Position numbers and translations under genes: made by a program
The notes under the pieces: model-generated
The model's database searches: none
The model's input: the letters and a program-made list of their open reading frames with translations, nothing else
What the model was told of the DNA's origin: nothing
Assembly: GCA_016195985.1 (NCBI GenBank)
Contig: JACPYP010000007.1
Location: 1-64,000, forward strand
Direction: 5' to 3'
DNA from: Acidobacteriota bacterium
GTDB taxonomy: Bacteria > Acidobacteriota > Holophagae > Holophagales > Holophagaceae
DNA length: 64,000 bases
Shown: in pieces, positions 1 through 64,000 of the stretch
How the letters are laid out: each line of letters begins with the position of its first letter
Position numbering within the stretch: position 1 is the stretch's first letter

Positions 1-1
1 G

Positions 2-184
2 AACCCGGGCGTCAGCTGGACGGCCTCGGGCGGCACCCTGAGCGGCACCACGTCGGCGGCGGCCACGTTCCTGGGAACGGCCTCGGGGGATTTCACCCTC
101 ACCGCCCGCAGCCTGGAGGATCCGGCCAGATCCGCTTCCGTTGCCCCGTTCCCTCTGACCGGCACACCAGACCCACACAAACAA
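2..184 (+). CDS. C-terminal end of an Ig-like domain protein (partial)
   Basis: Reading from base 2 gives residues typical of a bacterial Ig-like (Big-type) surface or secreted protein: SWTASGGTLSGTT, then FTLTARSLEDPARSASV, the usual 'tryptophan-threonine ... T-A-R-S' strand pattern of these repeats. The gene starts before the window. The frame has no stop where the domain ends; it stays open through the terminator hairpin and across the whole opposite strand of the next gene to base 1543. A TGA at 156-158 is one base out of frame, so the true end is either a frameshift near there or an unusual extension. The end given here is a judgement placed at the hairpin. Confidence 0.45.
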
Positions 185-212
185 ATGGCGCCCGGAAACC
201 GGGCGCCATTTG
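182..212. terminator. Bidirectional hairpin terminator
   Basis: A perfect 14-base inverted repeat (182-195 with 199-212) has a 3-base AAA loop and a GC-rich core. It lies between the rightward Ig-like protein and the leftward TonB receptor, 14 bases past the receptor's stop. On the minus strand the stem is followed by TTTGTTTG, which suits intrinsic termination of the receptor gene. The rightward side has only a short T run. Confidence 0.7.
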
Positions 213-226
213 CAAGCGAGACAACC

Positions 227-3142
227 TTAGAACTTGAAGCCGAGGTCCAGCTGGATCTGGCGGTTGCCGACGAACTGTGCCGGGCTGGTGTTCTGGCCAA
301 ACCGGCTACGGGCAATCCAGGCGTCTGCCGAGGCGCCCGCGCTGATCGGAGTCCCGACGTTCACCCTGGTGGTATTGCCATCGGTGTTCCAAGTGGCCTT
401 CTGAATGTTATTCAGGGCATTGAAGGCCGTGAGCTTGATGAAATAGCCGAGGCGAGCCGTCGGACCAGTCTTGGGCCCGATTTTCCCATCCCACTGAGCC
501 GAGAAATCAAGATGGTTGATGTCGGCGAAGCGCGCTTGACCACGAGTGCCGTAGTACTTCGTGTAAGTGTTTCCGGTAGCATCAGGGTAGATGCTGGTGG
601 GGTCGCTGTAGTACGCGGTCCGGGTCAGGCTGTAGGGATGGCCGCTGGAATAATCCCAGTTGAAGCCAAGCGCCAAGGTGTTGGCTCCAATGGGCCGGCT
701 CCACAGGATCTGGGTCTTGATGCGGAGAGGCTCGTCATTGGCCAGCTTGCCATAGGACACCGCCGCGGAGTTGGGAGCGGCCAGAGGATAGTTGCCAATG
801 GCGGTGCCGCCTCCAGGAGAGTTGCCACCATCACCTTCGTAGTTGCCTTCGAGGGTGCTAAGAGTAGCATTGCCGCGAACATAGAGTTTACCACCATAGA
901 GCTCGGAGGACGTTTCCCAAGTGCCCTGGAGGGCCTTGTAAACGCGCATGGCATCCGACCCGGTGTTACCCCACTGGATGATGGAATAGGGCGACCCGCC
1001 GATGTTCACCGAACCGTTCATCCCGATGTAGTCTTCAAACATGCGGGTTTGATTGCGGTAGATGTACAGCAGGGTGAAGTTCGAAGCATCGCTGATCTTG
1101 TGCTTGATGCCAAAGGTGTACTCGATGGTGAGGGGCGCCTTGAAGTTGTCGCTCAACTTGGTGTTGAGCGTGGCGTCCTGCACCAGGAAGGGTGTGTTGG
1201 AATAATCGGAACGGCGGAAGCCGGTAGTCGTGGGGCTCGGGGTGACACCAGTGACATCGGGGCCAGTGTAGGCGTACTGGTAGAGCGCGGGATTGCCCAC
1301 ATAGGTGCCGGCCGTCACGATGGAGGCATTCGCCTTACCCGCGTAGGTGGCATAGGTGAGGCTGTACTGCCAGGAGCCATCGCCGATGGGATCGTAGTTG
1401 ATGCCAATGCGGGGCGTAACGTCCTGGAACGAAGGCTTGGCGTAAAGAGCGTTGCCCTGGGAGCCTTCCCATTTCTCCAGGCGCGCGCCAAGGCTGAAGT
1501 TGAGGTGGTTATCAAACGTCCAATTGTCATTCACGAAGAATGAATTGTAGGTGCTCGTGAATTTGCCGCCGGGGGCCTTGGACCAGTCTTCGATGTAGGA
1601 ATCAGCATCGAAGGTGTAGGTCGGAGCGCTGAGGTTGGTGTAGTCGACGCCTGAAGAGTCGTAGACAAAGCCAGTGGGGCTCTGCTGGTTGGAAGCGATG
1701 TTGATTTCCTTGAACTGTTCGAAGCCAATCTTGACCTGATGCTGGCCCGCGCCCGGCAGATAGAGGCTCAGAACGGCCTTGATGCTGTTGTTGTTCCGCT
1801 CTTCAGGATCAAAGCCGAAGTACATGTTGTTGAACAACAGGCCAGTCGGATCGTAGATGGGGGACTGCCAGAAGGCGGTTCCACCATTGTTGCCGGGGCT
1901 TCCGTTGGGCGTCGTCGTGATCTTCTGCTTCTTCTCCGTGTACGTGACATTCAAGTTCATGTTGCTGCTGAGAATGCCATCGTATTGCAGCGTCATCAGA
2001 CTCAGGGGATCTTTGCGATGCCTGAGACCGGCCGGATCCGCGGTGTTATTGACGAGCGGCACGCTATTGGAAGTCTTGATTTCACGGGAGGTGTAGGCCG
2101 CCAGGAAACGATGGCTGGCATTGATCTGCCAAGTGGTGTTGATTTCGTAACGCGTTTCTTCAACACCCTGGGGAACCTGGGCGCCAGTGCCGGGAAGACT
2201 GACGGCATTGTCGGTCTTGGTGCTACGGCCTGCAAAGAAGAACCAGAGGACGTCCTTCACGATGGGGCCGCCCACGGTGGCAACGTACGTCTTGTTGACC
2301 TTGTTGACGATGCCCTTGCGATAGTTCACGGCTGGAATGCCAAGGCCAGCGTTCGCCTTGATGTCCGGCAGCACGGCGTTCCAATTGTTGTTGGTGAGAA
2401 CGGCGCGAACGCTGCCCTCGAAAGTGTTGCCACCCCGCTTGGTGAGGGCGTTCACGACACCACCAGTGAAACGGCCGAACTCGGCGCTGACACCGTTGGT
2501 CAACACCTGAGTCTCATCAATGGCGTCTTCAATGAAGAGGCCAGTGTCAGTCCCAAAGTAGTTGTCGTTCACATCGGCGCCATTCACGAGGAACTTGTTC
2601 TCGTAGCTGGCGGAACCGCCGATGACGGCACGACCGCCGGCGCCTGTCGTAACGCCAGGAGCGAGCTGGGTAACGCCGGCCAGGGTGCGGCCCACAGGCA
2701 GCTTCAGAATGTCTTCTTGTGTGTAGTTTTCCGTAACGGAAACTTCGGTCTTCTCCACCTTGCCCTGAGTGCCGATCACGGTCACAACCGCCTCGGCCGC
2801 GTCGGCCTTCCGGAGAATCGCGTCGACCGACGTGCTGCCACCCAAGGGCACCACGGCGCTAAGGGAGCCCGTCTTGTACCCATCGAGGGCCACAACACCG
2901 GTGTATGCGCCAGGAGGCAGCAGAGGCGCGCGGTAGATACCTTGAGCATCCGTCACACCGGAACGGTCGCCCTGAAGTTTTTCAGAACGAAGGGTGATGC
3001 GCACTCCAGCGAGCGGTTTGCCCGAGCTGTCCTTGGCAATAACCGAAAGAGTGCCGCTGCCGGTCTGGGCCACGAGGGCGGTGCCCCCACCCAGAACCAA
3101 CAATGCCGTGAGTCGGCCTACGGTTGAAAAGCGGCGATGCAT
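227..3142 (-). CDS. Oar-like TonB-dependent outer-membrane receptor
   Basis: A 971-residue outer-membrane receptor. The signal peptide starts MHRRFSTVGRL and ends near ALVAQ. It is followed by a carboxypeptidase-regulatory-like domain (about residues 30-110: SSGKPLAGVRITLRS, DAQGIYRAPLLPPGAY), a plug domain (about 120-240: LVNGADVNDNYFG, EFGRFTGGVVNALTKRGGN) and a long beta-barrel ending in GFKF with a terminal aromatic residue. This is the Oar/cna_B-type architecture common in Acidobacteriota and Myxococcota, usually linked to uptake or adhesion; no substrate can be assigned. ATG at 3142 is chosen over the upstream ATG at 3208 because GGAGG lies six bases before it and the signal peptide starts directly there. 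It is monocistronic, with a terminator at 182-212. Confidence 0.93.
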   Translation of the reverse strand: MHRRFSTVGRLTALLVLGGGTALVAQTGSGTLSVIAKDSSGKPLAGVRITLRSEKLQGDRSGVTDAQGIYRAPLLPPGAYTGVVALDGYKTGSLSAVVPLGGSTSVDAILRKADAAEAVVTVIGTQGKVEKTEVSVTENYTQEDILKLPVGRTLAGVTQLAPGVTTGAGGRAVIGGSASYENKFLVNGADVNDNYFGTDTGLFIEDAIDETQVLTNGVSAEFGRFTGGVVNALTKRGGNTFEGSVRAVLTNNNWNAVLPDIKANAGLGIPAVNYRKGIVNKVNKTYVATVGGPIVKDVLWFFFAGRSTKTDNAVSLPGTGAQVPQGVEETRYEINTTWQINASHRFLAAYTSREIKTSNSVPLVNNTADPAGLRHRKDPLSLMTLQYDGILSSNMNLNVTYTEKKQKITTTPNGSPGNNGGTAFWQSPIYDPTGLLFNNMYFGFDPEERNNNSIKAVLSLYLPGAGQHQVKIGFEQFKEINIASNQQSPTGFVYDSSGVDYTNLSAPTYTFDADSYIEDWSKAPGGKFTSTYNSFFVNDNWTFDNHLNFSLGARLEKWEGSQGNALYAKPSFQDVTPRIGINYDPIGDGSWQYSLTYATYAGKANASIVTAGTYVGNPALYQYAYTGPDVTGVTPSPTTTGFRRSDYSNTPFLVQDATLNTKLSDNFKAPLTIEYTFGIKHKISDASNFTLLYIYRNQTRMFEDYIGMNGSVNIGGSPYSIIQWGNTGSDAMRVYKALQGTWETSSELYGGKLYVRGNATLSTLEGNYEGDGGNSPGGGTAIGNYPLAAPNSAAVSYGKLANDEPLRIKTQILWSRPIGANTLALGFNWDYSSGHPYSLTRTAYYSDPTSIYPDATGNTYTKYYGTRGQARFADINHLDFSAQWDGKIGPKTGPTARLGYFIKLTAFNALNNIQKATWNTDGNTTRVNVGTPISAGASADAWIARSRFGQNTSPAQFVGNRQIQLDLGFKF

Positions 3143-3891
3143 AGCATCCTCCAGAAAGTTCGGGACGGTTGTGGGGGGGTCCCGAGTGTGAGAACAGACG
3201 CGGTCCACATCTCAACGGCACCATTCCGTTAAGCCTCGATGTGGCGCGGGAAAGAATGAAGACAACCTAAAAAGAGCTGGGAGCTGGTCGTTAGATTACC
3301 AGAAGGGAACAGAAAAAAGGGGAATTCCCCAAAAAAACGGGAACCATCCATTCTCTTTAGGCACACATGTCGACCGCTTACCAATATAAGAATAATGATC
3401 GAACAGGATTATTTTATATTAAATTTAATACCCTTTAGAGGGGCTTATTAACGCGCGCCGTTGGAAATGAATTAACAATAATAATATAATAAACCAGTCA
3501 ATCATTCTGCGACTCCGCCTGAAACCCTGCCTGGATCCAGCGAGGACCCTCATGTCTCATTCGGTTTCGGACGGAATGGGGGGCTGATCGGATTTAAATA
3601 AGCAGAAATCATTTTATAATATAGAGCATTAATGATTATAGGCATCCCTGAACAAGGTTCCTCACGAAACCATCAGACCTAAAAAAACCACCGCGCGTTC
3701 TGACGGTGAGGAGACCCAAGTTCCAGATAAATCCAGCGGGAATTTCCATGCCCTGCGTGGTTGACCCCGGCAAACCCCTTCAAAGCAATCATGCAGCCAT
3801 AGGTGCGTGATGAGAACCCGGTAGAGATCCAATTGGGGTGGGAAAGGCGCTGCGGGCCGCCCTGGCATCGCCAGTCAGCAATTAGCCCCCC
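3143..3891. other. AT-rich intergenic region upstream of the TonB receptor
   Basis: About 750 bases without a convincing gene, markedly more AT-rich than the rest of the window, especially 3370-3500 and 3590-3650. It holds a perfect 14-base AT palindrome (3417-3430, TATTAAATTTAATA) directly followed by a near-palindrome CCCTTTAGAGGG (3431-3442). On the minus strand several TATAAT-like hexamers lie here and could serve the receptor. I could not fix a -35/-10 pair. No tRNA, known riboswitch core or small ORF with a ribosome-binding site was recognised. A 68-codon open frame on the minus strand (3662-3868) has no coding character. Confidence 0.5.
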
Positions 3892-4449
3892 TCACCTCTT
3901 CGCCACCCACAAGATATCCGCCACGCCCGCCACGGCGTTCTCGGCGCGGGCGAGAGCGAAAAACCAGTCGCTCAGGCGGTTCAGGTAGGTGAGCACGGCC
4001 GGGTCCACCGATTCTTCTCGGGTGAGCGCCACCACTTCGCGTTCGGCGCGGCGGCAAACGGTGCGGGCCAGGTGCGCGTGCGCGGAGGCCGCCGCACCGC
4101 CAGGCAGCACGAAGGCGGTCATGGGCGGCGCCATCGCTGCCAGCCGGTCGATGTCGCTCTCCATGGCCTCCAGGTCCCAGGTAGGCCGGTTCATGTGGGC
4201 CCCCAGCAGATCCTGCTTCGACGCGGGCGTCGCCAGGATGGCGCCCAGCACGAAGAGGTCGTGCTGGATCCGCTGGAGGGTCGCTTCATCGGCGCAGACG
4301 GCGGTCGCGTGAAGGCGCAGCAGGCCCATGATGCTGTTCAGCTCATCCAGGGTTCCGAAGGCCACCAGGCGCAGGTGCGATTTGCTCACCCGGTCACCTC
4401 CGAAGAGGCCAGAAGATCCGTCGTCGCCGGTGCGCGTGTAGAGTTTCAT
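3892..4449 (-). CDS. pduO: PduO-type cob(I)alamin adenosyltransferase
   Basis: 185 residues, the normal size for the PduO/MMAB family, which moves the 5'-deoxyadenosyl group of ATP to cob(I)alamin to make coenzyme B12. The N-terminal ATP-binding motif KLYTRTGDDGSSGLFGG is intact. GTLDELNS and the C-terminal RLSDWFFALARAEN helix (family pattern RLSDxxFxxARxxN) are also present. It is last in a minus-strand run after pyrE, with a 22-base gap. No other cobalamin genes are in the window, so this is probably a salvage or assimilation enzyme. Transmembrane segments are absent, consistent with a cytosolic trimer. Confidence 0.93.
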   Translation of the reverse strand: MKLYTRTGDDGSSGLFGGDRVSKSHLRLVAFGTLDELNSIMGLLRLHATAVCADEATLQRIQHDLFVLGAILATPASKQDLLGAHMNRPTWDLEAMESDIDRLAAMAPPMTAFVLPGGAAASAHAHLARTVCRRAEREVVALTREESVDPAVLTYLNRLSDWFFALARAENAVAGVADILWVAKR

Positions 4450-4471
4450 TCAGACCCCATGGATGGTGTTG

Positions 4472-5113
4472 CTAGGCCCCGCCGTGGGCGCGGCTCCAAG
4501 CCACAGTATCCGAGCGCCAGGCCTTCAGGGCAGCCAAGCCGGCCGCGTCCAGAATTCCCCGGGCCTCCGCTTCCATGGCCAGCGCCTCGAAGGAACTCAG
4601 CACTGTGAGGCCGATGCCCGCAGCGGCGAAGGCGGCATCCGCCTGGGGCAGTCCGTAGCTGAACAGCGCCAGCACCGCAGGCACCTCCGCCCCCTCCGCG
4701 CGCAGCGCATCGGCACACTTGAGGCTGGACATGCCCGTGGAAATCAGATCCTCGATGAGCACGGCCCGGTGGCCCTTGGCCAGGGGGCCTTCCACCTGGC
4801 GGCCCATGCCGTGGTTCTTGGGGGTGGGACGGACATAGGCCATGGGCAGCTTCAGGCGATCTGCCACCATGGCGGCCCAGGGCACGCCGGCTGTGGCGGC
4901 CCCCGTGATGAGGGTGGGTTGAAGGGTCGACGAGCCCGCCGTCAAGGCCGCGATGATCTGATCCCGCACTTCCGGAAGCCCCAGGAGCTGGCGATTGTCG
5001 CAGTAGATCGGGGACTTCAGCCCACTGGCCCAGGTGAAGGGGTCGGACGGCTGCAAGCGCACAGCCCCCGCCTGCAAAAGACAACCAGCAAGGTCTCGGG
5101 AGGAAAGGGTCAT
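4472..5113 (-). CDS. pyrE: Orotate phosphoribosyltransferase
   Basis: 213 residues. It catalyses orotate plus PRPP to OMP in pyrimidine synthesis. The PRPP-binding loop reads VLIEDLISTGMSS (about residues 120-132), the usual hydrophobic-E-D-x-x-S/T-T-G signature. ASGLKSPIYCDNR near residue 30 is the OPRT-specific substrate segment, and the catalytic loop YVRPTPKNHGMGRQVEG is present. It sits 94 bases after the arginase-family gene and 22 before the adenosyltransferase gene, in the same direction, so co-transcription is likely. Other pyrimidine genes are not nearby. Confidence 0.95.
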   Translation of the reverse strand: MTLSSRDLAGCLLQAGAVRLQPSDPFTWASGLKSPIYCDNRQLLGLPEVRDQIIAALTAGSSTLQPTLITGAATAGVPWAAMVADRLKLPMAYVRPTPKNHGMGRQVEGPLAKGHRAVLIEDLISTGMSSLKCADALRAEGAEVPAVLALFSYGLPQADAAFAAAGIGLTVLSSFEALAMEAEARGILDAAGLAALKAWRSDTVAWSRAHGGA

Positions 5114-5207
5114 TGCAGCTCCAAATCAGCTAGGGAATGCTTGGACAGGCCGTGCGCGTCGCCGGTGAGGAGAATCGTCGCCGTACTGAAATCTCCAGTC
5201 CTCGATT

Positions 5208-6143
5208 CTACTTGGCCCGCTGTCGCGCCTCCAGGAAGGCCGCCACCAGGAAGGCCGCGAACCGGGACGTTCGGCCATCGGGATCCAGCGGAGGCGCCAA
5301 CTCCATGAGATCGAGGCAGGCCACCGCAGGGCAGGCGCCGAAGATCTGCGCCATGGCCAATCCCGCATCGGCCGTAAGCCCCCAAGGGTTCACCGCCGAT
5401 ACACCGGGCGCGTGAGCCGCCTCAAAAGCGTCCAGATCGAAGGTGACCAGCACCCGCCGCCCCTGGCTCTGGAAGTGGCCCAGAGCCTGTTCCACCTGAT
5501 CCACGGAGGCCCAGGCCAGGCCCGGTTCCAGGAAATGCAGCTGGGCGCCTCTGGCCTCGCCGTACTGGCGGTGCCGCTGCGCGTTCACCCAGGGGACGAG
5601 GCCCACCTCCACCAGCTGGCCGCCCGGCAGACCGTGCTCCAGCATGCGGAAAAACGGATTGCCGCTGGAGGGCTCGTGGGTGGGGCGCATGTCCAGATGG
5701 GCATCCACGGCGATGACCGCCGGGGCCTCGCCAAGGGCATCGCACAATCCAAGATAGTTGCCGTAGCTGCAGTCGTGGCCGCCGCCCACCACGATGGGCA
5801 GGGCGCCCCGCCGGACGCAGGCTGAAACGGTGGTGGAAGCCGCGTCGAGAAAGGCCTGGTACGGCGCATCGGCGGGCACGTCGCCCGCATCCCAGAAACG
5901 CAGGGGGCCCAGGCAGGCCGCATCCAGGCGGAAGAAGGCCTTGCGGAAGGCCTTGGGCCCCTGGGCGGCGCCGGGCCGGCCGCCGTTGGCGACGACTCCT
6001 TGTTCGTTGCAGAGGCCCAGCAGGACCACATCGCCGGGTTGAAGCTCCTCCTCGGTTTCCAGGTCACGAATGCAAACGCCGAGCTTACCCGGCTCGGTCT
6101 CCCGACCGCAGCGGTCGCCAATGGCCAGGGCTGAATGCATCAT
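5208..6143 (-). CDS. Arginase/formimidoylglutamase-family ureohydrolase
   Basis: 311 residues with the ureohydrolase fold's binuclear manganese motifs in order: GGGHD (about residue 121), DAHLDMR (about 145) and FDLDAFEAAHAPGVSA (about 237), the last corresponding to the family D-x-D-x-x-D-P-x-x-A-P segment but with an alanine and a histidine at two usual positions. The SGNPF segment after DAHLDMR resembles formimidoylglutamases (HutG) more than arginases. HutG would release glutamate and formamide in histidine breakdown, but no other hut genes are in the window, so the substrate is left open. Two adjacent ATG codons open the gene and no strong ribosome-binding site separates them. Confidence 0.85.
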   Translation of the reverse strand: MMHSALAIGDRCGRETEPGKLGVCIRDLETEEELQPGDVVLLGLCNEQGVVANGGRPGAAQGPKAFRKAFFRLDAACLGPLRFWDAGDVPADAPYQAFLDAASTTVSACVRRGALPIVVGGGHDCSYGNYLGLCDALGEAPAVIAVDAHLDMRPTHEPSSGNPFFRMLEHGLPGGQLVEVGLVPWVNAQRHRQYGEARGAQLHFLEPGLAWASVDQVEQALGHFQSQGRRVLVTFDLDAFEAAHAPGVSAVNPWGLTADAGLAMAQIFGACPAVACLDLMELAPPLDPDGRTSRFAAFLVAAFLEARQRAK

Positions 6144-6198
6144 GGTTCCAGGCTACCCGGCCAGTCGACCACCCGCACACCTTCACCCTCATGTCGGG

Positions 6199-7545
6199 TC
6201 ATCGGTAATAATGACTGGCCGTGACGGTATCGATATGGATGAGCATGTCGTAAGCCTGAGTCAAGGGGGTCAGAACTGCGGCCTCATCGGGATCGGACGG
6301 CGACCATAGCGCTCCCACCTCGCGTTTCCAGAGCGGTCCCTTCAGCCAGGTCGGACCCGCGCCAGAGCTGTCGCTGCGGAGGTTCAGGAAGAAGATCGGA
6401 ACCTTGATCTGGTGGAAGCCGGCCTCATAGGACTTTACGGTCAACGGCAGCGCGGACCAGGGACCCAGGCCTGTGGGGCCCACAGCCGCGAGTCCCCCCT
6501 GATAGAACGAGAAGCCCAGGGCGCGGTAGTCCGTGCCCATCGCCAAGCCGAGCGCCTCGCCCATGCAGGCGGGGGACCGGGAAACATGGAAATCGTGGGC
6601 CCACACCACGGCGCGAGTGCCGGGACCTCGTTGAGCCATGCACCATTGCGTGTTCTCCATCATGGCGGAATCCCTGATTGGGAAGTTCTCCGAGGAGGGG
6701 ACGGAATACATGGACTCTTCCTGGAGCAACACCTTCACCAAGCGGAGAGTCTGCTCAAAGGCGAACGGAGAACTCCGGGCGATGAAATCGGCCCGGCGGG
6801 CGGCGAGAGCATCGTGGGCCTGCTGAAGTTGGCCGCGCATCCGAGCGCGGTCCGGTGCAGGGATCTTCGCGTAGGCGTCCATGTCCAGGGAGGCGGTCTG
6901 CGCCTTGAATTCCTTGAACCACTCGCCGAGCTGCGCCGCCAGGGGTCCATCCAGGGGTTGGACATAGGCTTGAATAGCTGGGAAGCACTGGCGCGTATCG
7001 TTCATGTCCATGCCCATGTACCAGACCTTGTCGGCGGGATCGACATGACTCTGATTCCAAGCCCGGATCCACTGAACCATCGCAACGACTTCATCCGAGA
7101 CGCAGGTAAACCGAATCTGGCCCGCGACCACCTGGCGCGCGTCTCCGGTTCCGTTCATGACGTAGTCCTGAATGGGGAGGCAGTTCGCCATGTTCGCCTC
7201 CATGATGAAGGACCGAAACCCCTTCTTCTCGACCAGGTACTGGAGCAAGCGATGCTTCATCGTCTGGAACTCATGGCTTCCGTGAGTGGCCTCCCCCAAG
7301 CCGACCAGGTGCGCAGAACCCACGGCCTCACCAAAGGCATCGAGATCACCATCAGGAACGCCGACTTCGGCGGTGGACAGGGGCCGCGCTTGATCTTTCA
7401 ACCAGGAGGCCACCTGAGGGTCCACCACCGGCGGAGGTGGCGGAAGAGGCGGCGCGGGCTGGTCATCGGTCCCCTGCCCCCCGCATCCCATCAGACCGAT
7501 GGCCGTCACCCAGACAGCCGAGAGAAAGAGGCATCGGTATCGCAA
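6199..7545 (-). CDS. Erythromycin-esterase-like lipoprotein
   Basis: About 448 residues. A signal peptide ends in the lipobox LMGCGG, a proline-rich linker (PPLPPPPP) follows, then an Ere-family domain: GLGEATHGSHEF with the catalytic-region histidine, a helical insertion, YMGMDMND and a late VVWAHDFHVSR. The family includes erythromycin esterases and succinoglycan-biosynthesis-type proteins; most environmental members have unknown substrates, so drug resistance should not be assumed. I place the start at TTG 7545 because GGGGGG precedes it and it opens directly into RYRCLFLSAVWV, the signal peptide; the upstream ATG at 7632 adds 29 residues unlike a leader. It is predicted to be anchored to a membrane and exported. 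Confidence 0.85.
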   Translation of the reverse strand: MRYRCLFLSAVWVTAIGLMGCGGQGTDDQPAPPLPPPPPVVDPQVASWLKDQARPLSTAEVGVPDGDLDAFGEAVGSAHLVGLGEATHGSHEFQTMKHRLLQYLVEKKGFRSFIMEANMANCLPIQDYVMNGTGDARQVVAGQIRFTCVSDEVVAMVQWIRAWNQSHVDPADKVWYMGMDMNDTRQCFPAIQAYVQPLDGPLAAQLGEWFKEFKAQTASLDMDAYAKIPAPDRARMRGQLQQAHDALAARRADFIARSSPFAFEQTLRLVKVLLQEESMYSVPSSENFPIRDSAMMENTQWCMAQRGPGTRAVVWAHDFHVSRSPACMGEALGLAMGTDYRALGFSFYQGGLAAVGPTGLGPWSALPLTVKSYEAGFHQIKVPIFFLNLRSDSSGAGPTWLKGPLWKREVGALWSPSDPDEAAVLTPLTQAYDMLIHIDTVTASHYYR

Positions 7546-7698
7546 CGGGCCCCCCTTTGGATGGTGAAAACCCTTCGATGGTAAAGCACCTCCCGGCCGA
7601 GGCAGGAATCGTTTCCATGGGAGCCGCCCCAAAGTGGACTCCCGTTCAGGTCAAGCGGCCTGGGCTCCTCCTGCGAAGCAGGGGGTGTGAGTTACAAA

Positions 7699-10125
7699 TC
7701 AGCCCTTCACCACGATGCTCACCAGCTTGCCGCCAGGCGGCAGCACGACCTTGACGATCTCCTTGCCCGCCAGATGGGGCTGGGCCTCGGCGCAGGCCAG
7801 GGCGGCTTCGCGGCGCTGCGCCTCCGTGGCCGAGGCGGGCACCGTGATGCGGCCGCGCACCTTGCCGTTCACCTGCACCACCACGAGCACTTCGTCGGCC
7901 TCAAGGTATTGGGCATCGGTTTCGGGCCAGGCGGCCTCCATGCAAAGCCCCTGGTGGCCCAGCTGGTTCCAGAGCTGTTCCGCCAGGTGCGGCGCCACCG
8001 GCGACATCAGGCGCACGAAGGCGTCCAGGGCGTGCTGCATCACGGCGCCGCGGTGCGGGGCATCGGCCGGCAGATCGCCCAGGGCGTTGGACAGCTCCAT
8101 GAGGCCCGAGACCACGGTGTTGAACTGGTAACGGCGTTCCAGATCGTCCGTGAGGCGCTGAATGGTCTGGTTGAGCTTGATGAAGAGGGCCTTTTCCCCG
8201 GCGCTGAGCTGATCCTTGGCAGGCAGGGGGTCGGCGCAGAGGGCATGCTCCTCCACCATGCGCGTGACGCGCTTGAGGAAGCGGCTGGCGCCCTCGATGC
8301 CCTCGAAGCCGGTCCAGTCGATCTCCTTTTCGATGGGCGCCGCGAAGATCATGAAGAGCCGCAGCGCGTCGGCGCCGTATTTGGAGATGACCTCATCGGG
8401 ATCCACGATGTTGCCCTTGGACTTGCTCATCTTCGAGCCGTCCTTCAGCACCATGCCCTGGCAGATGAGCTTCTGGAAGGGTTCGGGGCCGGAAGCGAGG
8501 CCCAGGTCGCGCAGCACCTTGTAGAAGAAGCGGGCGTAGATGAGGTGCATGGTGGCGTGCTCGATGCCGCCCACGTACAGGTCCACGGGCATCCAGGCAT
8601 CGCTCTCGGCCTTGGCGAAGGGCAGCTCCGCGTTCTTCGGATCGAGGTACCGCAGCCAGTACCAGCTGCTGTCCACGAAGGTGTCCATGGTGTCGGTTTC
8701 GCGGCGGGCAGGCTTGCCGCAGCTTGGACACGGCGTGTCCAAGAAGGAGGCAGACGTGGTCAGGGGAGAGGGGCCGATGCCCGTGAAGGCCACGTCCTCG
8801 GGCAGGCGCACGGGCAGGTTCTCAGCCTTTTCGGGCACCACGCCGCAACTGGCGCAGTGCACGGTGGGGATGGGCGTGCCCCAGTAGCGCTGGCGGCTGA
8901 GGCCCCAGTCCTTGAGCTTGTACGTGGTGGTCTTCTCGGCGCGGGCGCCCAGTTTGGCGATCATGGCCGTGACAGCCGCCTCGCTCTTCATGCCCGTGAA
9001 CTCGCCGCTGTTGACGAGGGTGCCCAGGTCCCACTCGCTTTCGGATTCGATCACCTGCGGCGTGGGCAGGCCGTATTTCCTGGCGAATTCATGATCGCGC
9101 TCGTCGTGCGCGGGCACGCCCATGACGGCGCCGGTGCCGTAATCCATCAGCACATAGTTGGCGGCGAAGACGGGCACCTTCCCGCCCGTGAAGGGGTGGA
9201 TCACGGACAGCGCCGTGCGGTGCCCCAGCTTCACGTCGCTGGTCATGCGCTCCTCGCGGCTCACGGCGGCCACCTGGTCGCAGAAGGCCTTGAGGGCCGC
9301 GTCGGTTTCCGCGGCCTTCTCGATGACCGGGTGTTCGGTACTGAGGGCCATGAAGGTCACGCCGAAGAGGGTGTCGAGGCGGGTCGTGAACACCTCGATC
9401 TGGCCGCCGGTTTCGAGGTCGAAGGCCAGGCGTGCGCCCTGGGATTTCCCGATCCAGTTCCGCTGCATGGTCTTCACGTTCTCGGGCCAGTCCAGGCCGT
9501 CGAGGCATTCCAGCAGCTCGTCCGCGTACTTGGTGGTCTTGAAGAAGTACTGCTCCAGGGGCTTCTGCACCACGGGGAAGCCCGTGCGCTCGTCCTTGCC
9601 GTCCACCACCTGCTCGTTGGCCAGCACGGTGCCCAGCTCCTCGCACCAGTTCACGGTGCGGTTGGCGCGGAAGACGTCGCCCTGCTCCCACATCTTGAGG
9701 AACAGCCACTGATTCCAGCGGTAGTAGTCATCCTGAAAGCTGGCGATCTCGCGGTCCCAGTCGTAGCTGATGCCCATCTTCTGGATCTGCCCCTTCATCT
9801 CCTCGATGTTCTTGCGAGTCCAGATGGCGGGGTGGATGCCGTGCTTGATGGCGGCGTTTTCCGCCGGGAGGCCGAAGCTGTCCCAGCCGAGGGGATGCAT
9901 CACTTCGTAGCCCCGCATGCGGCGGAAACGGGCGGTGACGTCGCCCAGGGTGTAGTTGCGCACGTGCCCCATGTGGATGCGGCCGCTGGGATAGGGGAGC
10001 ATCACGAGCATGTAGAAGGTCCTGGAGCCCGGCAGCAGCTCCGCCGACCGCTTGGCGCGGAAGGCGCCGGACTCGAGCCAGCGGCGCTGGATCTCGGGTT
10101 CCTGGGTCAGGGGCTGGAAGGGCAT
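7699..10125 (-). CDS. leuS: Leucyl-tRNA synthetase
   Basis: 808 residues, the normal bacterial length. The class I signature is MLPYPSGRIHMGHVRNY (HIGH as HMGH, about residue 52), and KMSKSKGN lies near residue 568. The CP1 editing domain contains a TRLDTLFGVTF segment (about residue 245) typical of leucine enzymes, and two zinc-like CxxC pairs (CASCG, CPSCG) lie around residues 425-475. The enzyme charges tRNA-Leu in the cytosol. It is separated by about 120 bases from the divergent GGDEF gene and by about 150 from the lipoprotein gene downstream. Confidence 0.98.
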   Translation of the reverse strand: MPFQPLTQEPEIQRRWLESGAFRAKRSAELLPGSRTFYMLVMLPYPSGRIHMGHVRNYTLGDVTARFRRMRGYEVMHPLGWDSFGLPAENAAIKHGIHPAIWTRKNIEEMKGQIQKMGISYDWDREIASFQDDYYRWNQWLFLKMWEQGDVFRANRTVNWCEELGTVLANEQVVDGKDERTGFPVVQKPLEQYFFKTTKYADELLECLDGLDWPENVKTMQRNWIGKSQGARLAFDLETGGQIEVFTTRLDTLFGVTFMALSTEHPVIEKAAETDAALKAFCDQVAAVSREERMTSDVKLGHRTALSVIHPFTGGKVPVFAANYVLMDYGTGAVMGVPAHDERDHEFARKYGLPTPQVIESESEWDLGTLVNSGEFTGMKSEAAVTAMIAKLGARAEKTTTYKLKDWGLSRQRYWGTPIPTVHCASCGVVPEKAENLPVRLPEDVAFTGIGPSPLTTSASFLDTPCPSCGKPARRETDTMDTFVDSSWYWLRYLDPKNAELPFAKAESDAWMPVDLYVGGIEHATMHLIYARFFYKVLRDLGLASGPEPFQKLICQGMVLKDGSKMSKSKGNIVDPDEVISKYGADALRLFMIFAAPIEKEIDWTGFEGIEGASRFLKRVTRMVEEHALCADPLPAKDQLSAGEKALFIKLNQTIQRLTDDLERRYQFNTVVSGLMELSNALGDLPADAPHRGAVMQHALDAFVRLMSPVAPHLAEQLWNQLGHQGLCMEAAWPETDAQYLEADEVLVVVQVNGKVRGRITVPASATEAQRREAALACAEAQPHLAGKEIVKVVLPPGGKLVSIVVKG

Positions 10126-10281
10126 GGTGGGCTCCGGCAGAACCCTTGATTCTACAAGGAAAACCGCGCAGCCGCAGCCCCTTGGAGAGGCCGTCTGCCC
10201 TCATCGACGGAGAAGGGCCGCCGAAACTCCCGCTCCGCCCCGTCATTGCCGATGGTAGGTCATCCGTCGGCGAGTCCCTCC

Positions 10282-11403
10282 ATGCCAGCTGCTTCCACTG
10301 TGTCCATCCTCGGCCTTCCGGCGGCCCTTCTCCTGGGCGTCATTCTCCTGGCCGCCGCCGCGGGGGCGGTCCTGGCCGTGAGCCGCCGCCTGCGGCGGGC
10401 CGACCGCGAGCAGGCCGAACTGAGAGCCCTGATCCTGGCCAACGAGCAGCAGCTGGGCCAGGCCCGGAAGGCCCTTGAGGAGCTGGCCAGCACCGACCCC
10501 CTCACCAGGGCCTGGAACCGCCGCCATTTCGGCGAAATGGTCGAAGGCGAGCGGCACCGCTCGGGACGGTACGGGCATCCCCTGACCCTCCTCCTCCTCG
10601 ACATCGACCACTTCAAGCGGATCAACGACACCCACGGCCACGCCCTGGGCGATCAGGTGCTCCTGGGGATCGCGGACCGCATCCGCTCAGGGATCCGGGT
10701 CTCGGATTCCCTCACGCGATGGAGCGGAGAGGCTTTCCTCATCCTCCTGCCCAACACGGGCCTTCCCGGCGGCCGGCGGCTGGCGGAGCGCATCCGCGAG
10801 GACATCGAAGCCCACCTCTTCGAGCGGGTGGGCCGGGTCACCGTCAGCCTCGGCCTGGCCGAGTACCTGCCTCCGGCCGGCCTCGAACCCTGGCTGGAGC
10901 GGGCCGACCAGGCCCTGTGCCGGGCCAAGCGCAAGGGCCGCAACCGGGTGGAATTCGATCCGCAGCACCGCGAAAAACCGGCCCGGACGGATCACGTGGA
11001 GAACGCCTTCCTGAAGCTGGTCTGGAGCCCCGTCTACCGCTGCGGGAACGAGCTCATCGACGCCCAGCACGAGCGCCTGTTCCAGCTTTCCAACGATCTG
11101 GTGGAGGCCATGCTGTCCGGCCGGCCGGAAGACGAATTGAAATTGCTCGCGGCCAACCTCCTCAGCGACCTGGCCCAGCACTTCCACGACGAAGAAACGC
11201 TGCTGCGCCGGCTGGGATACCACGGGCTCCGGGAGCACGCCGACCTGCATGCCCGCCTGCTGGCCCGGGGCCGGGAACTGCGTCAGTCCTTCGAGGAAGG
11301 GAGGCTCGCCCTGGGCGGGCTCCTGCAGTTCCTCGCCCAGGACATGGTGGCCCAGCACCTGCTCAAGGCCGACCGGGAGTTCTTCCATCTGACCGAAGAC
11401 TGA
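10282..11403 (+). CDS. Membrane GGDEF-hemerythrin fusion with degenerate GGDEF site
   Basis: About 373 residues: one N-terminal membrane segment (about 10-32), a short coiled coil, a GGDEF domain (about 70-228) and a C-terminal hemerythrin-like domain (about 245-370). The GGDEF fold is recognisable (TDPLTRAWNRR, LLLDIDHFKRINDTHGH). The active-site motif reads S-G-E-A-F (residues 148-152), so the fourth, acidic metal-binding position is alanine and catalysis is doubtful. The hemerythrin ligand set looks complete: DAQHERLF, HFHDEE, HADLHARL and VAQHLLKADREF. Such fusions are thought to couple oxygen or redox state to c-di-GMP signalling. Start is uncertain: ATG 10252 is in frame and neither has a clear ribosome-binding site. 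Confidence 0.85.
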   Translation: MPAASTVSILGLPAALLLGVILLAAAAGAVLAVSRRLRRADREQAELRALILANEQQLGQARKALEELASTDPLTRAWNRRHFGEMVEGERHRSGRYGHPLTLLLLDIDHFKRINDTHGHALGDQVLLGIADRIRSGIRVSDSLTRWSGEAFLILLPNTGLPGGRRLAERIREDIEAHLFERVGRVTVSLGLAEYLPPAGLEPWLERADQALCRAKRKGRNRVEFDPQHREKPARTDHVENAFLKLVWSPVYRCGNELIDAQHERLFQLSNDLVEAMLSGRPEDELKLLAANLLSDLAQHFHDEETLLRRLGYHGLREHADLHARLLARGRELRQSFEEGRLALGGLLQFLAQDMVAQHLLKADREFFHLTED

Positions 11404-11429
11404 AGACTGAAGACTGAGGACTGAAGACT
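11395..11429. repeat. Five-copy 7-base tandem repeat across a stop codon
   Basis: The unit GAAGACT occurs five times in a row (the fourth copy is GAGGACT). The first copy holds the last codons and part of the TGA stop of the GGDEF-hemerythrin gene (GAA GAC TGA), so the tract repeats the gene's own end. It ends five bases before the convergent Rieske gene's stop. Confidence 0.9.
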
Positions 11430-11434
11430 GACCC

Positions 11435-11944
11435 TCACGTCAGCCGCGTCGAAGCCGCCACCGTCGCGGCGGTGTTCACCACGAGGAAGCCCCCCTGAGT
11501 GGGCTCCGTGACGGCGAAGTGGACCAGGGGCTGGGTGGCGGGCCCCACCAGGTTCGCGCCGCCCAGATCGTATTGGCTGCCGTGGCAAGGGCAGGTGATC
11601 TTGCTGTCCGCAGGGGCCCCCACGATGCAGCCCATGTGGGTGCACACCGCGGTCATGGCGTAGATGCCGCCGGCATCCTTGACGAGGAAGAAGTTCCCCA
11701 GGTTCCGGTAGTCCCGGACGGTGCCATCCGGCGCGGCCAGCAGGTTGGCCTTGTTGTCGGTGGTGGTGAGCGGTCCCGCCGGGGGAGGGGCCGGAGCCGG
11801 CGTGGAGGCGCCGCCGCCCCCGCCTCCGCAGGCCAGGACCAGCCCGGCGGCCAGGGTTCCCAGGCAGAAGGCGCGGCGGTCGACACCCTCAGGCGCCGGC
11901 TGGGAATGAAGTGGGTGGGAATGAACGGAATCGGGCTGATGCAC
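11435..11944 (-). CDS. Rieske [2Fe-2S] lipoprotein
   Basis: 169 residues. The two Rieske cluster motifs are CTHMGC and CPCHGSQYD, providing the two Cys and two His ligands. The N-terminus has DRRAFCLGTLAAGLVLACGGG, a hydrophobic leader with a lipobox-like LVLAC followed by Gly-rich and Ala/Pro-rich linkers, so the domain is probably tethered outside the inner membrane. GTG at 11944 is preferred to the ATG at 12001 because GGAGG lies five bases upstream. No cytochrome b partner is nearby, so it is more likely a stand-alone electron carrier than part of a bc complex. Confidence 0.88.
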   Translation of the reverse strand: MHQPDSVHSHPLHSQPAPEGVDRRAFCLGTLAAGLVLACGGGGGGASTPAPAPPPAGPLTTTDNKANLLAAPDGTVRDYRNLGNFFLVKDAGGIYAMTAVCTHMGCIVGAPADSKITCPCHGSQYDLGGANLVGPATQPLVHFAVTEPTQGGFLVVNTAATVAASTRLT

Positions 11945-12052
11945 GGAACCTCCACGGGCAGATGGCCCCCATGCCAGGGGGTGTCCCACCTTCCCCTTCA
12001 AGGGGACGGGCCGCCAGATCCGGTTTGGCGATTCCCACCCCTCCGGACCGGA

Positions 12053-14203
12053 TCAGATCCGGGAGGTTCCGCCGCCGCCGGCGGCGATCAACTTCAGGAT
12101 CTCCACCACCTCGGCAGCGGACTGGGGGCGCTGGTCCTGGCGCTTCTGCATCAGCCGCCGGACCAGGGCCGCGAGATCCGGAGCGGCCTCCGAAAGGGCC
12201 GGAATGGGCGCCTCCAGGTGCATCCGCAGCAGGTCGTTGATGCGGGGGCTGTCGTAGGGCGCCAGGCCGGAGCAGAGTTCGTACAGCATGACGCCCAGGG
12301 CGTAGAGATCGCTGCGCGCGTCCACGGCCTCGCCCATGATCTGCTCCGGCGACATGTAGCGCGGCGAGCCGAGCAACATCCCCGGTTCCCCGGCGTCCGC
12401 GGCCGCCGTGGGCGCGGCCAGGCCGAAATCCATGATCCTGACGTCGCCCCGCACATCGAACAGCACGTTGCCCGGCTTGATGTCACGGTGGACCACGCCC
12501 ACCGCGTGGGCCGCCTCCAATCCCTCGGCCACCTGCCGGGCAATGCGCAGGGCCAGTTGCATCGGCAGCCGCCCGCGGCCATCCAGCAGGTTCCGCAGCG
12601 TGATGCCCTTCAGGAATTCCATGGTCACGAAGGGAATGCCGCCGGATTCGCCGAAATCATGGGTGCGCAGCACGTAGCGGTGGGTGATCTTCCGGGCCAG
12701 GCGGATCTCCCGCTTGAGCATGTCCAGGTAGGCGGGGTTGGCCGCGAGGTCCGGCCGCACCACCTTCAGGGCCACCTCCTCGTCCAGATGCAGGTCGTGG
12801 ACCCTGAGCACCACGCCCATGCCGCCGCGCCCCAGCAGCCCCTCCACCCGGTAGCGCTCCGCGAAAACCATCCCTTCACGAAGGGAAGCCGGCAGCGCCT
12901 CGCCGACCCCCCCCGCGGGAACGGCCACGAGATGCTGAGTCGCATCGTCACGCTCGGTTTGGATCCCGCCCCCTTCCCCGGCCCCGGGCTCTGCGCCCGC
13001 CCGCGCCCTCTGCGCCGATTCCAGCAGGGCCAGCAGGTCATCCTTGGCCCGCAGTTCCGCCAGCATGGATTTGAACGTCCGTGTGAGCACGCCCACCTCG
13101 TCGGCCGTGGGTTCGATGGCCAGCGTTTCGGGCACCCCTCCCTCGGCCAGGGCCTGGGTGGCGGAGGCCAGCGCATTCAAGGGGGCCGTCACCTTCCGGG
13201 CCGAATGGAGGCTCAGCCCCAGGGCGATGAACAGCCCCACCAGGCCCACCGCCAAGATGGCCCGCTGCAGGTTGCGGAAGGGCGCCAAAAGAGGGTCCAT
13301 GGGCATCAGCAGCACTTCCGCCATTTCCAGATCCAGGGCATTGACGCCCCGCAGCGGAGAAACCATCCCGAGGTAGTTCCGGCCGTCCATTCGGAAGCGC
13401 AGCACGTCGGAAATCTGGCCGTCGAGCACCTGGGCCCGCACCGCCAGGAAGGCCGGCTCCCGGGCCAGGAGGCGGTCCAGGTGCTCCGCCTCGGACAGGG
13501 TGCTGCCCAGGGTTCGGAACTGGCTGAGCAGGGCCAGGTGGGCGGAGGGATCGCCCCGCTGGGGGCCGGCGATGGCCACGCGGCGGAGGTCCGCGGCAGC
13601 GCGATCATCCACCCGGACGCCCACCAGCATGGCTCCCAGCGGCCGCCCGCCGGGGGAGCGCAGGGGCCGGGCCACCGCATGGTAGATGCCGGGCCGGTCG
13701 CCCCAGTCCACGCGGAGGAAGCCGCGGTAGTAGGGCCCCCCGTGCCCCTCGGCCTTGGCCTCATCCGGAGCCAGGGCCATCTGGAGGATGCCCGCCTCGG
13801 GCAAGGCCGGGCGCGGGTTCCTGGACGTGCAGGCCAGCACCTGGCCGTCGGGCCGGACCACCAGGGCGATCTCAGCGCTCAGGCGGGGCAGGTTCTCGGC
13901 CAGCGCGTCGGCGAGGCTCGTGGAGGCGCCCATCTCCAGCGACCGCTCCACCAGGGCCACGTTGCCGGAGTACTGCGTGAAGACCTCCAGGCCGCCATCC
14001 ATGGACCGCGCCTGCTGCTCGAAGGCCCGGTCCAGGACGTAGGCGCCCGCCGAGAGGCTGGCCTTGGCCGAAGCCTTCGCGCCGCTTTCAGCCTCGCGGT
14101 AGGCCACGAAGAGGATAATGGCAAGGAGGCCCAGGATGGCCGCGGCCTGGCGCGTGAAGAAGGTCCAGGCCAGCGTCTGGTACCAGCTCATGGTGGGCTG
14201 CAT
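12053..14203 (-). CDS. Membrane sensor HAMP Ser/Thr protein kinase
   Basis: About 716 residues with an architecture normally seen in histidine kinases but ending in a eukaryotic-like kinase. TM1 is about residues 18-34, an extracytoplasmic sensor region about 35-309, TM2 about 310-333 and HAMP about 334-385 (KVTAPLNALASAT). After a linker comes a Pkn2/PknB-type kinase (about 447-705). Kinase motifs are complete: GRGGMGVV P-loop, VALKVV lysine, VVHRDIKPGN catalytic loop, DFGL and SPEQ. ATG 14203 is chosen because AAGAGG precedes it and TM1 follows at once. It is divergent from the cupredoxin gene with a 46-base gap, so that protein or its redox partners may be related to the stimulus (inference). 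Confidence 0.92.
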   Translation of the reverse strand: MQPTMSWYQTLAWTFFTRQAAAILGLLAIILFVAYREAESGAKASAKASLSAGAYVLDRAFEQQARSMDGGLEVFTQYSGNVALVERSLEMGASTSLADALAENLPRLSAEIALVVRPDGQVLACTSRNPRPALPEAGILQMALAPDEAKAEGHGGPYYRGFLRVDWGDRPGIYHAVARPLRSPGGRPLGAMLVGVRVDDRAAADLRRVAIAGPQRGDPSAHLALLSQFRTLGSTLSEAEHLDRLLAREPAFLAVRAQVLDGQISDVLRFRMDGRNYLGMVSPLRGVNALDLEMAEVLLMPMDPLLAPFRNLQRAILAVGLVGLFIALGLSLHSARKVTAPLNALASATQALAEGGVPETLAIEPTADEVGVLTRTFKSMLAELRAKDDLLALLESAQRARAGAEPGAGEGGGIQTERDDATQHLVAVPAGGVGEALPASLREGMVFAERYRVEGLLGRGGMGVVLRVHDLHLDEEVALKVVRPDLAANPAYLDMLKREIRLARKITHRYVLRTHDFGESGGIPFVTMEFLKGITLRNLLDGRGRLPMQLALRIARQVAEGLEAAHAVGVVHRDIKPGNVLFDVRGDVRIMDFGLAAPTAAADAGEPGMLLGSPRYMSPEQIMGEAVDARSDLYALGVMLYELCSGLAPYDSPRINDLLRMHLEAPIPALSEAAPDLAALVRRLMQKRQDQRPQSAAEVVEILKLIAAGGGGTSRI

Positions 14204-14249
14204 GGGCGTCCTCTTGGGCCATCGTATACTTCCCACGAATCTACTCTGG

Positions 14250-14924
14250 ATGCCGCGCATGATACGAGCCTTCGCTTGGGGATTGTTCCTCGCCGCGCCG
14301 CTGGCCGCGGGCGGACTGGAAGGCCCCGTGCTGCTCCACGAGAAGAACGGAGGCCTGCGCGCCTCGCTGGAGGACTGCGTGGCCCTGCTGGAACCCGTGG
14401 ATGTGGCGCTGCCGCCTGCCGGACCTTCCCGGCCCCTCAGCATCCGGACCCTGGGCAAGCAGTTCAGCCCCCGCGTCTCCATCGCCACGCCGGGCACGGA
14501 GGTGTCCTTCCCCAACCTGGACCACATCCTCCACAACGTCTTCAGCGTCACCCAGGGCAACCGCTTCGACACGGGCCACTACAAACCTGGCGACAGCCCC
14601 AAAGTGAAGGTGGCGAACCCCGGCCTGGTGAAGCTCTACTGCAACGTGCACCACCAAATGAACGCCTTTCTATGGGTGGTGACCACCCCCTTCGCCCAGG
14701 TGCTGGGCGGCCGGACCGGCCTGCGCTTTGAGCGGGTGCCCGAAGGCACGTACCGGCTGCGGCTCTGGCATCCCGAATGCGGCGAACGCGCCTGGGTGGT
14801 GAAAGTGGGAGCGGGCATCACCCAGGGCCGCTGGGATCTCGATCTGTCCCTGCCTCCCGTGGAGGCCCACAAGAACAAATTCGGCCGCGACTACGCGCCC
14901 CCGGCCGACGAGCGGAACTATTAA
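14250..14924 (+). CDS. Secreted cupredoxin-domain protein
   Basis: About 224 residues. A short signal peptide (FAWGLFLAAPLAAG) is followed by a region beginning GPVLLHEKNGGLRASLEDCVALLE and a plastocyanin-like domain. The type 1 copper ligands look present: His in DHILHNVFS, then the cluster Y-C-N-V-H-H-Q-M, matching the Cys-His-Met loop. A C-terminal carboxypeptidase-regulatory-like strand pattern follows (VPEGTYRLRLWHP). Related proteins are annotated as methylamine-utilisation or plastocyanin-like. The gene is divergent from the sensor kinase and convergent with the outer-membrane protein gene. Starts at 14250 and 14259 are both possible; neither has a strong ribosome-binding site. Confidence 0.85.
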   Translation: MPRMIRAFAWGLFLAAPLAAGGLEGPVLLHEKNGGLRASLEDCVALLEPVDVALPPAGPSRPLSIRTLGKQFSPRVSIATPGTEVSFPNLDHILHNVFSVTQGNRFDTGHYKPGDSPKVKVANPGLVKLYCNVHHQMNAFLWVVTTPFAQVLGGRTGLRFERVPEGTYRLRLWHPECGERAWVVKVGAGITQGRWDLDLSLPPVEAHKNKFGRDYAPPADERNY

Positions 14925-15015
14925 TACGAGATCGCCTTCAACAATAGAGATCCACCACGGAGCCGCGGAGCCCGTGGAGTCGGCACGGCCTTCGCGGGCG
15001 AAACGGTATGAGCCC

Positions 15016-16077
15016 TCAGAACCGCTTCTTCAGCACGAGCATGCGGCGGACGACCTGCTGGGACTCCCCGTCGAACCTCTGGCGGAGGATGCTGAACGTG
15101 GCGATCCAGTTGCCCGGAAGCGGCATGGCCAGTTCCAGCCTCGGGCCCCGCGCCCTCCGGTAGTACCACCACTCATCGCCGTTGACGGGGTAGAGCGTGC
15201 CGGTGGAGGAAAGGCGCTGCCATGTAAGCGCCAGTTGAGGCCAGTAGAGGCGCTCCCGCCCGCCCGCGAGGAGCTGGGCTTCCTCGCTGGTTTCGCCGCT
15301 CTCCCGGTTCTTCGCGCCGGACCACCGGATTTCCACGGGCAGGCGGCCATGCCACTTGACGGCGGCCCCGGCCTCATCGAGCGCCAGCACCTGCCGCGAC
15401 GCCGGATCATGGCCCGGCAGGCGGCGCAGCCGCTCCTCCCCCGGCTCCCAGGAGAGCTGCCAGCGCCCGGCGTGGGCGGTCCACGACCAGGGTCCCGCGT
15501 CGATTTTCAGCACCAGCTGTCCCGCAGCCAGGTCGGCCTTTCCCCCGAGCACCTCCCGCACCCGCCCCGCCACGCCGCGCAGGCTGGCCTCCTGAAGGAC
15601 GCCCTGGGGGCTACGAAAGCCGGCCCTCGCGCCCAGCCCCAGCAGACGCAGATCCTGGTCCCAGATGGCCTGGGAGGACAAGAGGCCATTCTCCTGGAAG
15701 CCCAGCCGCAGATCGCCGAAGGCCCGCTCCGAAGCCCAGAAAGCTTCGCCCTGGGCCAGGTCCAGCTGGCTGCCGTTGGAAGGCTGCTGGTCCCACCGCG
15801 GCCCATTGAACCGGTTTCCGTCGGAACCCATCGCCGAGCGGGTCCCCGCCACGAAGCGCAGGCCTTCCCCTTCCCAGGCCCATCGCAAACGCCATTGGAG
15901 CCCAGCCCGCTGGAACCGCTCCGAGGGTTCGCCGGGATCGCTCAGCTGGTCGCCCCGCAGCGTCAATTCCCACGCGGGTTGCCAGGGGTTGACCGGCTCC
16001 TGCGCAAAGGGCGTTTCCTGACCGGAAGCCAGGCAGCTGAGGAGGGCGGCAAACCAGCGTCGAAACGGCATCTTCAT
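15016..16077 (-). CDS. Predicted outer-membrane beta-barrel protein, unknown function
   Basis: About 353 residues. It starts MKMPFRRWFAALLSCLASGQ, a plausible signal peptide, and continues with alternating hydrophobic/polar strands rich in Trp, Arg and Gly (LQWRLRWAWEGEGLRF, DLRLGFQENGLLSSQ). It ends in VLKKRF, a C-terminal phenylalanine typical of barrel proteins recognised by Bam. No family was recognised. ATG 16077 is used because it opens the leader; the frame is open further upstream to 16266 but that part overlaps the leader region of the divergent gene. It is convergent with the cupredoxin gene, and a shared role is possible but not shown. Confidence 0.7.
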   Translation of the reverse strand: MKMPFRRWFAALLSCLASGQETPFAQEPVNPWQPAWELTLRGDQLSDPGEPSERFQRAGLQWRLRWAWEGEGLRFVAGTRSAMGSDGNRFNGPRWDQQPSNGSQLDLAQGEAFWASERAFGDLRLGFQENGLLSSQAIWDQDLRLLGLGARAGFRSPQGVLQEASLRGVAGRVREVLGGKADLAAGQLVLKIDAGPWSWTAHAGRWQLSWEPGEERLRRLPGHDPASRQVLALDEAGAAVKWHGRLPVEIRWSGAKNRESGETSEEAQLLAGGRERLYWPQLALTWQRLSSTGTLYPVNGDEWWYYRRARGPRLELAMPLPGNWIATFSILRQRFDGESQQVVRRMLVLKKRF

Positions 16078-16259
16078 CCGGAAGGGGTTTTGTGGATGGT
16101 AGCCCCACGGCGCTCTGGCGCGAAGGCGAGCGGCACCGGAGGGGCGGCCAATTCCTAACCGGATCTGGCGGGAAATGCTCCCGGGGCGAAGCTGGCGGAA
16201 CCGGAGAGGTCCGGAAACCCCGCAGGGGATTGGCTCGCCGAGGCGGGCGGGAGGACACC

Positions 16260-17435
16260 ATGCCACGCATCATCCACCAACGGGTTTCCAGCTTCCTTCC
16301 GGGCTCGCCGCTGCGGCGGGCGGGCCTGTCCGCCGGAGTCGCCCTGCTCATGTGGTTGGGGGCCTGCGGCGGCGGAGGCGGGGGGTCCGCCAGCGCGCCG
16401 CCCTCGGCTCCGCCTCCCGCGCCCGCCTTCCAGATCACCAACCTGGTGTCCGACCAGGCCACGGTCGCGGCCGCCACCACGGACGCCAACCTGGTGAACC
16501 CCTGGGGCCTCGCTTACGGGCCGGCCACGGATTTCTGGGTGGCCAACCAGGCCACCGCCACCACCACGGCCTATGACGGGCTGGGCCACATGCCCGCCTC
16601 GCCCCTGGTGGTTTCCAGCCCTTCCCTGCCGGGCCACACCATGGGCGGCCCCACCGGCGTCGTCTACAACGGCTCCGCCGGCTTCATGGGAGATCAGTTC
16701 ATCCTCGCCTCGCTGGATGGATGCCTCTGCGGCTGGAGCGCCGGAACCACCACCACGCGCCGGGTGGGCAGCTCCGCTTCGTCCGCGGTCTACACGGGGC
16801 TGGCCATCGGGACGAGCGGCACCGCCACGTATCTCTACGCCGCCAACTTCACCGGCGGCACCATCGATGTCTTCGACTCGGCCTACGCCCCCGCGAGCCT
16901 GGGCGCCTCCGCCCTGGTGGACCCCACCCTGCCCGCGGACTTCTCGCCGTTCAACGTCCAGGCCCTGGGCGGCAAGCTGTACGTCACCTACGCCAAGCGC
17001 GCGCCCGCCGCCCTGCGCGAAACCACGGGAGCGGGGCTGGGCTACGTGAGCCTCTTCAACCTGGACGGCAGTTTCGTGCGCCGGGTGGCTTCGGCCGGAG
17101 CGCTCAACGCCCCCTGGGGCCTGGCCCTGGCCCCGGCCAGCTTCGGCCCCTTCAGCGGCGCGCTGCTGGTGGGCAACTTCGGCGATGGCCGCATCACCGC
17201 TTTCGATGCCGCCACGGGCGCGCAGCTGGGGCAGCTGTCGAATGCCAGCAGCGTTCCGCTGTCCATCGGCGGCCTGTGGGGCCTGGCCTTCGGCAATGAC
17301 GCCGGCGCCGGAAAATCCGCCCAACTCTACGTGACGGCGGGCCCGCAGGGAGAAACCCACGGCCTCTTCGCCACCATCAGCTACGGCGCCCCCAGCGGCG
17401 GCACGGGCGGGCCCGGCGGCGGCGGTGGATACTGA
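16260..17435 (+). CDS. TIGR03118-type secreted lipoprotein
   Basis: 391 residues. The signal peptide ends in a lipobox-like WLGACGG and a Gly/Ser/Pro linker follows. The body matches the TIGR03118 family of unknown function: NLVSDQATVAAATTDANLVNPWGLAYGP, WVANQATATTTAYDG, then SPFNVQALGGKLYVTYA and NAPWGLALAP. The repeated G-L-A/NPWG pattern suggests an NHL/SMP-30-like beta-propeller. It ends in a Gly-rich tail (GGTGGPGGGGGY). ATG 16260 has GGGAGGAC five bases upstream, so the open frame back to 16092 is not used. No catalytic residues can be named. Confidence 0.85.
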   Translation: MPRIIHQRVSSFLPGSPLRRAGLSAGVALLMWLGACGGGGGGSASAPPSAPPPAPAFQITNLVSDQATVAAATTDANLVNPWGLAYGPATDFWVANQATATTTAYDGLGHMPASPLVVSSPSLPGHTMGGPTGVVYNGSAGFMGDQFILASLDGCLCGWSAGTTTTRRVGSSASSAVYTGLAIGTSGTATYLYAANFTGGTIDVFDSAYAPASLGASALVDPTLPADFSPFNVQALGGKLYVTYAKRAPAALRETTGAGLGYVSLFNLDGSFVRRVASAGALNAPWGLALAPASFGPFSGALLVGNFGDGRITAFDAATGAQLGQLSNASSVPLSIGGLWGLAFGNDAGAGKSAQLYVTAGPQGETHGLFATISYGAPSGGTGGPGGGGGY

Positions 17436-17499
17436 TGCTTCTGCGGCTTGACGGGGCCCCTTGCCCCCCGGATGCTGAACCTCCATCGGGAGCCTGATT

Positions 17500-18987
17500 T
17501 TGAGTGGTTGGGATCTTGCCATCGCGCTGGACCGAGAGAGCCGGGAACCGCTCTACCTCCAGCTGGTGAAAGCCATCGAGGAGGGCATCCGCCACGGGCG
17601 CTTCAAGCCTGGGGATGCCCTCCCGGGCACCCGGGGCCTGGCCGAGCTTTTAGGCGTCAACCGCAACACCACGCTGGCCGCCTACAAGGAACTGGAAGCC
17701 GAGGGCTGGATCGAGGTGGCTCCGGACCGGGGCACCTTCGTGGCCCGGAAACTGCCCTTCGTGGTGGATGTCCCCGCGGGCATCACCGCTCAGGATTCGG
17801 CCTCCTGGAAGCGGGCCACGCCCCGCAACGGAGCCTTCTTCCAGCCCGGCGCCCCGGCCCTGGAATCCTTCCAGCTCATCCCCGATGCCACGGACCTGAG
17901 GATGGCCCCGACAGAAGCCATCCACCGGGCCTACGGCAGGGTGCTGAAACGGCATCCGGAACGTCTGCTTCAGCCGGGCTGGGATCCCCGCGGCCTCCTG
18001 GACCTGCGCGACTCCCTCTGCAAGATGCTGCGCGACATGCGCGGGCTCACCGTGGAAACGGGCAACCTCGTGCTCACCCGCGGCCTCATGAGCACCTTGA
18101 ACCTCGTGTCGCGGGTGCTCTTCGCCCCCGGCGATGCGGTCGCCGTGGAGAACCCCGGCCAGTTCCGGGTGGCCGAAGCCTTCCGTGCCGCCGGGGCCCG
18201 GCTCTTCGCCGTGCCCGTGGATGGCAAGGGCCTCGACGTGGGGGCCCTGGAGGCTCTGCTCATCCAGGAACCCCTCCGCCTGCTCTACCTCACAGCCAGC
18301 CCCCAGCATCCCACCCAGGTGGCCTTGGATCCCGTGCGGCGCGGGCGCCTGCTGGAGCTTTCCCGCGTCCATGGTTTCCGCATCCTGGAGGGCGACCCCA
18401 GCCTGGGCTTCCACCGCGAAAAAAATCCCGGACTGCCCCTGGCGAGCGAGGATCCCCACGGGCGCGTCCTCTACTTCAGCAGCTTCGAGCAGATCCTCGC
18501 GCCGGGCCTCCAGGTGGGCTTCCTGGCGGGAGAGGCCAACCTCATCAAGGCCCTGGCCCAGCAACGGCAGCTGGTGGATTGGCCCGGCAACCTGGTGCAG
18601 GAAGCCACCATCGAAGAGACGCTGCGCGATGGCGAGATCGCCCGCCACCTCCGGCGCATCCGCAAGCTGACCGAAGAACGGCGCGAAAGCATGGTGGACC
18701 GCCTGCTGCTCCACCTCCATCCGGCCATCTCGGTGCGGAACCCCAGGGAAGGGCTGTCTCTCTGGCTCCGGGTGGCCGAGGACGTGCCCCTGGATGCCTG
18801 GATCGAGTGCTGCCGCGCCCGCGGCGTGGTCGTCTACCCGGGCAGCCTCTACGACCTGCACCGCCGGACCCTCCCCCACATCTGCCTGGGCTTCGCCGCC
18901 CACGACCTCGACGAGCAGAACGAGGCCTGCGCCCGAATGGCCCTGGCCCTGCAGGATGCCCGCCGGGGGAGAGCCTGTTCCACCTGA
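17500..18987 (+). CDS. MocR-like GntR regulator with degenerate PLP site
   Basis: 495 residues: an N-terminal GntR winged helix (about 15-82: PLYLQLVKAIEEGIRHG, LPGTRGLAELLGVNRNT) and an aminotransferase-fold domain (about 115-480). MocR/GabR regulators bind PLP through a lysine in a SFSKxLxP motif. Here it reads S-F-E-Q-I-L-A-P-G-L-Q, so the lysine is Gln331 and the phosphate-binding arginine that follows is Gln338. The E-D-D-Y motif is E-G-D-P. PLP binding is therefore unlikely while the fold is kept. TTG at 17500 is used, with GGGAG seven bases upstream. It precedes the cytochrome c gene by 50 bases in the same direction. Confidence 0.9.
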   Translation: MSGWDLAIALDRESREPLYLQLVKAIEEGIRHGRFKPGDALPGTRGLAELLGVNRNTTLAAYKELEAEGWIEVAPDRGTFVARKLPFVVDVPAGITAQDSASWKRATPRNGAFFQPGAPALESFQLIPDATDLRMAPTEAIHRAYGRVLKRHPERLLQPGWDPRGLLDLRDSLCKMLRDMRGLTVETGNLVLTRGLMSTLNLVSRVLFAPGDAVAVENPGQFRVAEAFRAAGARLFAVPVDGKGLDVGALEALLIQEPLRLLYLTASPQHPTQVALDPVRRGRLLELSRVHGFRILEGDPSLGFHREKNPGLPLASEDPHGRVLYFSSFEQILAPGLQVGFLAGEANLIKALAQQRQLVDWPGNLVQEATIEETLRDGEIARHLRRIRKLTEERRESMVDRLLLHLHPAISVRNPREGLSLWLRVAEDVPLDAWIECCRARGVVVYPGSLYDLHRRTLPHICLGFAAHDLDEQNEACARMALALQDARRGRACST

Positions 18988-19037
18988 GGCCGCGAACGTC
19001 CCCACATCCACATCCCCATCTCACCGGAAGGAATCCC

Positions 19038-19484
19038 ATGAATTCCGCTGGTCTCCGCTTCGGCCTTTTCATCCTGATCCACGCCCTTATCGGCGCCGGG
19101 ACCGCCACAACGGCGCGGACCCAGCCTCCGGGTCAAACGCGTTCTCCGGGGGGACGCTCCCTGGGTGAACTCCAAGCCTTCTACCAGCAGAACTGCGCGC
19201 GGTGCCACGGGACCGATGGATCCTCCCGCAGTCCCGAGGGCAAGCGGCTGGCTGGATCGGACTTTACCAAGGCCGCCCGGGCCTTCCGCGACGCGCCGGG
19301 GCCCGCCGCCGACCGGGAGATCCAGGCCATGGCGCGGACCATTCTCAAAGGCCTGTTCTTCGGCATCACCATGCCCGGCTGGAAGGACGAACTCAGCCCC
19401 GACGAAGCCACGCGGATGGTCAAAGAAGTGCTCCTCCAGGCCGAACGGGGGCGCGTGATCCAGCCCGAGAACGAAGCGCATTGA
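19038..19484 (+). CDS. Small secreted c-type cytochrome
   Basis: 148 residues. The N-terminal hydrophobic leader is FGLFILIHALIGAGTA. One haem-binding site CARCHG follows LQAFYQQN near residue 55, and a distal methionine candidate lies in GITMPGWKDELSPDEA, the usual class I cytochrome c ending. GGAAGG precedes ATG 19038. It lies 50 bases after the MocR-like gene and is convergent with the LysR gene. The electron donor and acceptor are unknown. Confidence 0.9.
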   Translation: MNSAGLRFGLFILIHALIGAGTATTARTQPPGQTRSPGGRSLGELQAFYQQNCARCHGTDGSSRSPEGKRLAGSDFTKAARAFRDAPGPAADREIQAMARTILKGLFFGITMPGWKDELSPDEATRMVKEVLLQAERGRVIQPENEAH

Positions 19485-19511
19485 GCCCGCGCAGAGCTGC
19501 GGAAGCCTCCC

Positions 19512-20435
19512 TCAGCGCGGTTCCCGCAGGGCCTGGATGATCAGGTTCCTCAGATGGCTCAAGGCGGGATCCAGATGGGTCCTTTCGTGCCAGCCCAGAC
19601 CCACAGCATAGGTGGGCGAGGGAAAGGGCGGACGGAGGATCTTGAGGCCCAACAGGTCGCCCAAGGCCCGCGCGAAGCGAAGGGGCAATCGCGCCACGGC
19701 GTCCGAAGCGGCCGCTGCATGGGCGGCCGACAGGAAATGGGGAAGCACGAGGCCCAGGCGCCGGCTGAGCCCCTGCGCCTTCAAAGTGCGTTCCAGCGCC
19801 AGGCTGCCCGTGCCGCCGCCCTTCATCACATGCACCTCGATGTGGCGCAGGGCTTCAAATTGGCGCCGGCTGAGGGTGGTCCCTTGGATGACGGGATGGC
19901 CGCGCCGGACCGCGAAAACGACCTTCTCCTGGTAGAGGGCCTGCAGGCGCAACCCCGGCGCCCGAACCTCCATGGGCAGAAGAAAGAGATCCACGTCGGC
20001 CTTGGACACCCCGCCCTCTGCCAGCAGGCGATCCACGGGCACCACTTCCAGGGTGGCCAAGGGCAGAGCCTCCGCGAAGCGTTCCATGACCCGGGGCAGA
20101 TCCGAAACCTCCTGATCATCGGTGCAGGAAAGGGTGAAGCGCCGGGTGCAGAGAGCCGGATCGAAGCGCCGTCCCAGCTGAAGCAAGTCCTCGAACTGGG
20201 ACAGGGCGCGGCTGATCGATGGCGCGACGGCCGTGGCCGCGGGTGTGGGAGCCATGCCCCGCCCCGATCGGACGAACAGGGGGTCGCCCAGGGCCTCCCG
20301 CAGCCGAGCCAGGGCATTGCTCACGGCGGACTGGGTGAGGTTCAACCGGTGCGCGGCATGGGTCGCGCTGCGCGCCTCCATGACCGCTTGGAAGACGACG
20401 AAAAGGTTCAGGTCGAGGGAGGATATATTTTTCAT
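19512..20435 (-). CDS. LysR-family transcriptional regulator
   Basis: 307 residues, the typical family length. The N-terminal winged helix-turn-helix (LDLNLFVVFQAVMEARSATHAAHRL, then NLTQSAVSNALARLREALGDPLFVR) resembles the NodD/LeuO-like branch that opens S-L-D-L-N-L. A periplasmic-binding-protein-like effector domain follows. It is divergent from a frameshifted amidohydrolase gene 75 bases away; in this family a divergent neighbour is usually a target. A long inverted repeat covers its own start codon, suggesting self-repression. Confidence 0.93.
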   Translation of the reverse strand: MKNISSLDLNLFVVFQAVMEARSATHAAHRLNLTQSAVSNALARLREALGDPLFVRSGRGMAPTPAATAVAPSISRALSQFEDLLQLGRRFDPALCTRRFTLSCTDDQEVSDLPRVMERFAEALPLATLEVVPVDRLLAEGGVSKADVDLFLLPMEVRAPGLRLQALYQEKVVFAVRRGHPVIQGTTLSRRQFEALRHIEVHVMKGGGTGSLALERTLKAQGLSRRLGLVLPHFLSAAHAAAASDAVARLPLRFARALGDLLGLKILRPPFPSPTYAVGLGWHERTHLDPALSHLRNLIIQALREPR

Positions 20436-20450
20436 GTGAATGAAAAATAT
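20425..20450. promoter_or_regulatory. Inverted repeat at the LysR start, probable operator
   Basis: A perfect 11-base inverted repeat (20425-20435 and 20440-20450) with a 4-base spacer: ATATTTTTCAT, GTGA, ATGAAAAATAT. It is AT-rich and symmetric, as LysR operators (T-N11-A type) are. The LysR start codon (20433-20435) lies inside the left arm, and the amidohydrolase start is 60 bases away on the other side. Confidence 0.6.
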
Positions 20451-20510
20451 TATGAATCATCATCATTGGTGACATAAAAAGCGGTCGATGATGGGAGCCC
20501 TGGGGGTTCC

Positions 20511-21741
20511 GTGCGCCGCTCCGTCGTTCTGATGATCCTTGCCGCCTTCAGTGCGTTCGCCGTTGAAACCCCGGCCCCGCCCGTGTTGGCGTTCATCCAC
20601 GCCAAGGTGTACCCCACACCCGATGCGGCGCCCCTGCCCGATGCCACCGTGCTGGTGGAGGGCGGACGCATCCGCGCCGTCGGGCGCGGCATCGCCATCC
20701 CAACCGGCGCCAAAGTCCTCGATTGCCAGGGACGACCGCTCATGGCGGGATTCTGGAACTGCCATGCCCACCTGACTCAGCCGAAATGGGACGACGCTGC
20801 CACGGCCCCCGCCGCGCGCATGGCCGCGCAGTTCCAGGAGATGTTCACCCGCTTTGGATTCACCTCCGTGGTGGACCTGGGTTCCAATCCCGGCAGCACC
20901 TAATCCCTTGCGGGCCCGCATGCGGGCCGGCGAAGTGGCAGGCCCCAACCTGCGCAGCGCCGGCGGCCCCGTTTATCCCGCCCAAGGCATCCCCCACTAC
21001 CTTGGAGGCCTTCCGGCCGAGGTGCGAGCCCATATGGCGCAACCGGCGAGCGCCGGCGAGGCCCGGGGCCTGGTCGAGGCGATGGGCAAGGACGCCGATG
21101 TCATCAAGCTGTTCACCGGTTCATGGGTGGCGCGAGGTCAAGTCAAGCCAATGACCCTGGAGGTTGCCAAGGCCGCCGTGGCCGCCGCGCACAAACACGG
21201 GCGCCTCGTCTTCGCCCACCCCTCCAACCTGGCGGGCACGCGGGTGGCCCTGGAGGCAGGGGTGGATGTGCTGGCCCATGCGCCCGATGACACCCGCGGC
21301 ATCGACGGCGCCCTCCTCCAGGCCATGGTGAACCGGCGCATGGCCATGGTGCCCACCCTGCAACTCTTCCAGGGCGTAGGAGGCGAAGACATGGCGGCCA
21401 TCCGGGAGCTGGTCAGGGGATTCAAAGCCCGCGGCGGAGAGCTGCTCTTCGGGACCGATGTGGGGTACATCGACACATACGATCCCACCGACGAATTCCT
21501 CCAGCTCGGCCAGGCCGGTTTGACGACCGCGGATCTGTTGCGGATGCTCACCACCGCCCCGGCCAAGCGCTTTGGTGTCCAGAATAGCCATGGCCGTGTG
21601 GCCGAAGGCATGGTGGCCGATCTTGTGGTGCTCGCGGCTCATCCCGAAGGACACCCTCAAGCCTTCGCCCAGATTGCCTGGACCGTGCAGGCCGGAAGGC
21701 TGCAATACGAGGCGGGCATTCCAGGCCCCGGTGCGCGCTGA
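20511..21741 (+). pseudogene. Frameshifted secreted amidohydrolase
   Basis: Two overlapping frames make one amidohydrolase of about 410 residues. The first (20511-20903, GTG start) has a signal peptide and the metal motif NCHAHLTQP. It stops at a TAA right after GSNPGST. The second frame continues without loss from NPLRARMRAGEVAGPNLRS to base 21741 and carries the remaining metal/active-site motifs: DVIKLFTGS (lysine), FAHPSN and LAHAPDDT (histidines) and FGTDVG (aspartate). Removing one base near 20900 restores a full enzyme. Everything else is intact, so this is either a recent one-base mutation or a sequencing error. The family includes imidazolonepropionase-like and prolidase-type hydrolases. 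It is divergent from the LysR gene. Confidence 0.85.
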
Positions 21742-21818
21742 AGAAGGCCCCTCTCCGCCCTCTCCCCAGGCTGTCGAGCATCGGCCTGCCCGCGGTCGCC
21801 CAGCCGGACACAACGAAC

Positions 21819-21881
21819 GTTTAACGCCTTCGAGGCATCTCCTAACACCGCCTTAACGGACACCACAGCCATTCTTTGGGG
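21819..21881 (+). promoter_or_regulatory. Predicted KdpE-controlled promoter of the kdp operon
   Basis: TCCTAAC (21840-21846), five bases, CTTAAC (21852-21857), eleven bases, then CCATTCTTTGGGG (21869-21881). The same arrangement with the same spacings lies in front of the kimA gene (29647-29688, minus strand). On the opposite strand the pair reads GTTAAG-N5-GTTAGGA, a direct repeat with 11-base period, as PhoB/OmpR-family regulators bind. CTTAAC stands at the -35 position, 17 bases from a weak -10 (TTTGGG at 21875), as expected for an activator-dependent promoter. A further half-site GTTTAAC lies at 21819-21825. KdpE as the regulator is inferred from its own gene nearby. Confidence 0.65.
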
Positions 21882-21900
21882 CCGGTCCGTTCAACCGGCC
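21880..21900 (+). other. Leader hairpin before the kdp operon
   Basis: GGCCGGT (21880-21886) pairs perfectly with ACCGGCC (21894-21900) around a 7-base loop. It sits between the predicted promoter and the ribosome-binding site GGAG of the first gene, so it would be at or near the 5' end of the mRNA. It could stabilise the mRNA; no T run follows, so it is not a terminator. Confidence 0.45.
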
Positions 21901-21913
21901 TTCTGGAGCGGCC

Positions 21914-22105
21914 ATGCCGATGAAATGGTTCCTCTTCCTTCCCCCGGCCCTGGCCGTGGGCTGGTTCGGCACCCGGACCGCCCTGCACATCCGCTCCAGC
22001 CGGGGCAGCAAAGGTGACTCGCTCACCATGCTGGCCCTGTGCTGGAGCCCCCTGATGGCCTGGGCCTTGGCCTATCTGTTGTCGCTTTCCCGGAGCCTGT
22101 CATGA
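21914..22105 (+). CDS. Small membrane protein at the head of the kdp operon
   Basis: 63 residues with two hydrophobic segments (about 5-25, [15 protein letters not shown], and about 40-60, [17 protein letters not shown]) joined by a basic loop (RSSRGSKGD). GGAG lies six bases before the ATG. Its stop overlaps the kdpF start (ATGA), which argues strongly that it is translated as part of the operon. I do not recognise a family. A role as a Kdp accessory or stability subunit is only suggested by position. Confidence 0.72.
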
Positions 22106-22194
22106 GTTCGACCCTGCTTATCGCGACCCTGCTGGCCCTGGGCCTGCTTGGCTACCTCACCTTTGCCTTGCTCAAGCCGGAGAAGTTCCAATGA
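22102..22194 (+). CDS. kdpF: KdpF, small subunit of the K+-transporting ATPase
   Basis: 30 residues, matching KdpF in size and pattern: a single membrane helix ([20 protein letters not shown]) with the conserved end KPEKF. KdpF stabilises the KdpABC complex in the inner membrane. It overlaps the previous ORF by four bases and kdpA by four bases (ATGA), so translation is coupled. GGAG precedes the ATG. Confidence 0.9.
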
Positions 22195-23888
22195 GCCATG
22201 CCTGGATCCAGAACCTCCTTTTTCTCATCCTCCTTCTGGGCATCGCCGTTCCGCTGGGGCCCTTCATCGCAAGGGTGATGGAGGGAGAACGCACCTTCCT
22301 CCATCCGGTGCTCGGTCCCGTGGAGCGGGGCCTGTACCGCCTCATGGGCATCACCGGCCAGGAGGACATGGGGTGGAAAACCTATGCCTGGGCTGTGGCC
22401 TTCTTCAACCTGCTGGGCTTCGCGGCGGTCTTCGCCCTGCAAAAGGCCCAGGGGGCCCTGCCCCTGAATCCCGAGGCCATGGGCAAGCTGCCCACGGACC
22501 TCTCCTTCAACACCGCCGTGAGCTTCATGACCAACACCAACTGGCAGAACTACGGCGGTGAAAGCACCCTGAGCTACCTCACCCAGATGCTGGGGCTCAC
22601 GGTGCAGAACTTCCTGTCCGCGGCCACGGCCATGGCCGTGCTGGTGGCCCTCATCCGGGGCCTGGTGCGCCGCACATCCAACGGCATCGGCAACGCCTGG
22701 GCCGACCTGATCCGCGGCACCCTCTACGTGCTGCTGCCCCTCAGCGCCGTCATCGCCCTGCTGCTGGTCTCCCAGGGCGCCATCCAGAACCTGTCGGCCT
22801 ATGTCCACACCGCGTCCGGCCAGGCCCTCGCCATGGGACCCGCCGCGTCCCAGGTGGCCATCAAGATGCTGGGCACCAATGGCGGCGGCTTCTTCAACGC
22901 GAATTCCGCCCACCCCTTTGAAAACCCCACGGCCTTCAGCAACCTCATCCACATGCTGGCCATCTTCATCATTCCGGCCGCCCTCTGCCTCACCTTCGGC
23001 AAGATGGTGAAGGACCGCCGCCAGGGCTGGGCCGTGCTGGCGGCCATGACGGTCATCTTCGTGATGGCGCTTTCGGTCACCACCTGGGCCGAGGCCAAGG
23101 GAAATCCGGGGCTGAAGGCCGTGTCCGTGGATCAGGCTGCCACCCTGCAGCAGGGCGGCGGCAACATGGAGGGCAAGGAGGTGCGCTTCGGCAGCGGCGC
23201 CACCAGCCTCTTCGCCACCGTCACCACGGCGGCCTCCTGCGGCGCCGTCAATGGTTGGCACGATTCCTTCACCCCCTTGGGCGGCCTCGTGCCCCTCTGG
23301 CTGATGGAGCTGGGCGAGGTGGTCTTCGGCGGCGTGGGCTCGGGCCTCTACGGCATGCTGCTCTTCGCGCTGGTGGGCGTCTTCATCGGCGGCCTCATGG
23401 TGGGGCGCACGCCGGAATACCTGGGCAAGAAGATCGAAGCCTTCGAGATGAAGATGGCCTCCATCGCCATCCTCCTGCCTTCCGCGGCCATCCTCATCGG
23501 AACGGCAGCGGCGGTGCTTTCCACGGCGGCCACGGCCTCCGTCTCGAACCCCGGCCCCCACGGTTTCACCCAGATCCTCTACGCCTTCAGCAGCTGCGCC
23601 CAGAACAACGGCAGCGCCTTCGGCGGCCTCAGCGGCAACATCCCCTTCTACAACTACGGCCTGGCCCTGGCCATGCTGGTGGGCCGCTTCGGCGTCATCT
23701 TCCCCGTGCTGGCCGTCGCCGGGTCCCTGGCCCGCAAGAAGCACACGCCGGAGGGCCTGGGCACCCTGCCCACGCACACCCCGCTCTTCGTGGCGGTGCT
23801 GGTGGGCGTGGTGCTGCTGGTGGGCGCCCTCACCTACCTGCCCGCCCTGGCCCTGGGGCCCATCGCCGAACAGTTGGCCCTGCGCTGA
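22191..23888 (+). CDS. kdpA: KdpA, K+-binding channel subunit of the Kdp ATPase
   Basis: 565 residues with about ten membrane helices. KdpA belongs to the superfamily of K+ transporters with four pore loops, and all four are visible: [46 protein letters not shown] and [12 protein letters not shown]. It selects K+ in the periplasm-facing pore and hands it to KdpB. The start overlaps the kdpF stop. Confidence 0.98.
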
Positions 23889-23896
23889 GACCGACC

Positions 23897-24040
23897 ATGA
23901 CCGCTTCCATGCCTTGCCCTGAAACAGACCCCCAACCCGCGGAGGGTCACCCATGCCTGCGTCATCCCTGGGCCCGGCTGTTCCTGGTCATGGCTCTGCC
24001 AGTCCTGCTGCTTCTCCTCGGAATATCCCTCACCCGCTAG
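23897..24040 (+). CDS. Small single-span membrane protein between kdpA and kdpB
   Basis: 47 residues: a soluble, acidic and proline-rich N-terminal half ([13 protein letters not shown]) and one C-terminal membrane helix ([20 protein letters not shown]). It starts eight bases after the kdpA stop and ends 28 bases before kdpB, filling a gap that in most kdp operons is only a few bases. Its own ribosome-binding site is weak. No family was recognised. A competing overlapping frame starting at 23952 has a better ribosome-binding site but no hydrophobic or conserved character. Confidence 0.6.
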
Positions 24041-24068
24041 TCCACACCCTCCTTCAGCGAGGCCATTC

Positions 24069-26165
24069 ATGGTTTCCCATTCCAGGCAGGACATTCACGC
24101 CCGCCCCCTGTTCGAACCCAGCATCGTGCGCCGAGCGGTGCTCGACTCCTTTCGCAAGCTGAGCCCTCTGCACCAGCTGCGCAACCCGGTGATGTTCACC
24201 GTGTGGATCTGCAGCGCCTTCACCACGGGCCTGTGGATCCAGGCCCTTACCAGGAGCGGGGGCCACGGGGAAGGCCGGCCCACCTTCATCCTGGCCATCT
24301 CGCTCTGGCTCTGGTTCACCCTGCTCTTCGCCAATTTCGCCGAGGCCATGGCCGAAGGCAGGGGCAAGGCCCAGGCGGATTCGCTGCGGAAATCCAAGCG
24401 GGACGTGAAAGCCAAGCGCCTCATGGGCACGGACCGCCTCGGGGCCCATCAGATGGTGGACGCCCCGGACCTGCGCATCAACGATCTCGTGCTGGTCGAG
24501 GCGGGCGAGACCATTCCCGGGGACGGCGAGGTGGTGGACGGCGTGGCCTCCGTCAACGAAAGCGCCATCACCGGTGAAAGCGCCCCCGTTATCCGCGAAA
24601 GCGGTGGCGACCGCTCGGCCGTCACCGGCGGAACCATGGTGCTGTCCGACTGGCTGGTGATCCGCATCTCGTCGAACCCCGGTGAGAGTTTCCTGGATCG
24701 CATGATCGCCATGGTGGAAGGCGCCAAGCGCCAGAAGACGCCCAACGAGATCGCCCTGGACATCCTGCTGGCGGGCCTCACCATCGTCTTCCTGCTGGCC
24801 ACCGCCACCCTGCTGCCCTTCTCCATCTTCAGCGTGAAGGCAGCCGGACAAGGCCTGCCCGTCGGCCTCACGGTCCTCGTTTCCCTGCTGGTGTGCCTTA
24901 TTCCCACCACCATCGGCGGGCTGCTGAGCGCCATCGGCATCGCGGGCATGGACCGCATGATCCAGGCCAACGTCATCGCCACCTCGGGCCGCGCCGTGGA
25001 AGCCGCAGGTGATGTCGATGTGCTGCTGCTGGACAAGACCGGCACCATCACCCTGGGAAACCGCCAGGCCGTGGCCTTCGTCCCCGCCGAGGGCGTGGAC
25101 ATCCAGCAACTGGCCGACGCGGCACAGCTGTCCTCGCTCTCCGATGAAACCCCCGAAGGCCGCAGCATCGTGGTGCTGGCCAAGGAGCAGTACGGGCTCC
25201 GCGAGCGGGATCTGCATGCGCTGGATGCCCACTTCGTGCCCTTCACCGCCCAGACCCGCATGAGCGGCGTCAACCTCGGCGAGCGCCAAGTGCGCAAGGG
25301 CGCGGCCTCCGCCATCGAGGACTACGTCCAATCCAAGGGCGGGAAGTTCCCCGACGATCTCCGGCGCACCGTGGACCAGATCGCCATGGCCGGCGGCACG
25401 CCCCTGGTGGTGGCCGAGGGTTCCCAGGCACTCGGCGTCATTCAACTCAAGGACATCGTGAAGGGCGGCATCAAGGAACGCTTCGCTGAACTGCGCGGCA
25501 TGGGCATCAAGACCGTCATGATCACCGGCGACAACCCCCTCACCGCCGCCGCCATCGCCGCCGAAGCGGGCGTGGATGATTTCCTCGCCCAGGCCACGCC
25601 CGAGGCGAAGCTCAAGCTCATCCGCGAGTACCAGGCGGGCGGCCGCCTGGTGGCCATGACCGGCGACGGCACCAACGACGCGCCCGCCCTGGCCCAGGCC
25701 GATGTGGCCGTGGCCATGAACAGCGGCACCCAGGCAGCCAAGGAGGCCGGGAACATGGTGGATCTGGATTCCAATCCCACCAAGCTCATCGAGATCGTAG
25801 AAATCGGCAAGCAGATGCTCATGACCCGCGGATCGCTCACCACCTTCAGCATCGCCAACGACGTGGCCAAGTACTTCGCCATCCTGCCAGCGGCCTTCGC
25901 GGCCACCTATCCGGCCCTGGGCGCCCTCAACATCATGGGCCTGCACAGCCCTGAAAGCGCCATCCTCTCGGCCGTGATCTTCAACGCGCTGATCATCGTG
26001 GTGCTCATCCCGCTGGCCCTGCGCGGCGTCAAATACCGGGCCGTCGGCGCAGCCCAATTGCTCCAGCGCAACCTGCTGCTCTACGGCGCGGGCGGTCTTC
26101 TGGTGCCCTTCATCGGCATCAAGCTCATCGATTGGCTGCTCGTCGCCCTGCATCTCGCAGCCTAA
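24069..26165 (+). CDS. kdpB: KdpB, P-type ATPase subunit of the K+ pump
   Basis: 698 residues, a type IA P-type ATPase. Motifs in order: the actuator TGES ([14 protein letters not shown]), the membrane segment [18 protein letters not shown], the phosphorylation site DKTGTIT (about residue 320), the nucleotide-binding [26 protein letters not shown], and the hinge [24 protein letters not shown] in two parts. The TGES serine is the residue whose phosphorylation inhibits the E. coli pump. GCGAGG precedes the ATG by six bases. Confidence 0.98.
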
Positions 26166-26174
26166 GGAGATTCC

Positions 26175-26762
26175 ATGAACTTGCAACTCCGTCCCGCCCT
26201 CGTGTCCTTCATCGCCCTCAGCGCCATCACAGGCCTCGCCTACCCCTTTGTCATCACCGGATTCTCCAAGGTGCTGTTCCCCCGCAAGGCGGCGGGCAGC
26301 CTGATCCTGGCCGACGGCAAGGTGATCGGGTCCGAACTCATCGGCCAATCCTTCACGTCCCCCAAGGATTTCTGGGGCCGCCCCTCGGCCACGGTGGATG
26401 CCAACGGCAAGCCCCTGCCCTACAACGGCGCCAACAGCGGCGGGTCCAACCAGGCCCCCAGCAACCCGGATTTGAAGAAGGCCGTGGAGGAGCGCATCGC
26501 CGCCCTTCGGGCCGCGGATCCCGGCGCCACGGGCCCCGTGCCCGTGGACCTGGTGACCACCTCGGCCAGCGGCCTGGATCCCCACATCAGCCCTGCCGCC
26601 GCCGCCTACCAGGTGCATCGCGTGGCCAAGGCCCGGGGCCTGGATGAAGCCAAGGTCCGCGACCTCGTGGCCACGCATACAGAGGGCCCCCAGTTCGGCC
26701 TCCTGGGCGATGCCCATGTGAACGTGCTGAAGCTCAACCGAGACCTGGACCGCATCAAATAA
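26175..26762 (+). CDS. kdpC: KdpC, accessory subunit of the K+-transporting ATPase
   Basis: 195 residues. One N-terminal membrane helix (about 8-30) is followed by the KdpC periplasmic domain: [10 protein letters not shown]-type segment, [38 protein letters not shown] and [17 protein letters not shown]. KdpC caps KdpA and raises K+ affinity. AAGGAG lies directly upstream of the ATG, nine bases after kdpB. Confidence 0.97.
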
Positions 26763-26864
26763 CCTTCCCCCATTTCGCCAGAACCCTTCAGCGAGGCTCC
26801 CGGCCAGCGTCAGCTCTGCTCTGCACTGCTCTGCCGCGCCTCCCCTTCCCCCACGGATACCCCC

Positions 26865-27638
26865 ATGAAGCAGATCCTCATCCCCTGCCTGGCCCTCGGC
26901 CTCCTTGCCGCCCTCCCCCTCCACGCTCAAACGGACGCCCCGAAGCCCGATTGGAGCCTCAGCGGCAACGCCGGGCTCTCTTCCGACTACCGCTTCCGTG
27001 GATTCACCCAAACGGGCTACAAGCCTTCCTTCCAGGGCGGCTTCGACCTGGCGCACCGTTCGGGTTTCTACTTCGGCAATGCGAACGCCAACGTGGAGCA
27101 GAGCCTTTACCGGGGGGCGAGTCTGGAGATGGATGTCTATGGGGGCTACAAGTTCCAGGCGGCCGGCCTCGGCGTGGACCTGGGCGCCATCACCTGCCGC
27201 TATCCCACCCGCGCGAACACCGGATCCCTCGGAGAGGTGCATCACGAGGAGGTCTACCTCGGCCTCAGCTACGCCTTCCTCAGCGCCAAGTTCTCCTACG
27301 GACTCAGCAACTATTTCGGCCTGGGGGATGGCACCCCCGTGGACACCAAGGGGAATTGGTATCTGGACCTTGGCGCGGCCCGCGACCTTGGAGGGGGCTG
27401 GGGCGTCAGCGCGCATTACGGCCGCCAATCCATCCGGAACGCCGAGGCCCCGGCCATCGGACTGAGGGGCCGCAGCGTGGACGACTACAAGGTGGGCCTG
27501 ACCAAGGATCTGAACGGGTGGGCCCTCAGCGCCTCCTGGACCGGCACCAGCCGGAAGGGCTTCTTCACGACCGGGGTCAGCGCCCCTGAGGCGGGCGGGC
27601 GGGGCGCCCTCGTCCTCGGCCTCTCGAAATCGTTTTGA
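26865..27638 (+). CDS. TorF-family putative porin
   Basis: 257 residues with a clear signal peptide (LALGLLAALPLHAQ) and the TIGR02001/TorF-type barrel start: SLSGNAGLSSDYRFRGFTQT, then GFDLAHRSGFYFGNANANV and Y-G-G-Y-K-F. It ends in GLSKSF with a C-terminal phenylalanine for outer-membrane assembly. It lies 100 bases after kdpC and may be co-transcribed; a route for K+ or other solutes through the outer membrane is possible. Convergent with kimA, with a 14-base gap. Confidence 0.85.
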   Translation: MKQILIPCLALGLLAALPLHAQTDAPKPDWSLSGNAGLSSDYRFRGFTQTGYKPSFQGGFDLAHRSGFYFGNANANVEQSLYRGASLEMDVYGGYKFQAAGLGVDLGAITCRYPTRANTGSLGEVHHEEVYLGLSYAFLSAKFSYGLSNYFGLGDGTPVDTKGNWYLDLGAARDLGGGWGVSAHYGRQSIRNAEAPAIGLRGRSVDDYKVGLTKDLNGWALSASWTGTSRKGFFTTGVSAPEAGGRGALVLGLSKSF

Positions 27639-27652
27639 ATTTCCGGAGCCGC

Positions 27653-29545
27653 CTACTCCACTGTGGGCTCCACATGGTACGGGATGGAGATCACGATGAT
27701 CTTGGGCATGAGCAGCAGGGTGCCCTTGATGCGCCAGGCGGTCTGGTTGTGCAGCAGGTTCGCCCACCAGTGGCCGGTGATGAATTCGGGCAGAATCACG
27801 GTGATGGTGTACTCCGGCTCCACCCGCCGCATGCGTTCCAGCTCGTCCACGATGGGTTCCACGATTTTCCGGTAGGGGCTGCGGATGGAGCGCAAAGGAA
27901 TGCCTTCGCAGTACCGCGGCCAATCGCTCCGCAGTTTCTCCAGGGCGGCGCTGTCGCGGCCATGCTCATCCGGGAAGTCCACCGTGAGGGCTTCCACCTC
28001 GCCGTGGTCGGCGATGACCTTCGCATAGTTGAGGGCCTGCACCACGCCCGCGTGGATCCCCGAAACGAGCACCACCACCCGGTTGCGGCGGGGCCCGACG
28101 AAATCCACCCGGCTGGCGGCCAGGATCGACTTGATACGGATGTAGTGGCGGTGGATGTTGAAGAAGGTCACCACCATGATGGGCACCAGCACGATGACGA
28201 TCCAGGCCCCGTGGGCGAAGCGCGTCACGGCGATCACCAGCATGACGATGAGGGTGGTGACCGCGCCCAGGCCGTTCACCAGCGCCTTCAGCTGCCAGCC
28301 CCTCCCCTTGAGCCTGAACCAGCGCCGGACCATGCCGGTCTGGCTGATGGTGAAGCCCAGGAACACGCCCACCGCGTAGAGCGGCAGCAGGTGGTCCTCC
28401 TTGGCGCCGAAGAGCAGCACCAGGAAGCCCGCCGCCAGGGACAGGATGAAGATGCCGTTGGAGAAGACCAGCCGGTCGCCCTGGCTGGTGAATTGCCTGG
28501 GCAGGAAGCCGTCCCGGGCGTGCAGCGCCGCCAGCCGCGGGAAGTCCGCATAGGCGGTGTTGGCGGCCAGGGCCAGGATGGCCATGGTGAAGCCCGTGGT
28601 CGTCAGGTAGACCAACCTGGGGAAACCGTGCTCGGTGCCGCCCAGGATGATCCGGGTCAGCTGCGAAAGCAGGGTCTCCGGCGCATCGGGATGATAGGTC
28701 AGCCCGTAGTGGTTGGTCAGGTACGTGATGCCCAGGAACATGGAGCCCAAGATCACCACCATCCAGGTCATGGTCTTCGAGGCGTTGTGCGACACGGGCT
28801 CCTTGAAGGCCGTCACGCCGTTGCTGATGGCCTCCACCCCGGTTAGCGCCGTGCAGCCCGCGCTGTAGGCCCGGGCCAGCAGCCACAGCGCCGCCAGCTT
28901 CGAGGTGCCTTCCATGTGGACCGCCGCCGGGTGCGCCACCACCACTTCATGGCCCGTGGCCACGTTCCAGAAACCCTTCAGCAGCAAGCCCACGATGCAG
29001 ATGACGAAGCCGTAGGTGGGCAGAGAGAAGATGAGGCCGCTTTCCTTCACGCCGCGCAGGTTCATGAGGGCGATGAAGGCGATGATGCCCTCCGCCAGGA
29101 AGACGCGGTGGGCCTCCAGGCCCGGGAAGGCGGACACGATGGCCGACACGCCCGCCGAAATGGACACAGCCACCGTGAGGATGTAGTCGATGAGCAGCGA
29201 GGCGCCTGCGGTTTGCGCGGCCACTTCGCCCAGGTTGTCCTTGGCCACCAGGTAGGCGCCGCCACCGCTGGGGTAGGCGTGGATCGTCTGGCGGTAGCTC
29301 ACGTTGAGCACCAGCAGCAGCCCCACGATGCCCAGGGCCACCCACCAGGACCAGCCCAGCACGCCCGCGCCGAACACGGCGATGGCCGCCGTGAGAGGCG
29401 CCATGATCTCCTGGGTGCCGTAGGCCACGGAGGAGAGCGCGTCGGAGCTGAACACGGCCAGGGCGATGGGATTGCTGATCCGGGTCTCGTGGCTCTCCTC
29501 GTTGGAGAGGCGCCGCCCCAGCAGGAATGATCGGTAATTGGGCAT
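27653..29545 (-). CDS. kimA: KimA-type high-affinity K+ transporter (APC superfamily)
   Basis: 630 residues. The membrane part follows the Bacillus KimA (formerly YdaO) pattern closely: ALAVFSSDALSSVAYGTQEI, SYRQTIHAYPSGGGAYLVAK, SLLIDYILTVAVSISAGVSA, ALTGVEAISNGVTAFKEP, AANTAYADFPRLAALHARD and LIPLYAVGVFLGFT-type segments, with twelve predicted helices. A cytosolic C-terminal domain of about 160 residues follows. KimA is a K+/H+ symporter, controlled by c-di-AMP in Firmicutes; whether that holds here is unknown. ATG 29545 is preferred over TTG 29596 because AGGA precedes it and the family N-terminus starts there. It lies between the kdp operon and kdpDE and shares the kdp promoter block. Confidence 0.87.
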   Translation of the reverse strand: MPNYRSFLLGRRLSNEESHETRISNPIALAVFSSDALSSVAYGTQEIMAPLTAAIAVFGAGVLGWSWWVALGIVGLLLVLNVSYRQTIHAYPSGGGAYLVAKDNLGEVAAQTAGASLLIDYILTVAVSISAGVSAIVSAFPGLEAHRVFLAEGIIAFIALMNLRGVKESGLIFSLPTYGFVICIVGLLLKGFWNVATGHEVVVAHPAAVHMEGTSKLAALWLLARAYSAGCTALTGVEAISNGVTAFKEPVSHNASKTMTWMVVILGSMFLGITYLTNHYGLTYHPDAPETLLSQLTRIILGGTEHGFPRLVYLTTTGFTMAILALAANTAYADFPRLAALHARDGFLPRQFTSQGDRLVFSNGIFILSLAAGFLVLLFGAKEDHLLPLYAVGVFLGFTISQTGMVRRWFRLKGRGWQLKALVNGLGAVTTLIVMLVIAVTRFAHGAWIVIVLVPIMVVTFFNIHRHYIRIKSILAASRVDFVGPRRNRVVVLVSGIHAGVVQALNYAKVIADHGEVEALTVDFPDEHGRDSAALEKLRSDWPRYCEGIPLRSIRSPYRKIVEPIVDELERMRRVEPEYTITVILPEFITGHWWANLLHNQTAWRIKGTLLLMPKIIVISIPYHVEPTVE

Positions 29546-29646
29546 GGCTGTGGGATCCTGGGCTGCGGGCTGGCTGAATGCGGCCCAGACAGACAAATGG
29601 GGTGGACATGGCCCTGGCAGGAACCATCAACCCGAAGCCGAGCCAA

Positions 29647-29688
29647 CCCCATAGAGTGGCCAGAAAAGGTGTTAAGAAAGCGTTAGGA
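29647..29688 (-). promoter_or_regulatory. Predicted KdpE-controlled promoter between kimA and kdpD
   Basis: Read on the minus strand: TCCTAAC, GCTTT, CTTAAC, eleven bases, CCACTCTATGGGG. It matches the kdp operon promoter in both half-sites, both spacings and 11 of 13 bases of the last block. A -10 candidate TATGGG lies 17 bases after CTTAAC. The direct repeat (GTTAAG at 29671, GTTAGGA at 29682 on the plus strand) also sits 58 bases before the kdpD start, so one site may serve kimA and kdpDE in opposite directions. Confidence 0.65.
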
Positions 29689-29746
29689 ATGTCCCCGGAT
29701 CCCCTCGACCCCATTCTGTGGAGCCAAGCTGCGCTAGGCTGGCGCG

Positions 29747-32434
29747 ATGCGTGAACCCCGGCGCCCCGACCCTGAGCCCTTGCTCCGCCAGGTGCAGGAA
29801 GAGGAGGCCCGGGCCAAGCGGGCCAAGCTGAAGGTCTTCTTCGGCGCCGCCCCCGGCGTCGGCAAGACCTTCGCTATGCTCTCCGAGGCCCAGGAACGCC
29901 GCAAGGAAGGCTGCGACGTGGCCGTGGGCGTGGTGGAAACCCACGGGCGGAGCGAGACCGCAGCCCTGCTCCTGGGGCTGGAAGTCCTGCCCCGGATCGA
30001 CCTGGCCTATGCCGGGCAATTCCTCCCGGAATTCGACCTGGACGCCGCCTTGCGCCGCCGGCCCACCCTGATCCTCATGGACGAGCTGGCCCACTCCAAC
30101 GTCATGGGCTCCCGCCATGCCAAGCGCTGGCAGGATGTCCTCGAATTGCTGGACGCAGGCATCGACGTCTACACCACCTTGAACGTGCAGCATCTGGAAA
30201 GCCTCAAGGACGTGGTGGCCCAGATCACGGGCGTGCTGGTGCGCGAGAACGTGCCGGACACGGTGCTGGAGCGGGCCGACGAAGTGGAGCTGGTGGATCT
30301 TCCGCCGGACGACCTGCTGGTGCGCCTCCGCGAGGGCAAGGTGTACATGCCCGACCAGGCCCGCCATGCGCAGGAGCACTTCTTCCGCAAAGGCAACCTG
30401 CTGGCCCTCCGCGAGCTGGCCCTCCGCCACACCGCAGAGAGCGTCGACGCGCAGATGCGGCGCTACATGGTTTCCGAGGGCATCCACAAGACCTGGGCCG
30501 CCGGCGACCGGCTGCTGGTCTGCGTGAGCCCTGGCGAACTGTCGGAGCGGCTCATCCGCGGCACCCGGCGCATGGCCGGGTCCCTGGGCGCTCCCTGGAT
30601 GGCCCTCTACGTGGAATCCCGGCAGCACCTGCGCTTCACGGAAGAAGACCGGGCGCGCATCGAATACAACCTGCGGCTGGCCGAAAAGCTCGGCGCGGAA
30701 ACCGCCGTCATCGAAGGCGCAGGCACCCTCGAGGAGGACATCCTCACTTTCGCCCGGGACCGCAACATCACCAAGATCGTCGTGGGCAAGCCCTCGCGGC
30801 CCCGCTGGATGGAGCTGCTGCTGGGCTCCGCCGTGGACGACCTCATCCGCCACAGCGGCGACATCGACGTCTACGTCATCAGCGGCGAGCCTGGCCGGGA
30901 GCCCGTGGCGCCCCTGCTGCGGCGCAACATCACCAGCCCGGCCCGCAACTACCTGCTGAGCGGCCTGGTGGTGGCCCTGGCCAGCGGCACCGCCGGCCTC
31001 GTGTTCCGGCGCACGGAGCTGGCCGACATCATCATGGTCTACCTGCTGGGCATCCTGGTGGTGGCGACGCGCTTCGGCCGGGGCCCCTCCCTGCTGGCGT
31101 CGATCCTCAGCGTGGCGGCCCTGGATTTCCTCTTCATTCCGCCCTACCTCACGTTCAACGTCAGCGATTTCCGGCATGTGGGCACCTTCGCCGTGATGCT
31201 GCTCATGGGCGTGGTCATCGGCAACCTCACCGAGCGCATCCGGGCCCAGGCGCGCCTGGCCCGGGGCCGCGAGCAGCGCACCCACGCCCTCTACCGCCTG
31301 GGACAGGAACTGGCCCGCAGTGCGGGTTCCGCGGCCCTGGTGGCCTCCGCCATCCAGAACGTGGCGAACCAGTTCCAGGGCCAGGGCATGGTGCTGCAGC
31401 CCGACGAGCATGGGCGGCTGCGGCGCCCGGAGCCGCCGCAGGCCTTCCCCCTCAACGATCAGGAGCTGGGCGTCGCCCAGTGGGTGTTCGACCACGCGGA
31501 ACCCGCGGGCCTGGGCACCCTCACGCTGCCCGGGGCCCGCGCCACCTACCTGCCCCTGCGGGGGGCCGAAGGCGTCATCGGCGTCATGGGCGTGCTTCCC
31601 GAGGGCACTCCGCGTTGGGTGGAGCCCGATCAGCGCCAGCTGCTCGAAGCTTTCGCCAATCAAACGGCCCTCGCCCTGGAACGCGCCCTGTTGGCGGAGC
31701 GGAGTGCCGTCGACCGCCGCCGGGCCGACGAAGAGCGCCTTCGCAACGCGCTGCTGAGTTCCGTCTCCCACGACCTGCGCACGCCGCTGGGCGTCATCAC
31801 CGGCGCCGTGAGCACGGCCCTGGAAACGCCCGACCTGGCCGAGCCGGCCCGCCGCGAGCTGCTGCAATCCGCCCAGGAGGAGGCGCAGCGCCTTCACCGC
31901 CTGGTCAGCAACCTGCTGGACATCACGCGCCTGGAATCCGGCTCGCTGAACCTCCGGACGGAATGGACGCCGGTGGAGGAGGTGGTGGGCGCGGCCCTCA
32001 ACCGCCGGGAGATGGCTTCGGAAGCGCACCGGGTGCGGGTGTCGCTGCCGGAGGATCTGCCCCTGGTGGCCATGGACGGCGTGCTCATGGAGCAGCTCCT
32101 CCTGAACCTTCTCGACAATGCCTTGAAGTATTCGCCGGCGGCTTCCCCCGTGGACATCAAAGCCTGGGCCGCCGGGAAATCGCTGACGCTTTCCATCTCC
32201 GACCGGGGACCTGGAATTCCCGCCGGGGAGGAGGAGCGCATTTTCGAGAAACTCGCCCGGGGCAAGGCGGCCTCCAACCGCCCCGGCGCGGGCCTGGGTC
32301 TGGCCATCTGCAAAGGCATCGCCGCCGCCCACGGCGGGCGCATCCAGGCCGTGAACCACCCCCAGGGCGGCGCTCAGTTCCTGGTGACCCTGCCCCTCGG
32401 AATCCCGCCCGCCATACCCGAAGAGGCCCCATGA
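29747..32434 (+). CDS. kdpD: KdpD, K+-sensing histidine kinase
   Basis: 895 residues with the full KdpD layout. The N-terminal KdpD domain (about 25-235) has Walker A GAAPGVGKT and Walker B LILMDELAHSN. It is followed by a UspA-like domain (about 250-380), four membrane helices of DUF4118 (about 400-505), a GAF-like domain (about 520-650), HisKA with His675 in SVSHDLRTPLG, and an HATPase domain (NLLDNALKYSP, GPGIP, GAGLGLAICKGI). It senses low K+ or osmotic stress and phosphorylates KdpE. The stop overlaps the kdpE start by four bases. Confidence 0.97.
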   Translation: MREPRRPDPEPLLRQVQEEEARAKRAKLKVFFGAAPGVGKTFAMLSEAQERRKEGCDVAVGVVETHGRSETAALLLGLEVLPRIDLAYAGQFLPEFDLDAALRRRPTLILMDELAHSNVMGSRHAKRWQDVLELLDAGIDVYTTLNVQHLESLKDVVAQITGVLVRENVPDTVLERADEVELVDLPPDDLLVRLREGKVYMPDQARHAQEHFFRKGNLLALRELALRHTAESVDAQMRRYMVSEGIHKTWAAGDRLLVCVSPGELSERLIRGTRRMAGSLGAPWMALYVESRQHLRFTEEDRARIEYNLRLAEKLGAETAVIEGAGTLEEDILTFARDRNITKIVVGKPSRPRWMELLLGSAVDDLIRHSGDIDVYVISGEPGREPVAPLLRRNITSPARNYLLSGLVVALASGTAGLVFRRTELADIIMVYLLGILVVATRFGRGPSLLASILSVAALDFLFIPPYLTFNVSDFRHVGTFAVMLLMGVVIGNLTERIRAQARLARGREQRTHALYRLGQELARSAGSAALVASAIQNVANQFQGQGMVLQPDEHGRLRRPEPPQAFPLNDQELGVAQWVFDHAEPAGLGTLTLPGARATYLPLRGAEGVIGVMGVLPEGTPRWVEPDQRQLLEAFANQTALALERALLAERSAVDRRRADEERLRNALLSSVSHDLRTPLGVITGAVSTALETPDLAEPARRELLQSAQEEAQRLHRLVSNLLDITRLESGSLNLRTEWTPVEEVVGAALNRREMASEAHRVRVSLPEDLPLVAMDGVLMEQLLLNLLDNALKYSPAASPVDIKAWAAGKSLTLSISDRGPGIPAGEEERIFEKLARGKAASNRPGAGLGLAICKGIAAAHGGRIQAVNHPQGGAQFLVTLPLGIPPAIPEEAP

Positions 32435-33126
32435 GCACTCCCGGCCCGCTGATCCTGCTGGTGGAGGACGAACCCCAGATGCGCCGTTTCCTGCGCGTGT
32501 CCCTGGAGGGCAGCGGCTACCGCTACCTGGAGGCCGCCACGGGCCAGGAGGGCCTCTCCCTGGCCACCCAGCACCGGCCCGACGCCATCCTGCTGGACCT
32601 GGGCCTGCCCGACATGGACGGACTGGACGTGGTGACGCGCCTGCGCGGCTGGAGCCAGATCCCCGTCATCGTCATCTCCGCCCGGGGCCAGGAAACAGAC
32701 AAGGTGGATGCCCTCGACGCGGGCGCCGACGATTACCTCACCAAGCCCTTCGGAACCCGCGAACTGCTGGCGCGGATCCGCGTGGCCCTGCGCCACGGCG
32801 GCCCGGAGGCGGAGGCCGAGCCCGTGTTCACCCTGGGCCGCTGGCGCGTGGACCTGGCCAAGCGGCAGGTGCTGGTGGAAGGCCAGGAAGTCCATCTCAC
32901 CCCCCTCGAATACAGCCTCTTCACCACCCTCATCCGCCACGCCGGCAAGGTGGTCACCCAGCGCCAGCTGTTGAAGGAGGTCTGGGGCGGCGCGGCCGGG
33001 GCCCAGCCGCTCTACCTCCGCGTCTACATGACCCAGCTCCGGCACAAGCTCGAAGAGGAGCCCTCCAAGCCCCGCTACCTGAAAACGGAACCGGGCGTGG
33101 GCTACCGCCTCTATCTAGAGGATTGA
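32431..33126 (+). CDS. kdpE: KdpE, OmpR-family response regulator of K+ transport
   Basis: 231 residues. The receiver domain (1-120) has acidic residues VEDEP, the phosphoacceptor aspartate in [11 protein letters not shown] and KPF. The C-terminal OmpR/PhoB winged helix (about 130-228) shows [22 protein letters not shown]-type residues and [13 protein letters not shown] plus the terminal GVGYRL. It is translationally coupled to kdpD (ATGA). The last 16 bases overlap the end of the convergent channel gene. It is the natural candidate for binding the repeats at 21840 and 29671. Confidence 0.97.
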
Positions 33127-34055
33127 TCCGGCTCGAAGGCGCCCACCAGATCCACATCCATCACGGTGTGGCCTTCCGCGTCCAGGGCGGTCATGGGCTT
33201 GAAGCGGCCCCCCCACGCGACTTCGCCGGCCACGTACGAGGTGCGCTGGTAGATGGTTTGCGCGAAGGTGTCGTCGAAGGCCTTGATGAGCACGATGAAT
33301 TCGGCCTCGCCGCGCCGCAGATCTTCGGCCGACAATCCGAAAAGGGGGCTGGCCTCGTCGATGGGGTGCACCACGGTCCAGCTGGTGGGGAAAAGGTTGA
33401 TTTTGCTCCGTTCCAGGGTCAGCGCCAGGAACCGGCGCATGCCCGTTTCCGCGTCCAGCATCGAGAGCGATACGGTGGCTTCCACCTCGATGAGCTGGTT
33501 GGTGCGGCGGTTGACGAAGCGGAACATGAAGGCCGTGATGTCCCGGTAGGGGGCCACCAGGGCCCGTTCGCTGAAGCACATCTGCGCATGGGGGCGGGAG
33601 AAGCGGCCGTAGAGAAGGCCCGTCGCCAGGGCGAAGCTGAGCAGGCCCAGCAGGGATTCCAGCGCCGCCACGGCGCTCACGAGGTGGCTCTTGGGGCTGA
33701 TGTGCCCATAGCCCACGGTGGTCAGCGTCTGGGTGCTGAAGAAGAAAGCATCGAACATGCGGTCCAACAGCCCCTCTCCGCCCGGGCGGACGAAATGCTC
33801 CATGCCGATCCAGAGGTAGACGGAGGCGAACAGCGCATTGGCGGACAGGAAGCCCGCCAGGAGCAGACCCAGGAACCGGAAGCCTCCCATCGTGATCAGG
33901 CGGTGGTACAGCTCGTAGCTGCGCACCAGGGACAACCCCTTCCGGCGCACGTTGAAGGTGCCGTCCTTGTTGACGCTCCGCCCAGGCGCGGCCTTCAGGG
34001 CCAGGCCCAAATCATCGTTGGCGCGGAACCGGCTGAAGTCGAGGAGTGGGCTCAT
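33111..34055 (-). CDS. KirBac-type inward-rectifier K+ channel
   Basis: 314 residues. TM1 lies near residues 58-80, the pore helix and selectivity filter read FFFSTQTLTTVGYGHISP (about 108-125), and TM2 ends ATGLLYGRFSRPHAQM with the Kir-typical F-A/G-R-F-S-R-P. A C-terminal Kir beta-sandwich cytosolic domain follows (FRFVNRRTNQLIEVEA, HPIDEASPLFGLS). Kir channels pass K+ passively and are gated by lipids or ligands. It is last in a minus-strand run, 13 bases after mgsA, and overlaps the kdpE 3' end by 16 bases. Confidence 0.94.
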   Translation of the reverse strand: MSPLLDFSRFRANDDLGLALKAAPGRSVNKDGTFNVRRKGLSLVRSYELYHRLITMGGFRFLGLLLAGFLSANALFASVYLWIGMEHFVRPGGEGLLDRMFDAFFFSTQTLTTVGYGHISPKSHLVSAVAALESLLGLLSFALATGLLYGRFSRPHAQMCFSERALVAPYRDITAFMFRFVNRRTNQLIEVEATVSLSMLDAETGMRRFLALTLERSKINLFPTSWTVVHPIDEASPLFGLSAEDLRRGEAEFIVLIKAFDDTFAQTIYQRTSYVAGEVAWGGRFKPMTALDAEGHTVMDVDLVGAFEPDQSSR

Positions 34056-34068
34056 GGGTGGGTGCCTT

Positions 34069-34551
34069 TCAGTCTCCTTCCACCTTCCGCTTGATGTAGC
34101 CCGAATAGTCGGTGAGCGCGGGCTCGTACACCTTGTTCAGGAGCGGCGAGGAAATGAGGAAATCGGCGGAACTCCGGCTGCAGGCCATGGGGATGTTGTA
34201 GACCACGGCGATGCGCAGGAGGGCCTTCACGTCCACGTCATGGGGCTGGGGCTCCATGGGATCCCAGAAGAAGATCACGATGTCGATGTGGCCTTCGGCG
34301 ATCAGCGCGCCCAGCTGCTGATCGCCGCCCAGGGGGCCGGATTTCAGCTTGCGGATCGGGGGCGCCGGGGGCTTAGGGCCCTTGGTTTCCCCGGCTTTGC
34401 GGGCCAGAGCCTCTTCCACCAGCCGGCCCGTGGTGCCCGTGCAGACCAGGCTGTGCTGGGCCAGCAGGGCGTGGTTCCAGGACACCCACTCGATGAGATC
34501 GCGCTTGCGGTTGTCGTGGGCGACCAGGGCGATGACCTTGTGCTGTTTCAT
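34069..34551 (-). CDS. mgsA: Methylglyoxal synthase
   Basis: 160 residues. It converts dihydroxyacetone phosphate to methylglyoxal plus phosphate. Conserved segments are VALVAHDNRK-type IALVAHDNRKRDL, CTGTTG, the catalytic aspartate region SGPLGGDQQLGALI, IFFWDPM and HDVDVKALLR. Compared with the E. coli enzyme there is an extra segment of about 16 residues (ARKAGETKGPKPPAPP) between the phosphate-binding CTGTTG and GGDQQ. GGGAG precedes the start. The gene is 13 bases upstream of the K+ channel gene, so the two are very likely co-expressed. Confidence 0.95.
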   Translation of the reverse strand: MKQHKVIALVAHDNRKRDLIEWVSWNHALLAQHSLVCTGTTGRLVEEALARKAGETKGPKPPAPPIRKLKSGPLGGDQQLGALIAEGHIDIVIFFWDPMEPQPHDVDVKALLRIAVVYNIPMACSRSSADFLISSPLLNKVYEPALTDYSGYIKRKVEGD

Positions 34552-34630
34552 GGAGAGCTCCCACCCTCCATCCTTCCAGAACCGGCCCCGCTGCGCTCAG
34601 CAGATGCAGAGCCCACGCCCGGCCTGCGGA

Positions 34631-35383
34631 TCAGCTGGCGCCATCCGCCAGCCATCGCCGGATTTCCCGCGCCACCCAGTCGCCATCGTCGAGCGGCAGG
34701 TCGTGGCCCGCCCAGGGATGCACGGCCAGGGCGCAGGCCCAGCGCCGGGCGATGTCCAAGGAGCACCGGCTCGCCACAAGCCCGTCTCTGGTGCTGGCCA
34801 GGACCAGGGTCGGGGCCGGCGCCTGGCCGGGCGCCTTGAAGCGGGCCGCGGCCAGCATCTGGCGCAGCGCGTTCCGCAGATAGACGGGCCGGGAGCGCCG
34901 GATCTCGGCCCAGATCCTCCAGAGCGGAGGATCGCCGGGCTCCCGGCGACTGGTGAGACGGAAGAGCAGGCGCTCCCGGCCCTCGGCCGAAGGCGCGAGG
35001 GGCATCCGCAGCAGGCTGAGCCAGGCCCGGGGACGCAATCTCCGGCCCAGCGGACTGAAGCCCCGGAAGCTGGTGTTGATGAGCACGCAACCAGCGATCT
35101 CGCCGGGAAACGCCTCCGCCCAGGCCGTGGCCACCATCCCGCCCAGGGAGAGCGCCAGCAGGTGGTAGGGCGGCGCCACCCCCTGATCCTCCAATCGGGC
35201 GCGGGCATGCGCCACCATGCCCTGCACCGTCAGCGGGCTGGCCAGGCGATGGAAGGCCCCATTCCCCGGAAGGTCCAGGGCCAGGATGCGGGCCCCGGGC
35301 AGCACCGTCTGCAATTGCCCCGGAAAGTCCCCCCAGTGGCGGCTTTCCCGCGTGAGGCCGCGCAGCAGGATCCAGACGCTCAT
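34631..35383 (-). CDS. Alpha/beta-fold hydrolase
   Basis: 250 residues. RGLTRESRHWGDFP is the oxyanion-side start, ILALDLPGNG the strand-4 region, LLALSLGGMVA the nucleophile elbow with serine in A-L-S-L-G-G, and WAGHDLPLDD the catalytic histidine region near the C-terminus. It resembles the BioH/MhpC-like esterases, but no substrate can be named. The start overlaps the carboxypeptidase stop by four bases (ATGA), indicating coupled translation. mgsA follows after 79 bases. Confidence 0.88.
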   Translation of the reverse strand: MSVWILLRGLTRESRHWGDFPGQLQTVLPGARILALDLPGNGAFHRLASPLTVQGMVAHARARLEDQGVAPPYHLLALSLGGMVATAWAEAFPGEIAGCVLINTSFRGFSPLGRRLRPRAWLSLLRMPLAPSAEGRERLLFRLTSRREPGDPPLWRIWAEIRRSRPVYLRNALRQMLAAARFKAPGQAPAPTLVLASTRDGLVASRCSLDIARRWACALAVHPWAGHDLPLDDGDWVAREIRRWLADGAS

Positions 35384-36411
35384 GGCCGGGCCTCCGGCGG
35401 CCAGCCCGGGTACCAGTGCGCCAGAGCCCGGACCTCATGCTCGTCGCGCGCCGCGCCCACGGGCAGCCAGCGGGCCTGGCTGCAGGCAGCGCGGGCGAAG
35501 AATTCCAGCAGGGGCACGTGGCGCCGCAGCACCCGCTGCTGGCGGTGCTCGATCAGGGGATTGAAGTTGCCCAGCAGGGAGAAGAATTGCCGCGGATTCT
35601 TCTTCACCCAGCTCCAGGAGCCCATTTCCAGGGTGAGGGGCAGGAACACATCCTCCGGCCTCCGCCGCGGATCGGCGTAGAGATGATCCCAGAGGTCGCC
35701 GTGGGTGAGGTACTGGCGGCTTTGCGGCTCGAAGATGTAGCGGTAGTTGCAGAGGGCTTCCTGCAGCAGGTCCTTCAGCGCGTGCATGTCCGGCAGGTTG
35801 TGGAAGGGCGCCCGGGTATGGGCGTAGGGAAACCAGATGCGGTCGGCCATGCCGAAGCCCGAATGGCAATCCACGGTGATGCAGAACCGCCGTGCCAGCA
35901 GCTCGCTCCGCACCACCTCGCAAAGGGCCTGGCTCTCTTTTTCCATGGGCTGGCCCAGGGGACCCCGGAACCAGGGCAGGCGCGGGCTGAGCCTCTGGCC
36001 GCCCACCAGCCAGGGCACCCGCTCCTCGGAGTCCACCGGGGCGTTGCGCATGAGATCCACCCCGTTGGGGTTGGCACGGGTGCCCAGCCAGGTGCCCCCG
36101 GGGTTCACCAGCGGCATGAACACCATGCGGACCGAATCCAGCAGCGCGTGCACGGTGTCGTCCCATTTCAGGCGGCCCGCCAGGTTCTGCAGGTAGGCCA
36201 GCACCACCTCCGCGCCGATGCGCTCCAGCCCGTGCACCCCGCCGAAGAAGCCCACTGCCGGCAGGGCGGGATCGGGATTGCCCACCGCGACCATATGGAC
36301 CGGCATAGGCTCGTCCCGGCAGGCCACCTCGCACACCACCCGCGCCTCGAAATGGGCGCCGCCGGCGTCGATGGTCTTGGCCAGGTCTTCGAGGAGGGGC
36401 AGCCGGGGCAT
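35380..36411 (-). CDS. M14-family zinc carboxypeptidase/deacylase-like protein
   Basis: 343 residues. The zinc ligands are seen as HGLERIG (HxxE) and DCHSGFG (His), with the catalytic glutamate in LTLEMGSW. NPGGTWLGTRANPNGVDLMRN is the substrate-binding Asn-Arg region. There is no signal peptide, so it is probably cytosolic, closer to succinylglutamate desuccinylase/AGBL-like members than to secreted carboxypeptidases. ATG 36411 opens the conserved part; the frame is open to 36495 with no better signal. First in the run carboxypeptidase, hydrolase, mgsA, K+ channel. Confidence 0.85.
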   Translation of the reverse strand: MPRLPLLEDLAKTIDAGGAHFEARVVCEVACRDEPMPVHMVAVGNPDPALPAVGFFGGVHGLERIGAEVVLAYLQNLAGRLKWDDTVHALLDSVRMVFMPLVNPGGTWLGTRANPNGVDLMRNAPVDSEERVPWLVGGQRLSPRLPWFRGPLGQPMEKESQALCEVVRSELLARRFCITVDCHSGFGMADRIWFPYAHTRAPFHNLPDMHALKDLLQEALCNYRYIFEPQSRQYLTHGDLWDHLYADPRRRPEDVFLPLTLEMGSWSWVKKNPRQFFSLLGNFNPLIEHRQQRVLRRHVPLLEFFARAACSQARWLPVGAARDEHEVRALAHWYPGWPPEARP

Positions 36412-36562
36412 GGTTCCATTCGGAGGAAAGGGACGCCGTAGGCAGCATAGCCCGCGCCATCCGTTCCCCCGGCGGATTTCGGGCGGGTCACACAACTGTC
36501 ACCCGCAAGACACACGGCAGGGCGGGACAAGGCCTATGGTTTGACATCCCCAGGGAGGAACC

Positions 36563-36709
36563 ATGCGACCCGCTCCGGCCCGATTCATCCTCCTGCCCAT
36601 CCTGGCCCTGGGCGGCGCCGCCTTGTGGGGCGCCCTGGAATGCATGGCGCTGCTGCGGTCCCGCCTGGGCGGGCGGTGGACCCCGGCGGGAAGGGGCCAC
36701 ACGCATTAA
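36563..36709 (+). CDS. Small membrane protein, unknown
   Basis: 48 residues with one hydrophobic helix (FILLPILALGGAALWGALECMALL) and a basic C-terminal tail ending GRGHTH. An excellent ribosome-binding site (GGGAGGA) lies four bases before the ATG. It is divergent from the carboxypeptidase gene, and its stop codon overlaps the convergent RMD1-family gene by four bases. No family was recognised; the good initiation signal is the main evidence that it is real. Confidence 0.6.
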   Translation: MRPAPARFILLPILALGGAALWGALECMALLRSRLGGRWTPAGRGHTH

Positions 36710-37569
36710 CCGCCGGCCCACCTCAGCCAGGAGCGCAGCAGCGGCGCCAGGTCCTTTCCGATGAAGAGCAGGATCTCGAAAAGGATGAGCAGGATGACGA
36801 TCCACTCCAGGCGGTGGTTCTTGCGGGTGTCGAGCAGGCCCAGGAAGGTGGCGCCGGCATCTTGAAGGTAGGCCAGCTTCTCCCGGATGGCCCCCAGGCG
36901 TTCCTCCAGATCGAACTGGTCGTAGAGGTCGCTGTCGAGATGGGCCAGGGCCTCGCTCTCCCAGGTCTCGGGCGGATCGTCGAAGAGCGTGAGGTTGTCC
37001 AGCACGGCGGCCCGCACCTCCATGGCAAACCCCGCCAGACGCAGGACCTCGCGATGGGGCAGCGCCAGCCTCCCTGAGCGGCTGAGGGCCGCCACCACCG
37101 GTTGGAAGCGGGCCATGGCCTGGCTCACGGCGGCCTCGAAGTGATCCAGCGCCACGCTCTGCGCCAGGGCCAGGCTGACGATCCGCAGCTTGTCCAGCGT
37201 GAGTTCCCGCAGGTGCACTTCACTGAATCCCACGGTGTCTCCGGCGGCGCCCACCCGCACCATGAGGAAATCCCGGGCCCGCTCCTCCAGCTGGCCCAGG
37301 CCCTGGAGGGATTTCAATTCCTCGTGCACCTGGCGGATCAGGGCCTCCGGCGCGTTCCAGAACACCACGCCGCCGAAGCGGGCCAGGAAGACGAAGCTGC
37401 CTTTCCGGGGCTCCAGCACCAGAGGATTGGTGGCCAGGATGGGATGGCGGGGGTGCTGGGCGCAAAAGGCCTTCAGATCGATCTGGCCGTCGAAGTAGTC
37501 CGCCTGCAGGCGGAAGTCTCCCGCCTCCCCTTCAGGGAGCAGAGGGCGGAGGCGCATCGACAGGTTCAT
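36706..37569 (-). CDS. RMD1/YagE-family (DUF155) membrane protein
   Basis: 287 residues. It matches the RMD1/DUF155 pattern: GGVVFWNAPEALIRQVHEELKSL early in the domain, a central helical region (ALAQSVALDHFEAAV), and a C-terminal membrane helix preceded by the family segment NHRLEWIVILLILFEIL. The biochemical role is unknown; in yeast and mitochondria relatives affect meiosis and translation. It starts six bases after the DUF4337 gene, indicating an operon pair. Confidence 0.86.
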   Translation of the reverse strand: MNLSMRLRPLLPEGEAGDFRLQADYFDGQIDLKAFCAQHPRHPILATNPLVLEPRKGSFVFLARFGGVVFWNAPEALIRQVHEELKSLQGLGQLEERARDFLMVRVGAAGDTVGFSEVHLRELTLDKLRIVSLALAQSVALDHFEAAVSQAMARFQPVVAALSRSGRLALPHREVLRLAGFAMEVRAAVLDNLTLFDDPPETWESEALAHLDSDLYDQFDLEERLGAIREKLAYLQDAGATFLGLLDTRKNHRLEWIVILLILFEILLFIGKDLAPLLRSWLRWAGG

Positions 37570-37575
37570 GCGGCT

Positions 37576-38178
37576 TTAGCCCAGCACTTTCGCCATGAGA
37601 TCGGAATGCAGGTTCCAGTGGAAGAAGCCCGCCAGGCCGAAAAGGAGACCAAAACCGGCGAACACGCTTGCCACGGCGAAGAGCCAGCGCTTCTTGGTGA
37701 GGGCCGTGACGCCGGCCAGGGCCACGGCCACGCTGAGACAGGCTTCGGCCAGATCGAACTGATCGTCGTGGATGTTCATCGTGTCGTAATCCTTGGCGGC
37801 CTGCACCGCCTCTCCCTTGATCTGTTCCTTCTCCTTTTCGTATTTCCTGGCCGCGGTCTCTTGGGCCTGGATCTTGGCCTCCACCTTGGCGCGCGCGGCG
37901 GGTTTCAGGCCCGGGTTCATATCCAGTTGGGTGCGCAGCATGTCGGCGGCGTTTTCCGCGATGTGCTGCTTGGTGCCCTTGCTCTGGTAGTACGCCCATT
38001 GGTCGATGGCCTTGGCCTGGGATTGCTGCATGGCCTGCACCACGTTGCCGTCCTTCACGTTGCACAGGGCCATGAAGGTGGCCACCACAGCCACGAAGAG
38101 GGCGATGTAGCCGTTGAAGCGGCTTTCCGCGGCGTGTTCCTGTACGTCGTCCTGGATCTTGTCGAGCGCTTCAGCCAT
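37576..38178 (-). CDS. DUF4337-family membrane protein
   Basis: 200 residues. A membrane helix near residues 22-42 (GYIALFVAVVATFMALCNV), then a charged helical region with conserved QAMQQSQAKAIDQWAYYQSK, and two C-terminal helices (about 140-162 and 165-190). This is the DUF4337 arrangement; function unknown. It is the first gene of the pair with the RMD1-family gene, and the two may form a complex (inference). Confidence 0.88.
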   Translation of the reverse strand: MAEALDKIQDDVQEHAAESRFNGYIALFVAVVATFMALCNVKDGNVVQAMQQSQAKAIDQWAYYQSKGTKQHIAENAADMLRTQLDMNPGLKPAARAKVEAKIQAQETAARKYEKEKEQIKGEAVQAAKDYDTMNIHDDQFDLAEACLSVAVALAGVTALTKKRWLFAVASVFAGFGLLFGLAGFFHWNLHSDLMAKVLG

Positions 38179-38519
38179 GGCGGCTCCGGGGAATGGATGG
38201 CCAGTTTAGGCCAGGTTTGGGGCACCCCTGCGGCCAGGGTGGCCGATGCCGCCAAAATGCCAACACCGCCTCTGCAACAACCCCGTTCCAGGGGCCAGGG
38301 CGATCCACGAACCGGGGCCAGCGGCGGGAACTTCAGCTAACCTATCAGCCACTAACTGGGGGCGGTCCGGCCCGAAAGGGCATTTTGGGATCGCCCAATA
38401 TAATAGACCTGTTACTCTTTTTGCTTGCGCCGACGGTTCCAATCCATATACCTTGACCGGCTAATCCATTATTCCAGAAGCTAATCGTCAATGCCGATCC
38501 ATAGAAAAGGAGCACAGTC
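38179..38519 (+). promoter_or_regulatory. Intergenic region with a candidate -10 box for the HTH gene
   Basis: About 340 bases between the divergent DUF4337 gene and the HTH regulator gene, AT-richer than its neighbours from 38390 on. A perfect TATAAT lies at 38399-38404 on the plus strand, 115 bases before the HTH start; no good -35 stands 17 bases upstream. The start itself is preceded by AAAAGGAG. No RNA gene or small ORF with coding character was seen. Confidence 0.4.
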
Positions 38520-38975
38520 ATGCCAAACATCGCATCTGTCCTAAAAGAGGAAATCCTCCGTCTGGCCCGGAAGGAAGTGCGGAATGAAACCGAAGGTTTG
38601 AAAAAGGCCTCGGCGCAGTACCGCTCCGAAATCGCCGCGCTGAAGCGCCGGGCCGCCACCCTCGAAAAGCAGCTCCAGCACCTCAGCAAGAAGGACGCCT
38701 CGAAGGCCGCCGCCACCGCCGACGCCGGAACCGGTCTCCGCGTGCGCTTCAGCGCCAAGGGCCTGGCCACGCAGCGGCAGAAGCTGGGCATCTCCGCCGC
38801 CGAGATGGGCCTGCTTCTGAACGTCTCCGCCCAGACCATCTACAACTGGGAAGCGGGCAAGTCCCGGCCCCGCCAGCAGCAGCTGGGCGCCATCGCCGGT
38901 CTGCGGGGCCTGGGCAAGCGGAAGATCAAGGCTCAGCTTCAGGAGCTGGCCTCGACTGAAAAGGCCGCGGAGTAG
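38520..38975 (+). CDS. Coiled-coil XRE-type HTH regulator
   Basis: 151 residues. The N-terminal half is a charged coiled coil (LKKASAQYRSEIAALKRR, TLEKQLQHLSKK). The C-terminal half (about 75-125) is a Cro/C1-type helix-turn-helix: RFSAKGLATQRQKLGIS, AAEMGLLLNVSAQTIYNWEAGKSRPR. The coiled coil suggests dimerisation. AAAAGGAG precedes the ATG. It is convergent with the histidine kinase gene with a one-base gap. The target is unknown. Confidence 0.88.
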   Translation: MPNIASVLKEEILRLARKEVRNETEGLKKASAQYRSEIAALKRRAATLEKQLQHLSKKDASKAAATADAGTGLRVRFSAKGLATQRQKLGISAAEMGLLLNVSAQTIYNWEAGKSRPRQQQLGAIAGLRGLGKRKIKAQLQELASTEKAAE

Positions 38976-38976
38976 T

Positions 38977-40272
38977 TCAGGACCGCAAGGGCAGGCGCAA
39001 CACGGCGCAGGCGCCCCTTGAGGGGCCGTTGGCCAGGTGCAGGGAACCCCGGTGCCCTTCGGCGATCTGGCGGGCCAGCACCAGGCCGATGCCGCTGCCC
39101 CCGGGCTTGGTGGTGAAGAAGGGCACGAAGAGGTTGCCGCTGTGGGGCAGCCCGGGCCCTTCATCCTCCACGAGGAACTCCGCCCAGTCGCCGGAGGTCC
39201 GCCAGGCCATCCGCACGCCGCCTCCGGTCTCCAGCGCCGCATCCACCGCGTTGCGCAGCAGGTTGATGAGGGCCTGCTCCAGCTGGTCCGAGTCCCCCTG
39301 GAACACCAGGTCCGGCCCCGGTTCAACCGCTACGCTGAGACGGGCCTCCAGGGCCGCCAGCTTGCGGACGAGGGGGCCGGCGTCCACGGGCCCCAGGCGC
39401 GGTTCAGGCAGGCGGGCCAGCCGCGTGTAGGATTCCATAAAGCGGCCCAGGGCCTGGGCCCGGGCTTCGATGATGGCCAATCCCTGGGCAGCGTCCTCTT
39501 TCCACTCGGGGCCCTGCCGCTCCAGCAGGGTGGCGATGCTGCCGGAAAGGGATTGGATCGGCGCCAGCGAGTTGTTGATCTCGTGGCCCAGCACCCGGAT
39601 CAGGCGCTGCCAGGCCTGCCGCTCCTCCTCGCGCAGAGGGCGCGTGAGGTCGGACAGCACCAGCAGCTGGTGCGGACGGCCCGCCTGGCGGAAGGCGCTG
39701 CGCCGCAGCTCGAAGCGGCCCACCCGCCCCGGAAGGGCCAGATCCAGCAACCGCGGGCCCTCGTCCGCCAGAGCCCCGCCCAACCCCAGCTCCACCGCGG
39801 GAAGGCCCAGCAACTGCCCATGGGACTGCCCCAGGAAGGCCTCGCCGGCCCGGTTCACCAGGCGAAGGCGGCCCCCCTCGTCGAAGGCGAAAACGGCCAC
39901 GTCGATCTCTTCCATCACCGACCGCAGCAGGGCCGTGGCCTCCATGGCCTTCGCCCGCTGCTGCTGGAGCAGCTCGGACAGGATATTCAACTCGCGGAAC
40001 ACATCGCCCAGCGCATCCTCGGTGGTCGGCGTCCGGGCCCGGAAGCTGAAATCGCCCTCGCGGATGGCCGCCAGAAGGTTGGACAGGGTCTGGAGGGGGC
40101 GCTCCGCCGCCGACCCCAGCTCGCGGATGCGCCACCATGACACCGCCAGGGCCGCGCAAAGCCCCATCACCACGGCCCACCGGGGCAGCGGCGTGAAGGC
40201 CAGCCCGGCCGCCAGGAAGGCCGGCAGCGCCGCCGCCAGAGCCCGGAGCTGGAGCGAGCGGGCGTGGCTCAT
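38977..40272 (-). CDS. NtrY/NtrB-like membrane histidine kinase
   Basis: 431 residues. Two N-terminal membrane helices (about 10-50) with no sizeable periplasmic loop are followed by HAMP (about 50-100), a PAS domain (about 115-205: EEIDVAVFAFDEGGRLRLVN) and the HisKA/HATPase core. The phosphoacceptor is in VLGHEINNSLAPI; ATP-binding motifs are NLLRNAVDAA, DEGPGLP and GSGIGLVLARQI. The start overlaps the response-regulator stop by four bases. It is last in the long permease transcription unit, and an intracellular or membrane signal seems likely given the short loop. Confidence 0.95.
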   Translation of the reverse strand: MSHARSLQLRALAAALPAFLAAGLAFTPLPRWAVVMGLCAALAVSWWRIRELGSAAERPLQTLSNLLAAIREGDFSFRARTPTTEDALGDVFRELNILSELLQQQRAKAMEATALLRSVMEEIDVAVFAFDEGGRLRLVNRAGEAFLGQSHGQLLGLPAVELGLGGALADEGPRLLDLALPGRVGRFELRRSAFRQAGRPHQLLVLSDLTRPLREEERQAWQRLIRVLGHEINNSLAPIQSLSGSIATLLERQGPEWKEDAAQGLAIIEARAQALGRFMESYTRLARLPEPRLGPVDAGPLVRKLAALEARLSVAVEPGPDLVFQGDSDQLEQALINLLRNAVDAALETGGGVRMAWRTSGDWAEFLVEDEGPGLPHSGNLFVPFFTTKPGGSGIGLVLARQIAEGHRGSLHLANGPSRGACAVLRLPLRS

Positions 40273-41633
40273 CCGGAGATGCCGAGCTTCTGCATGCGGC
40301 GGTAGATGGCGCTTCGGCTCAGCCCCAGGGCCTCCGCCGCCTGCGTGGCGCTGCCGTGACGGGCCAGCGCCTTCCGGATCAGCAGGGCCTCCATGTCCTC
40401 GATCCCCAAATCGTCCAGGGAGGGCCGCGCGGCACTGGGGGACAGCAGCAGGTCCGTCGCCCCCAGCGTGGAGCCTGAAGCCATCAGCACGGCCCGTTCC
40501 ACCGCGTGGTCCAGCTCCCGCACATTACCGGGCCAGGGATGCTGCTCCAGCAGGCGCAGGGCGGCCCCGGAGATGCCGGAAACGGCCTTGCGGTAGCGCT
40601 GGACGTGGCGCCCGAGGAACAGCGAGGCCAGGGGCGCGATGTCCTCCCGCCGCTCCCGCAGGGGCAGCAGGTGGATCTCGAAGGTGTTGAGGCGGTAGCG
40701 CAGATCCTGGCGGAACCTGCCGGCGGCGATCTCGGCTTCCAGATCGATGTTGGTGGCGGCGATGACACGCACGTCGGCTGTCTGGGTGCGGCTGGAACCC
40801 ACCCGCTCGAACTCGCCCGTCTCCAGGACGCGCAGCAGCTTGGCCTGTAGGCTGAGCGGCGCGTTGCCGATCTCATCGAGGAACAGCGTTCCGCCGTGGG
40901 CCAGCTCGAAGCGGCCCGCGCGGGATTCCCGGGCATCCGTGAAGGCGCCTTTCACGTGACCGAAGAGTTCCGATTCCAGCACGCCTTCGGACAGCCCCCC
41001 CGCGTTGAGGGTGATGAGCGGTTGCTTGGCCCGCCGGGAGGCCGCATGCAGGCACTTCGCCACCAGGCTCTTGCCCGTGCCGTTCTCCCCCGTGATGAGC
41101 ACGCCCGCATCCGAAGGCCCCAGCCGCTCCAGCAGCTGCACCACCTGCTGCATGGCCTTGGAGCGCGCCACCAGGGGCGCGCCGCCGCCTCCCTCGCCTT
41201 CACCCCGCAGCAGGGCGTTCTCCGCTTCCAGGCGCCGGGACCGGTCCAGGGCCGAAGCCAACTCCAGCTGAGTGCCCAGGGTGGCCAGCAGGCGGGCGTT
41301 CTCCCAGGGCTTCAGCACGAAATCCCGGGCCCCGCGCTTCATGGCCTCCACCGCCAGCTCCACGCTGCCCCAGGCCGTCATCACCACGACCGGCACCGTG
41401 GGTTCCAGGGCGCGGATGCGCTCCAGCAGGTCCAGCCCCTCCTGGCCAGAGGTGGTGTCCTTGGCATAGTTCATGTCGATGAGCGCCAGGTCAGGCGGCG
41501 CCGCCTCCAGAGCGGCCAGTGCCGCCGTGGGACTGGCGACCGCATCCACCTTGAACCCCTCGGATTTCAGGAGGAGCCGCAGGCTCTCCCGGACGTCGGG
41601 CTGGTCATCGGCGAGGAGGATCCGGAAGGACAT
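40269..41633 (-). CDS. NtrC-family sigma-54-dependent response regulator
   Basis: 454 residues. Receiver domain (1-125, DDQPD, phosphoacceptor in [12 protein letters not shown]), AAA+ domain (about 155-385) with Walker A GENGTGKS and Walker [11 protein letters not shown], and a Fis-type HTH ([20 protein letters not shown]). The sigma-54 contact loop reads G-A-F-T-D-A instead of G-A-F-T-G-A; the essential threonine is kept. The gene begins ten bases after the permease remnant and is coupled to its kinase gene. By position it probably controls the permease array. Confidence 0.95.
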
Positions 41634-41643
41634 GGCCTAAGTA

Positions 41644-42094
41644 TCACTCGCTTCGCAGCGCTTTTGCTGGATCCACGCGGGCGACGCGGAGGGCGGGAAA
41701 GAGGCAGGCCACCAGGCCCGCGAGGAGCAGGGCCAGGGCGCTGAAGACGAGGTCGGGGATGCCGAGGCTTGGGAGGCGCCGGGCCAGCGCCAGTGGCCGA
41801 GCCGCATCAGGGCCCACACGCCGCCCATGCCACACGCCAAGCCAGGGCCTCAAACCGCGGATGCGATAACCGTTCCCCGGCCTCGCCGCTCCCCTTGGAA
41901 ACCACCCCCACCTTGGCCAGCCGATCCAGCCGGGGCAGCGGCAGAGGTCGGAACAGCACGGCCTGCAGAATGGCGTGCGGCGCCACGTTGACCCCGATGC
42001 CCAGGGCCAGCACGAGCACCACGGGCACGGTGAAGCCCGGGCTGCACCGGAGGGATCGCAGGGCCTGACGGAGTTCCAGAAACAGGGTGTCCAT
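41644..42094 (-). pseudogene. Internally deleted ADOP permease remnant
   Basis: The 5' part encodes a normal ADOP N-terminus (ELRQALRSLRCSPGFTVPVV, ILQAVLFRPLPLPRLDRL, about 90 residues). It then jumps to C-terminal sequence in other frames: GGVWALMRLGHWRWPG in one, and LVFSALALLLAGLVACLFPA ending ALRSE in the next. Some 650-700 residues of the usual 800 are missing, and at least one frameshift follows the junction near 41840. The 3' 100 bases are nearly identical to the 3' end of the permease gene at 44531, so this is a recent decayed copy. Confidence 0.88.
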
Positions 42095-42104
42095 CAACGG
42101 CCTC

Positions 42105-44483
42105 TCATTCGCTTCGCAGGGCCTCGGCGGGTTGGACCCGCAGGGCTTGAAGGGCGGGCGCCAGGCTGGCAAGGGTGGCCATGAGGGCCAGGCCGGCCAG
42201 GGTGAGAAGCAGGGAAGCGGGGTCCTGGGGCTGAAGTTTCAGGAGCAGGTCTTCCAGGACCCGACGCCCCGCGAAGGCCAGCATCAGTCCCAGGCCCAGG
42301 CCGACCCCCACCGGGGCGATGGCTTGGCGCAGCACTTCGAGGACCACGTGGCGGGCCTCGGCTCCCACGGCGCGGCGAATGGCCCACTCCTTCCGCCGCG
42401 AGGCTGCCAGGTAGGCCAGGACACTGTAGAGGCCGAAGCCCGCCAGCAGGAGGGCCACCTGGGTGAACCCCATCAGCAACAGAATGGTTCCCCGCAGGGT
42501 GGCGGTCTGGGTCTGGGCCAGGGCATCAAAAGCGTCGAGCTTGGCGATCCGCCAGCCGGGAAGGTTCGGAGGCAGATCCTTCCGCAGGCGGTCCATGAGC
42601 GCCTGCGTCGATCCTCCACCCCACACCCACAGGGAAAGGCTGGACCTGGAACCTGGAATCGCATGGAAATAAAGCCGCGGGGCGCTGCGCCCCTCCTGGG
42701 TTTGTGGACGCACCGCCCCAGCCACGCCGATCACCTCCAGGGGCTGCATCCGGCCGACCTGGCTGAGGATGCGTCCACCCACCGCGTTCCCTTCGGGGAA
42801 GTGGGCACGGGCCAGGGTGTCGTCGATGATCACGACGTCTTCGCTGTCCCCAGCCCGAAAATCGCGGCCCTGGCGAAGGGGAATGCCCAGGGTGCGGAAG
42901 TGATCCCCACTCACCCATTCGCAGACGGATTCGCCTTTGGAGGGCTCTCCCGCGGCCCTGGGCACCTCGAAGTTGTTCACCCCGCTGTCCTGCTCCCAGG
43001 GGAGCCAGCCGCCGCTGGAGGCACTCTGCACGCCGGGGAACTGGCGCACCTGAGCCAGCAGCCGCTCGGCTTCCAGGGGTGGCGCACCCTTCTCCGCCTT
43101 CAGCACCACGCGGACGCGGCCCTGGGTCTCGAAGCCTGGGTGTTGGGACTGAAGCAGGCGCAGGGAGCGGATGCTCAGAATGGCGAAAAAGAGGAGGCTG
43201 ACCGCCAGGGCGACCTCCAACGCCACCAGGGCGCGGGTCCCAGGGCCTTGGCGGGGGCTGCTGCGATCGCTGGAGAGGCCCGCCAGAGCCGCGTGGCGGG
43301 TCAACCGCCAGGCGGCGAGTCCGGCCGCGCCCAGGGTGGCCAGACTCGCCAGAACCGCCAGGACGCCCAGGGTGGCCCATCCCGGGGCCAGACCCTTCAG
43401 CTGAGGGACGAGGCTGGGCAGAAGGGCCAGCAGCATATGGATCAGGGCAGGCTGGAGGGCCAGCGCCAGCAGGGCACCCCCGCTGGCGAGAATCGCGCCC
43501 TCCAGCAGGAAGGATCCGATCAGGGTCCCCCGTCCGGCACCGAGGGCCAGGCGGAGCGCGGTTTCGCGGCTTCGGCGCAATCCACGCACCAGCATCAGGT
43601 TGGCGACGTTGGCGCAGGCGATGAGCAGTATGAGCAGGGTGATGCCTTGGATGAGCAGGCCGGTGGCCCTCCCGTGGGCCACCAGCACCTCACGCAGGGG
43701 ACGCAGCCTCGGGAGCGCCATGCCCTTTTTGAACCAGGGGGGCAGGGGCAGGGTTTCCTCCAGACGGGTCAGCTCCACGCCGGCCTCCTGGAGCGTGCGG
43801 CCCGGCGCGAGGCGGGCCACCATGCGCACATGGCCCCCCGCACGTCGCTGGGCCTCGGCATCGGGAAGGGCCAGGGGCCTGAGCAGACCGTCATCCAGGG
43901 TCGGGAACAGGGAACTGCGGAGGCTGGGCAGCACACCCACCACGCGCACAGGCGTGTCATCCATGCGGATGGTGCGTCCCACAATCGACGGATCGCCGGC
44001 AAAAGTCCGCTTCCAAAGGGCCTCACCCAACAGCGCCACGGGCTCGCCGCCCGGGCGATCCTCCTCCTTCAGGAAGGCCCGCCCTTGAAGGGGCCGGACG
44101 CCCAGGGTCGCCAGCAGATCCCAGCTGGCCCGTTGCAGGGGAACGGGCAGGTCGCCCCCGTCCTGGGTCAGGATGCCCTGTTCGGGATACAGGAAGAGCC
44201 CTGCGCTGGAGAAGGCATGGGCCTGCTCCCGGTAGAGCAAGGCATCGGGGGGACACAGTCCGATGGCCAGGCTCCCCGGATCCTGACTGGACACGGATTC
44301 CACATAGACGAGCCCATCGACTTGCGCCGCGGGCAGCGGGTGCAGGAGGAGGCGGTCCAGCAGGGTGGCGCCCACCGCGGCGGCCCCCAGCCCCAGGGTG
44401 AGGAGGGCCAGGGTCGTCGCCGTGAAGCCGGGGGCGCGGAGCAGGCCGCGCAGGGTGCTGCGGAGTTCAGACAGGATGGACAT
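42105..44483 (-). CDS. ADOP-type ABC permease (copy A)
   Basis: 792 residues with two tandem MacB_PCD plus FtsX units, about eight membrane helices. TM1 lies near 18-40 and the first FtsX region carries ACANVANLMLVRGLRRSRETA. The second FtsX region carries ASRRKEWAIRRAVGAE, a variant of the usual TREIGIRMALGA. The first helix lacks the family's GxGAN motif (it reads LGLGAAAVGATLL). It is the most divergent of the A-E copies and the last complete one before the remnant and the two-component genes. ATG 44483 is used; the open frame to 45098 runs into the previous gene. Confidence 0.92.
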   Translation of the reverse strand: MSILSELRSTLRGLLRAPGFTATTLALLTLGLGAAAVGATLLDRLLLHPLPAAQVDGLVYVESVSSQDPGSLAIGLCPPDALLYREQAHAFSSAGLFLYPEQGILTQDGGDLPVPLQRASWDLLATLGVRPLQGRAFLKEEDRPGGEPVALLGEALWKRTFAGDPSIVGRTIRMDDTPVRVVGVLPSLRSSLFPTLDDGLLRPLALPDAEAQRRAGGHVRMVARLAPGRTLQEAGVELTRLEETLPLPPWFKKGMALPRLRPLREVLVAHGRATGLLIQGITLLILLIACANVANLMLVRGLRRSRETALRLALGAGRGTLIGSFLLEGAILASGGALLALALQPALIHMLLALLPSLVPQLKGLAPGWATLGVLAVLASLATLGAAGLAAWRLTRHAALAGLSSDRSSPRQGPGTRALVALEVALAVSLLFFAILSIRSLRLLQSQHPGFETQGRVRVVLKAEKGAPPLEAERLLAQVRQFPGVQSASSGGWLPWEQDSGVNNFEVPRAAGEPSKGESVCEWVSGDHFRTLGIPLRQGRDFRAGDSEDVVIIDDTLARAHFPEGNAVGGRILSQVGRMQPLEVIGVAGAVRPQTQEGRSAPRLYFHAIPGSRSSLSLWVWGGGSTQALMDRLRKDLPPNLPGWRIAKLDAFDALAQTQTATLRGTILLLMGFTQVALLLAGFGLYSVLAYLAASRRKEWAIRRAVGAEARHVVLEVLRQAIAPVGVGLGLGLMLAFAGRRVLEDLLLKLQPQDPASLLLTLAGLALMATLASLAPALQALRVQPAEALRSE

Positions 44484-44530
44484 GGGTGAGCTTTCTGGGA
44501 TGGGAACCGGCGGTGCAGGTGGAACGCGCT

Positions 44531-46909
44531 TCACTCGGATCGCAGCGCTTCCGCTGGATCCACGCGGGCGGCGCGGAGGGCGGGAAGGAGGCAGGCCACC
44601 AGGCCCGCGGCAAGCAGCGTCAGCGCGCTGAAGGCCAGATTCTCCGCCTCCACTTGCGGCAGTCCCGGCCAGCGGAGGTGCAGCAGGCGCATGGAGCACC
44701 AGACCGAGGCCAGGCCCAGGGCGAGGCCCAGCCCCAGCAGCCGCAGGCCCCTGCCCATGACGCTGGCCAGGAGGTGGCGCGCCGTGGCGCCCAGGGCCGC
44801 GCGGATGCCCATGTCGCGCCGCCTCAATGCCACGTGCAGGTTGAGGGCGGCCCAGAGGCCGAAGCAGGCCAGCAGGAGAGAACCCGCGCCCAGCAATCCC
44901 AGCAGGCGCATGTTCTGATGTTCCTGGTGCAGCGTGGCCGCCACGTGATCTCCCAAGGTGAGGATCCGGCTTGGCTCCGCGCCCGGCTTTTCCAGGGCCA
45001 GCGCGTCCTTCATCCGCGCCATCAGGGCCTGGGCATTGCCCCGGCCCTGCACCAGGAGGCAGCATTGCTCCATCTGCAGCCACTGGGGCGTGAGCCACAA
45101 CATGGGCAGATGGAAATCGGGATCGGGACGCATGCGGTGGTCGGCCACCACGCCCACCACCTCCACGGGGGTCTTGCCGCCGAAATGGATCATCCGGCCC
45201 GCGGCGGGGCCGTGGGGGAAGAAACGCCGGGCGAGGCTTTCGTTGAGGATCACCTTGTCCTGCCCATCGAGGTCGCTGAATTCCCGCCCCTCGATCACCG
45301 CCACGCCAAGGGCGCGGAACCAGTCCCCGCCCACCACGGCGCCCGGAAAGTTCTCGGTTCCGGTGCGCTCGCCGCCCTGGACCCCGAAGGTGAAGCGGAA
45401 GCTGCCCATGGGCGCGCTGACTCCCCGGGCCGCAGAGGCCACCTCGGGCATGGCGCGCAGCCGCGCCAGCAGGCGGTCGGGAAGGCCCGGATCATTCTTG
45501 GTGCTGAAGGTCATGAAGGCCCGCTGCGCCGTGGGATAGCCAGTCCGGGCCGCGCTCCGGAAAGCCCCCAGGGCCACGCTGGCGGCCGCCAGGAGCGCCA
45601 AGGAAAGCGCCACCTGAGCGGCCACGAAGGCGCCTCCGCCCGCCGGGGTTCCAGCCCCGTGGCTCCGGGAACCCAGGACCCGGGCCGGATCCAGATGCCG
45701 CGCCCTCAGCAGCGGCGCCAGGGCCGCCAGCAGGAGCGAGAGGCCGGTGAGCCCCAGGCCCAGGGCCAGAATGCGGCCGTCCAGAACCGGCAGATGCCCC
45801 CCCACGGGAACTGTCTGCCCCGGGCTGAGCATCAGGCTCCGCGCCAGGAAGAGCCCCGACCCCAGAGCCACTGGAGCGGCCATGGCGGCCAGCCACAGGG
45901 CCTCCGCCAGCAGGGGTGCCATCAGCTGCTTGCCCCCCGCCCCCAGGGCGCTGCGGGTGGCGAGTTCCTTCTCGCGGCGCGCCGCCCGGGCCGCGAACAG
46001 GCCCGAGGCGCCCACGATGGCGAGCAGCAGGGCCAGGCCCGAGGCGATGAGGAGCAGGCTCCGCTGGGGCAGCACCCGATTCAGCACCTTCTGTTCGGAG
46101 GCATCCAGGCCCTCCAGGGCGAAGCGTTTTCCGCCATCGGGGGCCGTGGCCAGAACACGGCTCGCGGCGTCCAGGGCGGCCTGCGCCTCGGTCCGGGTGG
46201 CCCCGGGCTTCAACCGGGCGCTGACGAGAAAGCCCGGGTAGCGCCGGCTTTGAAGCAGGTCCCTCGACACGCCGCCCAGTTGGATGCCGGACGCCAACGG
46301 CAGCCACAGGTCTTCCTTCTGCCCCAGCTCCAGGCCCTCGAACCCGGCGGGGCCCACGCCCACCACCGTCAGGGGCACGGGGCATCCCTCCGCCCGCAGC
46401 GAAGCCCCGAGGATGGCTGGATCGCCATGGAAGGCCGTGCGCCAGAGGTGGTGGCTGAGAACCATCACTGGGGCGCCAGAGGCCTCCTCCTCCGCCGTGA
46501 AGGCCCGGCCCAGGGAAGGCCGGAGCCCCAGCACGCGGAACCAGCCCGGCCCCACCAGCGGGGCCGAAGCCGCGACCCTGCGGTCGCCCAGGCTCAGGAT
46601 GAGATCATCCCGGTCGTTGAAGGAGGTGGCCATGCCCGCGAAGGGGCCCGGGCTGTCCCTCAGCTCCTCGGCCTGGGGATAGGACATCCGCCAGAGCGCC
46701 TTCTCCCCTTTGAGCGCCTCCTTGACCAGCACCAGGCTGTCCCGGTCTTCCACGGGCAGGGGCCTCAGCAGCACGGTGGAGAGAATGGCGTGCAGCGCCA
46801 CATTGGCCCCCAGTCCGAGCCCCAGCACCAGCACGATGGGAAGGGTGAATCCGGGCGCACGGAGGAGGGCGCGCAAAGACTGCCGGAAGAGGAGAAAGAG
46901 GTTGGACAT
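44531..46909 (-). CDS. ADOP-type ABC permease (copy B)
   Basis: 792 residues. The N-terminal motif is FRQSLRALLRAPGFTLPIV then LGLGLGANVALHAIL. First FtsX region: GLFAARAARREKELATRSALGAG; second: GLWAALNLHVALRRRDMGIRAALGAT. The C-terminus is AEALRSE. It is closely related to copy C, including a nearly identical stretch coding for VADHRMRPDPDFHLPM in both. The start lies four bases after the copy C stop, with GCGAG before it in the C terminal codons. Copies of this type normally act in mechanotransmission ABC systems rather than pumping across the inner membrane. Confidence 0.94.
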   Translation of the reverse strand: MSNLFLLFRQSLRALLRAPGFTLPIVLVLGLGLGANVALHAILSTVLLRPLPVEDRDSLVLVKEALKGEKALWRMSYPQAEELRDSPGPFAGMATSFNDRDDLILSLGDRRVAASAPLVGPGWFRVLGLRPSLGRAFTAEEEASGAPVMVLSHHLWRTAFHGDPAILGASLRAEGCPVPLTVVGVGPAGFEGLELGQKEDLWLPLASGIQLGGVSRDLLQSRRYPGFLVSARLKPGATRTEAQAALDAASRVLATAPDGGKRFALEGLDASEQKVLNRVLPQRSLLLIASGLALLLAIVGASGLFAARAARREKELATRSALGAGGKQLMAPLLAEALWLAAMAAPVALGSGLFLARSLMLSPGQTVPVGGHLPVLDGRILALGLGLTGLSLLLAALAPLLRARHLDPARVLGSRSHGAGTPAGGGAFVAAQVALSLALLAAASVALGAFRSAARTGYPTAQRAFMTFSTKNDPGLPDRLLARLRAMPEVASAARGVSAPMGSFRFTFGVQGGERTGTENFPGAVVGGDWFRALGVAVIEGREFSDLDGQDKVILNESLARRFFPHGPAAGRMIHFGGKTPVEVVGVVADHRMRPDPDFHLPMLWLTPQWLQMEQCCLLVQGRGNAQALMARMKDALALEKPGAEPSRILTLGDHVAATLHQEHQNMRLLGLLGAGSLLLACFGLWAALNLHVALRRRDMGIRAALGATARHLLASVMGRGLRLLGLGLALGLASVWCSMRLLHLRWPGLPQVEAENLAFSALTLLAAGLVACLLPALRAARVDPAEALRSE

Positions 46910-46913
46910 GGTG

Positions 46914-49313
46914 TCACTCGCTTCGCAAAGCTTCCGCCGGATTCACCCGGGCGGCGCGGAGGGCGGGCAGGAGGCAGGCCAGCAGGCCCGTGGCGGTGAG
47001 CGCCCCCATGGCCGCGAGCAAATCCAGCGGCGAGACGGCCGGAAGCCCTGACCACCGGGCCGAAGCCACGCGAGCCAGCAGCGCGATCAACACGCCACCC
47101 GCCGCCAAGCCCAGAACCAGCAGCCGGGTGCCCAGGCCCAGCACCCGCTGGGCCAGCTGCCGCGCCGTGGCGCCGAGGGCCATGCGGATGGCCAGTTCCC
47201 GGCCACGCAATGCCACCTGCAGGTTGAGGGCGGCCCAGAGGCCGAAGCAGGCCAGCATCAGCGATCCCAGCCCCAGGCTGCCCAGCAGACGCACGTTCTG
47301 GTGCTCGTGATGGAGGGTGGCCGCCACATGATCTTCCAGCGTGATCACCTTTCCGGGCTCGAGGTTGGGAGCCTCCTGGCGGAGCGCCTCCCGGAGCCGC
47401 GCCGCCACCTGCCGCCCGGACCCGGAACCCGCGGCCAGGATCCAGAATTGCCCCGTGGGGATGTCCGCCAGGTAGGCGTCGGAGAGCCAGATCATGGGCA
47501 GGTGGAAATCGGGATCGGGGCGCATGCGGTGGTCCGCCGCCACGCCGATCACATCGTAGGACTGATCAGATCCGCTTGTCAGCTTCCGCCCCACGGCATC
47601 GCCTTCAGGGAAGAAGCGGCGGGCCAGGGTTTCGTTCAGAATGACCGGCCCATGCCCGTCGCCGTCCCGGAAGCCCCGGCCCTGAGCCAGGGGCACGCCC
47701 AGCGCCTGAAACCAATCCGGCCCCACCAGGCAGGCCGGAAGGAAGAGTGTCTCGGCCCGGTCGCCGCCCGAAAGGCTGAAGGTCGCCCGGCCGCTGGCAT
47801 CCAGGGGCGCCACGATGCCCCGCGCCGCCACCGTGATCTGGGGCATGGCGCGCAGCCGCGCCAGCACGCGCTGGCTCAGGGCCCGGTCCTCGCCGGCATC
47901 CGCGGACAGCATGGCGCGGTGCGCGGTGGGATAGCCGGTCTTGGCCGCCCGGCGGAAGGCCCCCAAGGCCATGCTCGACGCCACGAGCAGCAACAACGAG
48001 AGCGCCACCTGGGCGGCCACGAACCATCCGCCGCCCTGGCGGGTATGGCCGCGCCCGCCCTGCCCTGCGATGGCACGGGTCAGGTCCATGCGCCGCACCC
48101 GCAGCAGGGGGATCAGGGCCGCCGCCATGAGCGCCGCCAGGCTCAGGCCCACGCCGAAGGCGAGCAGGCGGGCATCCAGCGCGGGCAGCAGGAAGGCCTG
48201 GGAGGCCGCCTCGCCGGGCTTGAGCATGAAGCGCCGCGCCAGCGCGAGGCCTGAACCCAGCGCCACCGGGGCGGCCAGCATCGCCAGCAGCAGGGCCTCC
48301 AGCAGCTGGACACGCAACAGGTTTCCCAGGCTGGCCCCCAGCGCGCAGCGGGTGGCCAATTCCCGTTCGCGGCGCGCGGCGCGGGCCGCGAACAGCCCCG
48401 AGGCCGCCACCACCGCCAGGAACAGCGCCATCCCCGCCGCCAGAAGAAGCAGCGAACGCTGAGGCAGCACCAGGTCCAACAGATCCCGTTCGGCCTTGGA
48501 GGGATCCACCGCCACGTAGCGGCGGCCGGAATTGGATTCGGGATGGAGCTTGGCCTGAAGCGCGCTGACGCTTTCCAGGGCCGTCCGGGCCTGGGCGAGG
48601 CTGAGGCCGGGCTTCAGCCGGACCAGCACCTGGAAGGCCGGCATGTCCCGGCTGGTGAAGAACCCCGGCGGCAGGTTGGGAGCCAGCTTCGGGAGGGACT
48701 TCAGCGGCATCCAGCAATCCTCCCGCCGGCCCAGCTCCAGGCCCTCGAAACCGGCCGGACCCACCCCCACCACGGTGACCGGCTGGTTCCGGTCGCCCAT
48801 GGGGAGGGCGCGGCCAAGGATGCCGGGATCCGCGTGGAAGGCCGTCTTCCACAAACGATGGCTCAGGACGACCACGGAGGCCCCCGAGGCCTCTTCATCG
48901 GGCGTGAATCCGCGCCCCTGGCTCATGCGCAGGCCCAGCAGCGCCTGCCAGCCCGCCCCCACCATGGGAACCCGCACCGGCAGCTTGCGGTCCCCCACGG
49001 GCAGCGTGGAGTCCGAATCCATCACCACGGGCACCATCCCCGCGAACGGGGAGACGGAGGCCGCCAAGTCCTCGGCCTGGGGCAGGGAGAGATTCTCCAG
49101 CCCCCGCTCCCCTTTCTTCTCCAGGCGGAGGGTGGCCAGGCTCTCCCGGTCCGCCACCGGGAGCGGACGGAGGAGGATGGTCTGCAGGATGGCGTGGAGC
49201 GCCACATTGGCGCCCAGGCCGAGCCCCAGCACCAGCACGATGGGCACCGTGAATCCGGGCGAGCGGAAGAGGGCCCGCAGGGCCTGGCGGAGGATGGGGA
49301 CGAGGTTCAACAT
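46914..49313 (-). CDS. ADOP-type ABC permease (copy C)
   Basis: 799 residues with LRQALRALFRSPGFTVPIV at the start, GLFAARAARRERELATRCALGA in the first FtsX region and ACFGLWAALNLQVALRGRELA in the second. It is the nearest relative of copy B. The ATG is preceded by CGGAG supplied by the last Ser-Glu codons of copy D, and the copy D stop lies four bases before it. Confidence 0.94.
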   Translation of the reverse strand: MLNLVPILRQALRALFRSPGFTVPIVLVLGLGLGANVALHAILQTILLRPLPVADRESLATLRLEKKGERGLENLSLPQAEDLAASVSPFAGMVPVVMDSDSTLPVGDRKLPVRVPMVGAGWQALLGLRMSQGRGFTPDEEASGASVVVLSHRLWKTAFHADPGILGRALPMGDRNQPVTVVGVGPAGFEGLELGRREDCWMPLKSLPKLAPNLPPGFFTSRDMPAFQVLVRLKPGLSLAQARTALESVSALQAKLHPESNSGRRYVAVDPSKAERDLLDLVLPQRSLLLLAAGMALFLAVVAASGLFAARAARRERELATRCALGASLGNLLRVQLLEALLLAMLAAPVALGSGLALARRFMLKPGEAASQAFLLPALDARLLAFGVGLSLAALMAAALIPLLRVRRMDLTRAIAGQGGRGHTRQGGGWFVAAQVALSLLLLVASSMALGAFRRAAKTGYPTAHRAMLSADAGEDRALSQRVLARLRAMPQITVAARGIVAPLDASGRATFSLSGGDRAETLFLPACLVGPDWFQALGVPLAQGRGFRDGDGHGPVILNETLARRFFPEGDAVGRKLTSGSDQSYDVIGVAADHRMRPDPDFHLPMIWLSDAYLADIPTGQFWILAAGSGSGRQVAARLREALRQEAPNLEPGKVITLEDHVAATLHHEHQNVRLLGSLGLGSLMLACFGLWAALNLQVALRGRELAIRMALGATARQLAQRVLGLGTRLLVLGLAAGGVLIALLARVASARWSGLPAVSPLDLLAAMGALTATGLLACLLPALRAARVNPAEALRSE

Positions 49314-49317
49314 GGCA

Positions 49318-51708
49318 TCACTCCGAACGCAGGGCCATGGCCGGATCCACCCGCGCGGCGCGCAGGGCTGGGATGAGGCAAGCCATCAGGCCGATGAGGC
49401 CGAGCGTGGCGAGCACCAGCATATGAGTGACCGGATCCTGCGCGGTGACGCCGTAAAGCTGGGACTGCAAGAGGCGCCCCAACAGAAGGGCGGTGCCAAG
49501 GCCCAACAGGAGACCCAGGCCCAGGGTCCGCACGCCCTGGCTGATGATGAGATGCAGCACGTCCCGGATCTGCGCCCCCAGGGCCATGCGGATGCCGATC
49601 TCCCGCGTGCGCTGCGCCACCAGGAAACTGGTCACGCCGTAGACGCCGACGGCGGAAAGCAGCAGGGCCACCAGCCCGAAGGCGCCGAAAAGCACGCCCT
49701 GGGCCCGGTACTCGCTCATGTCCTGTTCGATGAGGGCGGGCATGGGGCGCACTTGGGACAGGGGCAAGTCCGGATCCAGCTCGCGCAGGGCGGCCTTGAG
49801 CCCGGGGGTAAGGGCCTCGGGCGCGGCCTCTCCCCGAAGGGTGAGGGTGAAGAAGCTGAGGGTTCCGCCATCGGGGTTCATCATGGGCAGGTAGAGCTGA
49901 GGCCCTGGTGCTTCCGAAATACGGCGCGTGTGCACATTGCCAGCCACCCCCACGATGCTCAGCCAGGGGCCGTCGCTGCCGTTGAAGGAGACCCGGTGCC
50001 CCGTGGGATCCTGGCTCGGCCAGTGGCGATTGGCGAAGGCCGCCGACACCACGGCCACGCCGCCCTCCTGGCCCTGGAAGGCACGCCCGCGCAGCAGGGG
50101 AATGCCCATGGTCTCGAAGAAGGCCGGCGTGATTTCGAGCACCTGCGTGTGCGGGCTTTCGCCATCACCCGATTGGCCGTCGAGCAGGTAGGTGGAGGTG
50201 CTGGTGCTGCCGCCGAGAGGAAGGGTGTCCACTGCGGCGACGGATGCCACGCCCGGGCTCTGCTGGGCGCGATGAATGAGGTGATCCAGAAACTCGCGCT
50301 GCCGTTGGGGCGTGCCGTACTTGGTGCGGGGCAGCGCGATGCCCGCCGTGAGCACCCGGTCTGATTGGAAGCCGGGGTTCACCTGCTGCAACACCGAGAG
50401 GCTTCGAATCATGAGGCCCGCGCCCGCGAGCAGGGTGGTGGCCAGGGCCACCTCCGCCGTGACGAGGGCGCGGCGCAGGCGTTTCTGGGCGTGGCCGGTG
50501 CCCTTCGCGCCCTCTCTCAGACTGGCTTCCAGGTTCACACGGCTGGCCTGCCAGGCCGGCAAAAGGGCGAAAAGGAACACCGAGAGGAAGGCGGTGGTGA
50601 GACTGATGGCCACCATGGGGCCGTCCAGGGCCGGCCCGTCCATGGGCGAGCGGGGAATGAGGGTCAGCAGCCCCACCATGGCATAGCGGGCCAGCACCAA
50701 CCCGGCGAGGGCCCCGAACAAGGCCAGCAGCGCCCCTTCGGCCAGCATCTGGGCCACGAGCTGGTGGCGGCCCGCGCCGAGGGCCGCCCGGATGGAGATG
50801 TCCCGCTCCCGGGCCGCGTTTCGGGCCAGGAGGAGGTTGGCCACGTTGCCGCAGGCAATGAGCAGCACGAAGAGCACCGCCCCCATGAGCGCGAAGAGCA
50901 CGGGGCGGGCGTTGCGGGTGGCCTCCTCCTGCACGGACACCACCTTGCCCTGGTAGCCCGCATCGTTATTCGGATAGGCGGCGGCCAGGCGCTGGATGAT
51001 GCCATGGACCTCCTGCTGGGCCGCCTTGGGATCCACCCCGGGCTTCAGGCGCCCGAGGCCCCCCAGAAAGTGCGAGCCCCGCTGATCCAGCTGGTTCGGA
51101 GCCAGGCGCAAAGGAACGAACACCTCGGAGTTTCCGACCTGGTAGGGCACGCGGAAACCCTCGGGCATCACGCCCGCCACGGGCACGTCCTCGCCGTCCA
51201 GGCGGATGGACCGGCCCACCACGGACGGATCGGCGCCGAAGCGCCGCTTCCAGAAACCGTGAGTGAGGATCACGGCCTTGGGCCCTCCCTGCGCGCCTTC
51301 CTCGGCCGTGAAGGCCCGCCCCAGGAACGGCCGCACGCCCGCCACATCGAAGAAGCGCCACGTCACGCGCCCTGAGCGGACCCGCTCGGGATCGCCATCC
51401 CCCGTGAGGTTCACCGAACCGCTCGCCACCGCGGCCAGGGCCGAGAAGGACTGGACTTCCCGCTCCACATCCAGGTAGTCCGGCCAGGAGAAATTGTCGA
51501 AGCCCACGTCCTTGAACTCGGTCACCACCATCACCCGCGAAGGCTCGGGCAAGTTCATGGCGCGCAGCAGGCGCCGCTCCATGAGGCTGAAGACCGTGGT
51601 GTTCGCGCCGATGCCAAGCCCCAGGGTCAGGATGACCGTCAGGCTGAAGGCCGGTGTGCGCAGGAGGCTGCGAAAGGCCCAGCGGAGATAGAACAAAGGG
51701 GTGGTCAT
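49318..51708 (-). CDS. ADOP-type ABC permease (copy D)
   Basis: 796 residues. First FtsX region: CGNVANLLLARNAARERDISIRAALGAG; second: GVYGVTSFLVAQRTREIGIRMALGAQ, both close to the family consensus. The first half starts FRSLLRTPAFSLTVILTLGLGIGANT. The C-terminus is AMALRSE, and its Ser-Glu-stop codons form the ribosome-binding site for copy C. Its own start uses the same arrangement from copy E. Confidence 0.95.
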   Translation of the reverse strand: MTTPLFYLRWAFRSLLRTPAFSLTVILTLGLGIGANTTVFSLMERRLLRAMNLPEPSRVMVVTEFKDVGFDNFSWPDYLDVEREVQSFSALAAVASGSVNLTGDGDPERVRSGRVTWRFFDVAGVRPFLGRAFTAEEGAQGGPKAVILTHGFWKRRFGADPSVVGRSIRLDGEDVPVAGVMPEGFRVPYQVGNSEVFVPLRLAPNQLDQRGSHFLGGLGRLKPGVDPKAAQQEVHGIIQRLAAAYPNNDAGYQGKVVSVQEEATRNARPVLFALMGAVLFVLLIACGNVANLLLARNAARERDISIRAALGAGRHQLVAQMLAEGALLALFGALAGLVLARYAMVGLLTLIPRSPMDGPALDGPMVAISLTTAFLSVFLFALLPAWQASRVNLEASLREGAKGTGHAQKRLRRALVTAEVALATTLLAGAGLMIRSLSVLQQVNPGFQSDRVLTAGIALPRTKYGTPQRQREFLDHLIHRAQQSPGVASVAAVDTLPLGGSTSTSTYLLDGQSGDGESPHTQVLEITPAFFETMGIPLLRGRAFQGQEGGVAVVSAAFANRHWPSQDPTGHRVSFNGSDGPWLSIVGVAGNVHTRRISEAPGPQLYLPMMNPDGGTLSFFTLTLRGEAAPEALTPGLKAALRELDPDLPLSQVRPMPALIEQDMSEYRAQGVLFGAFGLVALLLSAVGVYGVTSFLVAQRTREIGIRMALGAQIRDVLHLIISQGVRTLGLGLLLGLGTALLLGRLLQSQLYGVTAQDPVTHMLVLATLGLIGLMACLIPALRAARVDPAMALRSE

Positions 51709-51712
51709 GGCA

Positions 51713-54106
51713 TCACTCCGATCGCAGCACTTCGGCGGGGTTGACGCGCGCGGCCCGCAGGGCCGGCACGAGGCAGGCGAGGAGGGCGGCGGGCACCAGC
51801 AGCGCGAGCACGCCCAGGTAGATGAGGGGTCCCGCCTGACTGAGGCCGTAGAGGAATTGGCCCAGGGCGCGGGTCATGCTCCAACCGAGGAGCGAGCCCA
51901 GGCCCAGCCCCAGCCCCACCATGGCACCGGCCCCCGACAGGAGGCCCGCCACCACCTGGGTCCGGGTGGCCCCGAGCGACATGCGGATGCCGATGTCGCG
52001 GCGGCGCTGCAAGGTAATTTGACTCAGCACGCCGTAGAGCCCCACGGCCGATAAGAGCAGGGCCACCAGGCCGAAGGCGAAAAACAGGATGCTGGCCATG
52101 GACTGCGTGGCCATGCTCACCTGCAGCACGTCCATCATCGGCCGGGGCTCCGGCAGCGCGAGATCCAGGTCCAGGGCCCGGATGGTGGTTTTCACAGGAG
52201 TGGCGTAGCGGGCGGGATCGCCCTGCACCCGCACCGCCACCACCGGTCCCTCGAACAGCGTGTGGGCCTCAGCAGAGACGTAGAATTGCGGATCTTCCTT
52301 CTTGCTGAGGTCGTTCTCAGCCGTGTCTCCCACCACGCCAGCGACGACGAAAGGCTTCGGGAAGCCGGCGTAGACGGGCCGTCCCAGGGGGTCGGCACCA
52401 GGCCACAGGCTCGCGGCGAGGCGGCGGCTCACGACGCAGGCCTGGGCATCGGCCAAGGGGAGGGTCTGGCCCGCCACCAGCGGAATGCCCATGGCCTTGA
52501 AGTAGCTCGGGGACACCACGTGCCAGCGGATGTAGACGCCCCTGTCCCCGCTCGGCGCCTGGCGATCCCTGGGGGCGGCATTCACGAACCCGCCGTTGGT
52601 GGCTTTCACGAAGGGCAGCGTGTCGTTGACGCCGACCGCCTTCACGCCAGGAAGGGCCGCCAGATCCGCCTCCAGCTGCCGGATAAACGTCGTCTGCCGG
52701 GCCAGGTCGTACTTTTGGGGCGGCAGGGGAACGTTCACCGTGAGCACCTCCCTGGCTTCGAACCCGGGCGACGCATGACGCAGGTTCTGGAGGGTGTGGA
52801 TCAGCAGCCCCGCCCCCAGCAGGAGCATGACGGACAGCGCGACCTCCGCCACCACCAGCCCCCTGAGCACGCGCCAGTGGGTGCGCGAGTGGCTGCCGCG
52901 GCTGCCCCGCAGCGCCTCCATCACCTTGGCGCTGCGGGACATGAACCAGGACAGGAAGGCGAGGCCGAGTCCGGTGAGGAGGCTGAGCCCCAGGGCCGCG
53001 GCGATGAGCGCCGGGTAGAGGCTGGCCTCCACGGGAATGGGAGTGAGGTCCTTCATCAACCAGGCGAGACCCTGCTGCAGGTAATAGCTGAGCCCGACGC
53101 CCAGGCCACCGCCGAGCCCCGCGAGGATCAAGCTCTCGGCGAGAAACAGGCGGCCCATCTGGCCCTGCCCCGCCCCCAGCGCTTGGCGGATGGCCAGCTC
53201 CCGGCGCCGGGCCATGTCCCGCACCAGCTGCAGGCCGGCCACGTTGAAACAGGTGATGAGGAGCACGATGGCCACGGCCCCCTGGAAGGTCAGCAGCACC
53301 TGTTTGTACCCGGCGGCGGCCTGGTCCAGCATGCGGCTCACCCGCACATCGAAGCGGGGGTCGCCAACCTGGGCGCCGATGCGACCGGCCGCCACGTGGA
53401 TTTCGGTCTGGACCTGCTGGAAGGTGGCGCCGGGGCGCAGCCGGCCGATGGCGAGAAAGGTGCCCATCCCCCGGTTGTTCCGCCCTGCGAACGGCGTGGC
53501 CTCGGGCGTGAGGATCTGGGAATTGGAGATGCGATCATAGAACCGGAAATTCGCGGGCAGTACACCCACCACTTGCACGGCCTTCCCATCGAGGACGACG
53601 GTCCGTCCCAGCACCGCCGGATCGCCGTGGAACTGGGCCATCCAGAAATCGTGGCGGAGCACCCCCACAGTGGCGGGCAGCACTTCCTCCTCAGCCCGGA
53701 AGACAAGGCGGCCCAGCGCGGGCTTCACGCCCAGCACGCCAAAGAAATCCGCCGTCACCATCCCCACGTCCACGCGGATGGGCTCGCCCTGGCCCGTGAG
53801 GGTGCGCGTCCGCGCCGTGCAGGCCGCCATGGACTCAAAGCCCTTGCCCTGGGCCTGCACATCCAGAAAATCCGCCATGGTCATGGGATCGCCCGCGCCC
53901 GTTCCGGTGTTGATGGGTTCGATCACCGCCAGGCGAGCGTTGTCCGGATAGGGCAACGGCCGCAGGACCAGGCGGTCCACGTGGGAGATCACGGCCAGGT
54001 TCGCCCCGAGCCCCAGGGCCAGGCACAGCGTGGCGGTGATGAGGAAGCCGGGCGAACGCAGGAGGCTGCGGAAGGATTGGCGAAGATCGAAGAGCAGGGT
54101 GAACAT
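51713..54106 (-). CDS. ADOP-type ABC permease (copy E)
   Basis: 797 residues. It starts LRQSFRSLLRSPGFLITAT, has FNVAGLQLVRDMARRRELAIRQALGAG in the first FtsX region and GLYGVLSQITLQRRRDIGIRMSLGAT in the second, and ends AEVLRSE. AAAGG stands before the ATG. The 36-base gap to copy F is the first break in the four-base spacing pattern of copies B-E. Confidence 0.95.
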   Translation of the reverse strand: MFTLLFDLRQSFRSLLRSPGFLITATLCLALGLGANLAVISHVDRLVLRPLPYPDNARLAVIEPINTGTGAGDPMTMADFLDVQAQGKGFESMAACTARTRTLTGQGEPIRVDVGMVTADFFGVLGVKPALGRLVFRAEEEVLPATVGVLRHDFWMAQFHGDPAVLGRTVVLDGKAVQVVGVLPANFRFYDRISNSQILTPEATPFAGRNNRGMGTFLAIGRLRPGATFQQVQTEIHVAAGRIGAQVGDPRFDVRVSRMLDQAAAGYKQVLLTFQGAVAIVLLITCFNVAGLQLVRDMARRRELAIRQALGAGQGQMGRLFLAESLILAGLGGGLGVGLSYYLQQGLAWLMKDLTPIPVEASLYPALIAAALGLSLLTGLGLAFLSWFMSRSAKVMEALRGSRGSHSRTHWRVLRGLVVAEVALSVMLLLGAGLLIHTLQNLRHASPGFEAREVLTVNVPLPPQKYDLARQTTFIRQLEADLAALPGVKAVGVNDTLPFVKATNGGFVNAAPRDRQAPSGDRGVYIRWHVVSPSYFKAMGIPLVAGQTLPLADAQACVVSRRLAASLWPGADPLGRPVYAGFPKPFVVAGVVGDTAENDLSKKEDPQFYVSAEAHTLFEGPVVAVRVQGDPARYATPVKTTIRALDLDLALPEPRPMMDVLQVSMATQSMASILFFAFGLVALLLSAVGLYGVLSQITLQRRRDIGIRMSLGATRTQVVAGLLSGAGAMVGLGLGLGSLLGWSMTRALGQFLYGLSQAGPLIYLGVLALLVPAALLACLVPALRAARVNPAEVLRSE

Positions 54107-54142
54107 GGGCGCCTTTCGGGGGGAAGGGTTCGAAGGCTGGCG

Positions 54143-56572
54143 TTACTCGGCCCGCAGGGCGATGGCGGGATCGATCCGCGCCGCGCGCAGGGCCGGCGCG
54201 AGGCAGGCCAGGAGCGCCACCACGCAGAGGAGGGAGGCCACCGCCAATCCCGTGACGGGATCCAGGGTGCCTAGGCCCACCATCTGGCTGGCCAGAAAGC
54301 GTCCGGTGAAGAGCGAGGCCAGGGCTCCCGCTCCCACGCCCAACAGCGTGAGCTTGAACCCCTGCCCCACCACCAGAAGCAGGACAGTCCGCACCTGGGC
54401 GCCGAGGGCCATGCGGATGCCGATCTCGCGCGTGCGCTGCGTCACCCCAAAGGCGATCACGCCGTAGATGCCTACCCCCGCCAGGATCAAGGCCAGGGCC
54501 GCGAAGGCCCCCAGGAGGGCCATGGTTTGGCGGCGGTTCCCAAGGCTCCGGACGATCTGGTCCCCGTACGGCTCGAAGCGGTCGAGGGCCATCCCGCTGT
54601 CGAGGCTGCGCACTTGCTCGCGGATGGCGGACTGGAGCGCGGCGAAGGAGGCGGGACTCTTCACGAAAAGGGTGAAGCCCGCGTTCTGGGAGCACTGGCC
54701 CAGGGGCACGTACACCATGGGCGGGGCCTCCCGATCCAGGCCGCGCTGCCGGATGTCGCCCACCACCCCCACGATGTCCCAAAGGGTGTCCCTGGGGGTG
54801 ACCTCGCTCCAGAAACCCCCGAGGATCTGGAGGCCCAGCACCTGTCCATCGGGCGCCAAGGCCCGGGCCATGCTTTCATTCACCACCACCACGCGCCGCC
54901 CCTCGGTGTTGTCGGAGGGCAGCAGCGGCCGGCCCTGGCGCTGAGCGATGCCCAATGTCTCGAAGAACCCTGGGCTCACCAGGTTCACGCTGGCGCGGTG
55001 GGACCAGCGGGTGGAGGGCGCCGAGGTGGGACCCAGGTTGATGGCCGTGGTCCAAGCCCCGCCTGACACCGGCGCGAAGCGGGCCATTCCCACCGACGCG
55101 ACCCCAGGGATCTCCTTCAAGCGGCGCTGCAATTCCTCCTGAAAGGCCGTGCGCTGGGCGTGGTCGCCATAGCGGTTGCCTGAAATGGCCACATCGAAGG
55201 CGATGACCTGGCGGCTTTCAAACCCCCGCGGGGCATCCAGCACCTTGAGGTAGCTCCTCCCCAGCAGCCCTGCGGTCATGAGCAGCAGCATGGCGAGGGC
55301 CACCTCGGCCGCCACCAGGCCGGATCGGAGCCTCCCCGCGGGCGCGCTGCCCTTGGCGCCGCCGCGAAGATCCTGGCTCAGGTGCGCCTCTCGGAGCTGC
55401 CAGGCAGGCGCCAGCGCAAAGAGCAGGCCGGTGGCGGCGGCGAGGCCGAACGTGTAGACGAGCGTCCATCCATCGATCGAAAGGCGCTGGATCTGGTTCA
55501 GGTTCCCGGCGTTGGGCAGCAGGGCGGGCAACAGGCGAAGGGTGAAGGCCGCCATCCCCAACCCAATCAGGCCCCCGGCCAAACCCACCAGAAGCCCCTC
55601 GGCCAGCAGCATGGCCACCAGCTGAAGCCGGGTGGCCCCCAGCGCGGCCCGCAGCGACACCTCCCTTTCCCGCATGATGGCCCGGACCAGGAACAGGTTG
55701 GCCACATTGGTGCAGGCAATGAGGAGCAGGAGGCTCACTGCACCCAGCAGGAGCAGCAAAGGCCGGGTTCCTTCCCCGATGATGTCGTCATGCAAATCCC
55801 TCACGACCGCGCCACGGCCCTCATTGGTTCCGGGATGGATCCGGGCGAGATCCGCCGCGATGATGGACAGCTCACTCTGGGCCGCGGCCACTGAAACTCC
55901 GGGCCGGAGCCGTCCAAAGGCCGGAAGGCTGTGGCTGCCGCGGGCATCATCCCGCGTCGGCCGGCCAAGAGGGACATACAGGTCCTGGTTTTCACCCGAC
56001 GCGTAGAGGAAACCCTCCGGCGCCACCCCCAGCACCTGGAAGGATTCCCCGCTCAGCCGGATGCTGCGGCCCACCACGGCCGGATCTCCGCCGAATTGGC
56101 GCTGCCACAGCCCATGGCCGAGAACCACCACCTTGTTCTTCCCCGCCTGATCCATGTCCGGAAGAAAGGTGCCTCCCAACAACGGGCGAACCCCCAGCAA
56201 CTCGAAGAACCCAGGGCTCACCACCAGGGCCGAGACGCGCTGGGCCTGGTCGGCGCCCTCCATGTCGAAGGCCGTGGCGGCGGCCACGGACATCCCTTCG
56301 AAGCTGCGAGCAGCCCGCTCCTGCCAGTCGTAGAAATCGGGCGCTGAAAGGGTGAGGGCGTTTTCCTTCAGGTGCGGGCGCGATTCCCACAGCGCCACGA
56401 GCTGGTGCGCGTCCCGGTAGGGCAAGGGCTTGACCACGAGCCCCCGGATGGCGCTGAACATCGCCGAATTGGCCCCGATGCCCAGGGCCAGCGTGAGCAG
56501 GGCGGTCAGGGTGAAAGCCGGAGCCTTCAGGAGGCTGCGCAGCGCATGTTTGAGGTTCATTGCCCAATCCAT
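54143..56572 (-). CDS. ADOP-type ABC permease (copy F)
   Basis: 809 residues. With copy G it forms a second subgroup: both have LGIGANSAMFSAIRGL in TM1, ACTNVANLFLVRAI/ARAL in the first FtsX region, G-I-Y-G-V-I/V-A-F in the second, and end in RAE instead of RSE. ATG 56572 has GGAG six bases upstream; a second ATG at 56560 is possible. Confidence 0.95.
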   Translation of the reverse strand: MDWAMNLKHALRSLLKAPAFTLTALLTLALGIGANSAMFSAIRGLVVKPLPYRDAHQLVALWESRPHLKENALTLSAPDFYDWQERAARSFEGMSVAAATAFDMEGADQAQRVSALVVSPGFFELLGVRPLLGGTFLPDMDQAGKNKVVVLGHGLWQRQFGGDPAVVGRSIRLSGESFQVLGVAPEGFLYASGENQDLYVPLGRPTRDDARGSHSLPAFGRLRPGVSVAAAQSELSIIAADLARIHPGTNEGRGAVVRDLHDDIIGEGTRPLLLLLGAVSLLLLIACTNVANLFLVRAIMREREVSLRAALGATRLQLVAMLLAEGLLVGLAGGLIGLGMAAFTLRLLPALLPNAGNLNQIQRLSIDGWTLVYTFGLAAATGLLFALAPAWQLREAHLSQDLRGGAKGSAPAGRLRSGLVAAEVALAMLLLMTAGLLGRSYLKVLDAPRGFESRQVIAFDVAISGNRYGDHAQRTAFQEELQRRLKEIPGVASVGMARFAPVSGGAWTTAINLGPTSAPSTRWSHRASVNLVSPGFFETLGIAQRQGRPLLPSDNTEGRRVVVVNESMARALAPDGQVLGLQILGGFWSEVTPRDTLWDIVGVVGDIRQRGLDREAPPMVYVPLGQCSQNAGFTLFVKSPASFAALQSAIREQVRSLDSGMALDRFEPYGDQIVRSLGNRRQTMALLGAFAALALILAGVGIYGVIAFGVTQRTREIGIRMALGAQVRTVLLLVVGQGFKLTLLGVGAGALASLFTGRFLASQMVGLGTLDPVTGLAVASLLCVVALLACLAPALRAARIDPAIALRAE

Positions 56573-56625
56573 GGCCTACTCCGCGATCGCGTTCATGGGA
56601 GGATTCCGGATGTCCATGGGCATCC

Positions 56626-59055
56626 CTACTCGGCCCGCAGGGCCGCGCCCGGATCCACCCGCGCCGCTTTCAGCGCGGGCGCCAGGCAGGACAACAGGGC
56701 GATGGCGCAAAGGAGGGCGGCCACACCGAGGCTGGTGAGGGGGTCCACGGCGCTGACACCCACCAGCTGGCTCGCCAGGAGGCGCCCCGTGAACAGCGCG
56801 CCCGCCAGCCCCAGGAGAATCCCCGCTGCGGCGAGCCGCAGACCCTGCCCCAGGATGAGGCTGAGCACCTGGCTCACCTGGGCGCCGAGGGCCATCCGGA
56901 TGCCGATCTCGCGGGTGCGCTGGGCCACGCTGAAGGCCACCACGCCGTAGATGCCGATGCCCGCAAGCAGAAGAGCCAGGGCCGCGAACACCCCCAGCAG
57001 GATGGCCGTCTGGCGGCGGTCCCCCGCGCTGTCCCGGACCAGGTCCTCCAGGGCCGCGAAGTCCCGCAGGGCCAGGTCGCGGTCCAGGCCGTTCACCTGC
57101 TCGCGGATGCCGGCGCGAAGGGCTCCGAAGCTGGCCGTACTGCGCAGGTAGAAGGTCAGGGGCGAACCCGCCACCTGGCTGGTGGGCACGAAGTACATGG
57201 CGCGAGGCGCCCTCTCCAGGTCCCGCTGGTGGATGTCGCCCACCACGCCCACGATCTCCCAAAGGCTGTTCTCGGGAACGGCCTGGCTGGATACGCCCAG
57301 CATCAGGCGCTGCCCCAGCGCCGATCCGCCTGGGAAGAGGGTCCGCGCCATGGTCCGGTTCACCAGCACCACGGGCCGGGCCCCCGCCTTATCCGTGGGC
57401 TCGAGGCCGCGGCCCTCCAGCAGCGGAATACGCAGGGACTTGAAGAAGCCCGGGCTGACGGCATTCATGTCCGCCTGATGGGGCCAGCGCACATGCGACA
57501 GCGAGGTGGGCCCGATGTTCACGTAGGTCGATGCTCCCGATCCCGAGAAGGGGCCCAGCTGACAGGATCCCGCCGAGGCCACGCCAGGCAGCTGCTCCAG
57601 GCGCCGCTCCAGCTCGGCGCGGAAGGCCTCCTGCTGGGTTTCTTGGGGGTAGCGGGTCTCCGGAAGCTCGATGGTGAAGGTCGCCACGCCCCCGGCCTCG
57701 AACCCAGGGTGAGTGTCCATCACCTTGAGGAAGCTCCGCAGGAGCAGCCCCGCGCTCAGCAGCAGAAGCATGGCCAGGGCCACTTCCCCCACCACCAGGG
57801 CGGAGCGCAGCCGGCCCGGCGCCGCGCTGCCCTTGGCCCCCTGGCGGAGCTGAAGGTTCAGCTGGCTGGGTTTCAGCTGCCAGGCCGGGGCCGCGGCGAA
57901 AGCCAGGCTCACCAGGAAGGAGCAGGCGAAGGTGAACAGGAGGGCCCAGCCATCCAGTCCGAGGTTCTGCACATTGTTGAGGTTCCCCGTGTTGGGCAGG
58001 ACGCTGGGCAGCACCTTCAGCAGCAGAGCGGCGAGGAGCAACCCCAAGGCCGAACCGACCAACCCGATGGCCAGACCCTCGGCCAGGAAGCGGGAGAAGA
58101 GCTGGGCCCGGTTGGCGCCCAGGGCTGCCCGCAGGGCCACCTCCCGCTCTCGAGACAGGGCCCGGGCCAGGAACAGGTTCGCCACGTTCGTGCAGGCGAT
58201 GAGCAGCAGCAGCCCCACCGCCCCCATGAGCAGCAGGATAGGCTTGGCGCCGGCACCCAGCAGGTCGGCGCGGAAATCCCGCACTTCCGCCGAGCAGCCC
58301 TCATTGGTGGCCGGATAGAGCGACGCCAGGTTTTGGGCGATGGCCGCCAGCTCCGTCCGGGCCGCCGCCAGACTCACGCCGGGGCGCAGGCGCCCGAAGG
58401 CGCGGTATCCGTGGCTGCCGCGCCCTTCGTCGTTTAACGGCCGCGGGAAGGGCGTGTAGAGATCCTGACGGTGATCGGAAGGATAGGAGAACCCTTCGGG
58501 CATCACGCCGATCACCGTGTGGGGCTGGCCGCCGAGGGTCACACTGCGGCCGACCACCGCGGGGTCCGCGCCGAACTCGCGCCGCCAGAGGCCTTGGCTG
58601 AGCACCACCACCTGGTTTTGGCCTGGACGATCCATGCCGGGCGCAAAGGTGTTCCCCAAGTGGGCCCGCGCCCCCAGCAGATCGAAGAACGAGGGGCTGA
58701 CCTGCAGCACGGACACCGGCTGGGGCTCGCCTCCCGTCCGCAGGTCGAGGGTCCCCCGGGACACGATGCTCATGCCTTCGAGGCCAGCGGCGGCTGCATC
58801 CTTCCAATCGAAGAAATTCGGGGCGGAAAAGGGCAACCGGGGCTGCGCCTGGCCGGGCCTCGACTCCCACAGCGCCACCAGCCGCTCGGGTTCCCGGTAG
58901 GGGAGCGGCTTCAGGAGCAACCCCCGGATGGCGCTGAACATGGCTGAATTGGCCCCGATCCCCAGGGCCAGCGTGAGCACGGCCGTGACGGTGAAGAGCG
59001 GTGATTTCAACAAGCTTCGAAGCGCCAGCCGGAAGTCGATCAGGAAGGTGGCCAT
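56626..59055 (-). CDS. ADOP-type ABC permease (copy G)
   Basis: 809 residues, the same length as copy F and its closest relative (shared KPLPYR, VALWESRP and PGFFKSL/PGFFETL segments). Both PCD domains and both FtsX regions are complete. GAGGA precedes the ATG. It follows the ATPase gene by 33 bases, so ATPase and copies G and F probably form the conventional part of this transporter. Confidence 0.95.
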   Translation of the reverse strand: MATFLIDFRLALRSLLKSPLFTVTAVLTLALGIGANSAMFSAIRGLLLKPLPYREPERLVALWESRPGQAQPRLPFSAPNFFDWKDAAAAGLEGMSIVSRGTLDLRTGGEPQPVSVLQVSPSFFDLLGARAHLGNTFAPGMDRPGQNQVVVLSQGLWRREFGADPAVVGRSVTLGGQPHTVIGVMPEGFSYPSDHRQDLYTPFPRPLNDEGRGSHGYRAFGRLRPGVSLAAARTELAAIAQNLASLYPATNEGCSAEVRDFRADLLGAGAKPILLLMGAVGLLLLIACTNVANLFLARALSREREVALRAALGANRAQLFSRFLAEGLAIGLVGSALGLLLAALLLKVLPSVLPNTGNLNNVQNLGLDGWALLFTFACSFLVSLAFAAAPAWQLKPSQLNLQLRQGAKGSAAPGRLRSALVVGEVALAMLLLLSAGLLLRSFLKVMDTHPGFEAGGVATFTIELPETRYPQETQQEAFRAELERRLEQLPGVASAGSCQLGPFSGSGASTYVNIGPTSLSHVRWPHQADMNAVSPGFFKSLRIPLLEGRGLEPTDKAGARPVVLVNRTMARTLFPGGSALGQRLMLGVSSQAVPENSLWEIVGVVGDIHQRDLERAPRAMYFVPTSQVAGSPLTFYLRSTASFGALRAGIREQVNGLDRDLALRDFAALEDLVRDSAGDRRQTAILLGVFAALALLLAGIGIYGVVAFSVAQRTREIGIRMALGAQVSQVLSLILGQGLRLAAAGILLGLAGALFTGRLLASQLVGVSAVDPLTSLGVAALLCAIALLSCLAPALKAARVDPGAALRAE

Positions 59056-59088
59056 AGGTCCTCAGGAAGGATTGGATGAAACGCTCCT

Positions 59089-59793
59089 CTAGGCGGTGTG
59101 CTGCTTCCGGGCTTCCTCTTCGCTGACGATGCGGCCGTCGAAGAGGTGCACGGTGCGGTCGGCGGCGCCGGCGAAGCGCGTGTCGTGGGTCACCATGCAG
59201 ATCGTCGAGCCGCGGCGGTGGAGTTCCTTCAGCAGCTCCATGACGGATTCGCCGTTGGCGCTGTCGAGGTTGCCCGTGGGTTCGTCCGCCAGCAGGATGC
59301 TGGGCTTGCCCGCCAGGGCGCGGGCCACCGCCACGCGCTGCTGCTGGCCGCCGCTCAGCTGGCTGGGCAGATGCCGGGCGCGGTGGCTCATGCCCACATC
59401 CTCGAGCACGTTCAACGCCCGGTTGCGCCGTTCCGCGGCGGGCATGCCGCGGTAGACCAGGGGCAGCTCCACGTTCTCGAACACCGTGAGGTCGCCGATG
59501 AGGTTGAAGCTCTGGAAGATGAAGCCGATCTCGCGGTTGCGGATGCGCGCGCGGTCCGCCAGCTTGAGGCCCGAGGCCGGCTTCTTGTTCAGCATGTAGG
59601 TTCCGCTGGTGGGCGTGTCCAGCAGGCCCAGGATGGAGAGCAGCGTGGACTTGCCGCAGCCCGAAGGGCCGGCGATGGAAACGAACTCGCCTTCGCGGAT
59701 GTCGAGATGCACTTCGGCGAGGGCGTGGGTTTCCACCTCGTCGGTGGTGAACACCTTCTTGATGGATTCGAGGCGGATGAGAGGTTCGGACAT
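59089..59793 (-). CDS. MacB/LolD-type ABC transporter ATPase
   Basis: 234 residues. Walker A GPSGCGKST, Q-loop FQSFNL, signature LSGGQQQRVAVARAL, Walker B ILLADEPTGNLD and the switch VTHD are all present. These are the features of the MacB/LolD/FtsE subgroup that partners with FtsX-fold permeases. It is the only ATPase gene in the array and lies between copy G and copy I. GGAG lies eight bases before ATG 59793. No MacA-like adaptor or TolC-like gene is in the window. Confidence 0.97.
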   Translation of the reverse strand: MSEPLIRLESIKKVFTTDEVETHALAEVHLDIREGEFVSIAGPSGCGKSTLLSILGLLDTPTSGTYMLNKKPASGLKLADRARIRNREIGFIFQSFNLIGDLTVFENVELPLVYRGMPAAERRNRALNVLEDVGMSHRARHLPSQLSGGQQQRVAVARALAGKPSILLADEPTGNLDSANGESVMELLKELHRRGSTICMVTHDTRFAGAADRTVHLFDGRIVSEEEARKQHTA

Positions 59794-59831
59794 GAAGGGC
59801 TCCAGGAAAACGGAGGGAGGGGAAAGGGAAT

Positions 59832-62210
59832 TCAGGATTCGCGGAGGGCTTCCGCAGGCGGGATGCGCGCGGCCCGGAGGGCCGGCAGAAGGGCGGCCAG
59901 CGCCGCCGCGAAGGACAGGGAAGCCACCACCAGAAGGCCCAGGTGGAGCGGGGGTTCCGGCAAGGCGCCCAGGGTGGCCCTGCCCAGGCGCTCCAGCCCC
60001 AGGCCCAGCGCCCAGCCCGCGAGGCCGGCCACCAGCGCCAGACGCAGGGTTTCGCGCAGCACCTGGCCCAGAAGGTCGAAGGGCGTGGCGCCCAGGGCCG
60101 CGCGCACGCCGAATTCCGTGCGCCGGGCCGCCACGGCCGCCGACATGATGCCGAACACGCCGCCCGCCGCCAGCAGCAGGGCCAGGGCGGCGAAGGCCCC
60201 CATGAAGGCCAGGGCCATGCGCTGGGGACCCAGCTGGGCCTGCAGCAGCGCCTCCATGGACTGGTACTTGGCCAAGGGCTGGCCCGGCGCCGCTTCCCGC
60301 AGCACGGCCTGGATCTGGGCCGGGCTGGGACCCAAGCTGGAAACCGGGCCCGCCACCCGCAGGGCCAGGCAGAGGTCCTCGTGCCAAAGGGCCTCGGACT
60401 GGGCCATGGGCAGGAAGAAGATGGGCGGGGCGGCTTGGGCGGGCCCGAATTCCCGCAGGTCCGCCAGCACGCCCACGATGGTGAACGGTTCGCCAAGGAT
60501 GGGAAGGCTGCGCCCCACCACGTCTTCGGTGTTGAAAGCCTCCAGGGCCAGGTTCCGGCTCACCAGCACCACCTTCTCCGAGGCGGCGGTGTCCGTGGCC
60601 GCCACGTCCCGGCCCCGCAGGAGGTGGAACCCCAGGGCCCGGACCAGGCCCGGCGTGAGCGCCCTGGCCTGGGGACTCAGATGGCGGCCATCGGCCAGGG
60701 GCAGGTTGAGGTCGCTGCGCAGGCCGCTCATGGGCAGCCCGTTGGTGGCTCCGGCGGCCACCACGCCCGGCAGCGCCCTCAGCCGCTGAGCCAGCTCCTG
60801 GGCCAGGCGGCTGCGCTCGGCCAGCTTCATGCGGGGCTGAAGGCGGAAGGTCCACACCTGGGCCGCATCCAGGCCCAGGTCGGCCTTCAGGAGCTGCGTC
60901 AGGCTGTGGCGCAGGGAGAAGGCTCCCAGCAGCAGGCTGGCGCCCACCAGCAGCTGCGCCGACACCAGGATCCGGCGCGCCCGCCCGGGACCGGCGAGGC
61001 CCGGCTGGCGGACGCCCCGCAACAGATCGGAAAGGCGCGACCCGGGCTGCCCGGCGAGGGCGCAGAGGGCTCCCAGGGCCGGGCCCAGCAGCAGGGCCAG
61101 CACCACCACGGGGCCATCCAAGGCCAGGCCCTCCCAGCTCAGCCCGGGAAAGCTCCAGGAGAGGGCCCGGCCCGTGGGCGGCAGGCAGAGCCAGGCCAGC
61201 CCCAGCCCTGCGCCGGCTCCCAGAAGCCCCAGGATCGCGCCCTCGGCCAGGAGCTGGCGCCGCAGGCTTTCGGGAGCGGCGCCCAGCGCGCTGCGCACGG
61301 CCATCTCCGCCCGCCGGCCCAGGCCCCGGGCCAGCAGCAGCGCCGCGGCGTTGTAGGCGGCGAGGACCAGCACCAGGAAGGTGGCCCAGCGCAGGAGCCG
61401 GAGCACCTGCAGGCCCTGGCCCAGCACATCGTCCACCAGGGGGTTCAGGCCATAGCGGACCTGATCCAGCCACTCCTTCGGCACTTCCGCGGCGAACAGC
61501 TCCTTGATGCGGGCGGCCACCTGATCCATGGCGGCCTGGCCCTGGGCCAGGGTGGCTCCATCCTGAAGGCGCGCCACCACTCTGAGGAAGTGGCCCTGGT
61601 GGTTCTGGCGCTTCGCGTCGCTCCAGCGGAAGGGGCGGAACAGATCCGTGCCATGGGCCGTGTGGAAGGCCTTGGGCAGCACGCCGATGACTTCGGCGGG
61701 CTCTCCGTCCAGGGCCACCTGGCGGCCCAGCACCGAAGGATCGGCGCCAAAGTGTTCCTGCCAGGCGCGGTGAGACAGCAGAACCGTGGCGGGGGCGCCC
61801 GGCGCGTCGTCGGCCGCCGAGAAGGCGCGGCCCAGGACGGGGCGCACCTGCAGCACGTTGAAGTAGTCCCCCGTCACTTCATCCAGCGCCACGTTCGCGG
61901 GAATCTCCCGCCCCAGGGCCGCGTGCCGGGGGAAGTAGGCCGCCACGCCGGAAAAGACACCGGGAAAACCGCGCATGAGCTGAAGGTCGCCGGGCGAGGG
62001 AGTGCCGTGGCGCTGCGGCTCGGAGACCCGGGCGTTCCAGAGGCTCACCAGCCGGTCCGGGCGCGGGGCCGAAAAGCTGCGCTCCATCACGCTGCGGTGC
62101 AGGGCCAGCATCCAGGCGAACCCGCCCACGCCCAGGGCCAGAAGCGCGACGGCCGGCACCAGCGTGCGGGGCTCGCGGAACAGGGACTTCAGAAAGGTTC
62201 GGACGTGCAC
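59832..62210 (-). CDS. ADOP-type ABC permease (copy I), divergent
   Basis: 792 residues. It has the duplicated layout but weaker family motifs: VRTFLKSLFREPRTLVPAV at the start, YNAAALLLARGLGRRAEMAVRSALGAA in the first FtsX region and GGVFGIMSAAVAARRTEFGVRAALGAT in the second; it ends AEALRES. GTG 62210 is chosen over TTG 62216 because AGGAG would directly abut the TTG but lies six bases before the GTG. It is immediately upstream of the ATPase gene. Confidence 0.92.
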   Translation of the reverse strand: MHVRTFLKSLFREPRTLVPAVALLALGVGGFAWMLALHRSVMERSFSAPRPDRLVSLWNARVSEPQRHGTPSPGDLQLMRGFPGVFSGVAAYFPRHAALGREIPANVALDEVTGDYFNVLQVRPVLGRAFSAADDAPGAPATVLLSHRAWQEHFGADPSVLGRQVALDGEPAEVIGVLPKAFHTAHGTDLFRPFRWSDAKRQNHQGHFLRVVARLQDGATLAQGQAAMDQVAARIKELFAAEVPKEWLDQVRYGLNPLVDDVLGQGLQVLRLLRWATFLVLVLAAYNAAALLLARGLGRRAEMAVRSALGAAPESLRRQLLAEGAILGLLGAGAGLGLAWLCLPPTGRALSWSFPGLSWEGLALDGPVVVLALLLGPALGALCALAGQPGSRLSDLLRGVRQPGLAGPGRARRILVSAQLLVGASLLLGAFSLRHSLTQLLKADLGLDAAQVWTFRLQPRMKLAERSRLAQELAQRLRALPGVVAAGATNGLPMSGLRSDLNLPLADGRHLSPQARALTPGLVRALGFHLLRGRDVAATDTAASEKVVLVSRNLALEAFNTEDVVGRSLPILGEPFTIVGVLADLREFGPAQAAPPIFFLPMAQSEALWHEDLCLALRVAGPVSSLGPSPAQIQAVLREAAPGQPLAKYQSMEALLQAQLGPQRMALAFMGAFAALALLLAAGGVFGIMSAAVAARRTEFGVRAALGATPFDLLGQVLRETLRLALVAGLAGWALGLGLERLGRATLGALPEPPLHLGLLVVASLSFAAALAALLPALRAARIPPAEALRES

Positions 62211-62322
62211 AGGCAACTCCTAGGCTCGAAGGAGGAACCCGGCGCGAGCCGTTTCTGCGGATTCAAGAATGTCGAGGGGATTCATGCCATCTCCATAGGG
62301 GCAAAGGGGCTTCACAGACCTT

Positions 62323-62410
62323 GGCGCCGTCAGCCTTGCGCGGGGCGCCGTCAGCCTTGGCGCGGGGCGCCGTCAGCGCTGGCGCAGAGCGCCGTCAGCC
62401 TTGGCGCAGG
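62323..62410. repeat. Four-copy 21-22-base tandem repeat at a permease stop codon
   Basis: The core GCGCCGTCAGC begins at 62324, 62345, 62367 and 62389 (period 21, 22, 22). On the minus strand each unit reads like CTGCGCCAAGGCTGACGGCG, which in the first copy is the end of the permease gene (Leu-Arg-Gln-Gly-stop). The remaining copies are therefore duplications of the gene's last codons and stop, placed in the gap before copy I. Confidence 0.88.
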
Positions 62411-64000
62411 GCTTCGGCGGGCGGGTGGGTGGCGGCCCGGAACGCGGGCAGCAGGCTCGCGATGCTGGCCCCCACGAGCAGCATCACGGCTCCTCCGGCC
62501 AGACTGGCGGGTGCCGCCGGTTGGGAATCGGTCAGGAAGCTGGCCAGCAGGCGGCCGGCGGCCGCGGCGGTGATCAGGCCGACGCCCACACCCAGCGCCG
62601 TGGTGCCCACGCCCTGGCGGAGCACCAACTGGAAGATCTGGCGCGCCGAGGCGCCCATGGCCACCCGGATGCCGAACTCCCGTGTTCGCTGGGCCACCAC
62701 GTAGCTGAGCAGACCGTGGAGGCCCGCCAGGGCCAGCAGCAGCGCCAGTCCCCCCGCCAGACCCATGAGGCGCATCTGCACCGAAACGTTCTCCACGCTT
62801 CCGTCGACCACCTCGCGCATGGGCCGCAGCCCCTTCAGGGGCCATTCCGGCGCCACTTCGCGGGCCACGCGGCGGATGGCCTTCAGGTCCATGACCCTGG
62901 GCGATTCGAACTGCACCACGAAGGAGGTGGTGAGCATGCCGAGGTACGAAGGGAAGTAGGCCACCATTTTCGCCTTCTCGCTGGAGGGCCCGGCATTGCG
63001 GACATCGGACACCACACCCACCACTTCCACCCAGCGGCCCCCGTACTTGAAGGTCTGGCCCACGGCCGACTCGCCCGGATAGAAGGTGCGCGCCATGCTT
63101 TCGCTGATGACCGCCATGCGCGAACCCTCGCCTTCCCGCTCGGAAGGCAGGAACCCCCGGCCCTGGAGCACGCGGATGCCGAAGGCTTCGAACACCTCGG
63201 GGCTGGCCGTGCGGAGCTCCACCCATTCGCCATCCCGGTTGGGCCGCTTGGGGGTTTCGGTTCCGAAATTCCAGCCAAAGTCCTCCACGGGAAGGAGTCC
63301 GATGGTTCCGGCTTGCTTCACCCCGGGAACCGCCTTGAGGCGCGCCACGAGTTCCTCCACCTTCAAGGCCGCCTTCTGCTCCGAGGCCTCGTCCTTGGAG
63401 CTGGTGTCGCAGGTGAACACGGCCACGCCCTCGGTGCGCAGTCCCAGGTTCACCGCCAGCAGCCGGCGCAGCGTCCCCTGGGCCGAGGTAAACGAGGCCA
63501 GCAGCGTGAGGGCCAGGGCCACCTGGGCCACCACCAGGGTGATCCGGAGGCGGCGCGAGCCGCCCCCCGCCAGGCCGCGCCCGCTGGCATTGAGCACGCT
63601 GCTCAGGCGCAGCCGGGACAGGAGCAGGCCAGGCAGGCCCGCCATGAGCAGGGCCACCAGCACTGAAGCCCCGGCAAGGCCCCCCAGGAGGGCTTTATCC
63701 ATCGCCAGTGGATGCGCCGCTTGAAAAGCCGGGCTCACCACCGGCTTCAGGAGGCCCATGGTGGCATGGGCGACGAAGGTCCCCAGAAAGGCGCCACCCA
63801 GGCTCAGCAGCAGGGACTCGGCCAGCCTCGGCCGGAGCGCGGCCCAGGTGCCGGCTCCGAGGGCCATGCGGAGGGCGGTCTCCTCCCTGGCGGCCATGGC
63901 CCGCGCCAGCACCGCGTTGGCCAGGTTCACGAGGGTGATGGCCACCAGCAGGACCGCAGCCAGGGAGAGGATGGTTCCCACGGTTTTGTTCTGCTCCCGG
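62395..64000 (-). CDS. ADOP-type ABC permease (copy J), 5' end beyond the window
   Basis: 535 residues visible, open to the window edge. The visible part starts in the first FtsX region (NLANAVLARAMAAREETALRMALGAG), continues through the second PCD domain (FGIRVLQGRGFLPSEREGEGS) and the second FtsX region (GLHGLLSYVVAQRTREFGIRVAMGAS), and ends AEALRQG. About 270 N-terminal residues are missing. The stop lies in a tandem repeat. The distance to copy I, about 180 bases, is the largest gap in the array. Confidence 0.93.
   Translation of the reverse strand, partial: REQNKTVGTILSLAAVLLVAITLVNLANAVLARAMAAREETALRMALGAGTWAALRPRLAESLLLSLGGAFLGTFVAHATMGLLKPVVSPAFQAAHPLAMDKALLGGLAGASVLVALLMAGLPGLLLSRLRLSSVLNASGRGLAGGGSRRLRITLVVAQVALALTLLASFTSAQGTLRRLLAVNLGLRTEGVAVFTCDTSSKDEASEQKAALKVEELVARLKAVPGVKQAGTIGLLPVEDFGWNFGTETPKRPNRDGEWVELRTASPEVFEAFGIRVLQGRGFLPSEREGEGSRMAVISESMARTFYPGESAVGQTFKYGGRWVEVVGVVSDVRNAGPSSEKAKMVAYFPSYLGMLTTSFVVQFESPRVMDLKAIRRVAREVAPEWPLKGLRPMREVVDGSVENVSVQMRLMGLAGGLALLLALAGLHGLLSYVVAQRTREFGIRVAMGASARQIFQLVLRQGVGTTALGVGVGLITAAAAGRLLASFLTDSQPAAPASLAGGAVMLLVGASIASLLPAFRAATHPPAEALRQG

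Follow-up and report, generated by a model that had tools for sequence, protein, structure and literature searches.

Lysine-less MocR-type regulators and their predicted direct-repeat operator in Holophagaceae

Regulators of the MocR family normally sense signals via vitamin B6. The literature treats the family as PLP-dependent, with one survey reporting the lysine in all members (PMC2018728), and in the open-access literature searched, we found no report of a natural MocR that lacks this lysine or functions independently of PLP. Among variants with the lysine replaced, EnuR K302H of Ruegeria pomeroyi no longer holds PLP and represses constitutively (PMC8739950), but MpaR K314A loses activity, K314 being needed (PMC10790758). 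MocR dimers are proposed to bind direct repeats in a head-to-tail arrangement, and the operators of the family typically consist of such repeats; apo-PdxR prefers direct repeats and holo-PdxR inverted ones (PMC5320631).

Here, we analyzed a 64,000-nucleotide stretch of Holophagaceae DNA (the window) in which a MocR-type regulator of 495 amino acids without the PLP lysine is encoded at 17500–18987 on the forward strand. The gene starts with TTG (TTG, GTG or ATG at the same start in the orthologs) and combines an N-terminal GntR winged helix-turn-helix domain (PF00392, residues 18–81, E 5e-16, Pfam) with a C-terminal aminotransferase fold type I domain (PF00155 Aminotran_1_2, residues 162–479, Pfam). 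Thus, the earlier note on this DNA, which described the reading frame and the DNA-binding domain as intact, was correct on both points, as well as on the start and the coordinates. The structure prediction and comparison with GabR proposed in the same note yielded a GabR/PdxR-like fold: the AF2 monomer model, with a mean pLDDT of only 70, has GabR as its best structural match (E 7e-30) and also matches PdxR, with VIA Z values of 31–36 against GabR, PdxR and KAT-II-like enzymes. The closest NCBIfam model is that of PdxR, but the protein does not reach the equivalog cut-off of this model (275.5 against 320 bits), nor that of GabR (134.8 against 600 bits). By architecture, the protein fits the MocR/GabR subfamily of GntR regulators.

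Alignments locate a degenerate PLP-lysine motif, FEQILAPGLQ, at 18484–18513 on the forward strand, in which Gln331 (18490–18492) replaces the Schiff-base lysine, Gln338 (18511–18513) replaces the phosphate arginine and Glu330 (18487–18489) replaces a serine. The original reading of the family motif as SFEQILAPGLQ, with the lysine and arginine changed to glutamine, and of EDDY as EGDP is confirmed by alignment. The count of three lost cofactor residues given with it, however, understates a loss that is itself real, as at least eight contacts are replaced in the alignment: the cup Ser/Ala by Leu196, the cup Gln by Met197, the stacking Tyr by Gln221, the pyridine Asp by Gly298, a Tyr by Pro300 and, within the motif, Ser, Lys and Arg by Glu330, Gln331 and Gln338. 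In addition, the substrate arginine, present in 68/68 of the lysine-bearing MocRs that served as the reference for the pocket and that come nearly all from the same bacterial family, is Cys462 in the window protein.

Orthologs with 59–88% identity were detected in 41/77 Holophagaceae genomes searched, in five genus groups, whereas no regulator in this identity range was found in other families among 247 Acidobacteriota genomes. The lineage carrying the lysine-less regulator consists of soil and sediment bacteria. In a phylogenetic tree built with the cofactor columns masked, the orthologs form a well-supported, monophyletic clade on a long stem.

Phylogenetic footprinting, by alignment of the intergenic region between the porin gene and the TIGR03118/mocR side in the relatives, identified an element, CAGATCCGGT-N15-C(A/C)TCCGGT, that is strictly kept between these divergent genes. 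The resulting predicted operator, CAG(A/G)TCCGGT-N15-C(A/C)TCCGGT, consists of two direct repeats with a constant 23-bp period. In the window, it is located at 16134–16168 on the reverse strand (CCAGATCCGGT-N15-CCTCCGGTG). A perfect match to the pattern, spanning 16135–16164, occurs here and nowhere else in the 4.26 Mb genome. A second predicted operator, with one mismatch in the pattern, which is matched at 12018–12047, lies at 12014–12048 (forward strand) just upstream of the Rieske gene, at a position kept in relatives; as a group, the one-mismatch matches in this genome are not above the reversed control. The ortholog footprint also includes a conserved mocR promoter, TTGACG-17 bp-GATGCT (17448–17476, forward strand). 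A palindromic operator candidate at the mocR minus-10, GGAT-N4-ATCC, was weak and not conserved, and was rejected.

Among the 77 family genomes scanned, the perfect pattern occurs at 54 sites in 37 genomes, all of which encode the regulator (37/41 regulator-positive against 0/36 regulator-negative genomes; Fisher 1e-17), and the association also holds within the genus (26/30 against 0/17; 2e-9). The control pattern, read backwards, gave nine matches in the same 77 genomes, evenly spread 5 to 4. The pattern has no perfect match in the remaining four regulator-positive genomes. A sequence-only operator model found sites at E <= 2e-4 in 16/16 regulator-positive genomes searched, a result that is partly by construction because sites from part of these genomes went into the model; free of this bias are three regulator-positive genomes without a perfect site, in which sites were likewise found at E <= 2e-4, and nine regulator-negative genomes, with a best E of 0.03–0.56 or no match. 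In several other genera or diverged lineages, the operator lies approximately 70–130 bp upstream of mocR itself. In genus g146, the first repeat has the variant GTCCGGT (instead of ATCCGGT) at nearly all sites, including those away from mocR, as would be expected of a single trans factor reading them. This genus-wide variant is possibly matched by changes in the winged helix-turn-helix. The variant was observed at loci L183, L184, L228–L231 and L233. Judging from these patterns, the element is probably the operator of the lysine-less MocR.

Of the divergent genes next to the window operator, the one on the reverse strand (15016–16077) encodes a 16-strand outer-membrane porin-like protein without a Pfam or NCBIfam family, which is a predicted target based on the upstream operator, co-occurrence, and AF2 and Foldseek analysis. 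The location of the operator upstream of the porin minus-10 weakly hints at activation of the porin, although the distance between the two varies (mostly 23–43 bp) and does not point to one mode of action. The other gene (16260–17435, forward strand; start inferred from the lipoprotein signal) encodes a TIGR03118-family lipoprotein (NCBIfam, 346 bits), also a predicted target, and is possibly co-transcribed with mocR. The predicted target of the second operator is a Rieske [2Fe-2S] lipoprotein (ORF 11435–12001, reverse strand; Pfam PF00355). The conserved neighborhood further includes a cupredoxin-like secreted protein (14259–14924, forward strand), recognized by synteny and by a His/Cys/Met motif identified by eye, for which no Pfam or NCBIfam match was obtained. 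A HAMP-containing membrane Ser/Thr protein kinase, a conserved neighbor in Geothrix, is encoded at 12053–14191, between the two predicted operators.

The Geothrix locus often contains three fixed sites (20-bit cut-off), at about −5.45 kb (Rieske), −1.37 kb (porin/TIGR03118) and +1.5 kb (junction of mocR and the cytochrome c gene). Overall, the operators adjoin genes for Rieske proteins, small c-type cytochromes, DUF2231 membrane proteins, CHRD lipoproteins, cupredoxins and a multicopper oxidase, and a porin gene is also among the genes where they cluster, although some of the sites are orthologs of one another and are therefore not independent counts. Motif tags for five target types were found in 0/172 control windows, which represent the surroundings of MocR paralogs and not a random genome sample. 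In some genomes, the top-scoring operators (47–51 bits) lie beside genes for secreted proteins of 889–913 amino acids (loci L225, L226, L227, L238, L239 and L243), including a multicopper oxidase (L239) and PKD-like repeat proteins (L225 and L238).

Downstream of the regulator, with a gap of 50 bases to its ATG at 19038, as had been noted, lies a gene for a small c-type cytochrome (19038–19484, forward strand; Pfam Cytochrome_CBB3). The proposal that this gene is a target of the regulator is supported in the relatives, in which the cytochrome c is a likely target because operators cluster at cytochrome c, Rieske and other redox genes, but is weakened in the window. An operator directly upstream of the cytochrome gene, at the junction with mocR, was counted in 11/13 loci with a cytochrome c downstream, using a cut-off of our own under which the weakest sites counted, those of L020 (14 bits) and L023 (19.5 bits), fall below 20 bits. 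The two exceptions are L027 and the window; in the window, the gene lacks its own site and may be read through from upstream promoters instead. In the loci without cytochrome c, a junction site is present in one (L024, whose contig ends shortly afterwards), and the rest score below zero. We rejected a constant operon pairing of the cytochrome c gene with mocR because the downstream gene varies (among others, RsmH, GGDEF/EAL proteins and a hybrid kinase).

The porin is distributed almost identically to the regulator (39/41 regulator-positive against 0/36 regulator-negative genomes) and is confined to genomes with the regulator even where the two genes are unlinked. Gain and loss thus affect the module as a unit, and co-occurrence does not point to the regulator in particular; because of this co-inheritance, we only infer which protein reads the operator. 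With the pairing of regulator and operator predicted in this way, the direct repeats could be read by a different transcription factor that is co-inherited with the module. We consider this unlikely, given that the site is found directly upstream of mocR in several genera with differing neighborhoods, that the Geothrix locus has no further conserved regulatory protein except the membrane Ser/Thr kinase, and that the adjacent LysR gene (19512–20435) was not seen as a conserved neighbor.

The window genome encodes ten MocRs, five of which retain the lysine and five of which do not (Gln, His, Arg, Arg and Arg at this site). Among the paralogs, L003, L004, L005 and L006 have Arg, His, Arg and Arg, respectively, in place of the PLP lysine and keep EDD. 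Many more lysine-less MocR paralogs occur across Holophagaceae, and L082, L087, L094 and L095 have an otherwise intact EDDYDGE pocket. In another MocR, L007 (G000:C5:64900–66315), the lysine is kept, the pyridine Asp is lost (EFDP) and the phosphate Arg is replaced by Pro, a half-degenerate pocket common to its relatives L099, L120 and L158. For a single origin of all lysine-less MocRs, p-AU is 0.08. Outside Holophagaceae, no lysine-less MocRs were found in a thin sample of plasmid-borne matches to the window protein and one lysine-less paralog: the lysine is kept in 12/12 of those inspected. The annotation of plasmid homologs, "PLP-dependent aminotransferase family protein," would be misleading if applied to the window protein.

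Given that five lysine-bearing paralogs are available in the same genome and that the active sites of fold type I proteins are at the dimer interface, the window protein could be conceived as the silent half of a heterodimer with one of these paralogs, as SPTLC1 is for SPTLC2. This arrangement appears improbable for a regulator that has its own predicted operator and its own phyletic pattern, and a partial test showed no single lysine-bearing partner to be co-inherited.

The residue losses are common to all 25 orthologs from named genome contigs and to additional ones from whole genomes, and are neither due to chance nor an oddity of a single genome. In the complete collection of 47 sequences from five genera of Holophagaceae, as in the window protein, the Schiff-base lysine of the [ST]-K motif is absent; the search for further members with glutamine at this site, suggested in the earlier note, found Gln in 46/47 and Pro in one (L055). 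The phosphate-Arg site is Gln in 47/47, and in none of the 47 does the pyridine Asp or the phosphate Arg occupy its site. The remaining contacts are changed in parallel: the cup Ser/Ala to Leu, the cup Gln to Met, the stacking Tyr to Gln, Trp or others, the pyridine Asp to Gly (Ala, Leu), the Tyr to Pro or Leu, the Ser to Glu or Asp and the substrate Arg to Cys or Ser. Compared with the 68 lysine-bearing MocRs of mostly the same family, every canonical PLP contact is replaced across the 47 orthologs. The sole invariant lysine of the clade, Lys350, is in the helix after the next strand, presumably away from the active site. From these alignments, we judge the pocket to be rebuilt and not of the PLP type. 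It appears very unlikely that this pocket still holds PLP or a PLP-like molecule without a covalent bond: the fold as a whole is intact, and Pro335, Glu297 and Asp299 are retained, but the pyridine Asp, phosphate Arg, cup Ser and Gln, stacking Tyr, Schiff Lys and substrate Arg have given way to other residues in all 47 orthologs, and a Glu or Asp stands in place of the phosphate-contacting Ser in each of them.

The effector domain is under strong purifying selection, with a dN/dS of 0.03–0.10 in the eight closest pairs and a median of 0.14 overall, and is hence maintained for a purpose other than PLP chemistry. Loss of the key residues of the family might point to a decaying pseudogene copy, a reading that we dropped as practically untenable because the frames are open in 41 genomes and dN/dS is below 0.3 in 276/276 pairs.

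The conservation of the losses, the selection and the co-inherited operator support the view that PLP chemistry would have been lost and a functional regulator retained. We consider it likely that the window protein is a PLP-independent MocR derivative, a dimeric direct-repeat DNA binder controlling a small extracytoplasmic redox/envelope regulon. Under this scenario, the protein would no longer be able to bind PLP, would bind direct-repeat DNA as a dimer, and would be either locked in an equivalent of the apo-state or under the control of a different ligand that occupies the rebuilt pocket; the regulon would include the porin, the TIGR03118 and CHRD lipoproteins, the Rieske protein, c-type cytochromes and cupredoxins. 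A MocR that never carries PLP and acts on an operator made up of direct repeats alone would fit the picture of apo-PdxR. The sign of regulation is not predictable, because EnuR K302H represses constitutively but MpaR K314A loses activity. More tentatively, the rebuilt pocket (Leu196, Met197, Gln221, Gly298, Glu330, Gln331, Gln338 and Cys462) could possibly bind a non-PLP signal, perhaps a redox-linked one, with the regulator as one branch of a radiation of lysine-less MocRs in Holophagaceae.

A natural clade that has dropped the cofactor while retaining the fold, the DNA-binding domain and the selection would make it directly testable whether MocR signal transduction needs PLP or whether the cofactor serves just one type of ligand chemistry, and if a new non-PLP signal is indeed sensed, vitamin B6 would not be required for MocR-type regulation, contrary to the usual definition of the family. 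Furthermore, for Geothrix, which is known for reducing metals, the analysis yields a predicted operator together with a candidate regulon of genes for extracytoplasmic electron transfer.

Among the known systems, the laboratory counterpart is EnuR K302H, a lysine-less MocR that folds, dimerizes and still represses (PMC8739950); it carries a single engineered change, whereas the window protein displays a natural, conserved, wholesale remodeling of the pocket. MpaR of Pseudomonas aeruginosa is a MocR that controls a respiratory gene, ccoN4, and redox genes are among the predicted targets of the window protein as well, but MpaR requires K314 (PMC10790758) and the window protein has no such lysine. 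The structures of PdxR from Bacillus clausii and others are 22–25% identical to the window protein, which, unlike PdxR, has no PLP pocket and no vitamin B6 genes among its predicted targets. GabR of Bacillus subtilis, a MocR-type autorepressor and activator, carries PLP on a lysine and binds GABA by an external aldimine (PDB titles), whereas the window protein lacks the residues needed. GabR and the window protein share the two-domain architecture and the fold, and both loci have a divergently placed target and direct-repeat operators, predicted ones in the window, but identity is 21% and the predicted targets in the window are redox or envelope genes. In SPTLC1-like fold type I proteins, the lysine was likewise lost and function retained; SPTLC1 is an enzyme subunit, whereas the window protein is a predicted DNA-binding regulator, both being lysine-less members of fold type I.

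Follow-up and report, generated by a model that had tools for sequence, protein, structure and literature searches.

Putative intragenic Shine-Dalgarno sites at the gene junctions of an acidobacterial ADOP permease array

Close gene pairs and a tandem permease array

In bacteria, a Shine-Dalgarno (SD) sequence that lies inside the upstream member of a closely spaced gene pair is a known and common arrangement. The same system was reportedly treated by Eyre-Walker in 1996, work known through its citation in the close-gene-pair literature. Removal of intragenic SDs from E. coli gene pairs led to a substantial drop in re-initiation in four of five cases (Huber et al., 2019; PMC6728339), and coupling is described as requiring very short distances (Huber et al., 2023; PMC10666635). 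A literature search on ADOP permeases found no study of arrays such as the one considered here.

The window, i.e., the whole 64,000-nucleotide stretch analysed, carries on its minus strand a row of ADOP permeases (TIGR03434), transcribed in the order I, H, an ABC ATPase, G, F, E, D, C, B, A and a broken remnant, T; behind T come a response regulator of the sigma-54 type (40269-41633) and a gene resembling a histidine kinase (38977-40272). These two (38977-41633) share 4 nt and form the end of the array; in G020, G024, G037, G048 and G053, the last permease is succeeded by a gene whose start is similarly response-regulator-like. Besides nine full-length ADOP genes on this contig, the source genome has one at another place. 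The permeases resemble the ADOP family, which has the FtsX/MacB fold, in their two FtsX halves and LRxE C-terminus, and four of them pass the curated TIGR03434 cut-off of 622.3 bits: D (49318..51708, minus strand; 875.7 bits), E (51713..54106, minus; 700.5 bits), F (54143..56572, minus; 832.6 bits) and G (56626..59055, minus; 874.2 bits). By contrast, C (46914..49313, minus; 507.5 bits), B (44531..46909, minus; 502.3 bits) and A (42105..44483, minus, start inferred by homology; 578.3 bits) fall under it, with matches that are still nearly full-length. A Pfam scan of D alone finds MacB_PCD (PF12704) and FtsX (PF02687), each in two stretches. Remnant T (41644..42094, minus) comprises the N-terminal ~90 residues and, in another frame, the last ~43, with the middle missing; its tail, AGC GAG TGA, is intact and adjoins the response regulator. 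In the spacer ahead of H, a 22-bp tandem repeat (window 62323-62412; 4.1 copies, 88% matches) copies the final codons of permease I together with its stop.

Permease E ends in CTG CGA TCG GAG TGA, followed by TGCC and the ATG of D, and permease D ends in CTG CGT TCG GAG TGA, followed by TGCC and the ATG of C. The reading TCG GAG TGA TGCC ATG, proposed for both junctions by a first-pass annotation, is thus present on the minus strand at E-to-D (GGAG TGA TGCC ATG, 51706..51719, with GGAG at 51716-51719 as the proposed SD of D) and at D-to-C (the same string, 49311..49324, with GGAG at 49321-49324 as the proposed SD of C), and the gap from GGAG to ATG is 7 nt (TGATGCC) at each. All five permeases A-E terminate in RSE (VLRSE in E, ALRSE in the others), and F and G in ALRAE. 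Among the ten permease ends of the array, GGAG occupies the last two codons in two, E and D, and is absent there from I, H, G, F, C, B, A and the remnant T: the C junction has a 4-nt spacer and reads AGC GAG TGA CACC ATG, B ends in TCC GAG TGA and lies 47 nt from the start that follows, and A ends in AGC GAA TGA. The string TGATGCCATG at 51706-51719 and 49311-49324 also contains an out-of-frame ATG that overlaps the stop and opens two- or three-codon ORFs across the true start; this ATG is probably unused because it sits only 2 nt past GGAG.

Ribosome binding and silent codon choice

Both junctions would be best explained, with a probability of about four in five, as ordinary intragenic SD sites of a tightly packed operon. 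Because the LRxE C-terminus is conserved in the permease family, the final codon is usually GAG or GAA; with the next start only 1-5 nt past the stop, the SD would have to fall within the upstream gene, and selection may favour a penultimate codon ending in G ahead of GAG, placing GGAG about 7 nt before the ATG. The GGAG is complementary to the 16S tail, CACCTCCTTT, read from three members of the genus (the 16S 3' end is GGATCACCTCCTTTCT in 3/3 same-genus rRNA loci read); the 16S gene of the source genome itself was not found in its assembly. The mark of an intragenic SD, complementarity to the 16S tail within the upstream coding sequence and 4-11 nt from the next start, is present here as GGAG at 7 nt. 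The predicted 16S duplex at E-to-D and D-to-C continues with a bulge: the stop and the following T give UGAU, which could pair with 16S AUCA across a bulged C. The D-to-C GGAG lies inside a predicted hairpin, and folding of the RNA around the junctions is no stronger than that of shuffles (z 1.7 at E-to-D, 0.4 at D-to-C and 0.8 at C-to-B).

Codon choice at the upstream end goes beyond the synonymous expectation. Permease ends came from the window, from 79 loci of a genome-contig scan and from 33 same-order stretches, 113 sources in all, and 239 of 273 HMM matches were retained after 7 low scores, 21 matches without a C-terminus, one without a stop and 5 duplicates were dropped; 16S pairing was then compared with 200 synonymous resamplings of the upstream codons. 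When the next ADOP start lies within 5 nt, pairing exceeds the resampled sets (n=16, z -4.5, 0/200), while no excess is seen with spacers of 6-12 nt (n=22, z -1.0) or, with a mock start at +4, in genes that have no close neighbour (n=176, z -0.3). A rerun with the 16S tail as read gives z of -5.3, -1.4 and -0.8 for the same three groups, and z -4.75 (n=13) for the closest group when the window's own junctions are excluded. Close pairs with non-ADOP neighbours in the same loci are tuned alike (n=21, z -4.0), those at 0-5 nt alone being few and weak (n=7, z -1.3); since the calling of these neighbours relied on a home-made codon score, the groups with "other" and with no neighbours are approximate.

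Among genes ending in RSE, GGAG is found in 5/11 with a start 0-8 nt on vs 1/22 otherwise (p 0.0096). The association is not significant in wider comparisons: with other close neighbours added, GGAG is present at 10/23 eligible ends vs 15/52 (p 0.29), and sign tests on a tree that was quickly built and carries warned long branches (A with L174; L163 with L186) give a median p of 0.22-0.51 on all rows or nearly all, and of 0.06 with ADOP neighbours only. One gene, L164_19748, counts as an edge case in the main counts, where its stretch ended, and as close in the tree tests, its neighbour lying 4 nt on by inspection.

Could TCG GAG at the Ser-Glu ends be a matter of chance in a genome rich in GC? 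In Holophagales ADOP bodies, TCG makes up 17.9% of Ser codons and GAG 63.4% of Glu codons, so that by our own product of these usages TCG GAG would be expected at roughly 11% of unselected Ser-Glu ends, and some neighbourless genes do end in GGAG (9/72 with no detected neighbour). However, the resampling tests are significant for the close junctions, and the pattern GGAGTGANNNNATG occurs six times genome-wide vs none for its reversal. This chance reading is already disfavoured, and we consider it very unlikely. The other four genomic GGAGTGANNNNATG sites were rejected as evidence: in none of them does the TGA terminate a long upstream ORF.

With spacing, the 16S tail and codon tuning in agreement, GGAG is very probably the SD site of the next gene, as the first-pass annotation had supposed. 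Under the reading as intragenic SD sites, translation of one permease would be expected to contribute to initiation or re-initiation on the next; on the sequence, translational coupling at a 4-nt spacer is plausible, and selection for ribosome binding would be the probable cause of the tuning.

The conserved permease C-terminus

The same annotation held that the binding site explains why RSE is kept in an A-E subgroup. On the tree, A-E do not form a clade, and the C-terminus has a broader distribution: LRxE ends 179/239 genes, with LRYE the commonest form (80/239), and is as frequent with a start within 12 nt (40/54) as without (133/176; p 0.86, with 9 edge cases left out). LRxE also ends 36/44 FtsX-type permeases in other loci, at least six of the 44 being ADOPs of these arrays. 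Being equally common with and without a close neighbour, the LRxE terminus is a family-wide protein feature.

The RSE form behaves differently: it is commoner beside close neighbours (17/54 vs 16/176, p 0.0002; in Holophagales only, 13/22 vs 9/36, p 0.013), and of four definitions of "close" applied on the tree, two uphold this link (p ~0.008) and two give no significance (p 0.125 and 0.625). Equal conservation of the ends in genes lacking a downstream neighbour, which the annotation had named as grounds for giving up its proposal, holds for LRxE; RSE taken alone leans the annotation's way. The enrichment of RSE is what speaks for a ribosome-binding function that retains these residues, yet GGAG is present in only 7/34 RSE genes; since it is missing from 12/17 of those with a close neighbour, the SD cannot be the whole reason for RSE. 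Permeases A, B and C hold RSE without GGAG, and a relative of E, L181, has GGAG without Ser (CAG GAG). Together with the neighbour-independence of LRxE, these cases lead us to reject conservation of RSE on account of the ribosome-binding site, a reading that we regard as highly improbable. RSE genes choose GGAG more often when a start is near, and most close RSE genes do without it; so it is the silent positions that follow the ribosome-binding site, and the residues mostly do not. The junctions cleanly illustrate how terminal codons can serve two purposes, and they caution that conservation of a C-terminus within an operon may stem from the protein family rather than from a ribosome-binding site.

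Descent of the junctions and relation to known systems

The likeness of the E and D junctions had also suggested that gene plus junction was the duplicating unit. Permeases D and E share only 38% residue identity and belong to different clades, and a comparison of junctions across ADOP clusters finds others in their relatives: the nearest relative of D (L168_10379, 88% identical; D' below) has AGT GAG TGA and a 21-nt spacer, the next (L164_14902) GCG GAT TAG and a 39-nt spacer, and relatives of E end in TCG GAA TGA (2-nt spacer), CAG GAG TGA (1 nt) or CAG GAC TGA (27 nt). Duplication of gene plus junction therefore does not account for the E/D match, and this origin was rejected.

Alternatively, the junction could be a recombination seam, at which upstream permease bodies are exchanged while the last codons, the spacer and the ribosome-binding site stay with the downstream gene. 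Both G000 and G020 have CGT TCG GAG TGA TG[C/T]C ATG at the start of permease C, yet the preceding permease is D in G000 and a non-orthologous paralog, W, in G020. W (L164 14942-17344) is a full-length ADOP permease, ~39% identical to G, from a one-contig genome; it ends in CTT CGT TCG GAG TGA TGTC ATG, the ATG being that of the C ortholog. A single in-frame TAG interrupts W, which marks either a pseudogene or a sequencing error. Among 240 other permease tails, the last 24 nt of D (eight codons including the stop, 49318..49341, minus strand) are nearest to those of W (22/24), and the reverse holds too, while D matches its own ortholog D' at only 16/24; just upstream of the tail, D and D' agree at 11-12 of 12. 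Between D and D', the tail is more diverged than the last 600 nt (p=0.015). A near-identical 24-nt stretch at -60 to -37 is common to D, D' and W. Ser codons switch box (TCN/AGY) between orthologs in the tails of 3/4 pairs vs 5/112 in the bodies, in a test picked after the data had been seen.

A further pattern, AGCGAGTGATACTN{3,8}ATG, in which the motif AGCGAGTGATACT precedes an ATG, occurs once each in 4/47 genus genomes. This ATG is in every case the start of the array-end response regulator, and the motif stands behind four different permeases (T, Z, B' and D'), as an extra, untranslated tail in G037 and G048. Such extra untranslated copies of a permease tail, at L166 12856-12900 and L168 10380-10402, lie behind the array-end permeases and before the response regulator of G037 and G048, and contain 11-bp units like AAGCGAGTGAT.

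Other observations fit exchange at the junctions poorly. Permease tails are no more alike within than between genomes (codon identity 0.453 vs 0.468), which also led to rejection of general gene conversion of tails within a genome; the tail ahead of B in G000 is not the one ahead of B in G037, and the tail of E follows E. A downstream gene is shared by two of the three non-orthologous RSE tail pairs that are most alike in the genus, an outcome with a chance of ~6% by our reckoning. The mosaic pattern, with the junction tracking the downstream gene, is suggestive only, and a recombination seam is unlikely, if worth entertaining, as its origin. In its general form the proposal would shift the transmitted unit of ADOP arrays relative to the reading frame: a permease's final ~8 codons, the stop, the spacer and the ribosome-binding site would belong by descent to the downstream gene, and bodies would be swapped by recombination in the conserved 3' stretch. 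We hold this form to be doubtful. If true, the conserved C-terminus would be a seam allowing exchange of permeases with the start site of the next gene kept, could also explain why RSE tracks close neighbours even without GGAG, and would provide a mechanism for turnover within large tandem transporter arrays that leaves translation of the next gene intact, with predictable breakpoint positions. A literature search found nothing on junction-preserving gene replacement.

The favoured reading, an intragenic SD at each of the two junctions, has close counterparts. At E-to-D and D-to-C, as in the close gene pairs of Palleja et al. (2009; PMC2784483), a spacer of 1-4 nt goes with an SD within the upstream coding sequence and constrained last codons; there is no difference in kind, except that the codons here fall on a conserved permease C-terminus. 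With termination-reinitiation coupling through an intragenic SD (PMC6728339; PMC10666635) the two junctions have in common the SD in the upstream 3' end and a very short gene distance, whereas the published cases centre on overlaps of -4/-1 and the ADOP junctions have a spacer of +4.
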